NCBI GenBank assembly: GCA_022450155.1 | Contig: JAKUQR010000018.1 | Location: 1 to 64,000, forward strand | Direction of reading: 5' to 3' | Length of the DNA stretch: 64,000 bases | Source of the DNA: Gammaproteobacteria bacterium | Lineage (GTDB): Bacteria > Pseudomonadota > Gammaproteobacteria > Arenicellales > UBA868 | In this document: in pieces, positions 1 to 64,000 of the stretch | Position numbering within the stretch: position 1 is the stretch's first letter | Layout of the letters: each line of letters opens with the position of its first letter | Made by a program: the position numbers and the translations under genes | The notes under the pieces: model-generated | The model's input: the letters and a program-made list of their open reading frames with translations, nothing else | What the model was told of the DNA's origin: nothing | Database searches by the model: none

Positions 1-38
1 GAATACAGGGAGCTCAAGCATCTAACAGGGTCCAGAGA

Positions 39-2297
39 ATGACTGCACGACAAACAAAAGTCTCCTCGTGCCATTGGGGTGCATTTGAAGTGATCACTGA
101 TGGCGGGCGAATTGTCGGTGTCTCGGAATTTAAGGAAGACCCTAATCCCTCGGGTATTTCCTCAGCCTTGCCCGAAGCTGTACACCACCGTACGCGGGTC
201 GCGCGACCCTCGATCAGGCGCGGCTGGCTGGAAGGTGGATCTGATCGTGCGCGTCAGAACCGGGGCAACGATACTTTTGTTGAGTTGCCTTGGGATGAAG
301 CGCTGGATATCGCATCAGCAGAAATTGATCGGGTACAAAAAACGCATGGCAATACTTCGATATTCGGGGGGTCCTATGGTTGGGCCAGTGCGGGTTGTTT
401 TCACCATGCACCCAGCCAGCTTCATCGTTTTCTGAACGCGTTCGGGGGATTCGTATCGTCGTTTGGCAGCTACAGTACGGCAGCCGCACAGGCGATCATC
501 CCCCATGTGTTCGGGATGAACTTTCTCAAATTGATGTATGCCGCACAAAACATGTGGCCCATGATTGCGGCCAACACGCAGACACTGGTCATGTTCGGCG
601 GGATTAATCCCAAGAACTCGCAGGTCAGCATGGGTGGTGTGACCCGTCATGAGACCAGCAACTGGTTCAAGACCTTTGAACATTCGGGAATGCGGTTGGT
701 CAACATCAGTCCGCAGGCAGGCGATGCATCACAACCAAGTGAGTGGTTGCCTATTATTCCCGGTACCGATACGGCGATGATGCTTGGGCTTGCGCATACG
801 CTGGCCGATGAAAAACTTTTGGATAAAGAGTTTCTCGATCGTTGTACGGTAGGTTACGAACGCTTCGAAAGCTATTTACTGGGCAAGACCGACGGTCAAG
901 CAAAAACGGCGGCTTGGGCGGCCGATGTTTGTGGTGTTCCAGCCACTACTATCCAAGATCTCGCCAGGCAAATGGCGGCTTCGAGAACTCTGATTACAGT
1001 AGCGTGGTCACTTCAACGTGCGCAGCATGGAGAGCAACCCTATTGGATGGCAGCAACCTTGGCTGCGATGCTGGGTCAGATCGGGTTGCCGGGTGGCGGC
1101 GTAGGGTATGGTTACGGGGCGATCGGCGGTATCGGGGTGCCGCTCAAACGACTCTCACGCCCATCCCTGTCTCGTGGGAAGAATGCTGTATCAGATTTCA
1201 TACCGGTCGCCCGTATTGCCGACATGTTGCTCAATCCAGGGCAGCCATACAGCTTTAACGGAAACCAAAGCCACTATCCCGACATTCGTTTGGTTTACTG
1301 GTGTGGCGGCAATCCATTCCATCACCACCAGGATCTCAACCGCCTCCGCGAGGCGTGGAAGCAGCCCGAGACGATTATCGTTCATGAACCCTGGTGGACC
1401 GCGACTGCGAAGTACTCCGATATCGTGCTTCCCGCGACAACGCCTTATGAGCGCGAGGATATCGCGCGTGCTGCCACGGATGCCTTTCTGTTTCATATGC
1501 CCGAACTGATTTCACCAGTTGATGATGCCCGGGATGACTATGAAATATTTTCTGAACTTGCGACGCGGCTTCACATTGACGAGGTATACACCGAAGGCCG
1601 TGACGCAGATGCTTGGCTACGGTATTTGTATCAAGGATTCAAACGTGACAGTGCTGATCAGGGGGTTGACCTGCCTGATTACGATTCGTTGCGCGCAAGT
1701 AACTGGGTTGAGCTGCCAATCAGCGGCGCTGAACATGCTCGAATCCCGTTTGAACATTTTCGAGCTGACCCTGATGCTGCACCTCTCGATACGCCATCTG
1801 GTCGGATTGAAATATTTTCGGAGACGGTAGATAGTTTTGGTTATCAAGAATGCCCAGGTCATCCTGTATGGCGAGCACCGGATGAATGGCTCGGTGCGGC
1901 ATCAACGGAACAATTCCCGCTTCATCTGGTATCGCCACAGCCCGGCGATAAACTTCACAGCCAGCTCGAATGCGCAATCGCCGATTTGCCTGGCGCACGG
2001 CCAGCCACGGTCACGATCAGCTCTACAGATGCCGAGCAGCGCAGTGTTGTAAATGGTGATCTGGTTAGAATCTTCAACAGCCGGGGTGCATGCTTGGCCC
2101 GGGCCAGTCTCAGTACAGACATTCGCCAGGGTGTGGTGTCGCTCCCGACCGGTGCCTGGCATGATCCTCAGAGTGATGGTACCGATCGTCAGGGCAATCC
2201 CAATGTGCTGACCCGCGATCTGGGCACATCACGGTTGGGGCAGGGCAGTACCGCCCATACAACACTGGTTGAAGTCAGCCGGGTCGCTGATGACTGA
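39..2297 (+). CDS. molybdopterin-dependent oxidoreductase, BisC/TorA/DMSO reductase type
   Basis: A 752-residue protein of the DMSO reductase superfamily. It opens with the SHWGxF-like N-terminus of biotin-sulfoxide/TMAO reductases (CHWGAF near residue 11). It carries the GGSYGWASAG segment (about 110-119), in which the serine at about 112 is the expected molybdenum ligand of the TorA/BisC branch. A C-terminal molydopterin-dinucleotide-binding domain follows from about residue 630, including LVSPQPGDKLHSQL and RQGVVSLPTGAWHDP. There is no twin-arginine signal and no N-terminal Fe-S cysteine motif, so a cytoplasmic BisC-like reductase of S-oxides or N-oxides is more likely than a periplasmic respiratory enzyme. 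The substrate cannot be read from the sequence. It converges with the amidohydrolase downstream. Length and ends look intact. Confidence 0.88.
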   Translation: MTARQTKVSSCHWGAFEVITDGGRIVGVSEFKEDPNPSGISSALPEAVHHRTRVARPSIRRGWLEGGSDRARQNRGNDTFVELPWDEALDIASAEIDRVQKTHGNTSIFGGSYGWASAGCFHHAPSQLHRFLNAFGGFVSSFGSYSTAAAQAIIPHVFGMNFLKLMYAAQNMWPMIAANTQTLVMFGGINPKNSQVSMGGVTRHETSNWFKTFEHSGMRLVNISPQAGDASQPSEWLPIIPGTDTAMMLGLAHTLADEKLLDKEFLDRCTVGYERFESYLLGKTDGQAKTAAWAADVCGVPATTIQDLARQMAASRTLITVAWSLQRAQHGEQPYWMAATLAAMLGQIGLPGGGVGYGYGAIGGIGVPLKRLSRPSLSRGKNAVSDFIPVARIADMLLNPGQPYSFNGNQSHYPDIRLVYWCGGNPFHHHQDLNRLREAWKQPETIIVHEPWWTATAKYSDIVLPATTPYEREDIARAATDAFLFHMPELISPVDDARDDYEIFSELATRLHIDEVYTEGRDADAWLRYLYQGFKRDSADQGVDLPDYDSLRASNWVELPISGAEHARIPFEHFRADPDAAPLDTPSGRIEIFSETVDSFGYQECPGHPVWRAPDEWLGAASTEQFPLHLVSPQPGDKLHSQLECAIADLPGARPATVTISSTDAEQRSVVNGDLVRIFNSRGACLARASLSTDIRQGVVSLPTGAWHDPQSDGTDRQGNPNVLTRDLGTSRLGQGSTAHTTLVEVSRVADD

Positions 2298-2379
2298 ACC
2301 GGACATTGGCCCGGTGTTATGGGCTCAGGGTAAAAGCCAGCGGGTGCAGATCAACAATTTGCTGTAGATGAAAATAGCT

Positions 2380-3882
2380 TTATCGTGGTAAATCGGGCTC
2401 TGCCATTGCGTGTACATGGTGTGGGGAACGGGCAAGGCCGCTACAGAATTTTCCAACATGCTGCTCGAGCTGTTCTGCCAGTGCCCGGGTCTCCCGGTTC
2501 TGCTCGCCAAGGAAGGCGATGGCCTCCTGAGCATCACTTTTTAGTTTGGCCACATCGATTGACAACAGCTGGCCATCGCGCACAACCAGATCTCCGCCCA
2601 CTATGACGGTGTGAACAGCGGTTGCGTCTTCAGTGTGGATCAACTGGTTTACGGGATCGTTCATGGGTAGCCAGTTGAGGTGATTGAGATCGAGTAGCAC
2701 CAGGTCCGCCTCGAAGCCCGGGGCGATTTTGCCGATTTGGTCTCCCATACCGAGTGCACGAGCGCTGCCGGTGGTGGCCAGCGCAGCCACTTCCCGGGTG
2801 CTGAGCCAGCTGTCGTAGTCGTGGCTGCGCAGTCGGGATGCGAATGAAGCCAGCCGCATCGCTTCGAACATGTTTTGATTGTCGGCACAATGGGCACCAT
2901 CCGTGCCGATGCCGACATTCAGACCAGCATCGAGCATCTCACGGACGGGCGCAATCCCTGAACCCAGCCGCATGTTACTGCCTGGATTGTGCGCAACTGA
3001 TGCACCATGATCAGCGAGCCGTGCGATGTCGTCGTGGTCCAGCCAGATAGCATGGGCAGCCGTGAAGTGAGGGCCGAGGAAGCCCAGTGAGTCCAGATGT
3101 GCAGTCAGCGATTTGCCGTAGTGACGGACACCCGAGAGTGCCTGGATCTTTGATTCGGCCAGATGCATTTGCAGTCCGACGTCGTACTCTCGGGCTAGGT
3201 TGTGGGCAGTGGTAAGGAAATCATCGCTGCAGTGCAGCGGGATGGTGGGTCCTAAGGCCGGGGTGATACGACGTCGGTCGAAGGTCCAGTTATCCAACAG
3301 GGCGCGGCAGGTATCGAAGGTCGACGCCGCCGGTGTCGTTTTCATTTTTTGCACACGTTCGCGAAGTGTTTCAGGTAACGCATCGACAAGATCAGGAATC
3401 GCCTGAAAAAATGTCCGGTCTGCAATCATCGGTGCCACGACAGCGCGTATTCCAGCATCGCTATACGCCTGCCCGACCGCACGCATTCCCTCCAGGGTGG
3501 GTGCGGGTATTTCCACGTACAGGTCGTAGACTGCCGTGCAGCCTTTACACAGCATTTCGGCTGCCGCCAACGATGCCGCCAGGTACTTGTGTTCCAGGGT
3601 GCGTTCGCCCGCAAGCCACGGTCCGGCGTTCAGTAACAGTTCAAGTGTCCAGCGGTCGCCCCCACCTTTGTAAAGACTGCCGTGCCCATGGGTGTGGCTG
3701 TTGATCAGGCCCGGGATAATCAGTCGCTCAGCAGCATCAATGACTGCAGCATCGTGGGGCGCCTCGATCCCCGGCGGCCCAACGGTCTCGATCCTGCCCT
3801 GATTAATCAGGATATCGGCTGCGGTTGCAGTCGATGTCTCACAATCCAGAACCAGGCCGTTGGTGATCAGGGTATAAGTCAT
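2380..3882 (-). CDS. amidohydrolase, chlorohydrolase/SAH-deaminase family
   Basis: A 500-residue metal-dependent hydrolase of the TrzN/AtzB/MTA-SAH-deaminase group, which hydrolyses C-N or C-Cl bonds on heteroaromatic rings such as purines and triazines. The expected metal and catalytic residues are visible: H63 and H65 in NSHTHGHGS, H240 and E243 in MHLAES, H277 in AAHAIWLD and D328 in GIGTDGAHC. The C-terminal beta-sandwich follows (ALGMGDQIGKIAPGFEADLVLLD). It lies convergent to the molybdoenzyme, and its divergent upstream region faces the TRAP transporter genes, so the transporter may bring in its substrate. A guanine/8-oxoguanine deaminase-type activity is possible, but the precise substrate is unknown. 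Confidence 0.87.
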   Translation of the reverse strand: MTYTLITNGLVLDCETSTATAADILINQGRIETVGPPGIEAPHDAAVIDAAERLIIPGLINSHTHGHGSLYKGGGDRWTLELLLNAGPWLAGERTLEHKYLAASLAAAEMLCKGCTAVYDLYVEIPAPTLEGMRAVGQAYSDAGIRAVVAPMIADRTFFQAIPDLVDALPETLRERVQKMKTTPAASTFDTCRALLDNWTFDRRRITPALGPTIPLHCSDDFLTTAHNLAREYDVGLQMHLAESKIQALSGVRHYGKSLTAHLDSLGFLGPHFTAAHAIWLDHDDIARLADHGASVAHNPGSNMRLGSGIAPVREMLDAGLNVGIGTDGAHCADNQNMFEAMRLASFASRLRSHDYDSWLSTREVAALATTGSARALGMGDQIGKIAPGFEADLVLLDLNHLNWLPMNDPVNQLIHTEDATAVHTVIVGGDLVVRDGQLLSIDVAKLKSDAQEAIAFLGEQNRETRALAEQLEQHVGKFCSGLARSPHHVHAMAEPDLPR

Positions 3883-4237
3883 GTGGTTTTCTAAGGGTCA
3901 GGATTCAGGCGTCAGTGTACGCATGTTTGTCAGAATAAGTCAGCGCCCCACGACAGAAATCGGGCAACCGTGATGGTAGCGTTCGAATCGATGTCAGTTC
4001 AACTGGGCGGTGGGGCATTGCAATCACGCCGATCGCGGGTGACAGGTGCGACAGCACAATTTCGGCCTGGCAGAGTTTAAGTTATCATTGGACCGGTTGC
4101 AGGCTGGCGTGTTGCTGCATAAAGGGCCTGCCGGGGATGGTGAACGATCAGTTGTTGCTACGCGAAAGCCGGTAATCTGAGTAATTTACTGTTCGGTTAA
4201 GTGTAGTTCAAAGGCGGTTAACTTCGGAGGAGAGACA
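3883..4237. other. intergenic region between divergent amidohydrolase and TRAP operon
   Basis: About 355 bases with no convincing reading frame on either strand. It must hold the promoters for the leftward amidohydrolase and the rightward dctPQM genes. A strong Shine-Dalgarno sequence (GGAGGAGAG, about 4226-4234) precedes dctP. No clear sigma-70 pair, operator palindrome or RNA gene could be picked out by eye. Confidence 0.5.
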
Positions 4238-5227
4238 ATGATGAAATCAAAAATTAAATCTGGTTTGGTACTGACTGCGGCGCTTGCTCTGTTCGGCTTT
4301 GTGCCGAACCTGGTGTCTGCTAGTGAAGTGATGCTCACGGGTGCGAGCTGTTTTCCGATCGGCAGTCCCCCGGGAAGGCCGTTTGAAGCATTCGTGGCAG
4401 AGATCAATGCGCGCGGCAAGGGTGTGGTACAGATCGATCTCAAAGGGGGTGCGCCGGCGATTGGCAGCCCGTTCACGCTGACCCAGAAAATGGCCAAAGG
4501 TGCTTACGATATGGTCGGCTGTCCCGAAGCTTACTTTGGCAATGTACTGCCCGAGGCGCCAGTGCTGCGCTTCTCCGATCATACTTATGCCGAACTGCGT
4601 AAGAATGGTGCGCTCGACTATGTGCAGAAGCTTTTGGCTGAGAAGAATATTCGGTACATCGCTCGCTATCATGATTTCGGGCCGTTTTACTTGTGGCTCA
4701 GTAAGCCGATCACAGGACCTGATCTGACTGGCCTGAACCTGAGAGTGGCTCCCGTGTATACCGCGTTCTTCAAATCGCTGGGTGCCACCGTGCAGCGCTC
4801 TAACTACGGGCAGGTCTATACTTACATGGAAAACAACACGGTACAGGGATACGGCTGGCCGGCGCTGGGTTGGAACCCGGCTTGGGTAAAAGTTACCAAG
4901 TATCTAGTCGAGCCTGGTTTCTACCACGCATCACTGCACGGCATTGTCAACTTGAAGACGTGGAATTCGCTGACCCAGGCCCAGCAGGACGTTCTGACGT
5001 CAGTTGGTTTGGAATTCGAGGGAAACGCCGAAGAAACTTCTGCCGTTGGCGGGTCTGCAATGAAAAAACAAAAAGACTGGTTGGCCAGTGAGGGAATGGA
5101 ATTTATCACGATGGAAGGCGCCGATCGGGCCAAATGGGTAGCGGCCGCATCGGATGCGGGATGGGCCGAGGTGCTGGAACGCAGCCCGGAGCATGGTGCA
5201 GCACTGAAGAAGCTGTTCAGCAAGTAG
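4238..5227 (+). CDS. dctP: TRAP transporter substrate-binding protein (DctP family)
   Basis: A 329-residue periplasmic binding protein. Residues 1-28 form a clear Sec signal peptide (lysines, then a hydrophobic run ending LVSA before SEVM). The mature part shows the DctP-fold pattern with GLNLRVAPVYTAFFKSLGA in the middle and HASLHGIVNLKTWNSL later, the hallmark region where a conserved arginine (in NLRVAP) usually contacts a substrate carboxylate. That implies an organic-acid ligand. The GGAGGAGAG ribosome site fixes this start. It is the first gene of a complete dctP-dctQ-dctM set and is separated from dctQ by a strong hairpin, consistent with higher expression of the binding protein. The exact ligand is unknown. 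Confidence 0.92.
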   Translation: MMKSKIKSGLVLTAALALFGFVPNLVSASEVMLTGASCFPIGSPPGRPFEAFVAEINARGKGVVQIDLKGGAPAIGSPFTLTQKMAKGAYDMVGCPEAYFGNVLPEAPVLRFSDHTYAELRKNGALDYVQKLLAEKNIRYIARYHDFGPFYLWLSKPITGPDLTGLNLRVAPVYTAFFKSLGATVQRSNYGQVYTYMENNTVQGYGWPALGWNPAWVKVTKYLVEPGFYHASLHGIVNLKTWNSLTQAQQDVLTSVGLEFEGNAEETSAVGGSAMKKQKDWLASEGMEFITMEGADRAKWVAAASDAGWAEVLERSPEHGAALKKLFSK

Positions 5228-5247
5228 TCGTTGACTGACCACTTGTA

Positions 5248-5291
5248 CCCGCGACGGGGAGTTGGCCGGTTGGCCGGCTTCCCGTCGCGGG
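5248..5291 (+). terminator. intercistronic hairpin after dctP
   Basis: An inverted repeat with 14-base arms (5248-5261 and 5278-5291), matching except for one position that can pair as G-U. The loop is a tandem TTGGCCGG repeat. No run of T follows, so it is more likely a partial terminator or mRNA-stabilising structure that lowers dctQM relative to dctP than a complete terminator. Confidence 0.75.
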
Positions 5292-5334
5292 GTATCGCCT
5301 TAAGCGTTCAGCACTGATCCTTGCCGGGTCCGAT

Positions 5335-5865
5335 ATGCACAGGCGGATCGATCGTTTCGAGGCCGGGTTCAACCGCGTTGTGCTGTACCTGGCTTACCTG
5401 GTGGCACTCTCCATCGGGCTCTTTACGGTCCTCATTCCCCTCAATCTGTTTCTCATCAGGACCCAGTTGGGTAGTATCTGGTGGCTCTACGAGGGGGTTG
5501 AGTACACCCTTTATTTTGGAGTTTTCATTGGCGCGCCATGGGTGCTCAACCAGGGGGCGCATGTACGAGTTGATGTCCTCACCGCGGTGCTGAACACAGC
5601 ATCTGCTCAACACGTCGAGCGCATCATGGATCTTGCGGGCGCTGTACTTTGTGTTCTGCTGTGCTTTTATGGTTCCCGCGTGATGCTCTGGGAATTCCAG
5701 GATGGCACATTGCCGGATAAGGACCTGCGGATCCCAACTGGCTACATGATGGCTATTTTTTCGGCCTCATTTTTCCTGTTGGCCATTGAGTTTCTGTTGC
5801 GGTTTCGTCGAGCTGGTCAGAAAGCCTCCAAGGTGGATCAAAGATTACCCAAGGCGGGGTTCTGA
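5335..5865 (+). CDS. dctQ: TRAP transporter small permease (DctQ family)
   Basis: A 176-residue membrane protein with four hydrophobic segments (about 17-38, 52-75, 92-115 and 135-155) as expected for the small TRAP subunit. The second segment contains the family-typical stretch ending in GAPWVLNQGAHVRVDVL, which corresponds to the conserved P-x-x-x-x-x-x-HVxVD region. It pairs with DctP and DctM to form a sodium-driven organic-acid importer. dctM starts three bases after its stop, so translation is probably coupled. The ribosome site is weak; a slightly different start is possible. Confidence 0.88.
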   Translation: MHRRIDRFEAGFNRVVLYLAYLVALSIGLFTVLIPLNLFLIRTQLGSIWWLYEGVEYTLYFGVFIGAPWVLNQGAHVRVDVLTAVLNTASAQHVERIMDLAGAVLCVLLCFYGSRVMLWEFQDGTLPDKDLRIPTGYMMAIFSASFFLLAIEFLLRFRRAGQKASKVDQRLPKAGF

Positions 5866-5868
5866 ACC

Positions 5869-7314
5869 ATGGAATGGTATCTGGCACTTGCGCTGCTGCT
5901 TGGCACGGTCTGCACAGCGATGTTCCTGGGCCTGCCCGTGGCCTTTGCCTTCTTTGCTGCCAACATACTTGGAACGGCTTTGTTCATCAACGGGGATATT
6001 GGCCTGGTCCTGATGCCATTGGAGTTTCATAACGCCATCAAGTTCACGCTGGCGCCAATTGCCCTGTTTCTGCTGATGGGGGAAATCCTTCTGCAGACCG
6101 GGGTGGCCTTCAAGGCCATTGGCGCAATCGATCGACTCATCGCGCGCGTGCCCGGGCGGCTGGCGGTTGTTTCGATTGTCGGCGGTACAGTTTTTTCGTC
6201 GCTTTCCGGGTCGACCATTGCCAATACCGCCATTCTTGGATCGGTCCTGCTGCCGGATATGATGAAACGCGGTTACCAGCCGAGTATGGCGATGGGGCCG
6301 ATTATGGCAGTCGGGGGCATTGCCATGCTGATACCGCCGTCAGCGCTGGCCGTCTTGCTTGCGAGTTTGGCAGAACAGTCGGTCGCCCTGTTGCTCATTG
6401 CCGGGATCGTGCCGGGGATCCTGATGGCCGTGCTGTTTTTTACCTATGTTGTGGCCCGCTGTGCAATCAATCCGGAACTTGCACCCACCTACGAGCCGGA
6501 TACCGATGCCCTCGATCAAGCGGTGACCATTTCGTTGAATGGCAGGGGCCGTCGGTGGTTGTCCTGGACCTACGCTGGGCGCTACTGTCGGTTCGTCAAC
6601 CGGATCTTGCCGACGGTGCTTTACGTACTGCCGCTTATGATCATCTTTATCGTCGTTGTCGGCAGTATTTTCTACAAACTCGCCTCGCCGACCGAGTCTG
6701 CTGCACTGGGTTGTCTGGCGTCGCTGGGCGTGTGTTACGTCTTTCGCGTGTTCAGGAGCAGGATACAGGTGTCCGGCATAGACGGGGCTGATTTCAATTG
6801 GCGGGCGATCGCGAAAGCACTACTGGAAACCACAAAGATCAACACGATGATCCTTTTTATCATCGCGGGCTCGCTGGTCTTCAGTCAGGCGCTGGCGAAC
6901 TCCGGCGCGACACAAGGGCTGTTGCAGCACATCGCCGCGATGGACCTGACGCCGTTGACCGTTGTGATCATGATGATGCTGGTGTTGTTATTCCTGGGAG
7001 CCTTTATGGACCAGGTCAGTATGCTGCTCCTGACGTTGCCCTTTTTTCTGTTGAGCTCCCAGTCCCTGCAGGTCGTTTTCAACATCGATGTGATCTGGCT
7101 CATGGTCTTGATGCTGATCACCATGGAGATCAGTCTGCTGACCCCACCGTTCGGCCTGCTGCTTTACGTGATGAAGGGGGTCGCACCGTTCGGCGTGACC
7201 CTGGGACAGGTGGTCAGAGCCGCGCTGCCGTTTATTCTGATCGAACTGGCGGTCCTCATCTTACTGATCTTTGTACCCGATGTTGCAACCTGGTTACCGA
7301 AGCAACTTGAATAA
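5869..7314 (+). CDS. dctM: TRAP transporter large permease (DctM family)
   Basis: A 481-residue polytopic membrane protein with about 12 hydrophobic helices, the transport channel of the TRAP system. It shows family signatures: the N-terminal GLPVAFAFFAANILG helix, FSSLSGSTIANTAILGSVLLPDM (about 110), and the second repeat with GAFMDQVSMLLLTLPFF and LLTPPFGLLLYVMKG. A longer than usual cytoplasmic insert lies at about 205-245. The gene closes the dctPQM operon and converges with the SDR on the opposite strand. Confidence 0.93.
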   Translation: MEWYLALALLLGTVCTAMFLGLPVAFAFFAANILGTALFINGDIGLVLMPLEFHNAIKFTLAPIALFLLMGEILLQTGVAFKAIGAIDRLIARVPGRLAVVSIVGGTVFSSLSGSTIANTAILGSVLLPDMMKRGYQPSMAMGPIMAVGGIAMLIPPSALAVLLASLAEQSVALLLIAGIVPGILMAVLFFTYVVARCAINPELAPTYEPDTDALDQAVTISLNGRGRRWLSWTYAGRYCRFVNRILPTVLYVLPLMIIFIVVVGSIFYKLASPTESAALGCLASLGVCYVFRVFRSRIQVSGIDGADFNWRAIAKALLETTKINTMILFIIAGSLVFSQALANSGATQGLLQHIAAMDLTPLTVVIMMMLVLLFLGAFMDQVSMLLLTLPFFLLSSQSLQVVFNIDVIWLMVLMLITMEISLLTPPFGLLLYVMKGVAPFGVTLGQVVRAALPFILIELAVLILLIFVPDVATWLPKQLE

Positions 7315-7383
7315 AAACTGATTGAGGAGTGTTGGTCATTCCCAACTTGCTTGTTGTACAAATGGGTTGGAGCAATCGATGTG

Positions 7384-8142
7384 TTAGCAGGTGCGCCCGC
7401 AATCAACAGCGACCGTCTGGCCGGTGATGGCTGAATTACAGGCGAGGAACAGCATAGTCGCTGCAATCTCCTCGGGTTCGACCATTCGATCCAGCAAGCA
7501 GTCCGCGATGGTCTGAGCTTTTCGCTCATCAGGCCAGGGGTCAGTCCAGGGAGTGCGTACCAATCCGGGTGCGACTGCATTGACCCGCACGTCGGGTGCC
7601 AGCGCATGGGCTAGAGACCGGGTCAGGTTGATCAGGCCCGCTTTGCTTGCACCGTAGGCAATGCTGCTGCCCGGCACACCCAGGCCCGCGACCGAGGCTG
7701 TGCTGACAATAGCACCTTTTGCCGATCTGAGAGAAGGAAACGCTGCACGGGCACAGCGAAACGCGCCGATCAGGTTGGTCTGCATGATCTTTGTCCAGAA
7801 CGATTCTGACATCGCAGCCAGATCATCGAAAGCGATTGGCGTTCTGGTATTCGAGGTGCCGGCATTATTGATCAGAACATCCAGGCGTCCGAGTGCCACG
7901 ATTGCCTGTTCGACCATGGTTTCAGTCTGATCAGGATCCGAAACATCCCCCGGAGCGCTGACAATGAGGCACCCATCCTTATTGAGTTCATCCAGCACCT
8001 GGTCGGTCGCCGGATCGTCCGGTAAGTGATTAACAGCCACTTGTGCGCCGCAGGCAGCAAAGGTCTTTACGGTGGCAAGGCCAATACCGGATAGGCCACC
8101 GGTCACGAGAACGCATTTACCGCTAAGATCAGCCGAGATCAT
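7384..8142 (-). CDS. SDR family NAD(P)-dependent oxidoreductase
   Basis: A 252-residue classical short-chain dehydrogenase. It contains the cofactor glycine motif TGGLSGIG (14-21), the NNAG motif (about 92), a catalytic serine in STASVAG and the YGASK active-site tyrosine/lysine pair (about 163-167). The product would be a ketone/alcohol pair; the substrate is unknown. It lies 62 bases downstream of the OYE-like gene on the same strand, so the two may be co-transcribed from the divergent promoter at 9.7 kb and take part in the neighbouring aromatic pathway. Confidence 0.88.
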   Translation of the reverse strand: MISADLSGKCVLVTGGLSGIGLATVKTFAACGAQVAVNHLPDDPATDQVLDELNKDGCLIVSAPGDVSDPDQTETMVEQAIVALGRLDVLINNAGTSNTRTPIAFDDLAAMSESFWTKIMQTNLIGAFRCARAAFPSLRSAKGAIVSTASVAGLGVPGSSIAYGASKAGLINLTRSLAHALAPDVRVNAVAPGLVRTPWTDPWPDERKAQTIADCLLDRMVEPEEIAATMLFLACNSAITGQTVAVDCGRTC

Positions 8143-8204
8143 GAGGGTTACCTATAGTTTGTTAACCGATAAATAGTATAGCGGTAGCTGGATGATGCGC
8201 CTGG

Positions 8205-9659
8205 TCAGTCTGATCGCCAGTGCGGTGCAACCAGGCGCCGGCGGTTATCCCGCGAGCGGCTGATGCCCGGTTCGTCAAGATCGGTCCGGTCCCACAGCTG
8301 GCAAGTCACCTGTTTGTGCTTTCGATCCAGGCCTTCACAGTAGTTGGTGTATTCGCAGACTCTGATCTCGTCGCCACGCCCGGATCGGAGTTTAAAAAAC
8401 CAATCCGGGTCCGCCAGCGACTGGCGGGCCAGTCCGATCACGTCCGCGGTGCCGGATTCGAGCAGGCTCTGCGCCTGCTGAAAGTCGTGAATCCCCCCGG
8501 TGACGACAACCGGTGTATTAAACCCTTTGTTTCGTATTGCGGTCCGGATTTTGGCGGTTGCGGCAAAATTGCGGCCGAACGGTCCGAAGGCATCCGAGAG
8601 GTAGCCCGGTATACATTCGTAACCACTCGGACCGGTATAGGGATAAGCGGCGTCGCCGATGGTCGGTTGCTTGGCATCATCGAATTTACCGCCACGTGAG
8701 GTCGAGACAAAATCCATCCCGGCAGCTGCAAATTGCTGAGCAAAAAAACTGCTGTCGTCTGTGCTTGATCCGTTTTCGATACAGTCTTCTGTCAGAAACC
8801 GACAGCCGACGACAAAGTCTTTACCGACGGTCTCTCGTACAGCCTGGTAGACCTCTATCGGCAGCCGGACGCGGTTCTCCAGAGAGTCGCCATAGCCGTC
8901 CCGCCGGTTGTTGGTTGCGGACAAGAACGATGCCATGGTGTAGGCATGGGCGTAGTGCAGTTCCACGCCATCAAAGCCGGCGATCTGTGCACGACGGGCA
9001 GCATCAGCAAAGAGGACGGGCAGGGTTTCTGGAAGCTCGGCGATGTGCGGAATCTGCGTATCGGTTACGTGCTCCCTATAACCAAAGCGCAACGATTCGA
9101 ACTCCCTTGGACTGAGGATGGTCTTGAGTTCTTCCAGTTCGAGATCGCTGAGAGCTTTACGAACTCGGTTTTCGGACCAGTCATCCGCCTTTAAAGCATC
9201 GCGGTGCTGATCTGTAATTTTCAGATAGCGTGCAAAGAATTTTTCCGGTTCTGGCCGCCGCCTCACGGTTAGAAAATCGATCAGTTGAATCAGTAATCGG
9301 GTCTGTCCGTCACTGGCCGCACGGACCCTTTCCACCAGGGTCTGCAATCCCGGAATAAAACGATCGTCACTGATGCGCATCAGCGGACCGGACGCAATGT
9401 CGCGGATACCGGTGGCTTCAACGACCAGGACACCGGGTTGTCCGCGTGCAAAGCGCTCGTACCAGTCCAGATTGTCGGGAGTAACAAACCCGGTTTCAGT
9501 CGCTCGCCAGGGCACCATCGCCGGCACCCAGGTCCGTGCTGAGAGAGAGAGTGCCTGATAGTTCAAAGGCATAAAGAGTTTTGATGCGGCTGCGACGGCT
9601 GCGGTTGGCCATTCACCGGGGTGGGTGCGGTAACGGATACGTTCGGGCGGTTTCCACAT
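8205..9659 (-). CDS. NADH:flavin oxidoreductase, old yellow enzyme family
   Basis: A FMN-dependent TIM-barrel reductase of about 484 residues. Family features include the VPAMVPWRATETG N-terminal strand, GVLVVEATGI, the substrate-site HYAHAYTMASFLSATNN segment, the following GYGDSLENRVRLPIEV motif typical of OYE and 2,4-dienoyl-CoA-reductase barrels, and the phosphate-binding VVVTGG and TADVIGLARQSLADPDW strands. The frame stays open further upstream to 9791, but that would run into the divergent gene. The ATG at 9657-9659, directly before the conserved part, is chosen. It is transcribed divergently from the two-domain flavoprotein at 9763, whose C-terminal half belongs to the same family. 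A role in reducing an unsaturated ring or enoyl intermediate of that pathway is likely. Confidence 0.87.
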   Translation of the reverse strand: MWKPPERIRYRTHPGEWPTAAVAAASKLFMPLNYQALSLSARTWVPAMVPWRATETGFVTPDNLDWYERFARGQPGVLVVEATGIRDIASGPLMRISDDRFIPGLQTLVERVRAASDGQTRLLIQLIDFLTVRRRPEPEKFFARYLKITDQHRDALKADDWSENRVRKALSDLELEELKTILSPREFESLRFGYREHVTDTQIPHIAELPETLPVLFADAARRAQIAGFDGVELHYAHAYTMASFLSATNNRRDGYGDSLENRVRLPIEVYQAVRETVGKDFVVGCRFLTEDCIENGSSTDDSSFFAQQFAAAGMDFVSTSRGGKFDDAKQPTIGDAAYPYTGPSGYECIPGYLSDAFGPFGRNFAATAKIRTAIRNKGFNTPVVVTGGIHDFQQAQSLLESGTADVIGLARQSLADPDWFFKLRSGRGDEIRVCEYTNYCEGLDRKHKQVTCQLWDRTDLDEPGISRSRDNRRRLVAPHWRSD

Positions 9660-9762
9660 CGGACTGAGTGACCCTGGACGATTCAGTGGACTATTTACTA
9701 TATACCCATAATGTTTATAATTAAAGTATATTATCTGACTAGGGTCACGACCTTTATCCACT
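9660..9762. promoter_or_regulatory. divergent promoter region of the aminobenzoyl-CoA-type gene cluster
   Basis: A short, strikingly A+T-rich stretch (about 9690-9740) between two divergent catabolic genes in otherwise G+C-rich DNA. It contains ATATAC...GTATAT arms about 20 bases apart around TAATTA. It must drive the leftward OYE/SDR pair and the rightward operon, and it is the most likely binding region for the MarR protein encoded at 12866. No exact operator can be defined by eye. Confidence 0.5.
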
Positions 9763-12081
9763 ATGGCGACATCGTTGCAACGACCGCTCAAAATTGCCTG
9801 CGTCGGTGGCGGCCCAGCCGGGCTGTATTTTGCGCTGCTGATGAAGAAACACCAGCCCCATCACGAAGTCACTGTCTACGAACGCAACGCCGCGGACGAT
9901 ACTTTTGGCTGGGGCGTCGTTTTTTCTGACCAGACCCTTGGTCATTTCGGTGAAGCAGATCCCGAATCCCAGGCAAATATCCTGCAGTCATTTGCTCATT
10001 GGGATGATATAGAAATCCGGTTCCGCGGTCGGACGATCCGTTCAAGCGGTCACGGCTTTTGCGGTATATCGCGTCTTAAACTGCTGCAGATACTCCAGCA
10101 CCGGTGTGCAGGCCTGGGTGTCACCCTCGAGATGGGGCGCGAAATCAAGAACGCCTGTGAATTTGACGAAGCGGATCTGATCGTCGCAACGGATGGCGCA
10201 AACAGCACTATTCGCCAGGAATTTGCAGATCATTTCAAGCCGGAGATCGACGAACGACAAAATCGTTTTATCTGGTTCGGTACGCACAAAGTTTTCGATG
10301 CATTCTCGTTTCTGTTTGTTGAGTCCGAATGGGGATGGTTTCAGGCGCATGCCTACCGTTTTGATTCCAAAACGTCGACGTTCATTGTCGAAACTTCGCA
10401 AGATTGCTGGCACCGGGCCGGGCTTGACCGTATGGCAGAAGACGAAAGTATTGCTTTTGTCGAATCACTGTTCAGTGAGTTTCTCGATGGTCAGCCACTG
10501 ATGTCTCGTGCGGCACATCTCCAGGGTTCTGCAGCCTGGATCTGTTTCCGGCGCGTCTCAAACCAGAACTGGGTCAAAGACAATATTGTGCTGATGGGAG
10601 ACGCCGCGCACACCGCACATTTTTCCATCGGCTCGGGCACCAAGCTTGCGATGGAGGATGCTATTGCATTGGCTCATCTATTGGAGGAACCGGGTAACCG
10701 GTCAATTCCTCAGGTGCTCGAGCAGTATGAGGCGGAACGCAAAATTGAAGTGCTCAAAATACAGTCTGCGGCCCGCAACTCCACGGAATGGTTTGAGAAT
10801 GTCGACCGCTACACGGCACTACCAACAGAGCAGTTTGCCTATTCCCTGTTGACGCGAAGTCAGCGGGTAAGTCATGAGGGCCTTCGTCGGCGGGATCGTG
10901 TCTATCTAGACCGTATCGAGCACTGGTTTTCACAACAGGCGGGCCGCGCCGGTTCGGCGGTCGCATTGCCGCCGATGTTTACGCCTTTCACTTTACGAGA
11001 TATGCATCTGACCAACCGGGTAGTGGTATCCCCCATGGCCATGTATTCGGCAGTGGATGGAATACCGGGTGACTTTCATCTGGTACATCTGGGTACACGC
11101 GCCCTGGGCGGTGCCGGGCTGATTTTTTCGGAAATGACCGTGGTATCCCCAACGGGCCGGATAACCCCGGGATGCGCTGGTATCTGGAATGACGAACAGT
11201 GCGCGGGCTGGCAGCGAATTGTTGCGTTTGTACACGAGCATTCGGAGGCCAAGGTGTGCCTGCAGTTGGGGCACTCAGGCCCTCGCGGATCCACACGCCT
11301 GCCGTGGGAAGGTGATGATCTGCCGCTTGAAGTTGATAACTGGGAGCTGCTGGCCGCATCGGCTCTAGCCTGGTCTGCTGACAATCAGGTACCCCGGGCT
11401 GCCAGCCGTTCTGACATGGACCGGGTCGTGGCTGATTTCGTGGCCGCCGCAAAGCGCGGTGCTGATGCCGGATTTGACATGCTCGAGCTACACGCTGCCC
11501 ATGGTTACCTGCTGTCAAGTTTTATCTCACCTTTAACTAATCAACGTACGGACGTATATGGTGGATCCTTGAATAATCGTGTGCGCTTTCCGGTGGAGGT
11601 GTTTCGTGAGGTACGACGGGTGTGGCCACAGGCAAAACCCATGTCCGTGCGGCTTTCCGTTACGGATTGGCATACGGGTGGGCTGACCGATGCGGAGGGC
11701 GTCGCGGTTGCGCAGGCATTTAAGAACGAAGGCGTCGATCTGGTGGACGTTTCGACCGGCCAGACCAGCACACAGGCCGATCCGGTCTATGGGCGGATGT
11801 ATCAGGTGCCTTTTGCCGATAGGATCCGTAACGAGATCGGTGTGGCAACCCTGGCGGTTGGTAACATATTTGAAGCAGACCATGTTAATTCGATTCTGGC
11901 TGCAGGTCGGGCTGATCTAGTTGCACTTGCTCGACCTCATCTGTCTGATCCGTTCTGGACGCTGCGCGCCGCAGCCGAGCTGAACTATGATTCACAGGCG
12001 TGGCCCCGACAGTACCTGGCCGGCCGGGATCAGCAACACCGGAATCTGGATCGGGCAGGGCAGTTACTGCGGCAGATCTAA
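9763..12081 (+). CDS. two-domain flavoprotein: FAD monooxygenase fused to OYE-type reductase (2-aminobenzoyl-CoA monooxygenase/reductase or salicylyl-CoA 5-hydroxylase type)
   Basis: A 772-residue fusion. Residues 1-390 are a class A FAD monooxygenase: GGGPAGLY at about 15, an ATDGANS motif near 145, and [22 protein letters not shown] at about 279-300. Residues 400-770 are an OYE-type FMN barrel: [10 protein letters not shown], an [19 protein letters not shown] active-site strand and [15 protein letters not shown]. This architecture is that of 2-aminobenzoyl-CoA monooxygenase/reductase of Azoarcus evansii and of proteins annotated as bifunctional salicylyl-CoA 5-hydroxylase. They hydroxylate an aromatic CoA thioester at C5 and can then reduce the ring with NAD(P)H. 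The downstream aminobenzoate-type CoA ligase supports 2-aminobenzoate (anthranilate) or a close analogue as substrate. Its stop overlaps the next start by one base. Confidence 0.9.
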
Positions 12082-12869
12082 TGACGAGCAACGAATACAT
12101 GACCGACCTAAGAGATATTCACGCGCTGGTCACCGGTGCGGGCAGCGGAATCGGCGAACAGATTGCCCGCGCGTTGTCCAGTGCTGGCGCCCGTGTTTCA
12201 TTGATGGGCAGAACACACACAACACTGGTGTCCGTGGCGCAATCACTCGATCATAAATCACAGATCGCTGTGGCTGATGTCACAGATCGGCCTGGTGTCG
12301 CCGAAGCAGTCGAGCGGATTGTCGATCAGCACGGGCCGATTAAGATTTTGATCAACAATGCCGGCGGTGCTGTCAGTGAATCATTTGCTGCCGGAGAATC
12401 TGATTGCTGGGACGAGATGATCGATGTCAATTTGAACGGACTTTTCAACACCACAAGATGTGTTCTACCGCAAATGAAGAAACTGGCCAGCGGCAGGATC
12501 GTGACCATCGCCAGCACGGCAGGCCTGAAGGGCTATCCCTACGTCGTTGGTTACTGTGCAGCCAAACACGGGGCGATCGGGTTCACACGGGCCCTGGCTG
12601 CTGAACTGGCGGGGACTGGCATCACAGTCAATGCAGTATGCCCGGGGTTTACCGACACACCAATGCTGTCGAGGTCGATCGACACCATCGTGAGTAAAAC
12701 AGGCCGCGACCGTGAAGAGGCCCGAGCGGATTTGACCAGGATGAATCCCCAGGGTCGCTTGATCGAACCAGCAGAAGTGGCCAACTGTGTGTTATGGCTG
12801 TGCTCATCGGCAGCAGGTTCAGTCAACGGCCAGGCACTTGCTGTTGACGGCGGTGAGACAGCTTTATGA
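12081..12869 (+). CDS. SDR family oxidoreductase (3-hydroxyacyl-CoA dehydrogenase-like)
   Basis: A 262-residue short-chain dehydrogenase. Motifs are TGAGSGIGEQ near the start, NNAGG, STAGLKG and YCAAKHG, the catalytic Tyr-x-x-x-Lys. The chosen ATG overlaps the stop codon of the preceding flavoprotein (TAATG); a second in-frame ATG lies six codons later. Within this CoA-thioester operon it probably oxidises a 3-hydroxyacyl or hydroxy-alicyclic CoA intermediate. The downstream MarR gene overlaps its end by four bases (ATGA). Confidence 0.88.
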   Translation: MTSNEYMTDLRDIHALVTGAGSGIGEQIARALSSAGARVSLMGRTHTTLVSVAQSLDHKSQIAVADVTDRPGVAEAVERIVDQHGPIKILINNAGGAVSESFAAGESDCWDEMIDVNLNGLFNTTRCVLPQMKKLASGRIVTIASTAGLKGYPYVVGYCAAKHGAIGFTRALAAELAGTGITVNAVCPGFTDTPMLSRSIDTIVSKTGRDREEARADLTRMNPQGRLIEPAEVANCVLWLCSSAAGSVNGQALAVDGGETAL

Positions 12870-13381
12870 AAGCTCAATCCCAAACTTCGGATGTTGTCAC
12901 CACCATCAGCCGTAGCAGAGTCAGCGGCAAATCTGCGCTTAGGGCTTGGCTACGGCTTTGGTCCTGTGTCGGTTCGGTCGAAAGGGTTGTGCGTACACGC
13001 TTATACGGCGATCACGGCATGACACTGCCGCGTTTTGACTATTTATCACAACTCTATCGGCAACCGAATCGTCGGATGAACATGACTGAACTCAGTCGGC
13101 GACTGATGGTGTCCGGCGGTAATGTCACTGGCCTTACGGACAGGCTGGTGGCCGATGGTCTGGTTGAAAGAGAACAGGATCCGTCCGATCGGCGCGTACA
13201 GATTATTGCGCTGTCTGATTATGGTTATGAACGTTTTACTCAAGTCGCGCGTGAACACGAAAAATGGATAGGTGAGCTGTTTGAGGACCTGAGCCCGGAC
13301 CAGGTGGGTGTGCTGAACCAGACGCTCGGGCAGTTGAAGACGTCGCTCGAGAGAAAATTGAATGAGCAGCAGGAGGAATGA
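12866..13381 (+). CDS. MarR family transcriptional regulator
   Basis: A 171-residue winged-helix repressor-type protein. The region around residues 68-115 contains [30 protein letters not shown] followed by the wing [16 protein letters not shown], the diagnostic MarR signature. It lies inside the operon, with four-base overlaps to the genes on both sides, so it is likely autoregulated. MarR members in aromatic-CoA clusters (for example BadR types) respond to pathway CoA thioesters. By analogy this one may sense aminobenzoyl-CoA or a related thioester and act at the divergent region 9660-9762. Confidence 0.9.
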
Positions 13382-13383
13382 AT

Positions 13384-14196
13384 ATGGGCAGCATGACTGA
13401 TTATCAGTCCCAGCACTTCGGTTGGCAGGTCACCGACAGGGTCGCGACGATTAAGTTGAATCGCCCTGAGCGGAAAAACCCGCTGACATTCGAGTCCTAC
13501 GCCGAACTGCACGATGTCTTTGAGCGGTTGAATGGCTGTGACCAGATCCGTGCCGTTGTGATTACCGGTGCCGGGGGCAATTTCTGCTCCGGCGGTGACG
13601 TGTTTGAAATAATTGAACCACTGACTAAACGTGACGAGGTGGGTCTGAAGCAATTTACCGAGATGACCGGCTCGGTGGTTAAGGCGATGCGTCACTGTCC
13701 ACAGCCAATTGTGGCTGCGGTCGATGGCATTTGTGCCGGTGCCGGCGCAATACTGGCAATGGCTTCAGACATCCGTATCGCAACCGCGAGGGCGCGCACT
13801 GCATTCCTGTTTGTCCGGGTCGGCCTGGCCGGTTGTGACATGGGTGCCTGCGCCATTCTGCCCCGGATTATCGGGCATGGACGAGCCTCAGAATTGCTCT
13901 ACACGGGTCGCTTTATGGATGCTGACGAAGGTGAGCGCTGGGGCTTTTTTAATCGGATCGAATCGCCGGAGTCAGTTCTGGAAGCCGCCCAGGCGTTGGC
14001 TGTTTCGCTGGCACAAGGACCCAGCTACGCACATGCCGTAACCAAAAGACAACTGCACGCAGAATGGGACATGTCTGTCGATGAGGCTATCGATGCGGAG
14101 GCACGCGCCCAGGCTGAATGCATGGCGACCAAAGATTTTCAGCGTGCCTTCGAAGCATTTGCTGCCAAGCGCACGCCGGTCTTTGAAGGTAACTGA
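13384..14196 (+). CDS. enoyl-CoA hydratase/isomerase family protein
   Basis: A crotonase-fold protein of about 270 residues: [18 protein letters not shown], the oxyanion-hole strand [18 protein letters not shown] and [28 protein letters not shown]. An AGGAGG site at 13371-13376 fits the ATG at 13384 (seven-base spacing) better than the ATG at 13378, which overlaps the MarR stop. Either start is possible. In the usual catalytic positions G...[17 protein letters not shown] shows no clear glutamate pair, so it may act as a ring hydrolase or isomerase rather than a classical hydratase. It is an operon member, and the next gene starts one base after its stop. Confidence 0.88.
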
Positions 14197-14197
14197 G

Positions 14198-15352
14198 ATG
14201 CCCGATAAAAGTTATCTCGACTGGCCCTTTTTTGACAGCCAACACCGGGTCCTGGCGCAAAGCGTGGAGGTATGGGCGGCAGCGCACGTCGACCAGATTA
14301 TAGAAGCGGGTAACGGCTTGGATGACATCTGTATCAGTCTGGTTCGTGCACTGGGTGATGCGGGTATTTGTCGCCATGCGGTGGCTGAAGGCGATGCGCC
14401 GTTCGATGTGCGGTCGCTGTGCGTGATCCGTGAAACACTGGCACAATTTTCCGGATTGGCTGATTTTGCGTTCGCTATGCAGGGCCTGGGTTCCGGCCCG
14501 ATCTCACTGTTCGGGACAGAGACGCAAAAAAATCAGTTTCTACCCGGTGTCGCGAGTGGACAGGCCCTGCCCGCGTTTGCCCTGTCCGAACCCGAAGCTG
14601 GCTCCGATGTCGCATCAATTACGACCAGCGCGCGGACAGATGGTACCGATTACCTGATCGACGGCTGTAAGACCTGGATATCCAACGGTGGTATTGCCGA
14701 TCACTATGTCGTATTTGCGCGTACCGGTGAGGGATCAGGAACCAGAGGACTATCCGCATTCATCGTGCCGGCTGATAGCCCAGGGTTATCCATCACAGAG
14801 AGGATTGAGATCATTGCGCCCCATCCACTGGCGACCTTGGAATTTGACTCGGTCCGGGTACCGGCCGAGCTGAGAGTTGGTGCGCCCGGCGAGGGGTTCA
14901 AGGTGGCCATGGCGACATTGGATATTTTCCGTTCTACTGTCGGTGCGGCGGCACTGGGACTGGCCCGACGGGCCTTGAGTGAAACAGTCAGGTTTGTCGG
15001 TGAACGAAAAATCGGTGATACGGTGCTTGCCAGCTATCAGATGACACAGGCCCGTATTGCAGATATGGCAACCGGTGTCGATGCGGCTGCATTACTGGTC
15101 TATCGTGCGGCATGGACGAAAGACAGCGGGGCCCCACGGATCTCCAGGGAAGCTTCTATGGCAAAATTGTTCGCAACCGAAGAAGCGCAGCGTGTTATTG
15201 ATTCTGCGGTTCAGTTACACGGCGGACAGGGTGTTCGGACAGGTCGCAAGGTCGAAGAGCTATATCGGGACATTCGGGCCATGCGGGTTTACGAGGGTGC
15301 CAGCGAAATTCAGAAATTGATTATTGCTCGGCAGACCCTGGGAACACCTTGA
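14198..15352 (+). CDS. acyl-CoA dehydrogenase
   Basis: A 384-residue FAD-dependent dehydrogenase of CoA thioesters. Signatures are [15 protein letters not shown] (about 123), [20 protein letters not shown], and the C-terminal [17 protein letters not shown], in which the glutamate of YEGAS is the catalytic base of many short- and medium-chain enzymes. The start is the ATG one base after the preceding stop; the longer reading frame begins inside the upstream gene and is discarded. Its likely role is introducing a double bond during beta-oxidation-like breakdown of the alicyclic or ring-opened CoA intermediate. Confidence 0.92.
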
Positions 15353-15409
15353 TTTGACCCTTTACCGCAATTACCGATCGTGCGTTGATCAACAGAGCTC
15401 ATAAAGCGA

Positions 15410-17041
15410 ATGGGAGAGGCCATAGATACATTTGCTCGCGAAAATCTACCGGCAATCGAGTTGTGGCCAGAGATTGATCTAACGCACAGCGCATACCACT
15501 ATCCTGATCGATTCAACTGCGTCACGCGGTTTCTCGATCAGTGGATCGAGCGAGGTGAAGGCCATCGAACAGCGCTGGTAACGCCGAGTGATCGCTGGAC
15601 TTATGACAATCTCTATCAGCAGGTCAACCGGATTGCGCATGTTCTGGTTGAAGACTATGCCCTGGCTCCGGGGAATCGGGTGCTGCTGCGCTCTGCGAAC
15701 AACCCGATGATGCTGGCGGCCTACCTGGCAGTGATCCGGGTGGGTGGGATCGCGGTAGGCACCATGCCGCTGCTGCGGTCTACGGAGTTAAGTGACATAC
15801 TGAATAAGGCTCGAATTACCCATGCCTTGTGTGATTGGCGACTGCGCGCCGAGCTCGAAGCCTGCCGCGACCGGGCGCAGGACCTGACTACGATTGGTTA
15901 CTTTCACTCGACAGCGTCCGACGGGCTTGAAGCACTGATGGATGGAAAACCGACCGATTACACAGCTTTTGACAGTGCGATAGACGATATCTGCCTAATT
16001 GCCTTTACCTCTGGCACGACTGGCCAGCCTAAAGGGACAATGCATTTTCACCGGGATCTGCTGGCCATTTGCGATGGATTCAATCGCATGGTCTTAAGGC
16101 CTGAGCCCGATGACATCTTTTGCGGCAGTCCACCGCTGGCGTTTACGTTTGGGTTGGGTGGCATGGCGCTGTTTCCGCTCGATGTAGGCGCCGCAGTGTT
16201 TCTACTGGAAAAGGCGTCGCCCGCTGTGTTGCTTGAGGCGATAGAGCATTATCGTGCGACGATTTGCTTCACGGCGCCCACAGCGTATCGCGCGATGTTG
16301 CCAGAACTGGCCACGCATGATGTTTCGTCGTTGCGCAAGGCGGTGTCGGCCGGGGAACATCTGCCAGCCGCTACCTTTAATGCCTTTTTCCAGGCCACCG
16401 GGATCAAACTGATCGATGGACTCGGTTCTACCGAGATGCTGCATGTCTTTGTGACCGCGCGCGAGGAAGATATGAAACCCGGTGCGACCGGCATAGCGGT
16501 TCCCGGGTACCGTGTTGCCATTCTGGATGATAACGGCGCCGAATTGCCGACTGGGCAGGTGGGTCGACTGGCGGTAAAGGGGCCTACGGGTTGCCGCTAT
16601 CTGGCAGATGAGCGTCAGAAGGCCTATGTCCGTGATGGATGGAATCTGCCGGGTGATACCGCCCGTATGGATGAAGACGGCTATATCTGGTATGAGGCAA
16701 GGACCGATGACATGATTGTTTCATCGGGTTACAACGTAGGTGCACCAGAAGTGGAAAATGCATTGCTTAAACATCCGGCGGTTTTCGAGTGTGGCGTGGT
16801 GGGCCGAAAGCATGACCAGCGCGGTACTATCATTAAGGCCTATGTTGTGTGTGCTGACAACGTTAAGCCCGGACCAGAACTGGTGGCCGAGCTCCAGAAT
16901 CATGTGAAGCACACGATCGCGCCGTATAAATATCCGCGTGAGGTGGAATTCGTGAGTGAACTGCCCAAAACTGGGACCGGCAAGATTCAGCGTTTCCGGC
17001 TCCGTGAAATGGCGCAGAAAGAAGGAACGCATCATGGGTAA
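15410..17041 (+). CDS. benzoate-CoA ligase family protein, 2-aminobenzoate-CoA ligase-like
   Basis: A 543-residue adenylate-forming ligase. The AMP-binding P-loop FTSGTTGQPKGTMHFHRDLLA (at about 200) carries the FHRDL extension typical of benzoate- and aminobenzoate-CoA ligases. Other motifs are GLGSTEMLH, the YVRDGWNLPGDTARMDEDGYIWYEARTDDMIVSSGYN hinge region, and a C-terminal PKTGTGKIQRFRLRE with the catalytic lysine. It would activate an aromatic acid (benzoate, 2-aminobenzoate or analogue) to its CoA thioester and so feed the flavoprotein at 9763. Its final eight bases overlap the start of ridA-like, indicating translational coupling. Confidence 0.92.
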   Translation: MGEAIDTFARENLPAIELWPEIDLTHSAYHYPDRFNCVTRFLDQWIERGEGHRTALVTPSDRWTYDNLYQQVNRIAHVLVEDYALAPGNRVLLRSANNPMMLAAYLAVIRVGGIAVGTMPLLRSTELSDILNKARITHALCDWRLRAELEACRDRAQDLTTIGYFHSTASDGLEALMDGKPTDYTAFDSAIDDICLIAFTSGTTGQPKGTMHFHRDLLAICDGFNRMVLRPEPDDIFCGSPPLAFTFGLGGMALFPLDVGAAVFLLEKASPAVLLEAIEHYRATICFTAPTAYRAMLPELATHDVSSLRKAVSAGEHLPAATFNAFFQATGIKLIDGLGSTEMLHVFVTAREEDMKPGATGIAVPGYRVAILDDNGAELPTGQVGRLAVKGPTGCRYLADERQKAYVRDGWNLPGDTARMDEDGYIWYEARTDDMIVSSGYNVGAPEVENALLKHPAVFECGVVGRKHDQRGTIIKAYVVCADNVKPGPELVAELQNHVKHTIAPYKYPREVEFVSELPKTGTGKIQRFRLREMAQKEGTHHG

Positions 17042-17441
17042 CCGAACTGTACTTCCGGAGGGTTGGCGTCGCCCCAAGGGTTATTCGAACGCGGTTGTCG
17101 CCCAAGGGTGTCAAATCTATGTTGCCGGGCAGGTGGGCTGGGATAGTGAGGAGAGATTTAATTCTGATGATATAGCAGAGCAGGCCGCACAGGCGCTCCG
17201 AAACGTTGTCGCGGTTCTGGAAGCTGCCGGGGCTGGGCCCGAGCATATCGTTCGCATGACGTGGTATGTCACTGACAAGGCCGCTTACATCGCGGGGCTC
17301 AAGGAAATCGGCCAGGCTTATCGAGACATTATCGGACGGAATTTCCCCGCCATGACTGCGGTCGAAGTCACAGCCCTGGTCGAGGATCGGGCCAAGGTCG
17401 AAATCGAATGTACAGCTGTCGTGGACGAAGGTTCGGGTTAG
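17034..17441 (+). CDS. RidA/YjgF family enamine/imine deaminase
   Basis: A 135-residue RidA-fold protein. It shows YSNAVVAQGCQIYVAGQVGWD near the N-terminus, QAAQALRNVVAVLEAAGAGPEHIVRMTWYVTD, and the C-terminal RNFPAMTAVEVTALVEDRAKVEIE, where the family usually has R..P.R..V. RidA enzymes hydrolyse reactive enamines and imines to ketones with loss of ammonia. The ATG at 17034 is chosen because it follows GAAGGA and overlaps the ligase stop. In an aminobenzoyl-CoA context the obvious job is removing the amino group from a 2-amino-enoyl intermediate after ring reduction or cleavage. Confidence 0.9.
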   Translation: MGNRTVLPEGWRRPKGYSNAVVAQGCQIYVAGQVGWDSEERFNSDDIAEQAAQALRNVVAVLEAAGAGPEHIVRMTWYVTDKAAYIAGLKEIGQAYRDIIGRNFPAMTAVEVTALVEDRAKVEIECTAVVDEGSG

Positions 17442-17469
17442 CTGGAACGTACTGGGCAAGGAGAAACGC

Positions 17470-18522
17470 ATGTTTACTGACCGTATTGAAGGCAAATGGG
17501 TTGATGCATTCCGTGATGTGCTCGAGTTGTGCAAGGTGACCCCAGGGGAGGAGGTGGTAATCCTGTCTGAGACCCAGTCGCGCGCTGTGAATGTTCAACT
17601 CACCGAACTCGCCCTGCTGGCGCTCAAAGCCCGCCCATTTCATGTGGTAATGCCGACGCCGGTGCAGACCGCGCCGGTTTCGGTCCGATCAACCGGTGCG
17701 TCTGATGCGTTACAGCAGAACACAGCTGCATTGAACGCGCTCGCCAGCGCGTCGATGGTTGTCGACCTTACCTGTGAAGGATTACTGCACTCAACCGAGC
17801 TGCCCACGATTTTGAAGGGCGGCGCCAGGGTACTGATGATCTCGAATGAGCACCCGGAAGCGCTCGAACGCCTGCGTCCGGCCGAGGATCTCAAGCCCAG
17901 GGTCCGCGATGCAGTTAAACAGACCAAGGCGGCTCGCAAGATGACAGTAACTTCGGATGCCGGCAGTGATCTGGTGATCGATATTGCCGACTGTCCTGTT
18001 GCTGGTGTGTGGGGATGGACAGACAGACCGGGTACCGTGACACACTGGCCAGGTGGGATACTGGTTGCGTTTCCAGGTCGAAATGCGGTTAACGGCCGGT
18101 TGGTGATGAAGCCGGGCGATATCAATCTTACGTTCAAGCGTTACATCGAAACACCGATCACGCTGGTCATCGAGAATGACTATGTGACCCAGGTCGAAGG
18201 CGACGGACTCGATGCGCAGTTGATGCGTGAGTATTACGCAGCCTGGGATGATCCTGAAGCTTATGGGGTCTCCCATGTGGGCTGGGGATTGAATCCCAAT
18301 GCGCGCCACGAAGCGCTGACCATGTATGACAAACATGACATCAACGGCACTGAACTGCGGGCGCTCGCAGGAAACTTTCTGTTTTCAACAGGCGCCAATG
18401 AATTTGCCAAACGATTCACGATGGGTCACTTTGATCTGCCGATGATCGGGTGCACAGTCGCCTTAGATGGCGTACCGGTCGTTGAAAACGGTCAGTTGGT
18501 TGGAGCGGAATCGAGTGGGTAA
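17470..18522 (+). CDS. NicX-like 2,5-dihydroxypyridine 5,6-dioxygenase family protein (peptidase M29 fold)
   Basis: A 350-residue protein that resembles NicX, the iron-dependent dioxygenase opening 2,5-dihydroxypyridine in aerobic nicotinate breakdown; as recalled, NicX has the same length. The three metal ligands known for NicX (H265, H318, D320) have counterparts at H269 in VSHVGWGLNP and H320/D322 in MGHFDLP, and the GNFLFSTG stretch at 301-308 is also shared. The fold is related to M29 aminopeptidases, so automated annotation may call it a leucyl aminopeptidase. A good ribosome site (AAGGAG, spacing about 8) fixes the start. Placed after an aromatic-CoA ligase and hydroxylase, it suggests ring cleavage of a hydroxylated aminoaromatic or pyridine-like intermediate. 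The substrate is unproven. Confidence 0.82.
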   Translation: MFTDRIEGKWVDAFRDVLELCKVTPGEEVVILSETQSRAVNVQLTELALLALKARPFHVVMPTPVQTAPVSVRSTGASDALQQNTAALNALASASMVVDLTCEGLLHSTELPTILKGGARVLMISNEHPEALERLRPAEDLKPRVRDAVKQTKAARKMTVTSDAGSDLVIDIADCPVAGVWGWTDRPGTVTHWPGGILVAFPGRNAVNGRLVMKPGDINLTFKRYIETPITLVIENDYVTQVEGDGLDAQLMREYYAAWDDPEAYGVSHVGWGLNPNARHEALTMYDKHDINGTELRALAGNFLFSTGANEFAKRFTMGHFDLPMIGCTVALDGVPVVENGQLVGAESSG

Positions 18523-19303
18523 GGTCGACTATATCGAAACAGGTTCAGGTCCTACGGTGATGTTTCTGCACGGTATCGGTGGCGGGGCCTTGGGGTTCAA
18601 GCACCAGTTGGAAGTTTTTGCTCGGGCCGGTTTTCGTGCTGTTGCCTGGGACATGCCAGGATATGGCCGGTCGGATCCGCTCGAAGACATGACTTTTCCG
18701 GCGCTGGCTGATGCCATGCTCTGGCTGGTGGATCAACTCAGCGTCGACACGGTGCACGCTGTTGGTCATTCTATCGGCGGGATGGTGGTGCAGGAATTTG
18801 CCTGCCATCATCAGAGCCGGCTGGCGTCCATGGTGTTGGCCCAGACCTCACCGGCATTCGGCAATCCATCAGGTGATTTTCAGAAAAAGTTTGTTGCTGA
18901 CCGACTCAAGCCGCTGCAGGAGGGGAAGACGATGGCTGATATCGCCGAAGATGTCATTCCAGAACTCATTGCAGGTGGTGCATCCAGTGATGCTTTGGAG
19001 TTGGCCAAGGCCTGCATGAATCAGATCACCCCTGATACCTACAGCGCAGCGATGCGATGCATTGTGACCTTCGAGGGTCGGGACAACCTGCCCAGAATTA
19101 CGTTACCCACACTGGTACTGGCGGGTGATCAGGATCAAAACGCGCCCGCGCCCATGATGGAGAAGATGGCGTCGAAGATACCGGGTGCGGAGTATGTTTT
19201 GCTCGCCGAGACAGGGCACCTGGCACCCATAGAAAATGCAGAAGGTTTCAACAGAGTTGTTGTCGAATTTGTTCAACGGCACCAGCAAAACTTGGAGTTA
19301 TAG
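18515..19303 (+). CDS. alpha/beta hydrolase, NicD-like
   Basis: A 262-residue alpha/beta hydrolase. It has the oxyanion HGIGGG (19-24), nucleophile elbow GHSIGG with S86, acid in VLAGDQDQNAP (D205 or D207) and H235 in ETGHLAP. The GTG at 18515 with an upstream GGAG is preferred; it overlaps the NicX-like stop by eight bases, and the longer frame lies inside that gene. Size and its place directly after a NicX homologue recall NicD, the N-formylmaleamate deformylase that acts after 2,5-dihydroxypyridine cleavage. Its likely role is hydrolysing the ring-cleavage product, an amide, formyl or C-C bond; a thioesterase or ester hydrolase is the alternative. Confidence 0.85.
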   Translation: MGKVDYIETGSGPTVMFLHGIGGGALGFKHQLEVFARAGFRAVAWDMPGYGRSDPLEDMTFPALADAMLWLVDQLSVDTVHAVGHSIGGMVVQEFACHHQSRLASMVLAQTSPAFGNPSGDFQKKFVADRLKPLQEGKTMADIAEDVIPELIAGGASSDALELAKACMNQITPDTYSAAMRCIVTFEGRDNLPRITLPTLVLAGDQDQNAPAPMMEKMASKIPGAEYVLLAETGHLAPIENAEGFNRVVVEFVQRHQQNLEL

Positions 19304-19305
19304 GT

Positions 19306-20580
19306 ATGGCGACTCGTCCGGCAGATTGCCACCCTGATGCGCCAATGTTTGAAGCGGATGCCTGGGGACTGACCTCCCAGGAGCGTGAGCTTTCGACCGT
19401 TGCAAGAGAGCTTGGCCAATCCCGGTTTGCCGAGCGCGCGGCCGGTTACGACCGGGAGGCGTCATTTCCGACCGAAAACTATCGGGATATGCACGAGGCT
19501 GGACTGCTCGGGATATGTATACCTAAAAGCGATGGCGGACATGAGGCACCGCTGCGGTGTTATGCCCTGGCGGCAGCGGAGATTGGGCGCTACTGCGGTG
19601 CCACTGCGCTGACTTGGAACATGCACGTGAGTTCCTGCTTGTGGTCAGGTGCACTGACAGACGATCTTGATATGGATGATGTGGTTCGGGCGCAGCACCA
19701 CCAGAATCGCTCGATTCACTATCGGCGAATTCTGGATGATGGCGCAATCTATGCGCAGCCTTTTTCTGAAGGTGGTGCAGCGGCATCGGGCGCCGTTGCG
19801 TTTGGCACCACGGCTCGTAGAGTTGAGGGGGGCTGGCAGGTAAACGGTAAGAAAATTTTTGCCTCACTTGCAGGCAGTGCGGATTATTACGGTGCATTGT
19901 GTACCGAACTGCTTCACGAGGATGATCGCCCGAGTCGGCGAAATACGCTTTATCTGGCCATTCCTGCGGCGGCCGGCGGGGTTCGCGTCACTGGTGACTG
20001 GGATCCGATGGGTATGAGAGGTACGGTGAGCCGCACACTGCTGTTCGAGGACGTGTTTGTACCTGACGGGTCTGAACTGATGCCACGTGGGATTTACTAT
20101 CAGGCAGCAAGTCAGTGGCCACACATGTTTCTAACCCTGACGCCTGCTTACCTTGGCTTGGCGCAGGCGGCTTATGACTTTACAGTTCGGTACCTGCGTG
20201 GCGAGGTGCCGGGGATGCCACCGACAAAGCGGAGGATGTATCCGACCAAGCGTTTGGCGGTCGCACAGATGCGGGTCATGCTGGAGCAGACCAAATCGGT
20301 CTGGTTTCAAGTGATGAGCGAAGCGCGTCGAAATCCGACCAAGGACCAGGTGATGCGGGCTTACGTCGCTCAGTATACCGTTATGGAAAATTCCAATGAA
20401 CTGGCTCAACTTGCAATTCGTACCTGTGGCGGCCAATCCATGCTCAAGGAGTTGCCGCTGGAACGCATCTACCGGGATTCCCGCTGTGGGTCGCTGATGC
20501 TGCCCTGGACGGCCGAACTATGCCTCGACAAACTGGGTCGGGACACGCTTTACGAGGTTGGTGAGACGGATGAATCATGA
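19306..20580 (+). CDS. acyl-CoA dehydrogenase family protein with atypical C-terminus
   Basis: A 424-residue flavoprotein of the acyl-CoA dehydrogenase superfamily. N- and middle-domain features are present: MHEAGLLGICIPKSDGG, WNMHVSSCLWSG, QPFSEGGAAASGAVAFGTTAR, WQVNGKKIFASLAG and GDWDPMGMRGTVSRTLLFEDVFVP. The C-terminal domain ends RTCGGQSMLKELPLERIYRDSRCGSLMLPW and lacks the YxGxxE glutamate motif of standard dehydrogenases. A different base, or a monooxygenase-like reaction as in DszC- or HpaA-type relatives, is possible. A GGAG site precedes the ATG; the start lies two bases after the preceding stop, and the next gene overlaps its end (ATGA). Confidence 0.85.
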   Translation: MATRPADCHPDAPMFEADAWGLTSQERELSTVARELGQSRFAERAAGYDREASFPTENYRDMHEAGLLGICIPKSDGGHEAPLRCYALAAAEIGRYCGATALTWNMHVSSCLWSGALTDDLDMDDVVRAQHHQNRSIHYRRILDDGAIYAQPFSEGGAAASGAVAFGTTARRVEGGWQVNGKKIFASLAGSADYYGALCTELLHEDDRPSRRNTLYLAIPAAAGGVRVTGDWDPMGMRGTVSRTLLFEDVFVPDGSELMPRGIYYQAASQWPHMFLTLTPAYLGLAQAAYDFTVRYLRGEVPGMPPTKRRMYPTKRLAVAQMRVMLEQTKSVWFQVMSEARRNPTKDQVMRAYVAQYTVMENSNELAQLAIRTCGGQSMLKELPLERIYRDSRCGSLMLPWTAELCLDKLGRDTLYEVGETDES

Positions 20581-22094
20581 GTCAGGATGTCTGTCAGTGG
20601 ATCGAAACACACGCTGACTTTGCTCCTGAAAAAATTGCCGTTCGATTCGAGGGGCAAGAAATTACTTACCGCCAGCTGCTGTTGCAGATCAAGACGACGG
20701 CGGCTGTTCTCAAAGCGGCCTATGACATTGGTCGGGGCGACCGCATTGCCTACCTGGGCTTCAATTCTCCCGAACTGCTGGTACTTTTCTTTGCCTGTGC
20801 GCGGCTGGGGGCCTTGCTGTTGCCGCTCAACTGGCGACTGACGCGTCCGGAGCAGGCCTATATTCTGGAAAATGCCGCGGCCAGGATACTGGTCTGCGAT
20901 GATGATCACGTGACGATTGGGCATCAGTTATCAGAAACGGTACCCGGCTGCAAAATCTGTGATCACGCTGATATCGCTGCGGTCACAGGCGGTACGGAGG
21001 GTCAGGTAGACCGCAATCCGCATATCGATCTCACAACACCCCTGCTGCTGGTCTATACATCCGGTACGACAGGCCAGCCTAAAGGTGCGGTACTGACGCA
21101 GGAAGCCGTATTGTTCAATGCCTTGAACAGTGTCCACATGCATGATCTGGATGTCTCGGATCACATTCTCACTGTGTTGCCGATGTTTCATGTGGGTGGG
21201 CTGAACATACAGACCACACCTGCCCTTTATGTCGGTGCAACCGTTACGTTACAGCGACGCTTTGAACCGGCCATGGTGCTGTCAGCCATTCGCGATCTTC
21301 GTCCAACTCGGCTTGTGCTGGTCCCGGCCACAATCATCGCGTTGGCCGAACATCCGGACTTTAAGACCACAGACTTGGGTTCAATTCGGTCAGTGACGAC
21401 AGGGTCGACCATTGTTCAGAAGTCGGTGATCGATATTTTTCACGACCGCAACGTTCCGGTTATCCAGAACTACGGCTTGACAGAGACCGGCCCTGTTGCA
21501 CTTTACCTCCGTATTGATAATGCTTTCAGCCGCGTTGGGTCAACTGGCCGTGGGGCGCTGCATACACGCTTTCGAATCGTCGACGAGGAAGACCGAGATG
21601 TGCCTGCAGGGCGGTCGGGTGAACTTCTGCTGCAGGGGCCGAACGTGCTCTCGGAGTACTGGGGTGATCCGGCAGCGACCCGTGAGGCACTGCAGGAAGG
21701 ATGGTTCAGGACAGGTGACATCGGTTACTGTGACACTGATGGCTATGTGTATATCAACGACCGGAAGAAAGACGTGGTGATTTCTGGCAGTGAAAATATA
21801 TATCCTGCCGAACTCGAGCACGTACTGGATCAAATTGAGGAGCTGGTCGAGGCCGCAGTAATCGGTATGCCCGATAGCAAGTGGGGTGAAGTGCCTGTTG
21901 CGGTTATCGTGCTGGAAGCAGGCTGTGACATCGACAATGCCGCGCTGTTGTCGTGCTTCGATGGGGTGCTGGCCCGGTTTAAGCATCCCAAGGCGGTGGT
22001 CCGTGTCGATGCGCTGCCCCGGAATGTGATGGGCAAGGTTCTTAAACATGAACTGCGGCAGATGCTCGCTGACGGGACCCTGGTGCCCGAGTGA
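20577..22094 (+). CDS. acyl-CoA synthetase (AMP-forming)
   Basis: A 505-residue adenylate-forming enzyme: P-loop VYTSGTTGQPKGAVLTQ (about 160-176), MFHVGGLN, QNYGLTETGP, the hinge WFRTGDIGYCDTDGYVYINDRKKDVVISGSENIYPAELE and a C-terminal LPRNVMGKVLKHELRQ containing the catalytic lysine. It resembles medium/long-chain fatty-acid or aryl-acid CoA ligases. It starts at an ATGA overlap with the preceding dehydrogenase homologue, so it belongs to the same transcription unit. It may activate the acid released by the NicD-like hydrolase for beta-oxidation, but this is inference. Confidence 0.9.
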   Translation: MSQDVCQWIETHADFAPEKIAVRFEGQEITYRQLLLQIKTTAAVLKAAYDIGRGDRIAYLGFNSPELLVLFFACARLGALLLPLNWRLTRPEQAYILENAAARILVCDDDHVTIGHQLSETVPGCKICDHADIAAVTGGTEGQVDRNPHIDLTTPLLLVYTSGTTGQPKGAVLTQEAVLFNALNSVHMHDLDVSDHILTVLPMFHVGGLNIQTTPALYVGATVTLQRRFEPAMVLSAIRDLRPTRLVLVPATIIALAEHPDFKTTDLGSIRSVTTGSTIVQKSVIDIFHDRNVPVIQNYGLTETGPVALYLRIDNAFSRVGSTGRGALHTRFRIVDEEDRDVPAGRSGELLLQGPNVLSEYWGDPAATREALQEGWFRTGDIGYCDTDGYVYINDRKKDVVISGSENIYPAELEHVLDQIEELVEAAVIGMPDSKWGEVPVAVIVLEAGCDIDNAALLSCFDGVLARFKHPKAVVRVDALPRNVMGKVLKHELRQMLADGTLVPE

Positions 22095-22148
22095 GGCGAT
22101 GTAGTGCCGCCAATGAGTAACACAACTTTGGGTGTCGACTGAAAGGAC

Positions 22149-23042
22149 ATGGACACGACTCTGGGAATCACACTGCTAGGGACCGGTTGTCCATCTGTCA
22201 GTACGGCCCGGTTTGGTCCTGCCAACCTAGTTCAGTGCGGCAGCATGAAGCTGCTCGTTGACATCGGATCCGGTGTCACCCAGCGGCTGCTGGGGTGTGG
22301 TGCGAACGGCGCAATAATTGACGCGGTGCTGGTGACCCATATCCACACCGACCACCTGGTAGACCTTTACCAGTTCATCATTTCTTCCTGGCATCAGAAC
22401 CGCGACCGCAAGCAGGTCATCTACGGACCGCCCGGTATCAAAGAGTTGGTCGAATCGACGATGGCAGTGTGGCGGACGGAGCGGGAACTTAGGATCAAGT
22501 GGGAAAAACGCTCATCGCTCGCTGCGTTTGAGATCGAAATCCATGAGCTTGAATCAGAAGGCGTAGTACTCGAGCATGCTGGCGGCCGTGTCAGCGTGGT
22601 CAAGGTCGAGCACCAGCCGGTTGAACCGGCATTTGGTTTTATTTTTGAAGCGAGCGGGCGCAAGCTGGTTTTGAGCGGCGACACGCGGTATTGCGAAAAC
22701 CTCGTTGAGGCTGCCAGGGGAGCAGATGTTCTGGTGCACGAGGTTTTTGTCCATGGCTCGATGCCGGTGATCGGCACCCGCACTGAGCGGGGACTGGCCA
22801 ACGTGGCGGCTTACCACACGGCCAGTACCGATGTCGGCAAAGTAGCTGCGCGGGCGGATGTGGGTTGCCTGCTTCTGACCCATATCGTGCCTCCCGACAC
22901 CGATCGTGCAAGATTGTTAGAACAAGCGCGTGCAGAGTATGCCGGTCCAGTCATCGTGGGCGAAGACCTCATGGCGATCGATGTCATCACAGGAAGTGTG
23001 CAGTGGGGTGATGTGAATTTCAGCCTGCCGGTCAGGTCATAA
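22149..23042 (+). CDS. MBL fold metallo-hydrolase (RNase Z/arylsulfatase-like)
   Basis: A 297-residue metallo-beta-lactamase-fold hydrolase. It starts with GITLLGTGCPSVSTARFGPANLV, has the zinc motif THIHTDHLVD (about 60-69) and a later FEASGRKLVLSGDTRYCENLVEAARGADVLVHE block, with a final histidine in LLLTHIVPP. This ElaC-like subgroup includes small-molecule hydrolases as well as RNase Z. The catabolic surroundings make a lactone, ester or thioester hydrolase more likely than a tRNA nuclease. It lies 54 bases after the CoA synthetase. Confidence 0.87.
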   Translation: MDTTLGITLLGTGCPSVSTARFGPANLVQCGSMKLLVDIGSGVTQRLLGCGANGAIIDAVLVTHIHTDHLVDLYQFIISSWHQNRDRKQVIYGPPGIKELVESTMAVWRTERELRIKWEKRSSLAAFEIEIHELESEGVVLEHAGGRVSVVKVEHQPVEPAFGFIFEASGRKLVLSGDTRYCENLVEAARGADVLVHEVFVHGSMPVIGTRTERGLANVAAYHTASTDVGKVAARADVGCLLLTHIVPPDTDRARLLEQARAEYAGPVIVGEDLMAIDVITGSVQWGDVNFSLPVRS

Positions 23043-23119
23043 CCGGTAGGCTGGCGACCGGTGTGCCTTAGGTCGACCGACAAGCGCATTTCACGGAAGG
23101 ATTGGTTCGGCCCGTTATA

Positions 23120-24700
23120 ATGAGTCGCATGTCCGCGGTTCGAAATATTCTGTTCATCATGGCCGATCAACTCAGGGCAGATTACCTGAGTTGCTATGGG
23201 CACCCGACGTTAGAAACACCGAACATCGATGCCCTGGCCACGCGCGGGATGAAATTTGACCGCGCGTACTGTAACGCGGCGATATGTGGCCCGTCCCGCA
23301 TGTCGTTTTACACCGGCCGAACAATGGCGAGTCATGGTTGTGCCTACAACCGGGTACCGATTCGAACCGACGAGTGGACGCTCAGTGATTACATGCGGGC
23401 TGAGGGATTGCGTTCAGCTCTAGTGGGAAAGACCCATTTTGGCGCCAACCCAACGGATGTTGAGCGCCTGAATCTTGCCGCAGAAGGTGTTGACGGTCGC
23501 TATGTGCTCGAGTGTGGTTTTGAACCATATGAACGGGATGACGGACTGCATCCGATGGGCATGTTTGATCCCAATCTGAGATACAACCAGTACCTGCGGG
23601 AACAGGGCTACGTATCCGACAACCCGTGGAACGACTTTGTAATTTCTGCGCTCAATGACGCTGGCGATGTCGTCAGCGGATTTTATATGCGCAATGCTCA
23701 TCTACCGGCGCGGGTTTCGGCTGAGCACTCGGAAACAGCCTACATGACACGGCGGGCTATAGACTTTATTCGGGAAGCAGGCGATGAGCCGTGGAGTCTG
23801 CATCTGAGCTATATCAAGCCGCACTGGCCTTACATGGTGCCTTCACCATATCACAGCATGTACGGTGTTGAGGATATTCTGCCTGCAGTACGCAGCGATG
23901 AGGAAAGGGCTGATCCGCATCCCGTAGTCAAGGCATTTATGAACCATGGAGAGAGTGTCGTACTGTCCGACGATGCTGCGCGACAAAACGTTATCCCGAC
24001 CTACATGGGACTTGTGAAGGAAATCGATGACCACGTGGGCCACCTGATGACGGCTTTGTCAGATCTGGGCCGATCGGGAGATACATTGATTGTGCTGACG
24101 AGCGATCACGGTGATTACCTGGGTGATCACTGGCTGGGCGAGAAAGAGCTGTTTCACGAACCGTCTGTCCGTATTCCGCTTATCGTTGCTGATCCGTCCG
24201 AGTCCGCGGACCTGAGCAGGGGGTGTGCCTCCCAGGCACTGGTCGAGGGTATCGATCTGATACCGACCTTTATCGAAGTGCTGGGCGGTGATCCTCATCA
24301 ACCCTGGCTGGAAGGCAGGTCGTTTCTGGACATACTTCATGGAAGAGACGCTGAATCGAGGGATTTCGTCGTGGCTGAGCTCGATTATTTTGCGCGCAAA
24401 GCCCGGTTGGAACTCAAGGTAGCAGCTGACCGGGCAAAAGGGTGGATGGTGCGATCCGAACGGTGGAAGTATGTGTTCTACGAAGGGTTTGACTCCCAGT
24501 TGTTTGACCTTGAAGGTGATCCAAATGAGTTGGTCGATCGGGCCTCAGATCCGTCATGCCAGGGGATCCTCGATGAGCATCGGGATCGTCTTTTCCACTG
24601 GTTCAGGTGTCGGAAATCCACGGTCACTGTTGATTACGCCTATCTCGATACCCGCCATGAATTTGCGACCAGGGGCGGGTTTATATTCGGGGAGTGGTAG
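23120..24700 (+). CDS. sulfatase family hydrolase (alkaline phosphatase superfamily)
   Basis: A sulfatase of about 526 residues. It opens RNILFIMADQLRADYLSCYGHP and carries the formylglycine signature CGPSR followed by MSFYTGR, with the cysteine at about 56. The metal site TSDHGDYLGDHWLGEKELFHEPSVRIPLIV is intact. Such enzymes hydrolyse sulfate esters or phosphonate/phosphate monoesters in the cytoplasm after the cysteine is converted by a maturase. No signal peptide is visible. The frame could begin at a TTG at 23102 just after GGAAGG; ATG at 23120 or 23129 is preferred but uncertain. No sulfatase-modifying gene is seen nearby. Confidence 0.88.
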   Translation: MSRMSAVRNILFIMADQLRADYLSCYGHPTLETPNIDALATRGMKFDRAYCNAAICGPSRMSFYTGRTMASHGCAYNRVPIRTDEWTLSDYMRAEGLRSALVGKTHFGANPTDVERLNLAAEGVDGRYVLECGFEPYERDDGLHPMGMFDPNLRYNQYLREQGYVSDNPWNDFVISALNDAGDVVSGFYMRNAHLPARVSAEHSETAYMTRRAIDFIREAGDEPWSLHLSYIKPHWPYMVPSPYHSMYGVEDILPAVRSDEERADPHPVVKAFMNHGESVVLSDDAARQNVIPTYMGLVKEIDDHVGHLMTALSDLGRSGDTLIVLTSDHGDYLGDHWLGEKELFHEPSVRIPLIVADPSESADLSRGCASQALVEGIDLIPTFIEVLGGDPHQPWLEGRSFLDILHGRDAESRDFVVAELDYFARKARLELKVAADRAKGWMVRSERWKYVFYEGFDSQLFDLEGDPNELVDRASDPSCQGILDEHRDRLFHWFRCRKSTVTVDYAYLDTRHEFATRGGFIFGEW

Positions 24701-24768
24701 GATAAAACCGCCCCTGATGGAATATCCAGCGTTAAGCCAGTCGTATTAAAAGCGATGGAGGGAAGCCG

Positions 24769-26364
24769 ATGATTTACACCAGCGAACGAACAGATCTCAA
24801 ACTGGAAATCCCGAACGTTTCCATAACGGAGTATGCACTGCGACACGCTGAACGGCTGGCTGATAAGCCGGCCCTGATCGACGGTCCTTCAGGCCGTAGT
24901 CTGACCTATGGCCAACTGGCCGGCGGTATCAAAAAAGTTGCCGGTGGGCTGTATGCCAGAGGATTCAGAAAAGGAGATGTCTTGGCAATTTATTGCCCCA
25001 ATATGCCCGAGTACGCGCTGGTGTTTAATGCTGTCGCTTCAGTGGGTGGTATCAACACCACGGTTAACCCGCTGTATACGGCTGCAGAACTTGCCAAGCA
25101 GCTCAACGATGCCAATGCCAGGTTTCTGGTGACTGTACCCCCATTTCTGGATAAGGCGCTTGAAGCCGCAGGCAGCTCTTCGGTTGAAGAGGTCTTTGTC
25201 TTCGGTGAGGGCGAAGGGGCACGCTCTTTTTCGGAGTTAATGTCCACCGACTCACCAGCCCCTGCTGTTGAGATCGACCCTAAGAATGATCTGGTGGTTC
25301 TGCCTTATTCGAGCGGTACAACGGGTCTACCCAAGGGTGTGATGCTTACCCACCACAATCTTGTTGCTAATTTGTGTCAGGTAGACGGTTTCGAAGAACA
25401 AAAACGCATGGGCGAAGACGAGATCATCATGGCAATGCTGCCGTTCTTCCACATCTATGGGATGATCGTGGTCATGAAGCTGGCGCTCGCTGGAGGCGCT
25501 ACTCTGGTCAGTATGCCTCGATTTGATATGGAGGAGTTTCTCGGTCTGGTACAGCAATACAAGGCGACCACGCTGCCACTGGTTCCGCCCGTCGTACTGG
25601 GATTGGCCAAGAGTCCCCTGGTCGATCAGTTTGACCTTTCCAGTGTGAAGACGATCTTCTGTGGTGCAGCCCCGCTGGGACGAGAATTATCTATAGAGAC
25701 CAGCCAGCGAATTGGCTGTCCGATAATGCAGGGATACGGCATGACCGAGGCAAGCCCGGTGACACACTTGTCCTCGATGGACCCGGATAAATCTCGGCAA
25801 GGTGCCATCGGAAAAGTGATTCCTGATACCGAAGTCCGGGTGGTCGATGTCGAGTCCGGTCGCGATTGTGCCCAGGGTGAAGACGGTGAACTCTGGATAC
25901 GCGGTCCGCAAATCATGAGGGGCTATCTCAATCAACCCGAAGAAACAGCAGACTGTATCGATTCGGAGGCTTGGTACCACACCGGTGACGTCGGTTATGT
26001 CGATGAAGAAGGGTTCTTTTTCATTGTGGACCGTGTTAAGGAGTTGATTAAATACAAGGCAATGCAGGTCAGTCCTGCTGAACTCGAGGCGCTGCTGGTG
26101 ACACATCCGGCCATAGTCGATACGGCAGTGATCCCGAGTCCCGATGAGGAAGCCGGTGAGATTCCCAAGGCCATCGTAGTACTAAAAGAGCCGGAGGCCG
26201 CGAGTGATGAAATGGCCGACGAGATCATGGCCTTTGTCGCGGACAATGTCGCACCGCACAAGCGCGTGCGGTTACTGGACTTTGCTGAGCAGATTCCTAA
26301 ATCTGCTTCCGGCAAAATTCTGCGGCGGGTACTCGTCGAAGCAGAGCGAAGCAGAAATGGTTAG
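24769..26364 (+). CDS. 4-coumarate-CoA ligase-like acyl-CoA synthetase
   Basis: A 531-residue adenylate-forming ligase of the 4CL/luciferase branch: SSGTTGLPKGVMLTHHNLVANL P-loop (about 183), FFHIYGM, QGYGMTEASPV, the hinge WYHTGDVGYVDEEGFFFIVDRVKELIKYKAMQVSPAELE and C-terminal PKSASGKILRRVLV. A strong ribosome site (GGAGGGAAG) precedes the ATG. It activates an aryl-propanoid or fatty acid. It is the last gene of the rightward catabolic run; about 220 non-coding bases separate it from the ABC transporter. Confidence 0.91.
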   Translation: MIYTSERTDLKLEIPNVSITEYALRHAERLADKPALIDGPSGRSLTYGQLAGGIKKVAGGLYARGFRKGDVLAIYCPNMPEYALVFNAVASVGGINTTVNPLYTAAELAKQLNDANARFLVTVPPFLDKALEAAGSSSVEEVFVFGEGEGARSFSELMSTDSPAPAVEIDPKNDLVVLPYSSGTTGLPKGVMLTHHNLVANLCQVDGFEEQKRMGEDEIIMAMLPFFHIYGMIVVMKLALAGGATLVSMPRFDMEEFLGLVQQYKATTLPLVPPVVLGLAKSPLVDQFDLSSVKTIFCGAAPLGRELSIETSQRIGCPIMQGYGMTEASPVTHLSSMDPDKSRQGAIGKVIPDTEVRVVDVESGRDCAQGEDGELWIRGPQIMRGYLNQPEETADCIDSEAWYHTGDVGYVDEEGFFFIVDRVKELIKYKAMQVSPAELEALLVTHPAIVDTAVIPSPDEEAGEIPKAIVVLKEPEAASDEMADEIMAFVADNVAPHKRVRLLDFAEQIPKSASGKILRRVLVEAERSRNG

Positions 26365-26584
26365 GTGCAATCCAGCACCAGGAGCAGTCCGTTCACGTCA
26401 AGATGGCGCACCACTGGAATCTGTTGGTCAACGGTGTTGTGAATATAGAACCAATTCAGAACCAAATATTGCACCACTAGCCGGATCGCTCCTCACCTTG
26501 CAAAGCGGATTGATAAGGTGAACAATGGACAGGTGATCAGCGATGCTGACACGGTATAAGTCTGACTACCAAAGGAGACAATTA

Positions 26585-28165
26585 ATGCGAATGACAACAA
26601 AACTGATTAGCGCTATTGGTGCGATTGTTCTCGCATTGACTGGCGTAACTGTACAGGCGGATACCCCTAAAGCGGGTGGTACATTGATTATGTCGATCGG
26701 CACGACGCCTCGACATCTCAATCCCGCAGTACAGTCCGGTATTGCGACGGGTGCACCGGGCGCACAGCTTTTTGCGACTCTGCTTCGGTTCGATGACCAG
26801 TGGAATGCTCATCCCTACCTTGCGAAGTCCTGGCAGGTGTCTGATGACTCAAGAACAGTGACGTTTAATCTCGTCGAGGGTGCGACGTTCCATGACGGCG
26901 CACCGATCACCTCTAAGGACGTTGCATTTTCCATCAAGACCATCAAAGCGCATCATCCGTTTAAAACGATGTTTGGAGCAGTCGAAAGTGTCGAAACACC
27001 GGACGCAAATACGGCTGTTTTCAAATTATCCAAACCACATCCGGCTCTTATGCTGGCACTGTCCTCACAGCTCGGATCGATCATCCCAGAACATATTTAT
27101 GGCGATGGACAAGATCCAAAGAAACATCCACGTAACTCTCAAGACGTCGTCGGTTCGGGACCATTTAAGTTCGTTGAGTTTGTTCGGGATCAACATATTA
27201 TCCTGGAACGGAATGAGAACTTTTTCATCAAGGGTCGTCCGTATCTAGACAAAATCGTCATGCGGATTATCAAAGATCCAACAGCAAGATCCCTCGGAAG
27301 AGAGAATGGCGAAATTGACATGTCGGCCTTTGAGTCATTGGCGCAAGACATTTTGCATGCTGAGGGTGTTGCGCATTTGACTGCGACTGACCAAGGTTAC
27401 GCGGCTATAGGGCCAATAGCCTGGTATGCGTTTAATACGAAGAAAGAGCCACTGAGTGATGTGCGAGTACGGCAGGCGATCGCTTACGCGATTGATCGCG
27501 ATTTCCTCATGAACGCGATCAGCCAGGGTACAACTAAGGCGGCTTATACTGGTATTCATCCGGATAGTATTTTTCATGAGCCAAATGTCGAGCACTATGA
27601 TCTAGATCTAGACAAAGCCAACGCCATGCTTGATGACGCGGGTTATGCACGTGGCGGTGATGGAATGCGTTTTCCTCTGACAGTTGACTTCGGTTGGCCG
27701 GGTGCCAAGCCAAACGCTGAATACCTAAAACCTCAGCTCAAAAAGATTGGGATCGATGTCACTGTACGCACATCAGCGGGGTTTCCCGCCTGGGCAAAGA
27801 CTGTTTCAAATTGGGACTTTGATATCACAACCGATGTGGTATTTAACTGGGGTGATCCAGTTATCGGTGTGCATAGAACCTATTTGTGTAATAACGCGAA
27901 AAAGGGTGTGATCTGGTCGAACACTCAGCAGTACTGTAACTCGGAAGTTGATGCCATATTGGCTAAAGCTGGTCAGGAGAACGATCAGGCGAAACGGGTC
28001 GCTTTCTATTCCGAAGCGCAGAAACTAATTGCGAAAGATGTACCGATCTATTTCACAGAAACCGTGCCTTACCACACGATCTACAACCATACCAAGGTGG
28101 GCAATCCACCGAATACGATTTGGGGCACTTGCTCCCCAATGGACGAGGTCTATCTGAAGAATTGA
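26585..28165 (+). CDS. ABC transporter substrate-binding protein, family 5 (peptide/nickel type)
   Basis: A 526-residue extracytoplasmic solute-binding protein. The first 26 residues form a signal peptide (ending VTVQA before DTPKAGG). The body shows family-5 landmarks: WQVSDDSRTVTFNLVEGATFHDGAPITSKDVAFSIK, VGSGPFKFVEF, RVRQAIAYAIDRDFLMNAI and a C-terminal AKDVPIYFTETVPYHT. AAGGAGA with a seven-base spacing selects the ATG at 26585 over the longer frame. Ligands of this family include peptides, opines, sugars and metal chelates; the catabolic context fits an organic nitrogen compound. A perfect hairpin follows before the permease genes. Confidence 0.93.
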   Translation: MRMTTKLISAIGAIVLALTGVTVQADTPKAGGTLIMSIGTTPRHLNPAVQSGIATGAPGAQLFATLLRFDDQWNAHPYLAKSWQVSDDSRTVTFNLVEGATFHDGAPITSKDVAFSIKTIKAHHPFKTMFGAVESVETPDANTAVFKLSKPHPALMLALSSQLGSIIPEHIYGDGQDPKKHPRNSQDVVGSGPFKFVEFVRDQHIILERNENFFIKGRPYLDKIVMRIIKDPTARSLGRENGEIDMSAFESLAQDILHAEGVAHLTATDQGYAAIGPIAWYAFNTKKEPLSDVRVRQAIAYAIDRDFLMNAISQGTTKAAYTGIHPDSIFHEPNVEHYDLDLDKANAMLDDAGYARGGDGMRFPLTVDFGWPGAKPNAEYLKPQLKKIGIDVTVRTSAGFPAWAKTVSNWDFDITTDVVFNWGDPVIGVHRTYLCNNAKKGVIWSNTQQYCNSEVDAILAKAGQENDQAKRVAFYSEAQKLIAKDVPIYFTETVPYHTIYNHTKVGNPPNTIWGTCSPMDEVYLKN

Positions 28166-28192
28166 CCTAGAGAAATGTCAGATGTTGTTCGG

Positions 28193-28221
28193 AAATGCCT
28201 GCTGCTTGTCAGCAGGCATTT
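28193..28221 (+). terminator. intercistronic hairpin after the ABC binding-protein gene
   Basis: A perfect inverted repeat with 12-base arms (AAATGCCTGCTG, 28193-28204, and its complement at 28210-28221) around a five-base loop. Only a short T-containing tail follows. It probably attenuates or protects the mRNA so that the binding protein is made in excess over the permease and ATPase subunits. Confidence 0.85.
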
Positions 28222-28269
28222 CTCATTTGGTCGAACAAGTTAATTTCATATTAAATACATAGTAATTCA

Positions 28270-29259
28270 ATGCAGTTTTTGATCATCACACTTAAGCGTG
28301 CCGGTTTTGGTCTCGTATTGCTTGTTGCTGTTTTGGCGTTGAATTTTGTGCTGATACACATTGCTCCAGGCGATGTCGCAGACACGATTGCCCAGGATGC
28401 TGGTGGATTAGATGCAGAGATAATGGAGCAGATTCGCGAAGATTACGGGCTTGATCTACCTTTGTGGGAGCAGATGGCGAAATATTTCTGGGGTGTGGCA
28501 AGGCTAGATCTTGGTTATTCTTTTTACTATAACGAGCCGGTTACCAAACTCATAATGGAGAAGTTACCAGCCACTCTTTTGTTAGTGATCAGTGCCCAGG
28601 TTATATCCATTTTCTTGGGTATATTGCTTGGTGTCACGGCAGCTCGAAACCCAAACGGGGTGACAAGCCATTTTGTTACCGTGTTGTCTTTGGTTGGCTA
28701 TGCGGCGCCGGTGTTTTGGACCGGTATCATGCTGATAATTTTGTTTTCCGTTATCGTCCCGATATTTCCCATAGGAAACATGATAGATGTGTCAGTAGAA
28801 AGGGACGGGATCGCTTATGTCATTGATGTGTTGCACCATTTAGTCTTGCCAGCGGTTACTTTGGGTTCGATTTTTCTGGCGATTTATAGCAGATTGTCGA
28901 GAGCCAGTATGTTGGATGTGTTGGGCTCTGACTATGTTAGAACAGCACGGGCCAAAGGCTTGTCGGAATTCCAAGTAGTGTTCAAGCATGCGTTGCGTAA
29001 CGCACTACTCCCAGTGGTTACAACTGTTGGATTGGTATTTTCTGGAATTATTTCCGGTGCAGTTCTTGTCGAGACTGTGTTTAGTTGGCCAGGGTTGGGA
29101 ACGTTAGCTGTCCAGGCAATTGTCGCAAGAGATACCCCAACAATTTTGGGTATCTTGTTCTTTTCATCGTTGGTTGTCGTAGTGGCGAATTTATTGACCG
29201 ATATGGTGTATCGAATTATTGATCCGAGAATCAAGACATCAGAAGGAAGTCAGGCGTAA
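28270..29259 (+). CDS. ABC transporter permease (DppB/OppB type)
   Basis: A 329-residue inner-membrane permease with six predicted helices. Family features are the N-terminal FVLIHIAPGDVADTIA periplasmic start, the LGILLGVTAA helix and the cytoplasmic EAA loop VRTARAKGLSEFQVVFKHALRNALLPVV (about 223-250), which docks with the ATPase. The DNA here is visibly more A+T-rich than the catabolic genes on either side. It partners with the following permease and the two ATPases. Confidence 0.93.
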   Translation: MQFLIITLKRAGFGLVLLVAVLALNFVLIHIAPGDVADTIAQDAGGLDAEIMEQIREDYGLDLPLWEQMAKYFWGVARLDLGYSFYYNEPVTKLIMEKLPATLLLVISAQVISIFLGILLGVTAARNPNGVTSHFVTVLSLVGYAAPVFWTGIMLIILFSVIVPIFPIGNMIDVSVERDGIAYVIDVLHHLVLPAVTLGSIFLAIYSRLSRASMLDVLGSDYVRTARAKGLSEFQVVFKHALRNALLPVVTTVGLVFSGIISGAVLVETVFSWPGLGTLAVQAIVARDTPTILGILFFSSLVVVVANLLTDMVYRIIDPRIKTSEGSQA

Positions 29260-29261
29260 TC

Positions 29262-30161
29262 GTGAGTGAAGAGCTAAAACAGCAAAGCCTGAGTCATCAA
29301 GAAATGGGTGTTGTTCAGATTGAGCACCCTTTTACAGAGGCCGCGCGAATGTTCGCCGCAAACTATGCCGCTGTCGCAGGGTTGCTTGTGTTGGCAATTA
29401 TTATCGTAGTCTCGTTGTTGGGCCCGTTTCTGTATACGGTTGATCCCTGGGAGATGGTCTGGTCTCCCTTTAGCCCCCCAGGGGCCAAAGGGTTTCTTTT
29501 AGGAACAGACTATTTAGGACGCGATCTTGTGGCCCAAATTATTCACGGTGGAAGGGCGACCATAGCAGTGGGGTGTGCTGCTGCTTTATTGAGTGTCCTG
29601 ATTGGTATTACTTTTGGAGCCCTGTCGGGATTCTATCGGGGGTGGGTTGAGGAAATTCTGATGAGAATCACGGAATTCTTTCAGGTGTTGCCGACATTGC
29701 TATTTTCTATGGTTCTTGTTGCGCTTTTTGGAGCTTCACTACAGATGATTGCGTTTGCGATTGGCATCGTTAGCTGGACTGGTGTTGCCAGGGTCACGCG
29801 AGCTGAATTTCTTAAAATTCGAGAACTCGAGTACGTTACCGCTTCGCGTTCGGCTGGTGCGAAGGCTCCGACCTTAATCTTTAGAGTGATTTTGCCTAAT
29901 GCGTTGCCACCAATTGTGGTGCAAGCGGCATTGCTGGTTGGTTTTGCAATTTTATTTGAAGCGGGTTTGAGTTTTCTAGGTTTGAGTGATCCCAACGTGG
30001 TGAGTTGGGGTGCGATGATGGGAAATAATCGACCATTCATCCTACAACACTCCTTCACAATCATGTATCCAGGCCTGGCTATTTTTATTACGGTGTTGGC
30101 CATCTCATTGGTAGGAGATGGCTTGAATGATGCATTAAATCCCAAGCTTCGGAAACGTTAA
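29262..30161 (+). CDS. ABC transporter permease (DppC/OppC type)
   Basis: A 299-residue permease with an N-terminal cytoplasmic tail, first helix near 38-60 and the typical LLGTDYLGRDLVAQIIHGGR stretch of OppC proteins (about 80-98). The EAA loop VTASRSAGAKAPTLIFRVILPNALPPIV precedes the last helices. The start is a GTG two bases after the previous stop, with GAAGGAAG upstream. Its stop overlaps the start of the ATPase gene by one base. Confidence 0.93.
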   Translation: MSEELKQQSLSHQEMGVVQIEHPFTEAARMFAANYAAVAGLLVLAIIIVVSLLGPFLYTVDPWEMVWSPFSPPGAKGFLLGTDYLGRDLVAQIIHGGRATIAVGCAAALLSVLIGITFGALSGFYRGWVEEILMRITEFFQVLPTLLFSMVLVALFGASLQMIAFAIGIVSWTGVARVTRAEFLKIRELEYVTASRSAGAKAPTLIFRVILPNALPPIVVQAALLVGFAILFEAGLSFLGLSDPNVVSWGAMMGNNRPFILQHSFTIMYPGLAIFITVLAISLVGDGLNDALNPKLRKR

Positions 30162-31168
30162 TGGCAGAACCACTACTGTCGGTTAGAAATTTGACGGTTG
30201 AGTTCACGATCCGTGGTGGTGTAGTGCCGGTGATTGATGATCTGTCATTTGATCTTGGCCCCGGTGAAACATTGAGTCTGGTCGGAGAATCTGGCTGTGG
30301 CAAAAGTATGACCGCGCTTGCAATTATGGGATTGATCCCATCACCGCCTGGAGTGATATCTGCAGGCTCAATAACTTTGCAGGGCGAAGATCTAGTTCAA
30401 ACAACAGATGCCAGGATGCGTGAGATCAGAGGCAACGAAGTTTCGATGGTTTTTCAAGAACCCATGACGTCCCTGAATCCGGTCTACACGGTAGGTGAGC
30501 AAATTGCTGAGACGCTGCGACGTCACCAGAGACTGACCCGGAAGCAGGCCCAAGTTCAGGCGATTCAGATGATAGATGCGGTACAGATACCCCTGCCTGA
30601 CCGTCGTGCAAATGATTATCCGCATCAACTATCCGGTGGAATGAGGCAGCGCATCATTATTGCGATGGCGTTGGCTTGCCAACCAAAAATTCTGATCGCA
30701 GATGAACCGACAACCGCATTGGATGTGACTGTACAGGCACAGATTTTCGATCTAATGCAGAACTTACAACATGAGACAGGTGCGGCGATCATTCTCATCA
30801 CTCACGATATGGGGTCGGTCGCCGAAATGGCTGAGCGAGTGGTGGTTATGTACGCTGGGCGTAAGATTGAAGACGGTCGAGTGGAAGATATTTTGTTGCG
30901 ACCACAGCACCCTTACACCCGAGGACTCATAGCGTGTGTGCCACATCTGTTGGGCAAAGTGACAGCGGACCGGCCATATCTTCAAGAGGTGCCTGGAATG
31001 GTGCCCCCGCTTTCTGAATTTGGCTTCGATGGTTGCATGTTCGCACCACGATGCGATCTGGTTCGCGATGTCTGTTGGCAAGAAAAACCCCACCACACAA
31101 AGCTAACAGAGACCCAAAGCGTAGCATGTTGGGAGCTTGTTACCAGCAATGAGTCAGCCGATGCCTGA
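30161..31168 (+). CDS. ABC transporter ATP-binding protein (DppD/OppD type)
   Basis: A 335-residue ATPase. Walker A is GESGCGKSM (about 44-52), the signature LSGGMRQRI, Walker B ILIADEPTTALD and the H-loop ITHDMGSV. The C-terminal oligopeptide-transporter extension (HPYTRGLIACVPHL...CMFAPRCDLVRDVCW) contains the cysteines that bind an Fe-S cluster in some DppD/OppD proteins. It starts at an overlap with the OppC stop. Confidence 0.94.
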   Translation: MAEPLLSVRNLTVEFTIRGGVVPVIDDLSFDLGPGETLSLVGESGCGKSMTALAIMGLIPSPPGVISAGSITLQGEDLVQTTDARMREIRGNEVSMVFQEPMTSLNPVYTVGEQIAETLRRHQRLTRKQAQVQAIQMIDAVQIPLPDRRANDYPHQLSGGMRQRIIIAMALACQPKILIADEPTTALDVTVQAQIFDLMQNLQHETGAAIILITHDMGSVAEMAERVVVMYAGRKIEDGRVEDILLRPQHPYTRGLIACVPHLLGKVTADRPYLQEVPGMVPPLSEFGFDGCMFAPRCDLVRDVCWQEKPHHTKLTETQSVACWELVTSNESADA

Positions 31169-32141
31169 CACTGCGCCGATGTTAGAACTTCGTGATGTGG
31201 AGGTTCGCTTCGACCTTAAGCGAACGAACCTCTTCGGTGCCGCGCTGCAGTTGAGAGCGGTCGATGGCGTTTCGCTATCGCTACAACGAGGCCAGACTAT
31301 GGCTGTTGTAGGTGAATCCGGTTCGGGTAAGACGACACTGGCTCTGGCGATCGCTCGTTTAATACCTGTAACCACCGGTAAAATTCGAATGGGTGATGTT
31401 GACCTGCTTGGCTTACAAGGTGAATCGCTCCGAACTCATCGACGGCATATGCAGTTTATTTTTCAGGATCCTTATTCGTCGTTGAATCCAAGATTACGTG
31501 CCAAGGATATCGTCCGAGAGCCACTCGATCGTTTAAGTATTGGATCAGTTAAGAGTCGTAACAATCGGGTTCAGGAACTGTTTGAACAGGTCGGGCTACG
31601 TCAGGACCAACTGAGACTGTTTCCTCATCAGTTTTCAGGTGGTCAACGCCAGCGAATTGGCATCGCCCGGGCGATTGCTTCAAGTCCTAGTCTTGTGATC
31701 TGCGATGAGCCGGTTTCGGCGCTTGATGTGGGTGTCCAGGCGCAGATACTAAACTTACTTCGCAGATTGCAAAAAGATCTCAATCTGACGTATCTGTTTA
31801 TTTCTCACGACCTTGGTGTTGTTCAACACATGTGTGACAGTATTGCAGTGATGTACATGGGCAAGATCGTCGAGCAAGCGGACCGTGAATCACTTTTTAA
31901 TAATCCCAAACATCCCTATACCCAGGCGTTGCTGTCGGCCGTGCCGTCAGCGGACCCAAATCGTAGAAACCGGGGGCGTCGCACAACCATCACTGGTGAT
32001 CCGCCGAACCCGATCGATTTGCCGCCTGGCTGTCGCTTTGCTTCACGCTGTCCACTTGTGGTCGATCAGTGCCGGACGGATCTGCCCGATCTGAGAGCGG
32101 TGGACAGAACACACCGAGTAGCGTGTCATCTAGCGGAGTGA
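31149..32141 (+). CDS. ABC transporter ATP-binding protein (DppF/OppF type)
   Basis: A 330-residue ATPase. Walker A is GESGSGKTT, the signature FSGGQRQRIGIARAI, Walker B LVICDEPVSALD and the H-loop ISHDLGVV, with the C-terminal oligopeptide-transporter segment (HPYTQALLSAVPSADP...GCRFASRCPLVVDQC). The ATG at 31149 lies inside the end of the upstream ATPase gene; this 20-base overlap suggests coupling. It completes a five-gene importer. The gene converges with the LLM oxidoreductase. Confidence 0.93.
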   Translation: MSQPMPDTAPMLELRDVEVRFDLKRTNLFGAALQLRAVDGVSLSLQRGQTMAVVGESGSGKTTLALAIARLIPVTTGKIRMGDVDLLGLQGESLRTHRRHMQFIFQDPYSSLNPRLRAKDIVREPLDRLSIGSVKSRNNRVQELFEQVGLRQDQLRLFPHQFSGGQRQRIGIARAIASSPSLVICDEPVSALDVGVQAQILNLLRRLQKDLNLTYLFISHDLGVVQHMCDSIAVMYMGKIVEQADRESLFNNPKHPYTQALLSAVPSADPNRRNRGRRTTITGDPPNPIDLPPGCRFASRCPLVVDQCRTDLPDLRAVDRTHRVACHLAE

Positions 32142-32222
32142 CCATTCGGCCCGAAATATCTGGTCCGGGTGTGCCGTGAATCGGCCTGGCGATCGAATCG
32201 CTCCGGGGGCCAGTGTTGTGAC

Positions 32223-33218
32223 CTATCCCGGGGCGCAGGCTCGGATAACCGCTTCAAAGACCGCTTTTGACTCCGCGCCGCGCGCGAATGGGCTGACGAT
32301 GGGCAGATCGATGCCCGATTCCCGATAGGCTTCGATCTTTTCCCGGCACTGGTCGGCAGTGCCGACCACGCTGGTCGCCTCGATCATGGCATCGGTCACA
32401 GCGCGGGTTGCGGCCGCCCGGTCGTTTCGGGACCAGGCCTCGGCCACTCGAGCGGCCTCCCCGGCAAACCCGTATTCGGCGATCAGACGGTTATAGCGCG
32501 GGAAAAACCCCAGGTAAAACGCCAGCCCCGGCCGTAACACATCAAGGGCATCTTCTCGGTTGTCCGCGAGTGCGGCCGGCAGCAGCGAGGTCACGTCGAT
32601 GTCAGCGGCATTTCGTCCACAGCGGGCAGCGCCCTCGGCAATCCACTGCCTGGATCGCATGCTGTTTTCCAGCGTGCTGCGGGTCAGGATAAGACCGTCG
32701 GCGATTTCACCACAGACAGAAATCATCTTCGGGAAAAGTCCCGCAAGGTAAATCGGAATGTCTTTGCGTTTCGGGCTGAACCAGAAATCGAAATTCTCGA
32801 TCGTCACCGTTTCGCCGGCGTACTGGACCACACCATCGCGCAGCAGGGCCCTGACAATGTCAACGCTTTCCCTCACCCGCGTGATCGGTTTAGCGTAATC
32901 CATCCCGTGCTCGGGTTTTACCTGCACACTGTGACTGGAACCCAGTCCCAGAATAAATCGACCGCCTGAGATTTCGTCAACTGTGGCTGCGGCCATCGCA
33001 ATGGTCGGGATCGAACGCACGAAGACGCTGGATATCGCCGTGCCCAGCAGAATTGTCGATGTCTGTGTCGCGCACGCGGTCAATACCGAGAACTGGTCAC
33101 CGCCATGGCCTTCGGCGACCCACGCCGATTCATAGCCCAGTGATTCGGCCAGCTTGACGCATTCCACTATCTCAGCCGGGCTCGGTCCTCCGGAGAAGGC
33201 GATTCCAATACGAGTCAA
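32223..33218 (-). CDS. LLM class flavin-dependent oxidoreductase
   Basis: A luciferase-like monooxygenase of about 331 residues that uses F420 or FMN. Features are IGIAFSGGPSPAEIVECVKLAESLGYESAWVAEG, a barrel strand GGRFILGLGSSHSVQVKPEHG and the DIVRALLRDG segment common to methylenetetrahydromethanopterin-reductase-like members. The longer frame has an unconvincing N-terminus. A TTG at 33216-33218, seven bases after AGGAG, gives a start immediately before the first barrel strand and is preferred. It is transcribed divergently from hydantoinase B. Confidence 0.86.
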   Translation of the reverse strand: MTRIGIAFSGGPSPAEIVECVKLAESLGYESAWVAEGHGGDQFSVLTACATQTSTILLGTAISSVFVRSIPTIAMAAATVDEISGGRFILGLGSSHSVQVKPEHGMDYAKPITRVRESVDIVRALLRDGVVQYAGETVTIENFDFWFSPKRKDIPIYLAGLFPKMISVCGEIADGLILTRSTLENSMRSRQWIAEGAARCGRNAADIDVTSLLPAALADNREDALDVLRPGLAFYLGFFPRYNRLIAEYGFAGEAARVAEAWSRNDRAAATRAVTDAMIEATSVVGTADQCREKIEAYRESGIDLPIVSPFARGAESKAVFEAVIRACAPG

Positions 33219-33381
33219 CTGACTTCTCCTGTTTGGGCGATGCAAGGTGCTACAGGTTGAAAAAAGATCGTGTGGCTTTAGCTCAACTTCAGGCATGACC
33301 TGTTTCGTGGCGGGTCAGGCGGTTATGATACGACTGTCGTACATTTCGCGCACCCTGTTTACCAGAGAGATCTTTCAATTT

Positions 33382-35049
33382 ATGCCTGATCTTGATCCTG
33401 TGACACTTTCCGTTCTCAAGGGGCGTCTCGAACAGATTGCGGACGAGATGGATGCGACGCTCTTTAGATCCGCATTTAATCCGATCATTGCGGAAGCTCA
33501 TGACGCCAGTCACGGGCTCTACCACGCCACCACCGGGGAAACCCTGGTTCAGGGAAAGAGTGGTCTGCCGATATTCGTCGGCACCATGGCGTTCGCTGTT
33601 CGACTGGTGATCGATCGCATCGATGCGGCCGATGCCCCTTTGAATTCCGGCGACATTTACATCTTCAACGATCCGTATGAAGGCGGCACGCATCTCTCCG
33701 ACTTCAAGCTGGTACGTCCTTATTTCTACCAGGGCGAACTTTTTTGTTTCCTGGCTTCGGTGGGGCACTGGCACGATGTCGGTGGCAATGTGCCTGGTAA
33801 CTACAACCCCGCAGCGACCGAGAGCTTCCAGGAAGGTATGCTGATTCCGCCCGTAAAACTCTGTGAGGGTGGGCGAATCCAAAACGACATCATTGACATC
33901 CTGAAGGCCAATTCCCGCCTGCCGGAATCGCTCTATGGCGACCTCAACGGCCAGTTGAATTCACTTGACCTCGGGGTGCAACGGCTTGATGCATTGCTCG
34001 AAGAATACGGTACCGACCAGGTTGAGCAGGCCTTCAGTCAGTTAAAACAGCGGGCCGAGGCGTTGATGCGCAGCCACATTGCAGAACTGCCTCAAGGCAG
34101 GTACTCGGCGGAAGACTGGCTCGATAATGACGGCATTGTTGACGAGCCCCTTCGTATTGCACTGGATCTTGAGATTCGTGATAACAGCATGTGCCTGGAT
34201 TTCTCAAGGACAGCGCGTTCGTGTGCGGGGCCGGTCAATATTTCCCGATCTACGACGATCGCCTGTTGTTACGTCGCCTTGAAGCACATCTTCAAGGAGG
34301 TACCGGCAAACTCCGGCGTCCTTTCGCCTATCGAATTCGTTATTCCAGAAGACAGCCTGCTGTCAGCCAGTGCGCCGCGGCCGGTCGGTGGCTATACCGA
34401 GACTATCCTGCGAATCATCGACGTGATATTCGTGGCCCTGTCTCAGGCCGATCCTTCAATCTCCAACGGTTGCGCCTACGGCACCATCAACGCTCTGTCG
34501 CTGGCCGGGTACCGTAAGGACGGGCGGCGCTGGGTGATGTTTTCCTTCTTTGGCGGTGGCCACGGCGGGCACCCCCAAGGTGATGGTCTTAACCATGGAA
34601 ATGCACCGATCTCTACAGCCACCATACCGCCGCTGGAGATTCTTGAGGCGGCGTATCCGGTATTGTTTACAAAGTGGGCGCTGCGTCCGGACAGCGGTGG
34701 GGCTGGCGAACATCGCGGCGGTTGCGGGGCGATCTACGAGATCGCGCTACTGGAGGATGAGGCCGAGGCTTTTCTGTTCGGTGACCGTGGAAAATTTCCA
34801 CCGCCGGGCGTGGTGGGTGGATCGCCAGGCAGTTGCAACCGGTTTTCATATGAGCAGGATGACGGATTTCACTCACCGGAACTGGTATCGAAGATTGTTG
34901 GGATCAAGCTGAAGAAGAATCAACGCGTTCGCCTCGAAACGCCGGGCGGTGGCGGGTACGGGAAACCGAAAAATAGGAATCCGAAACGCGTGGAAGAAGA
35001 CATCCGGCTCGGTTATGTGACGGCACGTGCCAGCGAGAATCCGCAGTAG
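33382..35049 (+). CDS. hyuB: hydantoinase B/oxoprolinase family protein
   Basis: A 555-residue HyuB-family subunit. It begins DPVTLSVLKGRLEQIADEMDATLFRSAFNPIIAEAHDASHGLY, then shows the metal-binding GDIYIFNDPYEGGTHLSDFKLVRP stretch and the GGHGGHPQGDGLNHGNAPISTATIPPLEILE block near the C-terminus, all typical of HyuB/5-oxoprolinase/acetone carboxylase beta subunits. The ATG at 33382 is preferred because the upstream part of the frame has no family resemblance. It acts with HyuA to open cyclic amides (hydantoins, oxoproline, caprolactam) in an ATP-dependent way. The order is B then A. Confidence 0.92.
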   Translation: MPDLDPVTLSVLKGRLEQIADEMDATLFRSAFNPIIAEAHDASHGLYHATTGETLVQGKSGLPIFVGTMAFAVRLVIDRIDAADAPLNSGDIYIFNDPYEGGTHLSDFKLVRPYFYQGELFCFLASVGHWHDVGGNVPGNYNPAATESFQEGMLIPPVKLCEGGRIQNDIIDILKANSRLPESLYGDLNGQLNSLDLGVQRLDALLEEYGTDQVEQAFSQLKQRAEALMRSHIAELPQGRYSAEDWLDNDGIVDEPLRIALDLEIRDNSMCLDFSRTARSCAGPVNISRSTTIACCYVALKHIFKEVPANSGVLSPIEFVIPEDSLLSASAPRPVGGYTETILRIIDVIFVALSQADPSISNGCAYGTINALSLAGYRKDGRRWVMFSFFGGGHGGHPQGDGLNHGNAPISTATIPPLEILEAAYPVLFTKWALRPDSGGAGEHRGGCGAIYEIALLEDEAEAFLFGDRGKFPPPGVVGGSPGSCNRFSYEQDDGFHSPELVSKIVGIKLKKNQRVRLETPGGGGYGKPKNRNPKRVEEDIRLGYVTARASENPQ

Positions 35050-35064
35050 AACACTGTCCAGGTG

Positions 35065-37125
35065 ATGAGTACAGGAACTAAACGAATCGTTGTTGGTGTT
35101 GATGTTGGCGGCACGTTTACTGATATGTTCTTTCTCGACGAGGTAGATGGCACATGCGAGGTCGTTAAGGTGCCCACCACGCGGGATGATCAGTCCCGGG
35201 GTATTCAGCAAGGCATCGACCGAACCCTCGGAGGGCTTACGGACGTGGCCACGATCGTGCACGGGACGACGGTTGCGACCAATGCGCTGCTTGAGCGAAA
35301 AGGTGCCCGGACCGGTCTGATCACGACCCGGGGCTTTCGGGATGTGCTGGAAATGCGGCGAAGGGACCGGCCCGACACCTGGGGCCTGTGGGGTACCTTT
35401 ACCCCGCTGATTGCCCGCGATTTTCGCCTCGAAGTGGATGAGCGGGTGCTCGCAGACGGGACCTGCATGGTGTCGATCGATCCTGACCAGGTTACGCAGG
35501 CTGCGAGGCAGTTGCGGGCCCAGGGCGCTGAGTCGATCTGTGTTTTCTTTATCAACGCTTATGCCAACGACCACAACGAACGCATGGCTGTGGAGGCGGT
35601 ACGGGCGATGTGGCCCAATCCTCATGTGACTGCTTCACATGAGATCCTGCCGGAAATCAGGGAATTCGAGCGGGCTTCGACAGCATCGCTGAACGCATAC
35701 CTCCAGCCGACCATAGGAGATTACCTCGGCCAGCTGGAGCGTCGTCTGCGAGATGGCGGGTTGACGGGAAACATCTTGATCGTACAGTCCAACGGCGGTG
35801 TCATGACGATTGATACGGCCTGCAGGCTCCCGGTTCGAACAGCGTTGTCCGGGCCTGCGGCCGGTGTGATCGCAAGTGCTCACATCGCCCGGTCGGCAGG
35901 AATCGACAATATCATTACTTGTGATATGGGTGGTACCAGTTTTGATGTCTCGGTGATCATAAAAGGCCAGAGCAAGATGGTGGCGCAGACCCAGATCGAC
36001 TTCGGTATGGTGATCAGAACGCCGATGGTCGAGATCACCACGATCGGTGCCGGCGGTGGCTCGATCGCCTGGATTGACCCAGGCGGCCTGCTCCAGGTCG
36101 GACCTGAAAGTGCCGGGTCGGATCCAGGGCCGGTCTGCTACGCCCAGGGGAACAGCCATCCGACCGTGACCGACGCCAACCTGGTCCTGGGCAGGATCAA
36201 TGCGCAGCAACCGATTGGGGGTGGACTGACTGAGCTCGATGTTGAATCGGCTGCTCGTGCAATCCAGAGCGAAATCGGAGAGCCGTTAGCGTTGGATACC
36301 ATGGCGGCGGCGGAGGCTATCATCCGGGTGGCGAATGCAAAAATGGCCGGTGCAATCCGGCTGGTGTCGGTCGAGCGCGGGCACGATCCCAAGAATTTTG
36401 TTGCCATGCCCTTCGGCGGGAGCGGCGCACTGCACGTGGGTTCGTTGATCAAGGACGTCGGGCTTGCCAGCGCGCTCGTGCCGCGTTATCCGGGAGTCAC
36501 CAGTGCGCTGGGCTGTATCGCTGCAGATATGCGGCACGACCGGGTGATGACGATTAACCAATTGCTAGAGGAACTCGACACAGCGCAGCTGGACCGGCTT
36601 GTGCGCGACAGCGCTGAAAGCGGTGAGCGCCTGTTGCGCGAAGCCGGAATTCGCCTCGATGGGATCGAGGTGACGTGCGAGCTGGACATGAACTATGTTG
36701 GACAGACGCACACGATTGCCGTGTCCTTACCGGGGCGAATTCCGGATGACTCTGCCGATCAAGAGGTTATCAGGACGGCGTTCGATCAGACTTACCGCGG
36801 TACTTACGGTCGTCTACTGGAAAATATTCCCGTGCGGGTGTTGAACCTTCGAGTTACTGTAGTGGGCCTGCGGCCGACATTCGATCTGTCAGTCATCTCT
36901 CCCGCTGCCAATACCCGGACTAGGATGACAGGAGAAAGGGATGTCTGGGTCGATGGCGCCTGGCACTCGGCCCGCGTCTACGAGCGCCTCAGTCTACCGG
37001 TAGGCGAACGCATCCATGGGCCTGCGCTGCTGGAGCAGTCCGATGCAACCATATTCATCGATCCGGGCCTGGAAGGTGTGGTCGATGATTATGGTAACTT
37101 GATTGTGCAACGGCTGGATACTTAA
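35065..37125 (+). CDS. hyuA: hydantoinase/oxoprolinase family protein, ATP-binding subunit
   Basis: A 686-residue HyuA-family subunit with an actin/Hsp70-like ATPase fold: phosphate loop GVDVGGTFTDMFFLDE at about 10-25, HGTTVATNALLERKGARTGLITTRGFRDVLEMRR, a second phosphate motif CDMGGTSFDVSVI and GAGGGSIAWID. It forms the ATP-dependent ring-opening enzyme with HyuB just upstream (15-base gap). ATG at 35065 is chosen over the adjacent in-frame GTG. Annotations such as hydantoinase, 5-oxoprolinase or acetone carboxylase cannot be separated from the sequence alone. Confidence 0.92.
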   Translation: MSTGTKRIVVGVDVGGTFTDMFFLDEVDGTCEVVKVPTTRDDQSRGIQQGIDRTLGGLTDVATIVHGTTVATNALLERKGARTGLITTRGFRDVLEMRRRDRPDTWGLWGTFTPLIARDFRLEVDERVLADGTCMVSIDPDQVTQAARQLRAQGAESICVFFINAYANDHNERMAVEAVRAMWPNPHVTASHEILPEIREFERASTASLNAYLQPTIGDYLGQLERRLRDGGLTGNILIVQSNGGVMTIDTACRLPVRTALSGPAAGVIASAHIARSAGIDNIITCDMGGTSFDVSVIIKGQSKMVAQTQIDFGMVIRTPMVEITTIGAGGGSIAWIDPGGLLQVGPESAGSDPGPVCYAQGNSHPTVTDANLVLGRINAQQPIGGGLTELDVESAARAIQSEIGEPLALDTMAAAEAIIRVANAKMAGAIRLVSVERGHDPKNFVAMPFGGSGALHVGSLIKDVGLASALVPRYPGVTSALGCIAADMRHDRVMTINQLLEELDTAQLDRLVRDSAESGERLLREAGIRLDGIEVTCELDMNYVGQTHTIAVSLPGRIPDDSADQEVIRTAFDQTYRGTYGRLLENIPVRVLNLRVTVVGLRPTFDLSVISPAANTRTRMTGERDVWVDGAWHSARVYERLSLPVGERIHGPALLEQSDATIFIDPGLEGVVDDYGNLIVQRLDT

Positions 37126-37143
37126 TCAAACACGGTGAATACG

Positions 37144-37734
37144 ATGTCGAACACGGCGCTGGTTCTGATTGATATGCAGAATGATTTTTTGCACCCCGAA
37201 GGAGCCTACGCACGCGCGGGCATCAGCTGTGAGGCGATCAGCGCACTGTCGGCATTGCTCGCACCGGTCTGCGACGCGATTCGCCGCTCTGGCGGCTGGG
37301 TCGTGTCGACGCATTTCACACTTGTTCCAGGCCGGGATGCGGAGCCGTTTATCAGTGAGCATCTCCAGGAATTGCGTCCTTTCCTTGCGAAGGGTGATTT
37401 TTCACCTGGAAGTTTTGGCCATGCGTTGATCGAGGAACTTTCTCCGGCAGATCTGTCTGTAGAGAAGGTCGCCTATTCAGCGTTCTACATGTCCCGACTG
37501 GAGTGGGTGCTGCACCAGGCTGGCATCACACATCTTGTTGCCGGCGGCATTGTCACCAATGGTGGTGTCGCATCCACGGTACGCGATGCGCATGTGCACG
37601 GATTCGAGGTAACCGTTCTGTCTGATGGTTGTGCAGCCTTCGATCAGCAGGTTCATGACGTGAATCTGGAGGCGCTCGGCAGTATCGCCAGGCTGACCAA
37701 TTGTGCGGCGTTGATCAACCAGTTGTCTGGCTGA
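37144..37734 (+). CDS. isochorismatase-family hydrolase lacking the nucleophilic cysteine
   Basis: A 196-residue protein of the isochorismatase/nicotinamidase fold. The aspartate is D10 in LVLIDMQNDF and the lysine K108 in VEKVAYSAF. At the place of the nucleophilic cysteine (consensus T-x-x-C-V) it reads TNGGV, with glycine at 141. The amidohydrolase members (nicotinamidase, N-carbamoylsarcosine amidase, maleamate amidase) need that cysteine. True isochorismatases such as EntB and PhzD lack it. This gene therefore probably performs a non-amidase reaction or is inactive as an amidase, despite its position just after hyuBA. A GTG nine bases upstream is an alternative start. Confidence 0.85.
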   Translation: MSNTALVLIDMQNDFLHPEGAYARAGISCEAISALSALLAPVCDAIRRSGGWVVSTHFTLVPGRDAEPFISEHLQELRPFLAKGDFSPGSFGHALIEELSPADLSVEKVAYSAFYMSRLEWVLHQAGITHLVAGGIVTNGGVASTVRDAHVHGFEVTVLSDGCAAFDQQVHDVNLEALGSIARLTNCAALINQLSG

Positions 37735-37800
37735 CCGACTGATTCCTGCCCGTACCGTTGCCGCGGTGATCGGACTGAAGTAGGCTGTTCTACGGGGCAA

Positions 37801-38462
37801 GGTTCCTTTATCAGGGACAACAATGAAAAAAGCCGCATTCCCCGTCGGATTCATGCCAGCTGGTCTGAAGAGTTTCGCGAGACCATAAATGTGGCATCGA
37901 CTCTGGGACTGGGTACGAGTCGTCAGACGATGCTCCAGGGCGGGACCGTACGTAACAGCTTTGCCGGCGTATCCGGGCAGATGGCGGTGATGGCCTGGGA
38001 CATGGTCAAGGCCGGATTCAATGGCGAGCACGATGGCCTGGCGACGATCTGGGGTTCGGTGCTTTCGGAGAGTCGGGACCCAGCTGCACTGACTGAGGAA
38101 CTCGGCACGCGCTGGGAGATCCCGCGTAACTACTTCAAGCGGCATTCCTGCTGCCGTTATAACCACGGTGCACTGGATGTCCTAGCCCGCATCTGTGCGG
38201 ACTCCCGTTCCAGATCGGTGAGATTGATAAGATCCGCGTCGAGACCTATTCCCTGGCGGCGCAGTTGAACGATCAGTTACCACGCAACACACTGGCCGCA
38301 AAGTTCTCGTTGCCGTTTGCCGTTGCATCGACACTGGTCAACGGGCATTCCGGGCTCGCAAGTTTCACCCGGGAGGCGATTGGCCGGGAGGAGATTATGG
38401 CCCTGGCTTCCTTAGATGACGTTGATGCGTTGACCGGTCCTGTCGCTGCACCCGGGTCATGA
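37801..38462 (+). pseudogene. MmgE/PrpD family gene remnant
   Basis: A truncated and frameshifted piece of an MmgE/PrpD (2-methylcitrate dehydratase/cis-aconitate decarboxylase-like) gene. The first frame (about 37801-38190) translates to a family-typical run with ASTLGLGTSRQTMLQGGTVRNSF, AGFNGEHDGLATIWG and YFKRHSCCRYNHGALD. The homology then continues in another frame (LPFQIGEIDKIRVETY ... KFSLPFAVASTLVNG) after a shift near 38190. Roughly the first 190 residues of a normal protein are missing and the C-terminus is short. The remnant's stop overlaps the start of the FAD oxidoreductase (ATGA), so the two were once consecutive operon genes. Confidence 0.8.
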
Positions 38463-39898
38463 ACGAAAAGAGTTCGGTCCGGGCGGAAGTCCAGTTCGGC
38501 ACTGCTGTAAAATTCCCAGTCTCGGTACCGGTCATCGTCATCGGTGCGGGCGCCTGCGGCCTGATAGCCGCACTCGCCGCCCATGATGCAGGTGTCGAGG
38601 CGCTGGTGCTTGAGCGGGACGCCAAACCCAGTGGGTCTACGGCCCTGTCCAGCGGATTTATTCCAGCCTGTCAAACACGCTGGCAGGCAGCGGTCGGTGT
38701 CAGTGACTCGGTTGGGCTGATGGTCGATGACATACTGCGCAAGACAAAAGATCTGACTGACCCTGGGTATGTTGAAGTGTTGTGCCGCGAGTCTGGCCGG
38801 ACCCTCGAGTGGCTGAGCGACAGCCATGGGCTGGACTTCACCCTGGTGACCGGGTTTACCTATCCCGGGCAGTCGGCGCTCAGAATGCATGCGGTGCCAG
38901 CGCGCACGGGAAGGGCATTGATCGACGGGTTGTCGTCGGCTGCAGTCGATGCCGGGATCGAAATCGTGACCAACGCGACAGTCGAGTGCCTGTTTGCCTT
39001 GCCTGGCGGCAGGATTGCGGGTGTCGAGGTAGTCCGGCCAGACGGGGCCCGGGAAAACATCGGCTGTGGAGCCCTGATCCTGGCCTGCAACGGTTACGGG
39101 GGTAACCCGGAACTGGTCCGGGAACTGATACCCGAGATGGCGGATGCGCTGTATTTCGGTCATCGCGGCAATCAGGGGCATGCTGTTGCTTGGGGCAGGG
39201 CACTGGGTGCACGCTTGGACGACTTGGGTGCCTATCAGGGTCACGGGTCGGTTGCCACCCCGCACGGTGCACTGATTACCTGGGCGATCATGATGGAAGG
39301 GGGCATCCAACTGAACAACCAAGGGGACCGTTTTTCAAATGAACACCAGGGCTACTCGGAGCAGGCCGTCGCTGTGCTCAATCAGTCCGGTGAGGTGGCC
39401 TGGAACGTGTTCGATGAGCGTCTGCACCGACTGGCACTTGAGTTCGAGGATTATCGTCAGGCCGATGCCGCCGGCGCTGTCAGAATCGTGCCCGATCCGG
39501 CCGCACTCGCTGAACTAATTGGGGCACCGTTGGGGCGGGTCGCAGCCACGCTGTCTGACTGCAGGGCGTATTGCGACGGTGGCGCCGAGGATCCATACGG
39601 CCGGGAATTCCGCAACCACCCGCTGCTCGAACCTCCGTACCGGCTGGTCAAGGTCACCGGTGCACTGTTCCATACGCAGGGCGGTCTGCGGGTCGATGGC
39701 GACGCTGCCGTACTGCACAACGATGGCGAGCGTTTCGATAACCTGTTCGCAGGTGGCGGTGCAGCCAGAGGCGTATCGGGTCCCGCGGTCTGGGGCTATC
39801 TGTCGGGAAATGGCCTTCTGAGTGCTGTGACACTGGGCCGGATTGCCGGGATAAGCGCCGCCCGGGCAGGCCGTGATAGGTCAGCCAGGCTCAGGTAA
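38459..39898 (+). CDS. FAD-dependent oxidoreductase, fumarate reductase/ketosteroid dehydrogenase-like
   Basis: A 479-residue flavoprotein. The Rossmann dinucleotide motif VIGAGACGLIAALAAHDAG is at about 24-42, followed by LERDAKPSGSTALSSGFIP as in flavoprotein dehydrogenases of the succinate/3-ketosteroid family. A C-terminal FHTQGGLRVDGDAAVLHNDGERFDNLFAGGGAARGVSGPAVWGYLSGNGLLSA closes the FAD domain. The conserved arginine that contacts carboxylates in fumarate reductases is not obvious, so the substrate is open. Its start overlaps the end of the broken MmgE/PrpD gene; it ends three bases from the convergent CobW gene. Confidence 0.87.
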   Translation: MNEKSSVRAEVQFGTAVKFPVSVPVIVIGAGACGLIAALAAHDAGVEALVLERDAKPSGSTALSSGFIPACQTRWQAAVGVSDSVGLMVDDILRKTKDLTDPGYVEVLCRESGRTLEWLSDSHGLDFTLVTGFTYPGQSALRMHAVPARTGRALIDGLSSAAVDAGIEIVTNATVECLFALPGGRIAGVEVVRPDGARENIGCGALILACNGYGGNPELVRELIPEMADALYFGHRGNQGHAVAWGRALGARLDDLGAYQGHGSVATPHGALITWAIMMEGGIQLNNQGDRFSNEHQGYSEQAVAVLNQSGEVAWNVFDERLHRLALEFEDYRQADAAGAVRIVPDPAALAELIGAPLGRVAATLSDCRAYCDGGAEDPYGREFRNHPLLEPPYRLVKVTGALFHTQGGLRVDGDAAVLHNDGERFDNLFAGGGAARGVSGPAVWGYLSGNGLLSAVTLGRIAGISAARAGRDRSARLR

Positions 39899-39901
39899 CA
39901 A

Positions 39902-40879
39902 TCAGTTAACGTTTTGGAAAGGTCCCGTGATTGATGGATCGGTGTCGATGAGCATCGTGCGGGTCCCAATCAGGACGACAGTCGATTCGATAATCGGCTC
40001 GCCCTTTTCTGGTTCCAGCCGCGACGACCGACCAACTTTCTGCCATAGCCAGCGTTGATTAGGAGCGTCCGAAAAGACCACAAATCCTTTGCCCCGCAGT
40101 ACGCTCGCCGGCAGAGATTCGGCCCAGGTTTCAAAAGTGTTTCGATCGATCGATTTTTCTTGCCGCAGAACGCAGCTGCGGAACTGCCCGTGCGCGTGGT
40201 CGCTGGTGTGGGTCACGTTTTCGCCGCCCGTCTTCTCCGGGGTGTTCCGCTTCGTGCCGTAATCAGCCTGGAGTTCGCTGCTGCCCAGGAGTACTGCCGG
40301 AGCCAGATTCTGTCTGTCGCTGGTCACGGTCGGGCAGCCAGGATTGATCTCAGCCAGGACTGTCGCAACCCGCTCCAGTGTTTCACTATTGGCCAGCCCG
40401 GTTTTGTTGATGACCAGGATGTCAGCTTCTTTGATCTGGGTGACCACGGCATCCTCTATCAGGCTGTCGTCCAGTTGGTCCAGAAGCTGCGACGCATCGA
40501 CCAGAACAATTGATCCATTGGGAATGAGCCCCGGGTCCAGCGTCGCGATATCCATGATCCGTCGGGGATTGGAAACACCGCTGGCTTCAACAACCAGTTG
40601 ATCGAACTGGTCGGCCCGATCCATGACAGCGCTCAATGCACTGATGAAGCCGTCGGCCATGCTGCAGCACATGCAGCCGTTAGCCAGCGCGATGGTTTCA
40701 CCGTCATGCCGGGTAATCAGGCGCTCATCGATGTTCAACTCGCCGAAGTCGTTGACCAGCACGGCGAAACGCGTCCCGCTCGCGTTTTCCAGCAGGTGGT
40801 TGAGCATCGTCGTCTTGCCGGCGCCGAGAAACCCCCCGATGACCGTGAACGGCAGCGCTGAGACAGCCGGTGGTTTCAC
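39902..40879 (-). CDS. CobW/COG0523 family GTP-binding metallochaperone
   Basis: A G3E GTPase of about 325 residues. Walker A is GGFLGAGKTTMLN, switch I region VLVNDFGELNIDERL, the metal-binding CxCC motif in ANGCMCCSM, VEASGVSNP and a guanine-specificity segment VINKTGL. A histidine-containing linker (THTSDHAHG) precedes the C-terminal domain. COG0523 proteins insert metals such as zinc, cobalt or iron into client enzymes. A GTG at 40877-40879, seven bases after the amidohydrolase stop, is chosen; an ATG at 40951 would overlap that gene by 65 bases. The tight pairing suggests the metal-dependent amidohydrolase upstream is its client. Confidence 0.85.
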   Translation of the reverse strand: MKPPAVSALPFTVIGGFLGAGKTTMLNHLLENASGTRFAVLVNDFGELNIDERLITRHDGETIALANGCMCCSMADGFISALSAVMDRADQFDQLVVEASGVSNPRRIMDIATLDPGLIPNGSIVLVDASQLLDQLDDSLIEDAVVTQIKEADILVINKTGLANSETLERVATVLAEINPGCPTVTSDRQNLAPAVLLGSSELQADYGTKRNTPEKTGGENVTHTSDHAHGQFRSCVLRQEKSIDRNTFETWAESLPASVLRGKGFVVFSDAPNQRWLWQKVGRSSRLEPEKGEPIIESTVVLIGTRTMLIDTDPSITGPFQNVN

Positions 40880-40886
40880 CGTCCAG

Positions 40887-42536
40887 TCAAGCCCCGCTTC
40901 CGGATGCGGGTCGGGCAATGCCGTCGACGACGGTGCCCCAGACCTGTACATCTTTCAGATTTTCTGGAGGCAGTTCAGTGGGATCCTGTTCAAGTACCGC
41001 GAAGTCGGCAAATTTTCCGGATTCGATACTGCCGATCAGATGATCAAGGTGCAGCGTGTAAGCGGCGCCCAGGGTGATGGCCCTCAACGCATCATCCACC
41101 TCAATACACTCGTTGGGTCCGAGAATCCGGCCGCTGGCCGTCTGTCGATTCACTGCGCACCAGGCAGTAAACAGGGGGTCGAGCGGTGTGACGGGTGCAT
41201 CAGAATGGATAGTAAAGGGCACGCCAATCCGTTTCGCAGTGCCACAGGCGTCCATGCGCGTGGCCCGATCTGGTCCCATCGTCAGACCATAGTGTTGATC
41301 TCCCCAGTAGTAGATGTGATTGGTAAAGAGGTTTGAGCAGATCCCGAGTTGCGCCATACGCCTGAACTGTGCCTCGTCTGCCATCTGGCAGTGTGTGAGC
41401 GTATGGCGGTGATCAGGCCGGGGTGATTTGTGCAGCGCTTTTTCGATCGCATCGATCATCAGTTCGGATGCTTCATCACCATTGGTGTGCATGTGCATTT
41501 GAAGTCCAGCTGCATGGTAGGCCTCGACCATGTCAGTCAGTGTCTGCGGTGGCAGGTTCCAGATTCCGTTGGGCTTGCCATTGATATAGCCCGGCCATTT
41601 CAATCTGCCGGTAAAGCCCTGTATAGACCCGTCAGTCATGATCTTACACAGGCCGAGATAAAGCTTGCTGTTGTTGTGCCGCTTCAGCTGAGCAACATGT
41701 GCGGGACCATCCTCTATAGACATCGTCAGTGCACCGGCTGCTGGCACCAGACGCAAAGGGTAATCGGTGTTCCGTGTTACCTCTACGTATGATTCGATGT
41801 TTTGGTCCTGAACCCGGGCATGTAGATCTGTCGCCGTGGTGACACCCACATTGGTAGCTGTTCGGGCGAAAGACCAAAGATCTTTGCTGTTGATCCCATC
41901 GAACCGACGCACATCCGTCACTTTATAGGCCATGAACTGTGCGGCCATTTCGCCGAGCTCACCAGTAGGGTTTCCGGTGCTGTCCTTCATGACGCCTTCA
42001 ACATCAGTGCTCGCATCTATACCGGCAAGTTCGAGTACCATTCGATTGACATTGAGCAGATGTCCGTTGGAATGTTGAACCAGGATGCGCCGGTCGCGCG
42101 AGACCTGATCGAGATGCTCTAACGTCATGCGGACGCCGTCGTCAAAATAAATTGGGTCGAAGCCCCAGGCGACCAGGGTCTGTTCGGGATCATCCAGAGT
42201 GCGTTCTATTTCTTTGAGCCGCCCAATCACGCCGTCCAGGTCTTGGATGCCTGGCCAGACCCGCCCATCGGGGTCGGTTCGGTCATAGAAGCCGACATAA
42301 GTGTTTTCCCATACCGATCCATTCATGGCGTGGCAATGGGCTTCGACGAAGCCTGGTAGCAGCACCTTGTCTGCAAAAGACTCGTCGAGCGAATAGTCAC
42401 CCCACTGGCTCAACTCATCCAGAGATCCAACGCCGAGTATCCGACAATCCCGAACCGCAACATGTGTTGCAATGGGTTGGTAGGAATTCATGGTGAGGAT
42501 CTTTCGTGCACAAAAGATTGTCGTGGTGTCGGTCAT
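40887..42536 (-). CDS. amidohydrolase, YtcJ/N-substituted formamide deformylase-like
   Basis: A 549-residue metal-dependent hydrolase of the amidohydrolase-3 family. It begins with an ARKILTMNSYQPIATHVAVRDCRILGVGS beta-sandwich, then the metal motif LLPGFVEAHCHAM (HxH at about 66-68), QHSNGHLLNVN, MHMHTNGDEASELMID and THCQMADEAQFRRMAQLGI, with HSDAPVTPLDP carrying the catalytic aspartate. It hydrolyses amides or formamides of unknown identity. No signal peptide is seen, so it is cytoplasmic. It is the first gene of a leftward pair with the CobW GTPase. Confidence 0.9.
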   Translation of the reverse strand: MTDTTTIFCARKILTMNSYQPIATHVAVRDCRILGVGSLDELSQWGDYSLDESFADKVLLPGFVEAHCHAMNGSVWENTYVGFYDRTDPDGRVWPGIQDLDGVIGRLKEIERTLDDPEQTLVAWGFDPIYFDDGVRMTLEHLDQVSRDRRILVQHSNGHLLNVNRMVLELAGIDASTDVEGVMKDSTGNPTGELGEMAAQFMAYKVTDVRRFDGINSKDLWSFARTATNVGVTTATDLHARVQDQNIESYVEVTRNTDYPLRLVPAAGALTMSIEDGPAHVAQLKRHNNSKLYLGLCKIMTDGSIQGFTGRLKWPGYINGKPNGIWNLPPQTLTDMVEAYHAAGLQMHMHTNGDEASELMIDAIEKALHKSPRPDHRHTLTHCQMADEAQFRRMAQLGICSNLFTNHIYYWGDQHYGLTMGPDRATRMDACGTAKRIGVPFTIHSDAPVTPLDPLFTAWCAVNRQTASGRILGPNECIEVDDALRAITLGAAYTLHLDHLIGSIESGKFADFAVLEQDPTELPPENLKDVQVWGTVVDGIARPASGSGA

Positions 42537-42620
42537 CTGCTGAGTGTCCCGGTATCGGTGTCAAATTAGCCACTGGAATAGTTGAAACGGCTGATTTGTA
42601 AATCCAGATTTGGTTGTAGA

Positions 42621-43703
42621 TCAGTGATCTGATTGTAGTGCATCGCTATTGATCAGAATGCCAGCATGAGCAATTTGTTCGACAGTTTTTGCAATATCTA
42701 CCGTACGTGGTCCCTGGCGATCCAACATAATTTCTACCCGATCTCCGTCGAACAGATTCACCTCCCGTTCGCCATCATAAGCCAACGTGCCCGCAGCTGT
42801 GGTCAGCACACACCGCTGATTGATTGAGATAGGGCGATAACCTGTGATCGCCACCGGCGCAAAGAGTCCCGGGGCGATGGGCGCCGCCAATTGCTGATAT
42901 TTTTCCGCAGTAGGATCGATATCGATTGCGAGTCCGTGATCGTCGTCTCGGCGTGTGGGTGACAGAAGACTGCCGATGGAAGACAGGCCGACCTTGCCGG
43001 GTTCAGCAAAGGTTAGAAACAATTGACGAAGGCGTTCGCTTCGCCATAGCGCCCGGGTGCCTGTTTGTGTTTCTGAGGTGATACAGACATCCACGAGAGC
43101 GGGTATGGTTTCCTGACCATTGACCCAAACACACAGACGTTTATTTAACTGGCAGACCGTTTCGGGTTTAATCAACCGCCGACCTACAGCGCCTGCCGCA
43201 AGACCTGCAATCGTGGCTTCCGGAGCATCCGGGAACGCATTATTTGTACCGGTCGAGATGCAGACGAGTGGCACTTGCCCACATTCATGGGCAACCAACC
43301 GGTGGGTGCCGTCACCACCAAGGACGACAATAGCACTGACTTTTTCCTTTACCATCAGCTGGACAGCGGTGAGGGTGTCCTGAGCCAGACCCGTGATCGG
43401 CATGTCAAGGAATCTGATCTCGGGGAGTTTGTAGATGGTAGGTAACGTGTCGCGTTCAACCGCGCGCAACAGTTTGCTGGCGATGTTGTCACGATCAGGC
43501 ATCATCAAAATCTGTCCGACATCGAGTGTCGCCAGTCCACGGACAATTCGATGACAGACAGCAACGCGTTCGGAAGTCGGGATGGAGGATGCGCCAGTTA
43601 CCAGTCGGCGTACATCACGTGCAGCACGCGGATTAACCAGTATACCGATCCGGCAATTTTTGCCGGATACTGAAAGATTCGAGTTTTGTGCTTGAAGAGC
43701 CAT
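42621..43703 (-). CDS. ATP-NAD kinase family protein, AcoX-like
   Basis: A 360-residue protein of the NAD-kinase fold. The nucleotide motif VVLGGDGTHRLVAHE (about 132-146) and STGTNNAFPDAPEATIAGLAAGAV are diagnostic for the group that includes AcoX of acetoin catabolic operons, whose function is still unclear. It is longer than NAD kinases and has its own C-terminal beta-rich domain with AGTLAYDGEREVNL. It sits in a leftward group with a thioesterase and a class II aldolase. No acetoin dehydrogenase genes are present, so the AcoX label does not imply acetoin breakdown. Confidence 0.82.
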   Translation of the reverse strand: MALQAQNSNLSVSGKNCRIGILVNPRAARDVRRLVTGASSIPTSERVAVCHRIVRGLATLDVGQILMMPDRDNIASKLLRAVERDTLPTIYKLPEIRFLDMPITGLAQDTLTAVQLMVKEKVSAIVVLGGDGTHRLVAHECGQVPLVCISTGTNNAFPDAPEATIAGLAAGAVGRRLIKPETVCQLNKRLCVWVNGQETIPALVDVCITSETQTGTRALWRSERLRQLFLTFAEPGKVGLSSIGSLLSPTRRDDDHGLAIDIDPTAEKYQQLAAPIAPGLFAPVAITGYRPISINQRCVLTTAAGTLAYDGEREVNLFDGDRVEIMLDRQGPRTVDIAKTVEQIAHAGILINSDALQSDH

Positions 43704-43758
43704 TAGGAGACTCTGGTCCAGCCGGTAGGTAAGTCAGGGCAACGAGCTGTTGTCCATT

Positions 43759-44223
43759 CTACCGGGTTGTTTCGTCGATCAGCCCCTCTCCCAACTGTTT
43801 GACCTGCCCGATCTCTTTCAATACGGTGCGCATGAACTCAGGTATGGGACGGGATTCCAGATTACCATCCTCCTTGATCCGCGCATATACCCGTACGGCT
43901 TTGCCCTCACAGATCAAGTCGCCGGACTCCACGTTTGTCGCGATACAGTTCCAGTGAAGCGTGCGTTCGCCGAGTTTTTCAAGGCTGACTTTGGTCATCA
44001 CCCGGTCACCGTAGGCAGCCGGTCCGATGAAACGAAAATGTATCTCACCCATCACGAAGGTGGTTCTGTCATCACGAATCATCCGGTCGATAGGGTGTCC
44101 AATGGTCCGAAACAGTTCATGCTCGGTGTCATTGAACCAGGCCACGATTCTAGGGTAGTACACCAGTCCAAAAGGGTCTGACTCCCCCCAGGGTACCGAG
44201 ATTTCACGCCAGTACATGGCCAT
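43759..44223 (-). CDS. acyl-CoA thioesterase, 4-hydroxybenzoyl-CoA thioesterase-like hot-dog fold
   Basis: A 154-residue hot-dog protein. The N-terminal VPWGESDPFGLVYYPRIVAWFNDTEHELF corresponds to the W-G-D-x-D-x-x-G-x-V-x-Y-P motif of 4-hydroxybenzoyl-CoA/YbgC thioesterases, with the aspartate of ESDPFG as catalytic residue. A later FRFIGPAAYGDRVMTKVSLEKLGERTLHWN strand completes the fold. It hydrolyses an acyl- or aroyl-CoA. It lies between the AcoX-like and class II aldolase genes on the same strand. Confidence 0.87.
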   Translation of the reverse strand: MAMYWREISVPWGESDPFGLVYYPRIVAWFNDTEHELFRTIGHPIDRMIRDDRTTFVMGEIHFRFIGPAAYGDRVMTKVSLEKLGERTLHWNCIATNVESGDLICEGKAVRVYARIKEDGNLESRPIPEFMRTVLKEIGQVKQLGEGLIDETTR

Positions 44224-44262
44224 CTGAGGTTACCGGTATCGGCTCAGTAAATCGTAGCCGGG

Positions 44263-45030
44263 TCAGGTCGCATAGCTGGGGTCGCGCTTGTCGATTTCAC
44301 GACGCAACCAGTCCAGCACCATCTGTTCGGGGTGGTAATCTCTTTGGCTGTCGAGATCGGTGGTCCTATGGAATGCTTTTTCTGGCAGAGACAAGACCGC
44401 TTTGTTCATTGAGTGAGCTGCAAGTTGAATCTGGCACGCTCTTTCCAGTGTCCACAGCGTGCTGAAGGCTCTGGCAACATCAGGTCCGCAGGACAGCAGG
44501 CCATGGCTGCGAAGGATCATGGCATCGGATTGACCGAGGCTGCTAACCAGATCTTCCTGCTCCGAAAGGTCGACAGTGACGCCCTGGAAGTCATGGTAAG
44601 CGACATGTGGAAGAAATGCGCCATAAAAGTTGTCGTGAGATAGCCCATCCTCAAGGCACGCGACCGCCATGCCGGCCGTTGTGTGGGTGTGCATGATGCA
44701 GTGTGCGTCGTTACGGTGCCGATGGATGGCGCTGTGAATCACATAACCTGCAAGGTTCACAGGATAATCGCTGTCGCCTATCGGATTCCCGTCAAGATCT
44801 ATCTTGACCAGATTCGACGCGGTAACCTCGCTGTAGTGTAGGCCGAACGGGTTGATCAGGAAGTGTTTCTCGGGTCCGGGTACTCTGAGCGTAATGTGGT
44901 TGTAGATCAGCTCGGTCCAACCGAGATAGTCAAAGATCCGGTAACAGGCTGCGAGTTCCACGCGCGTGTCCCACTCTGTCTGACCGAACTGGGTAATTCC
45001 CCGAACAGTACTTGCCCCTGTTGATGCCAT
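44263..45030 (-). CDS. class II aldolase/adducin family protein
   Basis: A 255-residue zinc-dependent aldolase-fold protein. The zinc histidines appear in CIMHTHTTAGMAV and in LRSHGLLSCG; YNHITLRVPGPEKHFLINPFGLHYSEVTASNLVKIDLDG is the typical N-terminal half. Members cleave phosphorylated sugars or, as here in non-sugar contexts, act as decarboxylases or aldolases. ATG at 45030 after GGGAGA is preferred to the longer frame. It is divergent from the GlcD-like oxidase across a 116-base promoter region. Confidence 0.87.
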   Translation of the reverse strand: MASTGASTVRGITQFGQTEWDTRVELAACYRIFDYLGWTELIYNHITLRVPGPEKHFLINPFGLHYSEVTASNLVKIDLDGNPIGDSDYPVNLAGYVIHSAIHRHRNDAHCIMHTHTTAGMAVACLEDGLSHDNFYGAFLPHVAYHDFQGVTVDLSEQEDLVSSLGQSDAMILRSHGLLSCGPDVARAFSTLWTLERACQIQLAAHSMNKAVLSLPEKAFHRTTDLDSQRDYHPEQMVLDWLRREIDKRDPSYAT

Positions 45031-45146
45031 AGCACTTCTCCCTAGATGCTGGGTCCCGGTTGATGGTATCAGAAAACGAGAACACTGCATGCCAAAGGAG
45101 GGCTATACTGCTTCGGTGCTGTGGATTTAACGGAGGACTCAGCAAA

Positions 45147-46541
45147 ATGGCACATGAGGCGTATGAGTATGGACCGTCCAGACCCGCTATCGACGAGTTG
45201 ATCGCTCAATTCGGTGATCGCGTGTCCTTGTCTGATGCGGTACGGGAGAAATTCGGTAAAGATGAGTCGTTTCATCCCTCTTTACCACCCGATGCGGTTG
45301 TGACACCACAGAGTGCTGAAGAAGTGAGCAATATCGTGAGTGTCTGTACGCGTCATCACGTACCCGTGATTCCCTATGGCACTGGGACCGCACTTGAAGG
45401 ACATGTAGGTGCGTTGCACGGTGGTGTGTGTATCAACATGCTCGAGATGAATCAGGTGGTCGAGGTGCACGCAGAGGACCTGGATGTCGTCGTGCAACCG
45501 GGTGTTACCCGCAAACAACTCAATGAATATCTGAAAGACAGGGGTCTGTTCTTCCCCGTAGATCCCGGTGCAGATGCGTCCATCGGCGGTATGGCCGCTT
45601 GCCGGGCGTCGGGCACTAACGCAGTTCGCTACGGCACAATGCGGGAGAACGTCCTCGCATTGACTGTGGTGTTGGCAGACGGACGAATCATCCGTACCTC
45701 ACGGCGCCCCAGAAAATCTGCCGCAGGCTACGACCTCACACGACTGTTTGTGGGTTCGGAAGGCACTCTCGGCGTAATTACCGAAATCACGCTTCGCTTA
45801 TATGGCATACCTGAATCGATTACATCTGCTGTCTGCACTTTTCCGGATGTTGAATCCGCAGTTAATACCGTAATCACAACCATCCAGTTGGGTATCCCTG
45901 TTGCTCGAATCGAGTTGATTGATGAAGCTCAGATCGAGGCCATAAACAATTATTCCAAGACCGACTTTGAAGTGATGCCGACCCTATTCCTGGAATTTCA
46001 TGGCACTGAAGCCTACGCTGTTGAACAGGCCCAAAGTCTGTCAGAGATCGCTGCTGAATTCGGCGGTGGAAATTTCAAGTGGACGGCCAACACCGAGGAG
46101 CGAAACCAACTGTGGCAGGCCCGGCACGATGTCGCTTATGCGTGTAAGGCTATGAGACCGAAAGGCGAAATCTGGGCAACAGACGTCTGTGTGCCTATTT
46201 CGCGACTAGCAGATTGCATTACCGAGACTCAGGCAGATATCAAGGAGGTGGGACTGCTGGCACCAATCTCCGGTCATGTTGGCGACGGTAATTTTCATTT
46301 GTGCATTTTAATCGACCCGGATGAACCGGACGAGCGTGATCGTGCTGAGGCGCTGCATGAACGCATGGTGATGCGGGCGCTGTCGATGGGAGGCACCTGT
46401 ACCGGTGAGCACGGTATTGGTTATGGGAAAATTGACTTTCTGGTCGCAGAACACGGTGAAGCAGTGAGCGTGATGCGCACCCTCAAGCAAGCGCTTGATC
46501 CAGACAACATCATGAATCCCGGCAAGATATTTCGGATCTGA
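45147..46541 (+). CDS. FAD-linked D-2-hydroxyacid dehydrogenase (GlcD/D-lactate dehydrogenase type)
   Basis: A 464-residue flavoprotein of the VAO/PCMH family. The FAD-binding segment runs from VVTPQSAEEVSNIVSVCTRHHVPVIPYGTGTALEGH through VVVQPGVTRKQLNEYLKDRGLFFPVDPGADASIGGMAA to FVGSEGTLGVITEITLRL. The C-terminal domain shows APISGHVGDGNFHLCILIDP, with the substrate histidines, and GTCTGEHGIGYGK. It oxidises a D-2-hydroxyacid such as glycolate or D-lactate, passing electrons to the respiratory chain. CGGAGGA at about 45131 supports the ATG at 45147 rather than the longer frame. Confidence 0.91.
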   Translation: MAHEAYEYGPSRPAIDELIAQFGDRVSLSDAVREKFGKDESFHPSLPPDAVVTPQSAEEVSNIVSVCTRHHVPVIPYGTGTALEGHVGALHGGVCINMLEMNQVVEVHAEDLDVVVQPGVTRKQLNEYLKDRGLFFPVDPGADASIGGMAACRASGTNAVRYGTMRENVLALTVVLADGRIIRTSRRPRKSAAGYDLTRLFVGSEGTLGVITEITLRLYGIPESITSAVCTFPDVESAVNTVITTIQLGIPVARIELIDEAQIEAINNYSKTDFEVMPTLFLEFHGTEAYAVEQAQSLSEIAAEFGGGNFKWTANTEERNQLWQARHDVAYACKAMRPKGEIWATDVCVPISRLADCITETQADIKEVGLLAPISGHVGDGNFHLCILIDPDEPDERDRAEALHERMVMRALSMGGTCTGEHGIGYGKIDFLVAEHGEAVSVMRTLKQALDPDNIMNPGKIFRI

Positions 46542-46604
46542 CTGACGGGTTCGTACGGGTAAACAATCGACGTAACTCGTTTCGGGTGACAGGACACCTG
46601 CCTC

Positions 46605-48176
46605 ATGAGTAATGTTTTGGCCGAAACATGGACGGTTGCCAAGCCGGCCGTAGAAAGCTCTGGTGGGGTCGTTACCAGCCAGCATTATCTCGCATCCGAG
46701 GTTGGCGCACGGGTGCTGGCCCAAGGCGGTAATGCGATGGATGCTGCCGTCGCCACCTCCTTTGCATTGGGTGTGGTTGAACCGTGGATGAGCGGATTGG
46801 GTGGATGTGCGTTCATGGTGACCTACTCTGCGGCACATGACAAAACCTATGTACTGGAAAGCGGTGTCCGCTCGCCGCTCGCCGTCGATCCTGCTGACTA
46901 TCCATTGAGCACCGGGTTCGATTCTGATCTGTTCAACTGGCCCGGCGTGCTCGACAATCGGAACGTGATGGGTCCCTGGTCGGTGGCTGTCCCCGGACTT
47001 GTGGCTGGGCTTGATGCCGTGGTCGAGCGCTTTGCGACATGGGATTGGGGCGACTTGATTGCACCCGCGATCGAACTTGCCGAGCGGGGTCTGCGAGTCG
47101 ACTGGTATTCCAGCCTAAAGATCGCCTCAGCAGCACGCGATCTTTCACGGTTTCCATCAAGTCAAGCGCTGTTCCTGCCGGATGGTCAGGCGCCGGTTGG
47201 TGAGTGGGGTGGGCCGTTGCCTGTTATAGACCTGAAAGCGCTTTACAGCACACTTCAGCGACTGGCAGTAGAAGGGGCAGATTCATTCTATCGGGGGTCG
47301 CTTGCCGAGGATATCGTCAGGGATGCGTCGCTGCTCGGTATGCAGCTCGGCATCGATGATCTGGAAAACTATACGCCAGTGCTGCACGTCGTTGACGGGT
47401 TCAACTATCGAAACGTCACCGTCAATTCAGCAACCGGCCTCAGCGCGGGTCCAACGTTACAGCATGCGCTGAGTCTCCTGGAACAAAAACTTACCGATCC
47501 GCCCGTGGTGCCCGATGGCCAGCTGTATGGTGCTTATGTTGCTGCAATGAACGAAGCGTATGCTGAACGGCTTTGTGGTTTTGGTGATACCCCTGAGGGC
47601 GCAATACCGTCGTGTACCACCCACCTGAACGTAGTCGATCGCGAGGGTAATGTGGTTGCGCTGACCCAGACGCTGTTGTCATTATTTGGGTCAAAGGTGG
47701 TGCTTCCCGATACAGGCATCCTGATGAATAACGGCATGATGTGGTTCGACCCGATACCTGGCAGAGCAAACTCAATCGCCCCGGGTAAGCGTCCATTGTC
47801 CAATATGTGCCCGGTGATCATATGCGACCCAGCCGGATGCCGTACCGCAATCGGGGCATCCGGTGGCCGTCGTATCATGTCAGCAGTGCTTCAGATTTTG
47901 TCGTTCATGGTTGATTGCCAGATGACTGTTCACGACGCGATGCACCAGCCTCGTATAGATGTCAGTGGGGGTACGGACATCACCATCGACACATTGCTTG
48001 ATCCTGACATAGTCGAATATCTCAGCCGGCATCACTCGGTTATTGCGGTTCCCCATGGGGTCTATCCGAGCATGTACGCCTGCCCCGGAATCGCTCAGTT
48101 CGATCCGCGCACCGGTAACAGCACAGGCGCAGCTTTTGTCATGTCACCCGTGGCTGCGGCCGTGGGTGTCGACTGA
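46605..48176 (+). CDS. gamma-glutamyltransferase family protein
   Basis: A 523-residue N-terminal-nucleophile hydrolase. It has GGVVTSQHYLASEVGARVLAQGGNAMDAAVATSFALGVVEPWMSGLGG near the start. The processing site is SCTTHLNVVDREGNVVALTQT, with T338 as probable nucleophile after self-cleavage, and GKRPLSNMCPVI lies in the small subunit. There is no convincing signal peptide, unlike classical periplasmic GGT, so a cytoplasmic acylase or gamma-glutamyl-amide hydrolase is likely. Cytoplasmic GGT-like enzymes occur in amine catabolism. It is followed closely by the AlkB homologue. Confidence 0.9.
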   Translation: MSNVLAETWTVAKPAVESSGGVVTSQHYLASEVGARVLAQGGNAMDAAVATSFALGVVEPWMSGLGGCAFMVTYSAAHDKTYVLESGVRSPLAVDPADYPLSTGFDSDLFNWPGVLDNRNVMGPWSVAVPGLVAGLDAVVERFATWDWGDLIAPAIELAERGLRVDWYSSLKIASAARDLSRFPSSQALFLPDGQAPVGEWGGPLPVIDLKALYSTLQRLAVEGADSFYRGSLAEDIVRDASLLGMQLGIDDLENYTPVLHVVDGFNYRNVTVNSATGLSAGPTLQHALSLLEQKLTDPPVVPDGQLYGAYVAAMNEAYAERLCGFGDTPEGAIPSCTTHLNVVDREGNVVALTQTLLSLFGSKVVLPDTGILMNNGMMWFDPIPGRANSIAPGKRPLSNMCPVIICDPAGCRTAIGASGGRRIMSAVLQILSFMVDCQMTVHDAMHQPRIDVSGGTDITIDTLLDPDIVEYLSRHHSVIAVPHGVYPSMYACPGIAQFDPRTGNSTGAAFVMSPVAAAVGVD

Positions 48177-48204
48177 ACCACCGGAAGGCTTGTTGCTTAA
48201 GACC

Positions 48205-48825
48205 ATGAAAAATCGGCGCCAGAAGCCGGTGATACTGGGTGGCCACGGTCGACTTGCTTTGCCGGACGGTGATCTTGCCTATGTACCCGGGTTTCTCTCG
48301 GCCTCGGCCGGCGATCGGCTACTCGTCGATCTGTCCGCCACGGTCCGCTGGAAACAGCCAAGGATCACACTTTTTGGTAAGCAAGTCTGTTCACCGCGAC
48401 TTGCAGCCTGGTACGGTGATCAGGAATCTGTATACCGCTATTCCGGTTTAGTCAATCAACCCCTGCCGTGGCTCCCAGAGCTGCTGGACATTCGGTATCG
48501 AGTCCAGGAATACGTGGGGATGGGTTTCAATGGTGTGTTGCTGAACCTTTATCGAACAGGGCAGGACAGTATGGGTTGGCACAGTGATGATGAAAAGGAG
48601 CTGGGCGAGAACCCTGTAATTATTTCAGTCAGCCTCGGTGCGCCACGGCGTTTCCTGTTGCGTCATCGCAGGTGCAGTGCCCTGCCAGTTCATGAAGTGA
48701 ATTTGGAACACGGATCCTTGCTTTTGATGCAGGGCACGACACAGAAAAACTGGCGGCACAGTGTTCCCACGATGCGCAACCAAGATAGCCCTCGACTCAA
48801 TCTGACTTTCCGTCGGATTGACTGA
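48205..48825 (+). CDS. AlkB-like 2-oxoglutarate/Fe(II) dioxygenase
   Basis: A 206-residue AlkB-family demethylase homologue. The iron ligands are H126 and D128 in GWHSDDEKELGENPVIISVSLGAPRRF and H185 in WRHSVPT, and the 2-oxoglutarate-binding arginines are in RLNLTFRRI. It resembles ALKBH2/3-like bacterial proteins that repair alkylated bases. The reading frame is open far upstream inside the GGT gene; the ATG at 48205 is chosen, though an in-frame TTG at 48190 or 48193 after GGAAGG is possible. It converges with coaX, leaving 17 bases. Confidence 0.88.
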   Translation: MKNRRQKPVILGGHGRLALPDGDLAYVPGFLSASAGDRLLVDLSATVRWKQPRITLFGKQVCSPRLAAWYGDQESVYRYSGLVNQPLPWLPELLDIRYRVQEYVGMGFNGVLLNLYRTGQDSMGWHSDDEKELGENPVIISVSLGAPRRFLLRHRRCSALPVHEVNLEHGSLLLMQGTTQKNWRHSVPTMRNQDSPRLNLTFRRID

Positions 48826-48842
48826 GAAAGTTTAAGCCACCA

Positions 48843-49619
48843 TTATTTTCCCTGGGGCCGGCATCGCTCGAATATAAGCTGCAGCCCGTAGAGTGTGAGA
48901 TTTGGCTCGATGGCTTCTACGGTTTTGAAATGCGGCAGGAAGACCGCCGCCAGTCCACCAGTGGCAATGATCCTGGTGTCATCACCCAGTTCAGCACGCA
49001 GTTGCTGATTCAGCCCATCAACCATCGCTACCCCGCCGAACATCAGGCCAGATTGAATACTGGTTTCGGTGGTTCGGCCTATCACACTTGGGGGGAATTC
49101 GAGCTTAACGGCTGGCAATTTCGCTGAAACTGCATGGAGTACCTTTGTTGTTGTTTCGGGTCCAGGCGCGATGATGCCGCCAAGGTAGTCCCCGTTTGCG
49201 GACAGGACATCAAAGGTCGTGGCTGTTCCGAAATCTACAATCACCAGTGGGCCACCGTACTGTTTGTAGCCAGCCACCGCGTTACAGAGGCGGTCGGCGC
49301 CCACATCTTCAGGCTTTTCGTAGGTAATACTAACGCCGAGGTCGAGTTCAGAGGTCACGTTGACCAGTGGTATGTCGAGCCGTTGGCGTACGGCCTGTTG
49401 CACGGTGGGAGTCAGACTGGGAACAACAGAACTAATGGCCACACCCGTTAGGTCTTCGATTCGGATGTTTTCGGGCAACAGCAGTGAGGTGAGCATCATC
49501 CAGAATTCATCGGCTGTCATATTACCGCGGGAACTGAGTCGCCAGTCGCGAACCAGCTGTCCATCGATGGCCACTCCCAGCGTTATATTAGTATTGCCTA
49601 TGTCCACCAGTAACAACAT
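48843..49619 (-). CDS. coaX: type III pantothenate kinase
   Basis: A 258-residue CoaX protein, the first enzyme of coenzyme A synthesis. It has the ASKHA-fold phosphate motif LLLVDIGNTNITLGV at the start, then EDVGADRLCNAVAGYKQYGGPLVIVDFGTATTFDVL, where GADR and the DFGTATT motif are family signatures, and IIATGGLAAVF near the end. The length is normal. In many Gammaproteobacteria coaX neighbours birA, as it nearly does here with rarA between and the orientation reversed. Confidence 0.95.
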   Translation of the reverse strand: MLLLVDIGNTNITLGVAIDGQLVRDWRLSSRGNMTADEFWMMLTSLLLPENIRIEDLTGVAISSVVPSLTPTVQQAVRQRLDIPLVNVTSELDLGVSITYEKPEDVGADRLCNAVAGYKQYGGPLVIVDFGTATTFDVLSANGDYLGGIIAPGPETTTKVLHAVSAKLPAVKLEFPPSVIGRTTETSIQSGLMFGGVAMVDGLNQQLRAELGDDTRIIATGGLAAVFLPHFKTVEAIEPNLTLYGLQLIFERCRPQGK

Positions 49620-49916
49620 GGCACAACCTCCCGAGATTAAGGCTATAAGAACAGACTCTTACAGGACAGCCCATGGCACAGGATACATCACTTTAACAGT
49701 GTGAGCCGGAGGCGAGAGGGCTTTATGGTGCCTGGTCAAGCACCGGTCGATAAGATTATCCGCCTGCTGTTGAACTGTGTGAACAGCAATGGCACGATTA
49801 CACTGAACAGTAATGTTCAAATCCGGTCTGTCCTGTAATGTTGCACAGTGATCTGAGGGGGTTCAGCAGCGTGACAGAGCTTCAATCACCAAACCCTATT
49901 GATATCTGATCTGATT
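49620..49916. other. intergenic region between divergent coaX and rarA
   Basis: Almost 300 bases without a convincing gene. It contains an imperfect 16-base palindrome at 49804-49819 (TGAAC, six bases, GTTCA), which could be an operator but resembles no consensus I can name. Promoters for both divergent genes must lie here. Confidence 0.4.
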
Positions 49917-51215
49917 ATGTCGACTAAGGATTATCAGCCGCTCGCAGAATCTTTGCGCCCGCAAGGTCTCGCTGATTTCGTTGGCCAGGCCCATCTGCTT
50001 GCACCCGGTCGTGCACTTCGAGAATCTATGGAAGCGGGACGTCTGCATTCGATGATCTTGTGGGGGCCGCCTGGAACTGGAAAAACTACCCTCGCGCGCC
50101 TTATGGCGGGATCCTGCGGTGCGCGCTTCCTAATGCGCTCGGCTGTCACCTCGGGCGTTAAGGATGTACGAACTGTGGTCAGCGAAGCCAAGGGTCATGA
50201 CGGTGAGACGGTTTTGTTTCTCGACGAGGTCCACCGGTTCAACAAGGCGCAGCAGGATGCATTCTTGCCACATATTGAGGATGGCACCCTGATATTGGTC
50301 GGTGCTACAACTGAAAACCCGGCCTTCGAACTGAACAATGCACTGCTTTCCAGGCTTCGTGTATACGTACTTAAGCCATTAGTGGATATTGAACTGCGAC
50401 GAGTTCTTGACCGGGCACTAACTGATAAGGAAAAAGGTGTAGGTAGGATGCAGGTTGAACTCAGCGATAGCATGGCCAGCGCACTGATCAGAGCCGCAGA
50501 TGGTGATGCACGGCGGTTGCTGAACTTTCTGGAATTGGCGGTTCAGCTTGGCGTAGATGATGACGGTAACGTCTGCATTACAGAAGATATGTTGCCGGAT
50601 ATCACCGGTGCAACAACGCGTCGTTTCGACCGCGGCGGTGACTATTTTTATGATCAGATCTCAGCACTGCATAAATCTATTCGTGGTACCGATCCTGATG
50701 CTTCACTGTACTGGTTGGTTCGCATGCTGGAAGCCGGTTGCGATCCGCGCTACATCGCGCGCCGACTCATACGGGTTGCCAGTGAAGATGTTGGCAACGC
50801 CGATCCGAGGGCGCTGGCTCTGGCCCTGAACGGTGCCGAGGCTTACGAACGATTGGGTACTCCTGAAGGGGAGCTGGCTCTAGCGCAGGTGACGGTCTAT
50901 CTTGCCTGTGCTCCAAAGAGCAACGCAGTTTACAAGGGCTTCAATGCAGCCAGGGCAGATGCTGTCGAATTCGGGACATTGGAAGTGCCAGTACACCTGC
51001 GAAATGCACCCACCAAGCTGGCACAGCAGTTTGAACACGGTAAAGGTTATCGATATGCACACGATGAACCGGACCGATATTCTCACGGACAGACTTACCT
51101 GCCCGAAGAGCTCCTGGGCAGAACCTATTACGAACCCGTTGACAGCGGACTGGAAATTCGGATTCGTGAAAAACTGGCACGCCTGAAAGGCCAATTGGAT
51201 GCGGCTTCCACATGA
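49917..51215 (+). CDS. rarA: replication-associated recombination protein A
   Basis: A 432-residue AAA+ ATPase of the RarA/MgsA/WRNIP1 family, related to clamp loader subunits and RuvB, active at stalled replication forks. The order is LAESLRPQGLADFVGQAHLLAPGRALRE, Walker A ILWGPPGTGKTTLARLMAG, Walker B VLFLDEVHRFNKAQQDAFLPHIEDG, and sensor 1 LVGATTENPAFELNNALLSRLRVY, then the C-terminal tetramerisation region with RLIRVASEDVGNADPRAL. The ATG at 49917 fits the family N-terminus. Its end overlaps birA by four bases. Confidence 0.96.
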   Translation: MSTKDYQPLAESLRPQGLADFVGQAHLLAPGRALRESMEAGRLHSMILWGPPGTGKTTLARLMAGSCGARFLMRSAVTSGVKDVRTVVSEAKGHDGETVLFLDEVHRFNKAQQDAFLPHIEDGTLILVGATTENPAFELNNALLSRLRVYVLKPLVDIELRRVLDRALTDKEKGVGRMQVELSDSMASALIRAADGDARRLLNFLELAVQLGVDDDGNVCITEDMLPDITGATTRRFDRGGDYFYDQISALHKSIRGTDPDASLYWLVRMLEAGCDPRYIARRLIRVASEDVGNADPRALALALNGAEAYERLGTPEGELALAQVTVYLACAPKSNAVYKGFNAARADAVEFGTLEVPVHLRNAPTKLAQQFEHGKGYRYAHDEPDRYSHGQTYLPEELLGRTYYEPVDSGLEIRIREKLARLKGQLDAAST

Positions 51216-52219
51216 AGCATCATATTGAGATCTTGAGGTTTTTGCAGGCCAATGGATCGGTATCGAGTCGTGATCTGGCCAGACAGGTTGGAGTCTCTGT
51301 TGGCGCTGTCGACGACTGTGTGAAGGCCCTCCGAGATTGGGGATTCGGAATTTCAGATCTTTTGGGAACAGGCTATCAGCTGACCGAATCACTCCAGCTG
51401 GTTGATGAAAATCGCTTGCGGGTGGAACTGCGTTCAAAAGGCCTATTGATCGAAGATCGGTTAGAGGTCCTGGGGGAAGTAGATTCCACCAGTCAGCGTC
51501 TGCTTGAATGGCCGGATCGGGAGATTCTGCACGGTAGAACCTGCGTTGCAGAATTTCAGAGTCAGGGTCGGGGTCGACGGGGGCGTAGCTGGCTGGGTGT
51601 CCCCTGCCGGAACATCATGCTGTCCATGGCCTGGCAGATGGATAGAACAGCAGAGCGTGCCGGGGGCTTAAGTCTTTCGGTGGGTCTGACACTGCTCCAA
51701 CGATTACAGACATTCAGTGCAGAGCACCTGCAACTCAAGTGGCCCAACGATATAGTTTGTGACCACGGAAAACTCGCGGGAATTCTGGTTGATGTTCTGA
51801 CCGGCTCAGACCATCGTTGTACGGTGGTCGTTGGGATCGGAATCAATCTGAAGAATCCTGCGGTAATTGCAACTCGCCTTGAAAGACGTGTCGCCAATTT
51901 AGTGGACTTGTCTACAGTACCCGTAGATCGCACCCAGCTGGTCGCGTTGATCATTGCGGATCTGAGCCGGACTCTGGAAGCATTCGACCGTGACGGATTT
52001 TCAGGTGATGTCGACGCCTGGAATGCCTGTGATGCGTATGCCGGATTACGAGTTAAGGCTCAGATCAATAACAGGACTGTTGAAGGGGAGGCTCTCGGAG
52101 TCGATACCAGTGGGGCCTACCGGGTACGTCTCGATGATTGTCAGGTTGAATCAATACTGATAGGTGAGATAATTCCACAACGGGCGGCTCCTGACAGGCC
52201 GAACTACCAAAGGGACTAG
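51212..52219 (+). CDS. birA: biotin operon repressor/biotin-[acetyl-CoA-carboxylase] ligase
   Basis: A 335-residue BirA of the bifunctional type. The N-terminal winged helix is LRFLQANGSVSSRDLARQVGVSVGAVDDCVKALRDWG. The ligase domain carries the biotin/ATP loop SQGRGRRGRSWLGVP (about 115-128), LKWPNDIVCDHGKLAGILVDVL and VVGIGINLKN. The C-terminal SH3-like domain ends the protein. It attaches biotin to BCCP and represses biotin synthesis genes. It starts at an ATGA overlap with rarA. Confidence 0.95.
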   Translation: MKHHIEILRFLQANGSVSSRDLARQVGVSVGAVDDCVKALRDWGFGISDLLGTGYQLTESLQLVDENRLRVELRSKGLLIEDRLEVLGEVDSTSQRLLEWPDREILHGRTCVAEFQSQGRGRRGRSWLGVPCRNIMLSMAWQMDRTAERAGGLSLSVGLTLLQRLQTFSAEHLQLKWPNDIVCDHGKLAGILVDVLTGSDHRCTVVVGIGINLKNPAVIATRLERRVANLVDLSTVPVDRTQLVALIIADLSRTLEAFDRDGFSGDVDAWNACDAYAGLRVKAQINNRTVEGEALGVDTSGAYRVRLDDCQVESILIGEIIPQRAAPDRPNYQRD

Positions 52220-52322
52220 CGTTTACAGGTTAGACTTTGCTCGAACAAGCATTTTATTGTAGCTGCGTGACACTTTTCTGCTCCGTCGGAAATCTCTTCT
52301 CTGAACGTCCTGGGTTCGACAG

Positions 52323-52961
52323 ATGAAATGGGTCTTTATGTCGCTGGCTCTTGTGAACGTAATTTTTTACCTGTGGGTAACAGGACACCCTGTGCAGAGC
52401 CGCGTGACTCTTCCTAGCGCAATGCCGAACGTGAACAGTCGAGCGATGGAGTTGTTGCACGAGCGAAATGCTAGGCGAGGCAGCCAAGTGTTAGTTGATT
52501 GTCTGCGTGTGGGACCGTTCGCGACTGAGAAGACGTACTCTCGAGCAGCGCGCCTGTTGGTCAATAAAGGCTATGGATTTACACGAAATGTCATCAGTGC
52601 CCGGGAGCTTCGAACCTTTCGGGTTTACCTGGGGCCGTTCAGTAGCCCTATTGAACAGGATCAGTCTGCCAGGAAGCTAGATCAGATGGGCCTGAATCAT
52701 TACGCCCATCAAGTTGAGGCTGGCACACTTTTATCTATACAGATGTTTTCGCAGGGGGAAGAAGCCGGCCGCTATGTCGCCGAACTTACTGTGCTAGGCC
52801 TGGCGGCAAACGCAAAAGCTGAAGTCAGAACGCTGGGTCCTTTGCGCTGGCTCGAGATTTCGGACGTTGTGAATGAGGAACGCCGGCAGAGCCTGGCGGC
52901 GCTTGACTGGGCCGACTCGAAGGTGCGCTTGGCCGCAGTGCCCTGTGGCACCAGCTCATAG
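52323..52961 (+). CDS. SPOR-domain-like inner membrane protein
   Basis: A 212-residue protein with one N-terminal membrane segment (about 3-20). The soluble part contains two SPOR-like beta-alpha-beta repeats: CLRVGPFATEKTYSRAARLLVNKGYGF and FRVYLGPFSSPIEQDQSARKLDQMGLNHYAHQ. SPOR domains bind glycan strands stripped of stem peptides at division sites. Proteins of this sort often follow birA/coaX in Gammaproteobacteria. The molecular role of this one is unknown. The tRNA-Thr gene follows 112 bases later. Confidence 0.8.
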   Translation: MKWVFMSLALVNVIFYLWVTGHPVQSRVTLPSAMPNVNSRAMELLHERNARRGSQVLVDCLRVGPFATEKTYSRAARLLVNKGYGFTRNVISARELRTFRVYLGPFSSPIEQDQSARKLDQMGLNHYAHQVEAGTLLSIQMFSQGEEAGRYVAELTVLGLAANAKAEVRTLGPLRWLEISDVVNEERRQSLAALDWADSKVRLAAVPCGTSS

Positions 52962-53073
52962 TATCTGCAGGCCTTCAAACTCCGCAGTCTTAGAAAATTG
53001 TTTATAACACAGTGATTTCCTGGACTTTGCTGCGTCTTGGCAGTCACAATTCACCTACTGACGGACCGATCAA

Positions 53074-53149
53074 GCCCGCATAGCTCAGTTGGCAGAGCAG
53101 CTGATTTGTAATCAGCAGGTCGGTGGTTCGAATCCACTTGCGGGCTCCA
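53074..53149 (+). tRNA. tRNA-Thr (anticodon TGT)
   Basis: A complete 76-base cloverleaf: acceptor stem GCCCGCA pairing with TGCGGGC, an anticodon stem GCTGA/TCAGC around loop TTTGTAA with anticodon TGT at 53107-53109, T-loop TTCGAAT and an encoded CCA end at 53147-53149. In many Gammaproteobacteria this tRNA heads a thrU-tyrU-glyT-thrT-tufB cluster after birA. Here the other tRNAs and tufB are missing and a catabolic operon follows directly. Confidence 0.97.
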
Positions 53150-53251
53150 AAATCTCACCGCGTTACAGGTATTCCCCGGAAACCTGTGGATAACTATAGG
53201 CCTGCTGTGAGGTTATTATTACTCCGTAAAAGAACGCAAGGACGGTGAAAG

Positions 53252-54040
53252 ATGAACACACAGCCGATCAGGATCTGCTATCAGAGTTATGTGGACTACG
53301 AGAACGGAAAGACCTACTGGGACACACTGGGTGCGTACCTGAAAAAAATCACTTATCCTGGTACCACCATCGATATCCGCGGTATCACGCCCTTTGACTC
53401 TTATGCCCACAATTTGGTCGAGATGCGCTGTGCCAGGGAGATGATCTGTAACGCGGTTGCTGCGGAGCGTGAGGGTTACGATGCATTTATCGTCGGGCAC
53501 TTCCAAGATGCGGGACTGTATGAAGCGCGCGCGGTCGTCGATATACCGGTGGTGTCGCTCGGCGAGTCCAGCATGTTGTACAGTTGCCAGCTTGCTCAGC
53601 GTATCGGCGTCGTCACCATCAATACCCGCTTCATCCCGTGGTTCCAGCACCAGATTCGCAAGTATGGGCTGACCGAGCGTATTACGGGCGTTCACGCAAT
53701 GCAGTTCGAGCCAGGTCAGCTGCTCGACGCGATGGGTAATACCCAGAAAACCCTTGAGGCCAAAGCACTGTTCTGTACGCAGGCCGAGCCCCTGGTCGAA
53801 GAGGGTGTGGAGTTGATACTCGCGGGTGGCGGTATTCCCATGCTGCTGTTTGCTGATCAGTTCGGTTTTAACGTTTCGGGTGCACCGGTGGTGAACGGTA
53901 TCGACATTGTTGTGAAAGCGGCCGAAACTGCTGTCTTCTTGCAGCGAGCCAGCGGTCTGGGTGTCAGTCGTGTCGGTGATTACATCAAACCACCAGGCCA
54001 CGTTATCGAAGAATTTCTGAGTCATCCCAAGGGTCTGTAG
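53252..54040 (+). CDS. Asp/Glu/hydantoin racemase-fold protein lacking both catalytic cysteines
   Basis: A 262-residue member of the Asp/Glu/hydantoin racemase superfamily: ICYQSYVDYENGK, a strand AFIVGHFQDAGLYEARAVVDIPVVSLGESS, and a second strand LILAGGGIPMLLFADQ. Hydantoin racemases have a cysteine before the F-x-D-x-G-L motif (ACFxDxGL) and another in the G-C-A/T-x-M position. Here these are histidine (H83) and glycine (about 192-194). Racemisation by two cysteines is therefore unlikely, and another reaction or a binding role is expected. It is the first gene of the five-gene operon after tRNA-Thr, with AAGGACGG upstream of the ATG. Confidence 0.85.
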   Translation: MNTQPIRICYQSYVDYENGKTYWDTLGAYLKKITYPGTTIDIRGITPFDSYAHNLVEMRCAREMICNAVAAEREGYDAFIVGHFQDAGLYEARAVVDIPVVSLGESSMLYSCQLAQRIGVVTINTRFIPWFQHQIRKYGLTERITGVHAMQFEPGQLLDAMGNTQKTLEAKALFCTQAEPLVEEGVELILAGGGIPMLLFADQFGFNVSGAPVVNGIDIVVKAAETAVFLQRASGLGVSRVGDYIKPPGHVIEEFLSHPKGL

Positions 54041-54053
54041 GAATTTCCGTTCA

Positions 54054-55691
54054 ATGGGGTACGTTTTTACCGATACCGACACGGTGTTTGGCACGTTCAG
54101 CAATATGGCTGAGCGCTGGCCGGCGCGTCTGTTTCTCAATGTGCTGCCAGAAACAGCCGCTGCCTATGGGATTGCTGCCGGCGAGACGACTTATGGCCAG
54201 TTACTGGCCGACGTCAAAAGGCTTCGAGTGGCTTACGAAGTGGCAGGCTACCGGGCCGGGGGCCGGGTCATGCTGTTGCTGGAGAGCCGGCCGGGATTTT
54301 TCCAGCACTGGTTTGCACTGAATGCACTCGGGTTGTCGGTCGTTCCTGTTAATCCTGATCTGAAAGCAGCAGAGCTTGGATTTATCGCGGGCCACGCCCA
54401 GCCTTGCCTCGCCGTCGCCGCCGGGTCAGGTATAGAGGACCTGCAGCAGGCAAGCTGCGAGTCGGGTGTCAACTTCCCGGTCATCGCCTCCGACGCGCCG
54501 CTGCCGGCGCCGGCGAATTGTGAACCAGTGATGGACCTGTCGGTCGGGCCCCTGCAGCGTGAATCCGCCATGCTCTACACCTCCGGCACCACGGGTCAGC
54601 CCAAAGGGTGTGTGCTGGCGAACCTTTATTTTCTCCATGCGGGTCGTTGGTATAACGATGCCGGTGGCCTGTGTTCGCTCGCCACTGATGGAGAACGGAT
54701 GATCACGCCGTTGCCGATGTTTCATATGAATGCAATGGCCTGCTCAGTGATGGCAATGGTGATGACAGGTGGCTGTCTGATCGCCCTTGATCGTTTTCAC
54801 CCGTCCAGTTGGTGGGCCAGCGTGCGGGAAAGCCGGGCAACTTGCCTTCATTATCTGGGAGTAATGCTGTCTATCCTGATGCAAGCACCAGCAGCGATGA
54901 CTGACAGGGATCATCAGGTGCGATTTGGATTTGGTGCCGGCGTCGATCCAGGTCTGCATGAGCTATTCGAGAGGCGCTTCGGTTTCCCGCTGATCGAGGC
55001 TTGGGCTATGACCGAGACCGGTGCCGGCGCGGTGATCTGTGCCAATCACGAACCTCGCAAGGTGGGGAAGAACTGTCTGGGGCGTCCTGGTCCTGATGTG
55101 GAGGTGCGCATTGTTGGAGAAGACGGAAAAGAAGCTGGTCCAGATCGCCCCGGCGAACTGCTGGTCCGCCACGCCGGGGTAGACCCGAGGCGGGGTTTCT
55201 TCACCGAGTACTATAAAGATCAGGCGGCGACCGACGCCGCCTGGCAAGGTGGGTGGTTCCACACCGGAGATATAGCGCGGCGGGATGCCGACGGAGATAT
55301 GTTTTTTGTCGACCGCAAAAAGAACGTGATTCGCCGTAGTGGTGAGAACATCATGGCTGTAGAAGTGGAATCCACCCTGATGCGCCATCCGGCGGTGGTC
55401 ACGGCAGGGGTCGCCGGGGTCAGCGATGTGGTTCGGGGCGAGGAGGTGTTCGCCTGTCTGGTCATTAATGGGGACGCTGCAGAAGACCGGCTTCGGGATA
55501 TCGTCAGATGGTGCCTGACCCAGATCGCCTATTACAAGGTGCCTGGTTTCGTTGCCAGTGTTGCTGAATTGCCGCTGACCTCCACGCAGAAGATTCAGCG
55601 CAGTGAGTTGAAAGCCCTGGTAGACCGGCTGCTGGGTGATTCGGCCACTGTAGACACCACGGCCCTGAAGCGTCGTCGAAGTGGATCATGA
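54054..55691 (+). CDS. acyl-CoA ligase, carnitine/crotonobetaine-CoA ligase-like
   Basis: A 545-residue adenylate-forming ligase. Motifs are the P-loop LYTSGTTGQPKGCVLANLYFLHAG, PLPMFHMNAMACSV, EAWAMTETGAG, the hinge WFHTGDIARRDADGDMFFVDRKKNVIRRSGENIMAVEVE, and the C-terminal LTSTQKIQRSEL carrying the catalytic lysine. It resembles CaiC-type and other ATP-dependent acyl-CoA ligases. It would activate the operon's substrate before cleavage by the thiolase-like/DUF35 pair. The thiolase gene overlaps its stop (ATGA). Confidence 0.9.
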   Translation: MGYVFTDTDTVFGTFSNMAERWPARLFLNVLPETAAAYGIAAGETTYGQLLADVKRLRVAYEVAGYRAGGRVMLLLESRPGFFQHWFALNALGLSVVPVNPDLKAAELGFIAGHAQPCLAVAAGSGIEDLQQASCESGVNFPVIASDAPLPAPANCEPVMDLSVGPLQRESAMLYTSGTTGQPKGCVLANLYFLHAGRWYNDAGGLCSLATDGERMITPLPMFHMNAMACSVMAMVMTGGCLIALDRFHPSSWWASVRESRATCLHYLGVMLSILMQAPAAMTDRDHQVRFGFGAGVDPGLHELFERRFGFPLIEAWAMTETGAGAVICANHEPRKVGKNCLGRPGPDVEVRIVGEDGKEAGPDRPGELLVRHAGVDPRRGFFTEYYKDQAATDAAWQGGWFHTGDIARRDADGDMFFVDRKKNVIRRSGENIMAVEVESTLMRHPAVVTAGVAGVSDVVRGEEVFACLVINGDAAEDRLRDIVRWCLTQIAYYKVPGFVASVAELPLTSTQKIQRSELKALVDRLLGDSATVDTTALKRRRSGS

Positions 55692-56872
55692 GACGCCCGA
55701 CAGGGTTTCGTACAGCCTACGACGGGGTCGTCCTGGCGGCACCGGTGACCGTACCTTATCAACGGTTCTCAAAGGAATCGGCTCACCATTGGATCGCGCG
55801 GGCCCTTCGCGGGAGCCTGACCGCAGCCAGGATTTCTCCGACTGAGTTGGACGGGTTCTCTGTTGCCAGTTTTACCTTGTTTCCAGATACTGCTGTAGGA
55901 CTTACGCAGCATCTGGGACTGGCGCCTCGCTGGCTTGATCACATACCTACTGGTGGGGCCAGTGGCATCACGGCTCTGCGCCGCGCGGCGCGGGCAGTCC
56001 AGGCTGGAGACGTCGACGTCGTAGCCTGTGTCGCCGGCGACACCAATCATATCGACAGCTTCCGACGGCTGCTGTCGAGTTTCAGTCGTTTTGCCCAGGA
56101 TGCGTCCTGGCCTTACGGTTCCGGTGGGCCCAACACTAGCTTTGGTCTGTTGACCGATCACTACATGCACGCCTTCGGCGCAACCCGTGAGGACTTTGGT
56201 CGTCTTTGTGTCTCCCAGCGCAGCAATGCCCTGCGTAATCCGCACGCTATCATGAAAGAGCCGTTGACGATGGCTCAATACCTGTCGGCCCGTTTGATTT
56301 CCGACCCGATTGCACTTTATGACTGTGTGATGCCGGTGGCAGGCGCAGAAGCGTTTCTGGTTTTGCGCGAAACCGATGCCGTGGCCCAGGGTCTCCCATT
56401 TGCCTGTATCCGCTCGACCATAGAAAGGCACAATGCCTTCGCTGCTGATCCAGTACAGATGCGCGGTGGCTGGGCAGTGGATGTTGATGAGCTTTACGGA
56501 ATGGCACAGGCAGCCCCCACTGATGTCGATCTCGTGCAGACCTATGACGATTACCCGGTCATCACGATGATGCAGATTGAGGATCTTGGCTTTTGTGAAA
56601 AAGGCGAGGCCCCTGCATTCGTCCGCCAGCGGGACCTGACGATCGACGGGGATTTCCCGCACAATACCTCTGGTGGTCAATTGTCCGCTGGGCAGGCCGG
56701 TGCGGCAGGCGGTTATCTCGGATTGGTCGAGGCGATCCGACAGGTGACGGGAATGGCCGGCCCCACCCAGGTAGCGGACGCAAAGCTGGCACTGGTGTCT
56801 GGTTTCGGCATGATTAACTACGACCGCGGCGTCTGTTCGGGTGCGGTGATGATCTCGGGAGGTAGCTCATGA
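55688..56872 (+). CDS. thiolase-like protein lacking the nucleophilic cysteine (SCP-x/Ltp2-like)
   Basis: A 394-residue thiolase-superfamily protein. The usual nucleophile motif C-A-S-G is replaced by GGASG (about 89-93), so the acyl-enzyme cysteine is absent. The C-terminal part has FPHNTSGGQLSAGQAGAAGG in place of N-x-H-G-G...S-x-G-H, so the second catalytic region is also altered. Ltp2 of steroid side-chain breakdown is a cysteine-less thiolase fold that works with a DUF35 partner as a retro-aldolase. The next gene here encodes a DUF35 domain, so an aldol-type C-C cleavage of a CoA thioester is a reasonable guess. Start and stop overlap the neighbouring genes by four bases. Confidence 0.85.
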   Translation: MRRPTGFRTAYDGVVLAAPVTVPYQRFSKESAHHWIARALRGSLTAARISPTELDGFSVASFTLFPDTAVGLTQHLGLAPRWLDHIPTGGASGITALRRAARAVQAGDVDVVACVAGDTNHIDSFRRLLSSFSRFAQDASWPYGSGGPNTSFGLLTDHYMHAFGATREDFGRLCVSQRSNALRNPHAIMKEPLTMAQYLSARLISDPIALYDCVMPVAGAEAFLVLRETDAVAQGLPFACIRSTIERHNAFAADPVQMRGGWAVDVDELYGMAQAAPTDVDLVQTYDDYPVITMMQIEDLGFCEKGEAPAFVRQRDLTIDGDFPHNTSGGQLSAGQAGAAGGYLGLVEAIRQVTGMAGPTQVADAKLALVSGFGMINYDRGVCSGAVMISGGSS

Positions 56873-58122
56873 CTACGCCGATCAGTCCACCGGCCAGAAA
56901 GAATCCTCAGAAGCGTACCCGTGTGCCGGTCGTGCCGCCGGATACGCGTAGCCGCGCCGCGCTTGGACTGTCGGTGGCAGCTGCACGGGGGCGATTTATG
57001 CTGCAGGTCTGCACAGAGTGTTCAGCCATCCAGTACCCACCGCGGGACGCCTGTTCAAGCTGCCTGTCGGTAGACCTTGAATGGCAAGTCGTCTCGAACC
57101 GGGGCCGGCTGGTCGCCGAGACCGTCATTCGCACCAGCACACACGTTTATTTCCGTGAACGTACCCCGTGGCGGGTCGGTACCGTGCAACTGGATTGCGG
57201 CCCGTCGATGATCTGTCATGTTCATGGGGACTGTGAGTCCCAAGGAAATGTCCGCATGATTAACCGCCTTGACAAGTCTGGTCACGGTGTCCTGTTTGCC
57301 CTGCCCGAGAAGGAGATACCAGCTATGGAAGATGATCCCCAACTGCGCGAACTGACCTGCAGCCCGAAGTTTCGACGCATACTGATTACAGATGCACGCA
57401 GCGAAAGCGGCCAGGCCCTGGCTAGGGCCTTCTCCACGGCCGATGCCGCCCTCGTCTTCGCCGGTGAGGCGGAAAGCTGGCGCCACTGGCCCGAACGGGA
57501 CAGCCTCAAGGAGATCGACAACGTCGAACTCGTACCGCTGGACGTGAGTGACACACAGTCCGTCGAGGAACTGTGCGGTGAGATCGGCGGCAAGGTCGAT
57601 ATCCTGGTCAACAATGCGCGGTTTGTCCGGCCGGGTGGGGTAATGGACGGGGGCGACCTGGTATTCGCACAGCAGGAAATGGAGGTGAACTGTCTGGGGT
57701 TGATGCGCCTTGCCCAGGCTTTTGGTCCGGTAATGCGCGGGCGCGGTGCCGATGGTGTCAACAGTGCCACCGCCTGGGTGAATATCCTGTCGATCTATGC
57801 CTACTGCAACCTACCGCAGTTTGGCGTCTATTCGGCCTCCAGCGCGGCAGCGCATTCGCTTTCACAGTGTCTGCGATCGGAAATGCGTACCGGTGGTGTG
57901 CGGGTGATGAATGTTTATACTGGCCCGACCGAAGACGAATGGCACCAGCCGTTGCCGCCACCAAAAGTCACGGCGTCGAAACTCGCCAGTGCGGTGGTCG
58001 AAGGCCTGCAGGATGGGCTGGAGGAGGTCTATGTCGGTGACTTGGCGAAGGACCTCATCGATCGCTGGAGCGCTGAACCCAAGCTCCTGGAACTGGAAAT
58101 GACGCGACAGGGAGGTGGTTGA
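56869..58122 (+). CDS. fusion of DUF35 Zn-ribbon/OB-fold domain with a degenerate SDR domain
   Basis: A 417-residue two-part protein. Residues 30-160 are a DUF35-type acyl-CoA-binding module: rubredoxin-like zinc ribbon with C48, C51, C62 and C65 (CTEC...CSSC), then an OB strand region (GRLVAETVIRTSTHVYFRERTPWRVGTVQLD). Residues 168-400 resemble an SDR: Rossmann strand ILITDARSESGQALARAF, VDILVNNAR, VNILSIYAY and YSASSAAAHSLSQ. In the active-site Y-x-x-x-K the lysine is serine (Y321 to S325), and the cofactor glycine motif TGxxxGxG is imperfect. DUF35 proteins pair with thiolase-like enzymes (BbsA/BbsB, ChsH2/Ltp2). The SDR part may be structural or catalytically altered. Confidence 0.85.
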   Translation: MTTPISPPARKNPQKRTRVPVVPPDTRSRAALGLSVAAARGRFMLQVCTECSAIQYPPRDACSSCLSVDLEWQVVSNRGRLVAETVIRTSTHVYFRERTPWRVGTVQLDCGPSMICHVHGDCESQGNVRMINRLDKSGHGVLFALPEKEIPAMEDDPQLRELTCSPKFRRILITDARSESGQALARAFSTADAALVFAGEAESWRHWPERDSLKEIDNVELVPLDVSDTQSVEELCGEIGGKVDILVNNARFVRPGGVMDGGDLVFAQQEMEVNCLGLMRLAQAFGPVMRGRGADGVNSATAWVNILSIYAYCNLPQFGVYSASSAAAHSLSQCLRSEMRTGGVRVMNVYTGPTEDEWHQPLPPPKVTASKLASAVVEGLQDGLEEVYVGDLAKDLIDRWSAEPKLLELEMTRQGGG

Positions 58123-58124
58123 GA

Positions 58125-58934
58125 ATGACGGTAACCAATAGCCAGGATAATCACGCGCTGACCAGCCTGGCGTCAGCCATGGCCAATGGCGAAGTCGTGA
58201 CGATCGATCTCACCCACACGCTGGATCCTGATTTTCCCGTGATCATCTTGCCGCCGGAATTCGGTCAGTGTGCCCGGTTCCGCATGGAGGAGATCTCGGC
58301 CTACGATCACCGTGGTCCGGCCTGGAAGTGGCACAATTTTTCCTGCTGCGAGCACACTGGCACACATTTTGATGCGCCTATTCACTGGATTTCAGGCCGG
58401 GACCTGCCGAACAATAGTGTCGACGAGATCCCGGTTGAGCGGTTCATCGGTGCGGCCTGCGTCATCGACTGTTCTGAAGGTGCGGCCCGGGACGACGACT
58501 TCGAACTGACGCCCGAAGTGATCGAGGCCTGGGAGGCCGATCACGGCAGAATTCCGCCAGACTGTTGGGTGCTGATGCGCACGGACTGGTCGAAACGCTC
58601 CGGGGCAGCTTATCTCAATATGCGTGACGACGGGGCGCATTCTCCAGGGCCATCGCCGGAGGGTATTCGCTTGCTGGTGGAGCAGCGGGACATCCGCGGG
58701 TTCGGCGTAGAGACCGTGGGTACCGATGCCGGTCAGGGGCAGCACTACACCCCACCGTTTCCGGCCCACTACACGCTTCACGGTAACAACAAGTACGGCC
58801 TGCAGTGTCTAAACAATTTGGATCTTCTGCCCCCTGTCGGAGCAGTCATTATCGCGACGCCGCTCAAGATCAAGAACGGAACAGGGAGCCCACTTCGGGT
58901 GTTGGCACTGGTGCCGCGGAGTCACGCCGTATAA
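58125..58934 (+). CDS. cyclase family protein, kynurenine formamidase-like metal-dependent hydrolase
   Basis: A 269-residue protein of the KynB/cyclase superfamily. The metal-binding motif H-x-G-T-H-x-D-x-P-x-H is intact in CEHTGTHFDAPIHWI (about 73-88), and VLMRTDWSKRSG and GFGVETVGTDAGQG are later family blocks. Members hydrolyse formamides, as in kynurenine breakdown, or cyclic amides and isatin. GGGAGGTGG upstream of the ATG at 58125 fixes the start. It closes the operon and may act on the product of the thiolase-like/DUF35 pair. Confidence 0.87.
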   Translation: MTVTNSQDNHALTSLASAMANGEVVTIDLTHTLDPDFPVIILPPEFGQCARFRMEEISAYDHRGPAWKWHNFSCCEHTGTHFDAPIHWISGRDLPNNSVDEIPVERFIGAACVIDCSEGAARDDDFELTPEVIEAWEADHGRIPPDCWVLMRTDWSKRSGAAYLNMRDDGAHSPGPSPEGIRLLVEQRDIRGFGVETVGTDAGQGQHYTPPFPAHYTLHGNNKYGLQCLNNLDLLPPVGAVIIATPLKIKNGTGSPLRVLALVPRSHAV

Positions 58935-58947
58935 ACAGCCGGGGATG

Positions 58948-59279
58948 TTATTCGTTGAAACGGGTGAGAATTCTCTGCCGCTCGACCTGATACTCCTCCG
59001 CCGAGACAGCGCCTTCAGTATGGGCTTGGTGCAGGTCCAGCAGTTCCTGTCCCATGGTTGTGTAGTTCGGCGGTCAAGTTTGCCCAGTCGGGGTGGATGC
59101 CGGTTCCATCTACAACGATCATGCAATTCTTGGAATCATTGGTAGCCTCGGTGTCAATACCGAACACGCCGCGGCCGACAACACTGGGTCCAGCGTTGAT
59201 GCGCGACTGCTGACGCGCGCGTACCCTAGCTTCTCCACCGAATCCTCTGCTCTTAAATGCGTATAGCGCGTCAGCATCC
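58948..59279 (-). pseudogene. unidentified frameshifted gene fragment
   Basis: On the minus strand an open stretch of about 75 codons ([18 protein letters not shown]..., 59279 downward) keeps a protein-like composition up to about 59060. A second frame then continues to a stop at 58948 with a helical tail (GQELLDLHQAHTEGAVSAEEYQVERQ) that looks like a short C-terminal SHOCT-type helix pair. A shift between the frames, a stop at the left end of the first frame and no start codon with a ribosome site suggest a decayed gene end. I do not recognise the family. Confidence 0.35.
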
Positions 59280-59391
59280 GAGGGCCTTTATGACTGGTAG
59301 AGTAGCGGGGCGTACAGATGTATACCCCGATTACTCTGACACTCTGTTAACCCAATCGAGCCACCAGAGTTTCTATTTTAATTATAGTCCC

Positions 59392-59502
59392 ATGAAACAC
59401 ACAGGCTTTACCCTGATCGAGTTGATGATCGTGGTGGCGATCATCGGGATTCTTGCAGCGATTGCAATACCGCAGTATCAGAACTATGTGGCGAGAGCGT
59501 AG
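59392..59502 (+). pseudogene. type IV pilin 5' fragment with an in-frame stop
   Basis: The frame gives the classic type IV pilin N-terminus: a short leader MKHTG, the prepilin peptidase site before F, then the hydrophobic helix [18 protein letters not shown] and [17 protein letters not shown] stop follows at 59500-59502. Reading through it gives VSEALSLAG, which matches the usual continuation of pilins (ARAQVSEALSLA), so the stop is best explained as a C-to-T change of a CAG glutamine codon. The sequence after about 59530 is the 3' end of the opposite-strand deiminase gene, so the rest of the pilin is missing. Confidence 0.82.
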
Positions 59503-59503
59503 G

Positions 59504-60616
59504 TCAGTGAAGCTTTATCGCTGGCTGGTCGTTGGTGTGGCAATGCACACCGCCCCCCGCGGCCCATGAAGCGAGGGTCTCGATCACATAAACGTCCCGG
59601 CCCGGGAAATACTGTTCCAGCCGCGCCTTAGCCGCCGCGTCGGTTTCCGGGTTATCGAAGCCGACCGTAATGACGAAGCCATTGCCAACTAGCCAGTTCA
59701 TATAGTTCGTGTCGAAAGTGTGGCCCTGGTAGTCGCGTGTGCCCTCAATCGGCTCGCGAATCACGGTAAAACCGGCCGCCTCAATGGTCTCGGCAGCGGC
59801 ATCGAAAATGGCATGGGTCGGGTCGTCTGGGGCACTGCACTGGGACTTACCCGTGCAGTCAGCCACGACAACAGTGGTCGGATTGATGAACCGTGCGATA
59901 CCGTCGATGTGGCCGTTGGTCAGGTCGCCTTCAGGCACACCCTCGATAAACACCACCTTCGAAACGCCGAAGTATTTCTTCAGGTCAGTATTGGCGCGCT
60001 CCTTTGTGTATCCTAGATTGCGGTGGGAATCTCCGATTACGCTCCAGTTCAGAATCACGGTATCGACGCCGTTGAACTCCAGATTGCCGCGTTCGTGAAC
60101 TATGTCGATCACCTCGACCGGCAAGCCCACCCTTTTTGCCACCTTATTCGGCACCTGGTTGTCGAGGCGAAAGGGAATGTTGGCGCCAAAGGCGCCTCCC
60201 CAGGCGTTGAAAGCCCAGTTCTGCACTCGCATTGTGCCGTCCTCGATTACATAAACCGGACCATTGTCACGCATCCAGGCGCTGTTGTTCTCGATCCAAT
60301 GCCACTGGATATTGGGGTGGTCTGGATCACCATCCTCCCGCTTGATGGACGACTGCGCTTCGGACAGGACCGACGGTGAGTCATATAGGATGTGAAGCGT
60401 TTCATATTGCACGATCACATTAGACAAGCGAGCAAAGCTCGTTTCGAAGGATTTCTCCCAGCTGCCTGGCCATTGCAGCCAGATAGCTTCCTGCGGCTCC
60501 CATTCAGCGGGGACCCGTTTGACCGGAACAACCTCTCCCGCGGATACCGTCGAGCCGATAATCATGAAGGCACCAGACAGTAAGGCAACAACAGAAGGAC
60601 TCGCAATGTGTGGCAT
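59504..60616 (-). CDS. agmatine deiminase/peptidyl-arginine deiminase family protein, secreted
   Basis: A 370-residue guanidine-group-modifying enzyme. Residues 1-26 look like a Sec signal peptide (ending TVSA before GEVV), unlike cytoplasmic agmatine deiminases. The family landmarks are present: EAIWLQWPGSW, NNSAWMRDNGPVYV, HERGNLEFNG, NGHIDGIARF and the catalytic cysteine in GGGVHCHTND. Hydrolysis of agmatine to N-carbamoylputrescine and ammonia, or of free or peptide arginine, is expected in the periplasm. Its last few codons lie on DNA that reads as pilin sequence on the other strand, so the C-terminal tail is probably not original. Confidence 0.87.
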   Translation of the reverse strand: MPHIASPSVVALLSGAFMIIGSTVSAGEVVPVKRVPAEWEPQEAIWLQWPGSWEKSFETSFARLSNVIVQYETLHILYDSPSVLSEAQSSIKREDGDPDHPNIQWHWIENNSAWMRDNGPVYVIEDGTMRVQNWAFNAWGGAFGANIPFRLDNQVPNKVAKRVGLPVEVIDIVHERGNLEFNGVDTVILNWSVIGDSHRNLGYTKERANTDLKKYFGVSKVVFIEGVPEGDLTNGHIDGIARFINPTTVVVADCTGKSQCSAPDDPTHAIFDAAAETIEAAGFTVIREPIEGTRDYQGHTFDTNYMNWLVGNGFVITVGFDNPETDAAAKARLEQYFPGRDVYVIETLASWAAGGGVHCHTNDQPAIKLH

Positions 60617-60677
60617 GACACGGGATAGTTAGTCAGAACACGGTGATCAATCATTCATCTACACGCTGTCTTCCGGT

Positions 60678-62345
60678 TTAAGGTTTTCGGACTACTTCAT
60701 CCTTTGCGTTGATGTTCTTATTTTTATGGGAGGATTGGATTTCAATGGGAGGATGCATTTGAAAATACTCCTCATATCGCTGCTCGGCCTGGTTACCGAA
60801 TAAAACTTCGCAGGCTGCCCTTATGCCTGGCATGCTGGCAAGTTCCGAAAGGCCGTGGGTCTGAGCCAGCAGGGTTCGTCGGCGCAGGAAGTCTTCCAGC
60901 GTTACCACCATCTCTTGATTGCGAATCAGTTCGAGCTCTGCCCGGCAGATCTTTGCAGGCCGAATCACTAATTCAGCACCCCTGTTTTCTGACAAAATAG
61001 ATTCCAGGATTTCGATCGCCCCGACACCATACATCCGCCACAACCTGTCCCAAGGTAGATCGATATTCTGCTCCGGTATTTGGATGACCTCACGTAATCG
61101 GGCCGCAAACCTATCTCGCGATTTCAGTCCTGGTTCACCGTACCACTTGCCCATTTGTAATTGACAACCGAAATTGGATAACGCTCCGCATACTTCGCCA
61201 CCAATCTGTAAACAATCCGTTAACTTGCCGCCGAATATGCTCACCATCCCCAACTTCTCGCTTGCTTGCAGCACATGTTTCCGGGACATCTGCAGCCACT
61301 GCCCGGTCTTATATTCTCTGGACCGTGCCATGGCCAAAGGGCGGACACCACAACGCTCGGCAAGAATGTCATCCTTTGTCAGGGGTGTCGCCAGGTTGAG
61401 GCAATTGTTGATATTGTCAAGGACGAATTTCCGATCGGCATCAGACACCCTGGTCAGCGGTGACTCGACCGGTGTATCTGTGGTCCCGATGCAGGTCTTA
61501 TCTCCCAAAGGGATCGCAAAGAACATGCGACCATCGTCCGCAAAGAACGTCAATACCCGGTTACTGTCTGTTATTCGGTCGACCACAAGGTGTATGCCTT
61601 TTGAGAATACATGCTGGGTGCTGGTTTCAAACTGCGCTTGCCGATTCAACTCATCGGCAAACGGTCCGGCCGCGTTGACCAAGAAACGGGCCTGAAGACA
61701 CGATTCACGACCCGTTACCCCATCGACCACTGTGGCCGTCCAGGTTCCACCTGGCTCCCGTTGCAACCGGGTTACGGCCAGATAATTGATCGTCATCGCG
61801 CCAAATCCGATAGCCTTTTTCACCAGGTTCAAGACGAACCTCGCGTCACCATCCACCAGTCTGGCATCCGAATACATCAGCCCCCCCGTCAGGTTGGCCG
61901 CCTTGACAATCGTCTCCTCGGACGCGATGTCGTGGCGAGACAGGTAGCGGGGCTTACGCGTAAATCGGTTACCCAGCCACCAGTAAATCCAGGCTCCCAG
62001 CCATAGGAACATCGCCGGGAAGCGGGACTTTCGGTCAACGACCGCTAAAAAACGGGTCTCCTTGATTGCCTCCGGGTAAGCCCGCATCAACTCGTTGCGA
62101 CCAAGGCAAAGCTTGCGGACGAGTGCAACCTCCAGGGTCTCAAGGTACTTGATTCCGCCCCAGATCAGGTTGGACGATTCGCTGCTGGTGAATCCTGCAA
62201 AATCCCTTGCCTCGACCAGCGCAACCTTGGCTCCTGCAGCAGACAGTGCTGCAGCACTGGCCGCTCCATTAATACCACCCCCGATGACTAGCACATCGAA
62301 CATGCGGCCAGCGAGATTCTGCAGTTGCGTTCCTCGTTCTATCAC
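60678..62345 (-). CDS. glpD: aerobic glycerol-3-phosphate dehydrogenase-like flavoprotein
   Basis: A FAD-dependent dehydrogenase of about 555 residues. The FAD motif is VLVIGGGINGAASAAALSAAGAKVALVEARDFAGFTSSESSNLIWGGIKYLE, diagnostic for GlpD, and SKGIHLVVDR, MFFAIPLGDKTCIGTTDTPVE and FGGKLTD follow. The C-terminal helical domain is present, with a positively charged tail. It oxidises sn-glycerol 3-phosphate to dihydroxyacetone phosphate at the membrane. AGGAAAAGCAC followed by GTG at 62343-62345 is preferred; a longer frame starts at GTG 62396. No glpK or glpF lies next to it. Confidence 0.87.
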   Translation of the reverse strand: MIERGTQLQNLAGRMFDVLVIGGGINGAASAAALSAAGAKVALVEARDFAGFTSSESSNLIWGGIKYLETLEVALVRKLCLGRNELMRAYPEAIKETRFLAVVDRKSRFPAMFLWLGAWIYWWLGNRFTRKPRYLSRHDIASEETIVKAANLTGGLMYSDARLVDGDARFVLNLVKKAIGFGAMTINYLAVTRLQREPGGTWTATVVDGVTGRESCLQARFLVNAAGPFADELNRQAQFETSTQHVFSKGIHLVVDRITDSNRVLTFFADDGRMFFAIPLGDKTCIGTTDTPVESPLTRVSDADRKFVLDNINNCLNLATPLTKDDILAERCGVRPLAMARSREYKTGQWLQMSRKHVLQASEKLGMVSIFGGKLTDCLQIGGEVCGALSNFGCQLQMGKWYGEPGLKSRDRFAARLREVIQIPEQNIDLPWDRLWRMYGVGAIEILESILSENRGAELVIRPAKICRAELELIRNQEMVVTLEDFLRRRTLLAQTHGLSELASMPGIRAACEVLFGNQAEQRYEEYFQMHPPIEIQSSHKNKNINAKDEVVRKP

Positions 62346-62410
62346 GTGCTTTTCCTGGTTAGCCACCAGCACGCTGCGTACTAGTGGTGACCGCACCGCT
62401 CACGGCTAGG

Positions 62411-62566
62411 CTATACCCGATCAGTCCGAAGTGGCGGCATCGGGCGCAACGTGCAGTTGGGTTTCCGGCTCTGCCACGACTTCAATGAGTGAAGTATATT
62501 CCTCACCAGTCTCCGCACGATCTTCTCGGACGATTTGCCTCGTAACCCGGTTTTCTGTTTCATCAT
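62411..62566 (-). mobile_element. probable IS3-family transposase OrfA 5' remnant
   Basis: A 51-codon frame on the minus strand that starts MMKQKTGLRGKSSEKIVR after an AGGAG site. This resembles the start of a group of IS3-family OrfA proteins (x-TG-x-RGKSSE-x-V-x-DIRR). The similarity ends after IVR and the rest looks unrelated or shifted, and no OrfB follows because glpD starts immediately. The A+T-rich DNA to the right up to about 62670 may be the element's end, but no terminal inverted repeat pair can be shown. Confidence 0.4.
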
Positions 62567-62800
62567 TAATCACTCCTCAGTGATTACGATGAGCCAGATA
62601 CACTCCTTTATCAAATCTACTCAGTTTGTCCCAAAAGCACTGACGTCAGACACTAGTTGTTTCTCTTTTGGTGCGATGCGGTCTTCTCGCTGATTTTGAT
62701 GAGTGTAGAAGCTGGCATCGATATAGCATATAACCTGTATTGGCCATGTGTAGAAACGGAACTCTAGTGACTAAGCCCTTGGTCTCGAGGGTCGAAACTG
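62567..62800. other. intergenic region before serB-like gene
   Basis: About 234 bases without a gene. The left part probably belongs to the leader of the IS-like remnant; the right part must carry the promoter of the serB-like gene. No clear operator, riboswitch or hairpin was seen. Confidence 0.35.
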
Positions 62801-63700
62801 ATGCGTAGCGTTCGAAAAACCAACAGACAGCACAGCTCGCCTCCGCCGCGCTGGCCTGTGTATCGGCATGTAATCTTTGACTGTGATTCGACCTTGACCC
62901 GGATAGAGGGGATTGACGAGCTGGCGAGTCATCCTGATACCCGGCAGCGAATCGCAGACCTCACCCGCTCTGCCATGGAGGGCAAGGTACACCTGGAGAC
63001 AGTCTATGGAGAGCGCCTCGAAATTTTGCGCCCCACCCGGGGTGCGGTCCGTGCGCTTCGATCCCGTTACCGAAAGCACGTGGTCAAAGACGCCGCAGCG
63101 CTCATTCAAGCACTGAAAGTCCTTGGTCACGAAGTCTACATTGTGAGCGGTGGTCTCTTCGATCCGGTCCGCGAGTTCGGGCTGCACCTCGGCGTAGCCG
63201 CCGAGCACATTCGGGCTGTTGAGGTGGAATATGACACCCTGTCCGGCAGCTGGTGGCAAGATCAGGACCCGTGGCGCGAAGAGTACCTCGCGGTGCAGCA
63301 CTCGGTTCTGACCGAGAGCGATGGTAAGGCTCAGATCATTCGCGAGTTACTCCAAAACCAGACCGGGCGCTCGCTGCTTGTAGGTGATGGCGTGAGTGAT
63401 CTTCTGGCGGGCCGCGAGGTGGATCTTTTCGTGGGTTTCGGTGGTGTGATCGGCCGGGATCGTGTCGCATCCGAATCGAAAGTCTTCATCCAAAGTCAAA
63501 GCATTGCCCCGGTGCTGCTGTTGGCTGCTGGTACGACGGCCCTGGAACACTCGGGCGACGCAGGCGTACAGGCGCTGGCCGGGAAAGCCCATGCCTTGAT
63601 CCAGTCCGCCGCGTTGCGCTGGAACGAAGTTCGACTTGCAGAGAAATTTGCGGCCTGCTTTGGTGCTCGAGCGACAATCGGTTCGGAGCGCGATCTGTGA
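62801..63700 (+). CDS. serB: HAD-IB phosphatase, phosphoserine phosphatase-like
   Basis: A 299-residue HAD hydrolase. Motif I HVIFDCDSTLTRIEGIDELA contains the D27-x-D29 catalytic pair and is followed by the SerB-like RSAMEGKVHLETVYGERLEILRPT cap. Motif II is IVSGGLFDPV and motifs III/IV lie around KAQIIRELL...LLVGDGVSDLLAGREVDLFVGFGG. It would remove phosphate from L-phosphoserine. It is longer than minimal SerB because of a C-terminal tail of about 60 residues and has no N-terminal ACT domain. The next gene is serA, so the two form a serine-synthesis pair. Confidence 0.85.
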   Translation: MRSVRKTNRQHSSPPPRWPVYRHVIFDCDSTLTRIEGIDELASHPDTRQRIADLTRSAMEGKVHLETVYGERLEILRPTRGAVRALRSRYRKHVVKDAAALIQALKVLGHEVYIVSGGLFDPVREFGLHLGVAAEHIRAVEVEYDTLSGSWWQDQDPWREEYLAVQHSVLTESDGKAQIIRELLQNQTGRSLLVGDGVSDLLAGREVDLFVGFGGVIGRDRVASESKVFIQSQSIAPVLLLAAGTTALEHSGDAGVQALAGKAHALIQSAALRWNEVRLAEKFAACFGARATIGSERDL

Positions 63701-63751
63701 TGGGCGATCATTAAGTCACTCTCAATTCAGGACAATAGATGGAGTCAATGA

Positions 63752-64000
63752 ATGTTTAGGATCTTGGTAGCGGACAAAATCGGATCAGCAGGTATCCGAC
63801 GGCTCGAAGAAGAGTCTGATGTCACGGTCGATGTCAAGACCGGGCTGCCTAAGGCCGAGCTTTGCTCTCTCATCCCGACATACGATGCGCTGCTGGTTCG
63901 AAGCAGCACCCGAGTCGACGCGGATCTTCTTTCGATGGCCCCGAAACTCCGGGTGATCGGCCGGGCTGGTATGGGAGTCGACAACATCGATGTCGCGGCG
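63752..64000 (+). CDS. serA: D-3-phosphoglycerate dehydrogenase, N-terminal part (runs off the window)
   Basis: The first 83 codons of a D-isomer 2-hydroxyacid dehydrogenase: ILVADKIGSAGIRRLEEE, YDALLVRSSTRVDADLLSMAPKLRVIGRAGMGVDNIDV, the typical SerA N-terminus. The enzyme oxidises 3-phosphoglycerate as the first step of serine synthesis. An upstream ATG at 63748 stops at once, so the ATG at 63752 is the start, with GGAG about seven bases before it. The gene continues past base 64000. Confidence 0.93.
   Translation, partial: MFRILVADKIGSAGIRRLEEESDVTVDVKTGLPKAELCSLIPTYDALLVRSSTRVDADLLSMAPKLRVIGRAGMGVDNIDVAA

Follow-up and report, generated by a model that had tools for sequence, protein, structure and literature searches.

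The degradation of the auxin IAA has been assigned in Variovorax paradoxus CL014 to the iad locus (iadC-K2), whose genes follow the order C-D-E-F-G-H-I-J and whose published end product is anthranilate, reached via isatin (PMC12633357). Variovorax lacking iadF, G, H or I accumulates a compound with the formula of dioxindole-3-acetate (DOAA), and this preprint reads F-G-H as a reductive removal of the side chain, a step inferred from annotation and for which intermediates were not detected (PMC12633357). The iadI mutant yielded C8H7NO2, the formula of dioxindole, and not isatin, C8H5NO2 (PMC12633357). The isatin hydrolase A structures 5nna and 5nnb come from Labrenzia aggregata, and the WxW and GLQC motifs are diagnostic of this enzyme (PMC6117287). 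Two further described systems, the bile acid aldolase Sal-Shy (9myr) and Ltp2-ChsH2 (6ok1), comprise aldolases acting on steroids with a thiolase fold in which Gly takes the place of the nucleophilic Cys, a YD motif supplies the Tyr, and a DUF35 protein is the partner.

The window analyzed here comprises positions 1-64,000 (64,000 nucleotides) of contig JAKUQR010000018.1 (GCA_022450155.1), from a Gammaproteobacteria bacterium (Arenicellales; UBA868). The original prediction had proposed a compact five-gene operon at 53252-58934, and five plus-strand open reading frames (g1-g5) of the families it named were indeed found there, bordered by two further features:

53074-53149, plus strand: tRNA-Thr(TGT), left border of the insert carrying g1-g5
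53252-54040, plus strand: g1, racemase-fold protein (PF01177, Asp/Glu/hydantoin racemase, E 2e-24)
54054-55691, plus strand: g2, AMP-binding acyl-CoA ligase, IadF-like (PF00501/PF13193)
55688-56872, plus strand: g3, thiolase-fold protein, IadG-like (thiolase C-terminal domain)
56869-58122, plus strand: g4, DUF35-SDR fusion, IadH-like (PF12172, PF01796, PF00106)
58119-58934, plus strand: g5, isatin hydrolase A, IadI-like (Cyclase family)
58940-59094, minus strand: HisA-like gene remnant

None of the five frames is interrupted, and their starts and stops are coupled. The 4-base overlaps described earlier were present in the ORF coordinates at g2/g3, g3/g4, and g4/g5, the last one only with a TTG start of g5, as an ATG 6 bases downstream gives no overlap. 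The resemblance of the window to its congeners ends at 53150, the left insert border, no convincing direct repeats were detected at the insert borders, and the promoter and terminator scans did not rise above shuffled sequences.

The comparative sample consisted of 89 loci, that is, the best 80 of at least 577 g3 relatives plus nine further genome stretches (seven via g4 and two via g3), giving 82 loci found through g3 and seven through g4, with overlapping taxonomy. Neighbors were counted by direct tblastn, which superseded the ORF-cluster counts. In the 82 g3-found loci, g4 was present in 79, g5 in 78, g2 in 71, and g1 in 6, and in all 89 loci these numbers were 86, 85, 76, and 11, respectively, although the loci are akin to one another and the counts thus not independent. 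The order g2-g3-g4-g5 on one strand was kept in 67 of the 82 g3-found loci and in 71 of all 89, an association beyond chance. In 59 of the 71 ordered loci, g2-g5 are preceded on their strand by homologs of Rieske alpha and beta subunits, and 56 have an IadJ-like SDR downstream as well (ORF clusters gave 39 of 73); a Rieske pair upstream and an SDR downstream of g2-g5 reproduce the published iad order. Across all 89 loci, IadDE-type Rieske oxygenase homologs were found in 69 and an SDR homolog also in 69 (52 by ORF clusters), and the Rieske pair of locus L062 produced its best match with the solved IadDE structure, 9o71. IadD was missing from 20 loci, seven of which span at most 12 kb, and because several loci are clipped by contig ends such absence counts are upper bounds. 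The g2-g5 proteins of the window showed median identities to oxygenase-bearing loci of 60, 73, 60, and 75% (ranges 45-68, 54-81, 47-73, and 61-81%, respectively). The related loci occur in marine and soil bacteria, among them roseobacters, Hoeflea, Aromatoleum, and Achromobacter.

We interpret g2-g5 as iadF-G-H-I, the lower module of the auxin pathway, on the basis of gene order, annotation, and the IadDE structure, the Variovorax iadF-I sequences lying outside the 89 loci. The complete explanation, to which we assign a probability of about 0.82, is that of an iadF-I module in which DOAA-CoA would undergo retro-aldol cleavage, the resulting isatin would be hydrolyzed, and anthranilate would be burnt onward. 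The original prediction could match the set to no described pathway, a statement that does not stand: g2-g5 correspond to iadF-I of the iad locus (PMC12633357), and the refuting outcome named in that prediction, a known pathway, has come about for four of the five genes, with g1 outside it.

The g5 protein aligned with isatin hydrolase A (5nna/5nnb) at an E value of about 1e-141, with 194 of 253 residues identical (77%), and carries the His-His-Asp metal ligands, the WxW pocket, and the GLQC motif; nothing notable differs at the sequence level. What had been described as a cyclase-type hydrolase is accordingly a member of the Cyclase family that specifically matches isatin hydrolase A, and g5 is a predicted isatin hydrolase A, converting isatin to isatinate. 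Kynurenine formamidase or a generic cyclase was rejected, as the arylformamidase model scored 32 bits against a cut-off of 223 and the isatin hydrolase match was overwhelming.

In g3, the nucleophilic Cys of thiolases is replaced by Gly90 (alignment to the Pyrococcus thiolase 7yvy), in agreement with the original prediction, and Gly occupies this place in 90 of 90 rows of the g3 alignment, window included. The YDDY motif is likewise invariant in the family (90/90; Tyr286 and Asp288 in the window), and Gln336, at the place of Ltp2 Tyr344, is found in 89 rows with 1 gap, a feature that g3 has in common with Sal. Compared by motifs with Sal, Ltp2, and thiolases, g3 possesses neither of the two ketothiolase hallmarks (the nucleophilic Cys in CxS/TG and the HDxF motif), whereas the catalytic Tyr of the aldolase YD-x-F/Y motif is present as Tyr286 in 90/90 rows; in residue patterns, g3 agrees with an aldolase and not with a thiolase. 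Among 12 sampled distant g3 homologs, four have HDCF together with CASG/CATG, the thiolase type, and others YDHF or YDCF/YDCY. Among solved structures, the Sal aldolase 9myr is the nearest in sequence as well as in fold, with Ltp2 (6ok1) second in Foldseek. A second structural aligner returned Z scores of 45.3 for Sal, 43.4 for Ltp2, and 43.6 and 43.4 for true thiolases, and the fact that true thiolases score like Ltp2 counts against the aldolase reading.

Although g3 shares with Sal-Shy and Ltp2-ChsH2 the fold, the Gly, the YD-motif Tyr, and the DUF35 partner, its YDDY replaces the YDCY/YDHF of Sal/Ltp2, and its general acid must therefore differ. Neither of the known general acids, Cys304 of Sal and Tyr344 of Ltp2, is present, and the place of the former is occupied by Asp288 in 90/90 rows. 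Lacking a known general acid, g3 is neither Sal nor Ltp2, and we infer an aldolase-like mode of action for it; since changing the Cys of the Sal YDCY to Ala, Ser, or His abolishes activity, an Asp at this same place counts against such a reading. The candidate substrate is also different, being an oxindole in g3 and a steroid in Sal/Ltp2. A steroid side-chain or benzoylsuccinyl-type pathway was considered and rejected, for g3 is near Sal/Ltp2 by fold but the neighbors are an isatin hydrolase and IadDE-type genes (69/89 loci). On the residues described above, a retro-aldol role of g3 appears well supported. Among the open-licence papers listed, none brings iadG or iadH together with a retro-aldol reaction.

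The g4 protein combines a ChsH2-type zinc ribbon and an OB fold with an adh_short domain, its DUF35 part being fused to an SDR-like domain, whereas Shy, the partner of Sal, has a MaoC domain. The four zinc Cys of DUF35 are kept in 87/87 g4 rows. The SDR YxxxK motif reads Y321-S-A-S-S325 in the window, with the Tyr kept and the Lys exchanged for Ser325 as had been predicted; throughout the family, the SDR Tyr is found in 12/87 and the SDR Lys in 4/87 rows (3 gaps), and Asp stands at the first Gly of TGxxxGxG in 82/87. The family thus lacks the classical SDR signatures (TGxxxGxG and YxxxK), and a DUF35 partner gene for g3 is present in 79 of the 82 loci gathered through g3. We propose that g4 is the aldolase partner, in which the SDR part would be a structural remnant without redox work.

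These substitutions also bear on the published reading, which takes IadG for a ketothiolase and IadH for a dehydrogenase and has F-G-H remove the acetyl chain reductively, giving C8H7NO2 (dioxindole by formula) before ring hydrolysis. The annotation of IadG and IadH favors it, and so does C8H7NO2, which was detected upon expression of F-G-H as well as in the iadI mutant (PMC12633357). It is opposed by the loss of the nucleophilic Cys in all 90 g3 rows, by the rarity of the standard SDR Lys in g4, and by the isatin hydrolase motifs of g5. Moreover, a tertiary alcohol such as DOAA cannot be oxidized to the 3-ketoacyl-CoA that a thiolase requires, and we regard this reading as highly improbable. 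Direct retro-aldol cleavage would give isatin, leaving C8H7NO2 to be explained as a side product, and the occurrence of the latter in the iadI mutant counts against our own explanation.

In the retro-aldol route, dioxindole-3-acetate would be converted to its CoA ester, this to isatin and acetyl-CoA, and isatin via isatinate to anthranilate. The g2 protein, which occupies the IadF position in the locus order and keeps Lys513 in 75 of 77 alignment rows (2 gaps), is the proposed dioxindole-3-acetate:CoA ligase and would form the DOAA thioester. Anchored to the DUF35 part of g4, g3 would then perform the retro-aldol cleavage of this beta-hydroxyacyl-CoA: Tyr286 would accept the proton from the C3 hydroxyl, the C3-CH2 bond would break to release isatin and the acetyl-CoA enolate, and Asp288, or a nearby residue, would protonate the enolate. 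By the action of g5, isatin would become isatinate, ending as anthranilate. From the family memberships, gene order, and residues read in the sequence, we infer all of these reactions in the organism. The same holds for the cleavage as a retro-aldol step, for what Asp288 and the SDR part do, and for the connection of this operon with the one described below. The chemistry originally predicted, with CoA activation, a retro-aldol step as in Ltp2/ChsH2, and hydrolysis of an amide or ring, fits this outcome because a thiolase-fold aldolase is the nearest structure, the residues point to an aldolase and not to a thiolase, and g5 matches isatin hydrolase A; the claim of an unmatched pathway had to be given up.

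The window resembles the Variovorax iad locus in the families and order of F-G-H-I and differs from it in having no adjacent IadCDE or MarR, no clear IadJ, and g1 as an extra gene. No IadD ortholog was found in the genome (95.5% complete, 77 contigs), where the best match to the L062 IadD showed 32% identity (residues 24-222 of 441); in the 69 loci having IadD, identity is 42-100%. The L062 IadJ-like SDR matched 54 SDRs of the genome, the best with E 3.5e-31 and 36% identity, against 46-100% for the SDRs of oxygenase-bearing loci. For want of IadD, the set is classed as an FGHI module (an oxygenase-less variant) and not as a full iad locus, and DOAA would come from outside or from some further oxidase. 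The lack of IadD and of a clear IadJ makes IAA a less than obvious entry compound and counts, as a matter of substrate supply, against our explanation. The same lack, along with the presence of g1 instead, would suit a different beta-hydroxyacyl-CoA (e.g., of halogenated or ring-hydroxylated DOAA) cleaved by the same chemistry to isatin or a substituted isatin, an option that the identities of g2-g5 to oxygenase-bearing loci (medians of 60, 73, 60, and 75%) and the unchanged isatin-binding motifs of g5 render unlikely. Another option is decay, the operon being what is left in the insert of a once complete iad locus and no longer serving a pathway. Besides the missing IadD and clear IadJ, this is suggested by the HisA-like remnant directly behind g5, where the resemblance to the sister genome's locus (L031) ends at 59094 and whose counterpart there is intact (306-aa ORF), as well as by the disruption of the sister's g3 through a deletion of ~70 bases. 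The five open frames with coupled starts and stops, the intact motif residues of g2, g3, g4 (zinc), and g5, and the open frames of an anthraniloyl-CoA operon on the same contig argue otherwise, and we likewise hold decay to be unlikely.

The iadF-I module leaves g1 to be placed. Its predicted structure (pLDDT 87.9) has allantoin racemase as the best fold match and is like the allantoin/hydantoin racemases (3qvj, 5lfd) in fold and overall length, but the catalytic Cys residues of 3qvj align with His83 and Gly193. Both replacements, recognized in the original prediction, are common to 12/12 sequences, window included, so that the family, marked by a GHFQD motif, falls outside the cysteine-dependent Asp/Glu/hydantoin racemases with their two catalytic Cys. 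Judged by co-occurrence, g1 is a genuine operon partner: among 398 genomes, g1 is in 7, g4 in 8, and both in 6. Loci with g1 had IadD in 3 cases and lacked it in 8, against 66 and 12 in loci without g1 (p 2e-4). This mutual exclusion is weak evidence, given that loci are clipped by contig ends and that three of the eight (L025, L026, and L027) belong to one genus, of which the two genomes searched carry IadD elsewhere; no close IadD was found in the searched genomes of the g1 carriers G392 and G265. Together, g1 and the absent oxygenase are not accounted for by the described iad pathway. It is conceivable, though rather doubtful, that such loci form a second, oxygenase-less oxindole-acetate type in which g1 would perform an undescribed oxindole reaction coupled to a third, YDDY-bearing class of thiolase-fold retro-aldolases with its DUF35-pseudo-SDR partner. 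Examples offered for g1 are stereo- or tautomer-handling of 2-oxindole-3-acetate and a part in the isatinate-to-anthranilate step. Among the open-licence papers listed, none connects a racemase with auxin breakdown, and the words 'racemase' and 'retro-aldol' are absent from the text of PMC12633357.

For the fate of anthranilate, the window offers a second operon, 36 kb from g1-g5 on the same contig:

9763-12081, plus strand: monooxygenase/reductase (NF006101, 1260.8 bits, equivalog cut-off 1078 passed)
12099-12869, plus strand: SDR of the anthraniloyl-CoA operon (start uncertain; frame open from 12000, scanned from 12096)
12866-13381, plus strand: MarR-family regulator (PF12802, E 7e-16)
13378-14196, plus strand: enoyl-CoA hydratase (NF006107, 461 bits, cut-off 330)
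14198-15352, plus strand: acyl-CoA dehydrogenase (start uncertain, scanned from 14195; no model above cut-off)
15410-17041, plus strand: benzoate-CoA-ligase family member, proposed 2-aminobenzoate-CoA ligase (TIGR02262, 342 bits, below the cut-off of 375)

The aerobic anthraniloyl-CoA (2-aminobenzoyl-CoA) pathway is a known system, and its monooxygenase/reductase, ligase, hydratase, and dehydrogenase are represented here at 9.8-17.0 kb; the NF006101 match (salicylyl-CoA 5-hydroxylase/oxidoreductase) is one that we take, in view of the known pathway and the neighboring ligase, to be of the anthraniloyl-CoA type. In five related loci, homologs of parts of this operon are found no more than 10 kb from iad-type genes, with monooxygenase/reductase homologs in L024, L027, L108, and, as a partial copy at the end of the locus, L083, and acyl-CoA dehydrogenase homologs in L027, L079, L083, and L108. 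It is plausible that this operon is the next stage, through which anthranilate would probably be consumed. The genes between the two operons (17-50 kb) were rejected as members of the set: the hydantoinase A/B genes (33247-37125) had no match in the 89 loci at E 1e-15, and for the peptide-type ABC transporter (26543-32141), the binding protein and permeases matched at 24-39% in five to seven loci and the ATPases at 36-54% in 18-21 loci, as ABC ATPases generally do. An IOR-type 2-ketoacid oxidoreductase was also considered for the isatinate step. One such gene cluster occurs in 22 loci and a companion cluster in 23; the scanned member (L102) scored 293 bits against the IOR alpha model (cut-off 651), and in the window's own genome the best IOR match fell below the cut-off and lay on another contig.

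Taken together, these comparisons suggest that the IadG-type enzyme cuts the auxin side chain by a retro-aldol reaction and not in the way published; the annotation as a ketothiolase with a reductive dehydrogenase probably needs revision. The residues offer a specific replacement, namely a new class of thiolase-fold aldolase with a non-steroid substrate that would release isatin and acetyl-CoA at once. If true, the retro-aldol step would account for isatin hydrolase being the next enzyme, and for the requirement for IadH despite its decayed SDR site. The related loci extend the pathway to many bacteria of marine and soil origin, and the finding is relevant to the current transfer of iad genes into plant-growth-promoting bacteria.

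The predicted operon was recovered with five frames open on the plus strand, and family searches agreed with the families originally named for them:

53252-58934, plus strand: operon encoding a racemase-fold protein (g1), an acyl-CoA ligase (g2), a thiolase-fold protein (g3), a DUF35-SDR fusion (g4) and isatin hydrolase A (g5)

The anticipated four-base overlaps were located at g2/g3 and g3/g4, and also at g4/g5 if g5 starts at TTG, an alternative ATG lying six bases past it. The tRNA-Thr(TGT) gene ends 102 bases upstream of g1.

The identity of g5 was the turning point in naming the pathway. Among solved proteins, g5 came closest to two isatin hydrolases A, 5nnb and 5nna (E about 1e-141); identity was 76.7% (194 of 253 aligned residues). 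Isatin hydrolase is reported to hold manganese through His69, His73 and Asp75, with WxW and GLQC motifs as family marks (PMC6117287). The g5 family conserved H79, H83, D85, W69 and W71 in 86/86 aligned sequences (numbers tied to the published ones by motif), and the Gln and Cys of GLQC in 83/86 (two gaps). According to the same source, it was as an intermediate of indole-3-acetate (IAA) degradation that isatin was initially identified (PMC6117287). The bacterial iad locus for this degradation is described in PMC9613470 and a 2025 preprint (PMC12633357), according to which IadCDE oxidizes IAA and IadJ leads to dioxindole-3-acetic acid (DOAA, C10H9NO4). This formula is reported to build up when iadF, iadG, iadH or iadI is deleted, and IadF, IadG, IadH and IadI are annotated as acyl-CoA synthase, ketothiolase, alcohol dehydrogenase and kynurenine formamidase, respectively (PMC12633357). 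The iad order C-D-E-F-G-H-I-J agrees with the IMG gene numbers in PMC10374108. The genes g2-g3-g4-g5 correspond to iadF-G-H-I; for these four genes, the original remark that the set could not be matched to a described pathway is thus wrong.

A scan of named genomes with the g3 alignment gave at least 577 relatives, of which the best 80 were kept as loci; nine further genome stretches (seven via g4, two via g3) raised the total to 89, 82 of them gathered through g3. By tblastn, these 89 loci (the best 80 of at least 577 plus nine) contained g3 in 89, g4 in 86, g5 in 85, g2 in 76 and g1 in 11, the corresponding counts in the 82 g3-found loci (the best 80 plus two) being 82, 79, 78, 71 and 6. The order g2-g3-g4-g5 on one strand was observed in 71/89 loci and in 67/82 g3-found ones, both including the best 80. 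In the same best 80 plus nine, homologs of the Rieske alpha, Rieske beta and SDR genes of locus L062 each occurred in 69/89, and a MarR-type cluster (ORF clustering, labeled by eye) in 49/89; among the 71 in-order loci, the Rieske pair lay upstream on the same strand in 59, with the SDR also downstream in 56. The best structure match of the L062 Rieske alpha was 9o71 (E 4.7e-166), reported as the crystal structure of V. paradoxus IadDE (PMC12633357), and that of Rieske beta was a chain common to 7yls, 8h2t and 9o71 (E 2.7e-37). These neighbors and matches therefore mark the loci as iad-type; they were found in roseobacters, Nitratireductor, Hoeflea, Achromobacter, Aromatoleum and others. A small-protein cluster was also seen close to g1/g3 in L026, L027, L029, L083, L104 and L111, the one scanned member (L104) being an Ohr-type peroxiredoxin over cut-off.

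The closest solved protein to g3 by sequence was 9myr, the Sal-Shy(DUF35) bile acid aldolase. With the predicted g3 model (pLDDT 83.8), Foldseek placed 9myr first and 6ok1 (Ltp2-ChsH2) second, and VIA-align placed 9myr on top (Z 45.3, 369 residues, 3.5 A), followed by thiolases and Ltp2 together (Z 43-44). Catalysis is attributed to Tyr302 and Cys304 of YDCY in Sal and to Tyr294 of YDHF and Tyr344 in Ltp2; in Sal, Gly replaces the nucleophilic thiolase Cys, which makes it incapable of thiolysis (PMC12329534). The g3 family exhibited YDDY and a double Gly in 90/90 sequences, bearing out the predicted replacement of the thiolase cysteine by glycine, and Gln336 at the Ltp2 Tyr344 place in 89 (one gap). 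Hence g3 is like Sal in this Gly but has YDDY instead of YDCY, and differs from Ltp2 in YDDY and Gln336. Among 12 more distant homologs from related genomes, four had HDCF with CATG or CASG (thiolase type), and YDHF, YDCF, YDCY, YDSF, YDAF, ADTF, YGAY and YDDY occurred once each, the last (L013) in locus L032, where the Rieske pair is present, g4 matches only weakly and g5 is absent. The g4 family conserved four zinc cysteines in 87/87 sequences; in its SDR part, Asp occupied the first Gly position of the coenzyme motif in 82/87, the catalytic Tyr was kept in 12/87 and the Lys, whose loss had been predicted, in just 4/87. From these residues, we read g3 and g4 as a putative retro-aldolase with a pseudo-SDR tail. 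As a beta-hydroxyacyl-CoA whose alcohol is tertiary, DOAA-CoA would yield isatin and acetyl-CoA in a single step on retro-aldol cleavage by g3 and g4, and this isatin would be the substrate of g5. The retro-aldol chemistry originally proposed was a good guess, with Sal and Ltp2 nearest to g3 and a product that fits g5. It differs from the published reading of iad side-chain removal by a ketothiolase and reduction. The C8H7NO2 reported for an iadI mutant (PMC12633357) counts against retro-aldol cleavage, unless accumulating isatin gets reduced.

No IadD ortholog was detected across the 77 contigs of the window genome (3.2 Mb, completeness 95.5%), the best match being 32% over residues 24-222 of 441, and no clear IadJ ortholog was found in this genome. 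Among four g1 carriers, the same IadD search gave 63-67% matches elsewhere in G217 and G111 but no close match in G392 and G265, nor did it give one in the sister genome G400. Across 398 phylum genomes including its own, g1 occurred in seven (E 1e-25), g4 in eight (E 1e-30) and both in six (Fisher p 4e-11, kinship ignored). Both racemase cysteines of g1 were replaced in 12/12 sequences, as predicted, and its model (pLDDT 87.9) best matched allantoin racemases in fold. In L062, a TRAP transporter gene immediately precedes g1, which is 65% identical to the window copy. The window carries a TRAP transporter, DctPQM, at 4238-7314; among the loci, the nearest relatives of its DctM were in L084 and in two loci that contain g1, L062 and L083.

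Likeness to the congeners G398 and G399 ends at the tRNA-Thr end (53150). In both congeners tRNA-Tyr, -Gly and -Thr(GGT) come next; the window genome has these three tRNAs from C18:65707 onward (same contig, past the window end). This pattern therefore delimits an insert:

53150 to C18:65706: insert of ~12.5 kb relative to two congeners, tRNA-Thr(TGT) to tRNA-Tyr

Its cargo comprises g1-g5, a peptidyl-arginine/agmatine-deiminase-like gene and a GlpD-like gene; two genes resembling SerB and SerA were also seen by eye, and no integrase was recognized by eye among the ORFs listed. A HisA-like gene behind g5 is a remnant, being intact in the sister locus L031 (G400). At 59393-59502, a short frame with an early stop resembles, by eye, the beginning of a type IV pilin gene. 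In L031, ~70 bases are missing from g3 near 4908 relative to the window, which breaks the frame or reflects an assembly fault.

An onward route was indicated by family models in the same window:

9763-17041: operon reading as an anthraniloyl-CoA route

It encodes a monooxygenase/reductase above the NF006101 cut-off, an enoyl-CoA hydratase above its cut-off, a benzoate-CoA-ligase family protein scoring under its cut-off, an SDR, a MarR protein and an acyl-CoA dehydrogenase. Parts of it have homologs in iad-type loci L024, L027, L079, L083 and L108, and it is therefore plausible that this one contig encodes a route by which DOAA reaches central metabolism. No gene for converting isatinate to anthranilate was found. 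Isatinate is 2-aminophenylglyoxylate, and its oxidative decarboxylation to anthraniloyl-CoA is therefore conceivable for a cluster seen in 22/89 iad-type loci (best 80 of at least 577 plus nine; e.g., L102 4197-6350); the member scanned is similar to indolepyruvate ferredoxin oxidoreductase alpha but scores under the cut-off. Divergent from the window operon lies an FMN oxidoreductase of the old-yellow-enzyme family (8205-9791, minus strand); genes sharing 59-63% identity with it occur in the iad-type loci L079, L102 and L108. A hydantoinase B and A pair (33247-37125) behind a peptide-type ABC transporter had no match in the 89 loci (best 80 of at least 577 plus nine).

Together, these observations indicate that the original prediction described a real gene set, four fifths of which is a known pathway module. 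New are the proposed mechanistic reassignment of two iad proteins, IadG (g3) and IadH (g4), and an oxygenase-less iad variant with g1 as an extra fifth gene.

Follow-up and report, generated by a model that had tools for sequence, protein, structure and literature searches.

The window, i.e., the whole stretch of 64,000 nucleotides that was analysed (contig JAKUQR010000018.1 of assembly GCA_022450155.1, Gammaproteobacteria), contains a gene cluster with the following genes and features.

53252–54040, forward strand: Asp/Glu/hydantoin racemase family gene, first in the cluster (PF01177, E = 2e-24)
54054–55691, forward strand: iadF, acyl-CoA ligase with AMP-binding domains, thought to activate dioxindole-3-acetate (DOAA)
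55688–56872, forward strand: iadG, thiolase-fold protein without the nucleophilic Cys and a proposed retro-aldolase; CtSal (9MYR) is its best solved relative
55949–55966, forward strand: T88-GGAS-G93 of IadG, the thiolase nucleophile site with Gly for Cys; 84 IadG proteins have GG here in their common variants
56543–56554, forward strand: YDDY of IadG (residues 286–289), at the place of YDCY in CtSal and of YDHF in TcLtp2; present in 84 of 84 IadG proteins
56869–58122, forward strand: iadH, ORF of 417 aa, in which a putative pseudo-SDR follows a DUF35 zinc ribbon and OB fold
56977–57243, forward strand: DUF35 part of IadH (zinc ribbon C48, C51, C62, C65 and OB fold; Pfam zf-ChsH2 and OB_ChsH2_C), proposed IadG-binding part
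57361–58119, forward strand: putative pseudo-SDR domain of IadH, residues 165–417; structural match to 5U4S, dN/dS 0.073
57388–57414, forward strand: altered glycine-rich loop TDARSESGQ; first Gly gone in 93 of 93 fusions, Asp in 87
57610–57621, forward strand: altered NNAG motif, NNAR; Gly retained in 1 of 93 fusions
57829–57843, forward strand: altered catalytic motif YSASS (Y321, S325); YxxxK complete in 7 of 93 fusions
58119–58934, forward strand: iadI, predicted isatin hydrolase; listed start TTG at 58119, ATG at 58125 likelier

Gene order and the window genome

Since the gene order matches that of the iad locus, the window gene is identified, by synteny, as iadH of a locus for degradation of the auxin IAA: it lies between iadG, whose 3' end overlaps its start by 4 bases, and iadI, with iadF upstream. 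In Ruegeria pomeroyi DSS-3 the order is reductase, Rieske alpha subunit, beta subunit, AMP-binding protein, thiolase, fusion, cyclase and SDR; judged by gene order and protein family, this is iadC-D-E-F-G-H-I-J of the Variovorax IAA-degradation locus (PMC12633357). Across 87 loci the partners were IadG (84), IadI (81), IadF (77), IadJ (68) and IadD (64). The identity of the Variovorax IadH with the fusion is deduced from gene order and from relatives of the same family; the nearest relatives seen, from Xenophilus (L105) and Pseudacidovorax (L095), carry TFSASK, VTDG and NNAE. Racemases 65–71% identical to that of the window were found in or near six other iad loci (L065, L093, L097, L099, L174 and L177).

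Within the window genome, racemase-iadF-G-H-I are present in the window, and orthologues of iadA and iadB are on another contig (L186:6197–9881, contig C9), where they are annotated as indolepyruvate ferredoxin oxidoreductase; IadA is 64% identical. Isatinate is a 2-oxo acid, and the products of iadA and iadB could therefore convert isatinate to anthraniloyl-CoA. Unlike in the Variovorax iad locus, iadDE were not recognised in this assembly, which is 95.5% complete (best IadD match 33%, in the N-terminal part and away from the cluster), nor was an orthologue of iadJ (best match 38%, likewise away from the cluster). The organism's point of entry into the pathway may be DOAA or a related oxindole; alternatively, other oxidation enzymes may be used. 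The 3.2-Mb genome gave 23 matches to Rieske-type oxygenases and 56 to SDRs, which points to an organism able to degrade a variety of ring compounds.

Domains and altered motifs of IadH

The Pfam matches of IadH, all above the cut-off, were zf-ChsH2 (residues 37–70), OB_ChsH2_C (72–125) and adh_short (171–358, E = 2.5e-21). The initial annotation had described the ORF, whose boundaries are exactly 56869–58122, as a DUF35 zinc-ribbon protein fused to an SDR-like domain, with YSASS in place of YxxxK, an altered glycine-rich loop and intact zinc cysteines, and this description was borne out in full. The SDR half reads TDARSESG for TGxxxGxG, NNAR for NNAG and YSASS for YxxxK; both the YxxxK pair and the cofactor motifs of an active SDR are thus missing from the window protein, and the catalytic serine is retained as S308. 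The DUF35 half shows the CxxC...CxxC zinc ribbon followed by the OB fold, and by sequence it matches the DUF35 of ChsH2 (6OK1_B, E = 3.5e-5), the archaeal thiolase/HMG-CoA synthase complex (6ESQ) and CtShy (9MYR).

An AlphaFold2 model of IadH, made with 60 homologues, reached a pLDDT of 90.9 and a pTM of 0.90. In the structure search that had been recommended as a check, the SDR half superposed on 5U4S, an SDR whose solved structure contains NADP, with Z 33.2 and an rmsd of 1.5 across 237 residues, as expected for a Rossmann SDR fold; the matches of this search were SDRs, the DUF35 half being identified by sequence only.

The fusion family

Full-length homologues occur in a genome of the same genus (96%) and in other gammaproteobacteria (52% and 33%). 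Alpha-, Beta- and Gammaproteobacteria together supplied 80 genome contigs with such a gene, and Roseibium, Sulfitobacter, Ruegeria and others carry it on plasmids. Chance or a frame error is ruled out by this full-length conservation from Alpha- to Gammaproteobacteria. Between iadH and its 96% homologue dN/dS was 0.084 for the whole gene, with 0.073 for its SDR half; this strong purifying selection rules out a decaying pseudogene. Viral carriage was rejected, as no relative was found among viral contigs.

In the family set of 93 aligned full-length DUF35-SDR fusions, all four zinc cysteines are present throughout and a canonical SDR site occurs in none. The first glycine of the loop is missing from every member, and the most consistent changes are TG to TD (87 of 93) and NNAG to NNA(R/E/D) (85 of 93), the NNAG glycine being lost in 92. 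The lysine of YxxxK is kept in 26 fusions; its position is otherwise held by N (22), Q (21), E (11), S (8) or others (5), histidine being among the replacements. Tyrosine is found in 18 and phenylalanine in 60, whereas the catalytic serine corresponding to S308 is retained in 89. An internal control was provided by IadJ, a true SDR of the same loci, in which Tyr, Lys, the three loop glycines and the NAG glycine are present in 72 of 72 sequences. Since none of the fusions is canonical and all IadJ proteins of the same loci are, the loss of motifs is more than chance. Likewise, 14 standalone outgroup SDRs all have the first glycine, the NAG glycine and the lysine. When the motif columns were left out, the fusions formed one group against the standalone SDRs in the tree (SH-aLRT 91, not starred), on which two changes were required for Lys and thirteen for Tyr.

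In four loci (L006, L007, L010 and L013) a standalone-type SDR of the 5U4S kind shares one open frame of 540–624 aa with an OppF/DppF-like ABC transporter ATPase; the YxxxK motif of these frames is LCASK, with Tyr gone and Lys kept.

Loss of motifs together with purifying selection implies that the SDR domain is maintained, though not for classical SDR chemistry. Very probably, the SDR half of IadH is a conserved pseudoenzyme which lacks redox chemistry, and membership of the family in the "SDR family NAD(P)-dependent oxidoreductases", as it is widely annotated, appears unlikely. The 26 fusions with Lys and the 7 with a complete YxxxK are points against this reading. The initial annotation had named homologues with an intact lysine, or a neighbouring lysine reaching the active site, as grounds for giving up its interpretation. 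The former exist, though none of them has the first glycine; as to the latter, no replacement lysine is specific to members without the original one, K167, K242, K366 and K405 being equally frequent in those which have it. Its suggestion to look for conservation of the serine at the lysine position led to a negative answer, as the counts above show. It had also considered that the Rossmann domain might bind a nucleotide without redox activity, in a regulatory or scaffolding fusion; a non-redox, structural role agrees with the present data, but retained nucleotide binding is unsupported, since change is most consistent at the very residues by which NAD(P) is held.

Several residues, i.e., D175, W204, W358 and an arginine (R254 / R292), hardly vary among the fusions, and most standalone SDRs lack them. 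Judged by SDR topology several of them lie beside the cleft, and with the retained Ser308 they could speak for a former cofactor cleft that is reused for a non-redox ligand, e.g., the ADP moiety of CoA, isatin or an effector. They might just as well fill the cleft or belong to an interface, and reuse of the cleft is thought doubtful.

IadG and IadI

The initial annotation had likened the fusion to DUF35-thiolase complexes, which was apt. The gene iadH adjoins iadG, which encodes a thiolase-fold protein. It did not contain the identity of the gene as iadH, the Cys-less, aldolase-like nature of the thiolase partner, or isatin hydrolase as the product of the next gene. Among solved structures IadG is closest to CtSal (9MYR, E = 4.6e-49, 170.6 bits), followed by TcLtp2 (120.7), the archaeal thiolase (90.6), BbsB (86.7) and SCP2 thiolase (66.6). 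It has the thiolase fold without the nucleophilic cysteine, as in proteins of the Sal/Ltp2 type; CtSal likewise has Gly at this site, and the motif Tyr is the catalytic base in CtSal and TcLtp2 (PMC12329534). This tyrosine is retained in the YDDY of IadG. The third residue, Asp as opposed to Cys in CtSal and His in TcLtp2, is new and is a point against the retro-aldolase reading. By analogy with these enzymes, IadG is proposed to be a retro-aldolase bound to the DUF35 part of IadH.

IadI matches isatin hydrolase A (LaIHA, 5NNB) with 473 bits. The metal motif HxG[T/A]HxDxPxH that marks isatin hydrolases is HTGTHFDAPIHW in IadI and is conserved in 79 of 79 sequences. In Roseibium aggregatum IAM 12614, iadI directly follows iadH, and its product agrees at every one of 257 residues with the crystallised isatin hydrolase A, the enzyme which produces isatinate (PMC6117287). 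Isatin must therefore arise upstream of IadI.

Proposed function of IadH

The following scheme is suggested. IadF would convert DOAA to its CoA thioester; IadG would cleave DOAA-CoA, a beta-hydroxyacyl-CoA, to isatin and acetyl-CoA in a retro-aldol reaction; and IadI would hydrolyse isatin to isatinate. IadH would bind IadG via its DUF35 half, and its SDR half, having lost NAD(P) redox chemistry, would most likely serve assembly, either by docking a neighbouring enzyme or by self-association. IadH is thus probably the DUF35 subunit of the IadG retro-aldolase, with a non-redox pseudoenzyme as its SDR half. The retro-aldol step, the binding of IadG to IadH, the absence of redox activity and the assembly role are what we infer; the domain composition, the family-wide motif loss, selection, synteny, the identity of IadI and the motifs of IadG were established by the present analysis. 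Cleavage of DOAA-CoA in this manner is favoured because isatin is needed upstream of IadI and would be formed without a redox step. Family-wide loss of active-site and cofactor residues makes it more likely that IadH is a non-redox partner of the adjoining C-C-cleaving enzyme. DUF35 binds the aldolase in CtShy-CtSal and in ChsH2-Ltp2, and ChsH2 consists of DUF35 and a dead MaoC domain (PMC11321319). IadH resembles an SDR version of this architecture.

In Variovorax each of iadF, G, H and I is required for the formation of anthranilate (PMC12633357). The same 2025 preprint reported a compound C8H7NO3 which was shown not to be N-formylanthranilate (PMC12633357); the formula is that of isatinate. 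It also reported C8H7NO2, the formula of dioxindole, in an iadI mutant and called the step reductive (PMC12633357), which counts against retro-aldol cleavage. In our reading, this compound may be isatin that other enzymes have reduced. On the assignment of the preprint, IadH would be a working dehydrogenase or reductase whose active site is unusual and which acts with IadG to take off the acetyl side chain reductively, giving dioxindole. Accumulation of C8H7NO2, retention of Ser308 in 89 and of a complete YxxxK in 7 of the 93 fusions, and the solution of the close relative 5U4S with NADP would fit; but a canonical site occurs in no fusion, Phe mostly stands in for Tyr, every fusion lacks the first Gly and all except one the NNAG Gly, a reduced product would need re-oxidation since IadI is an isatin hydrolase, and in three iad-like loci the gene at the iadH position encodes no SDR domain. 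A working reductase is thus regarded as quite improbable.

Those three loci (L033, L036 and L178) possess iadD, E, G and J with a bare DUF35. Its occurrence with the same type of IadG suggests that the SDR half is dispensable for the chemistry itself; the IadG proteins of these loci are more distant (52% in L036), and the loci may serve another substrate than the iad fusions.

As to what the SDR half is kept for, SDRs commonly form oligomers, and IadJ, an active SDR, is fully intact and present in 68 of 87 loci. The pseudo-SDR half might pair with it and couple the preceding dehydrogenation to the aldolase, for which the dead MaoC of ChsH2 together with ChsH1 is a precedent (PMC11321319). Yet the window genome retains the SDR half under selection without a recognisable iadJ, IadJ is still present in the loci with bare DUF35, and IadJ and the SDR half of IadH are far apart on the tree, so that pairing of the two is considered rather unlikely.

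Docking of IadI by the pseudo-SDR half, with isatin handed over directly from IadG, may tentatively be entertained. In 76 of 80 loci iadI follows immediately 3' of iadH; isatin is reactive; and intermediates were reported as undetected and probably channelled (PMC12633357). Gene order alone does not show contact, however: L178 combines a bare DUF35 with iadI, L035, with the most degenerate fusion, has iadI about 14 kb away, and in L089 iadI is absent nearby. Coupling of the SDR domain to iadI is thus not strict, as L178 demonstrates. A combined proposal, that the DUF35-fused pseudo-SDR organises an auxin side-chain retro-aldolase and hands isatin to isatin hydrolase, the old cofactor cleft being reused for a non-redox ligand, for example CoA or isatin, is speculative and on balance unlikely; if true, an aldolase would have recruited a dehydrogenase fold as its module for docking or for holding a ligand.

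Comparison with known systems

The iad pathway serves auxin removal by root bacteria and is being engineered into plant-growth strains. The departure of the acetyl side chain is unsettled, and retro-aldol cleavage to isatin and acetyl-CoA would be a different, directly testable step. The gene family is already known by name, IadG as ketothiolase and IadH as alcohol dehydrogenase by annotation alone in the 2025 preprint (PMC12633357); the papers searched neither read IadH as a dead SDR nor take IadG-IadH for a retro-aldolase. In this search, which covered few subscription papers and is thus weak evidence of novelty, no paper was found that links isatin hydrolase to iad or describes a DUF35-SDR fusion, and dioxindole-3-acetyl-CoA was named nowhere.

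IadH of Variovorax paradoxus CL14 has the same place in the order F-G-H-I and the same neighbours (acyl-CoA ligase, thiolase and PF04199 hydrolase; PMC12633357). It was annotated as an alcohol dehydrogenase and thought to be reductive, whereas it is read here as DUF35 with a probably dead SDR. LaIHA of Labrenzia/Roseibium aggregatum (PMC6117287) corresponds to IadI of the iad locus type, the protein of R. aggregatum being identical; the isatin hydrolase papers found draw no connection to iadH or the iad operon, to which the crystallised enzyme is now tied.

BbsA/BbsB benzoylsuccinyl-CoA thiolase and the archaeal DUF35-thiolase-HMG-CoA synthase complex share with IadH-IadG a DUF35 zinc protein and a thiolase-fold partner, but their DUF35 has no fused SDR, and IadG is nearer to CtSal than to BbsB or the archaeal thiolase by the scores given above. 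Standalone SDRs of the NF006118/5U4S kind are the nearest relatives of the SDR half in sequence and fold; the aligned ones keep TG, NNAG and Lys and are without DUF35. Further parallels are ChsH2/Ltp2, with a dead MaoC-DUF35, and CtShy/CtSal, with an active one (PMC11321319, PMC12329534). Each joins DUF35 to another enzyme domain and has, next to it, an aldolase of the thiolase fold that lacks the Cys and bears a YDxF/Y motif, as IadG does; and the fused domain of ChsH2 is catalytically dead, as that of IadH would be (PMC11321319). The differences are that the fused domain is MaoC and not SDR, that the IadG motif is YDDY, and that the substrate is a steroid as compared with, probably, an oxindole acyl-CoA for IadG. 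The known fusion partners of DUF35 would thus come to include a dead SDR.
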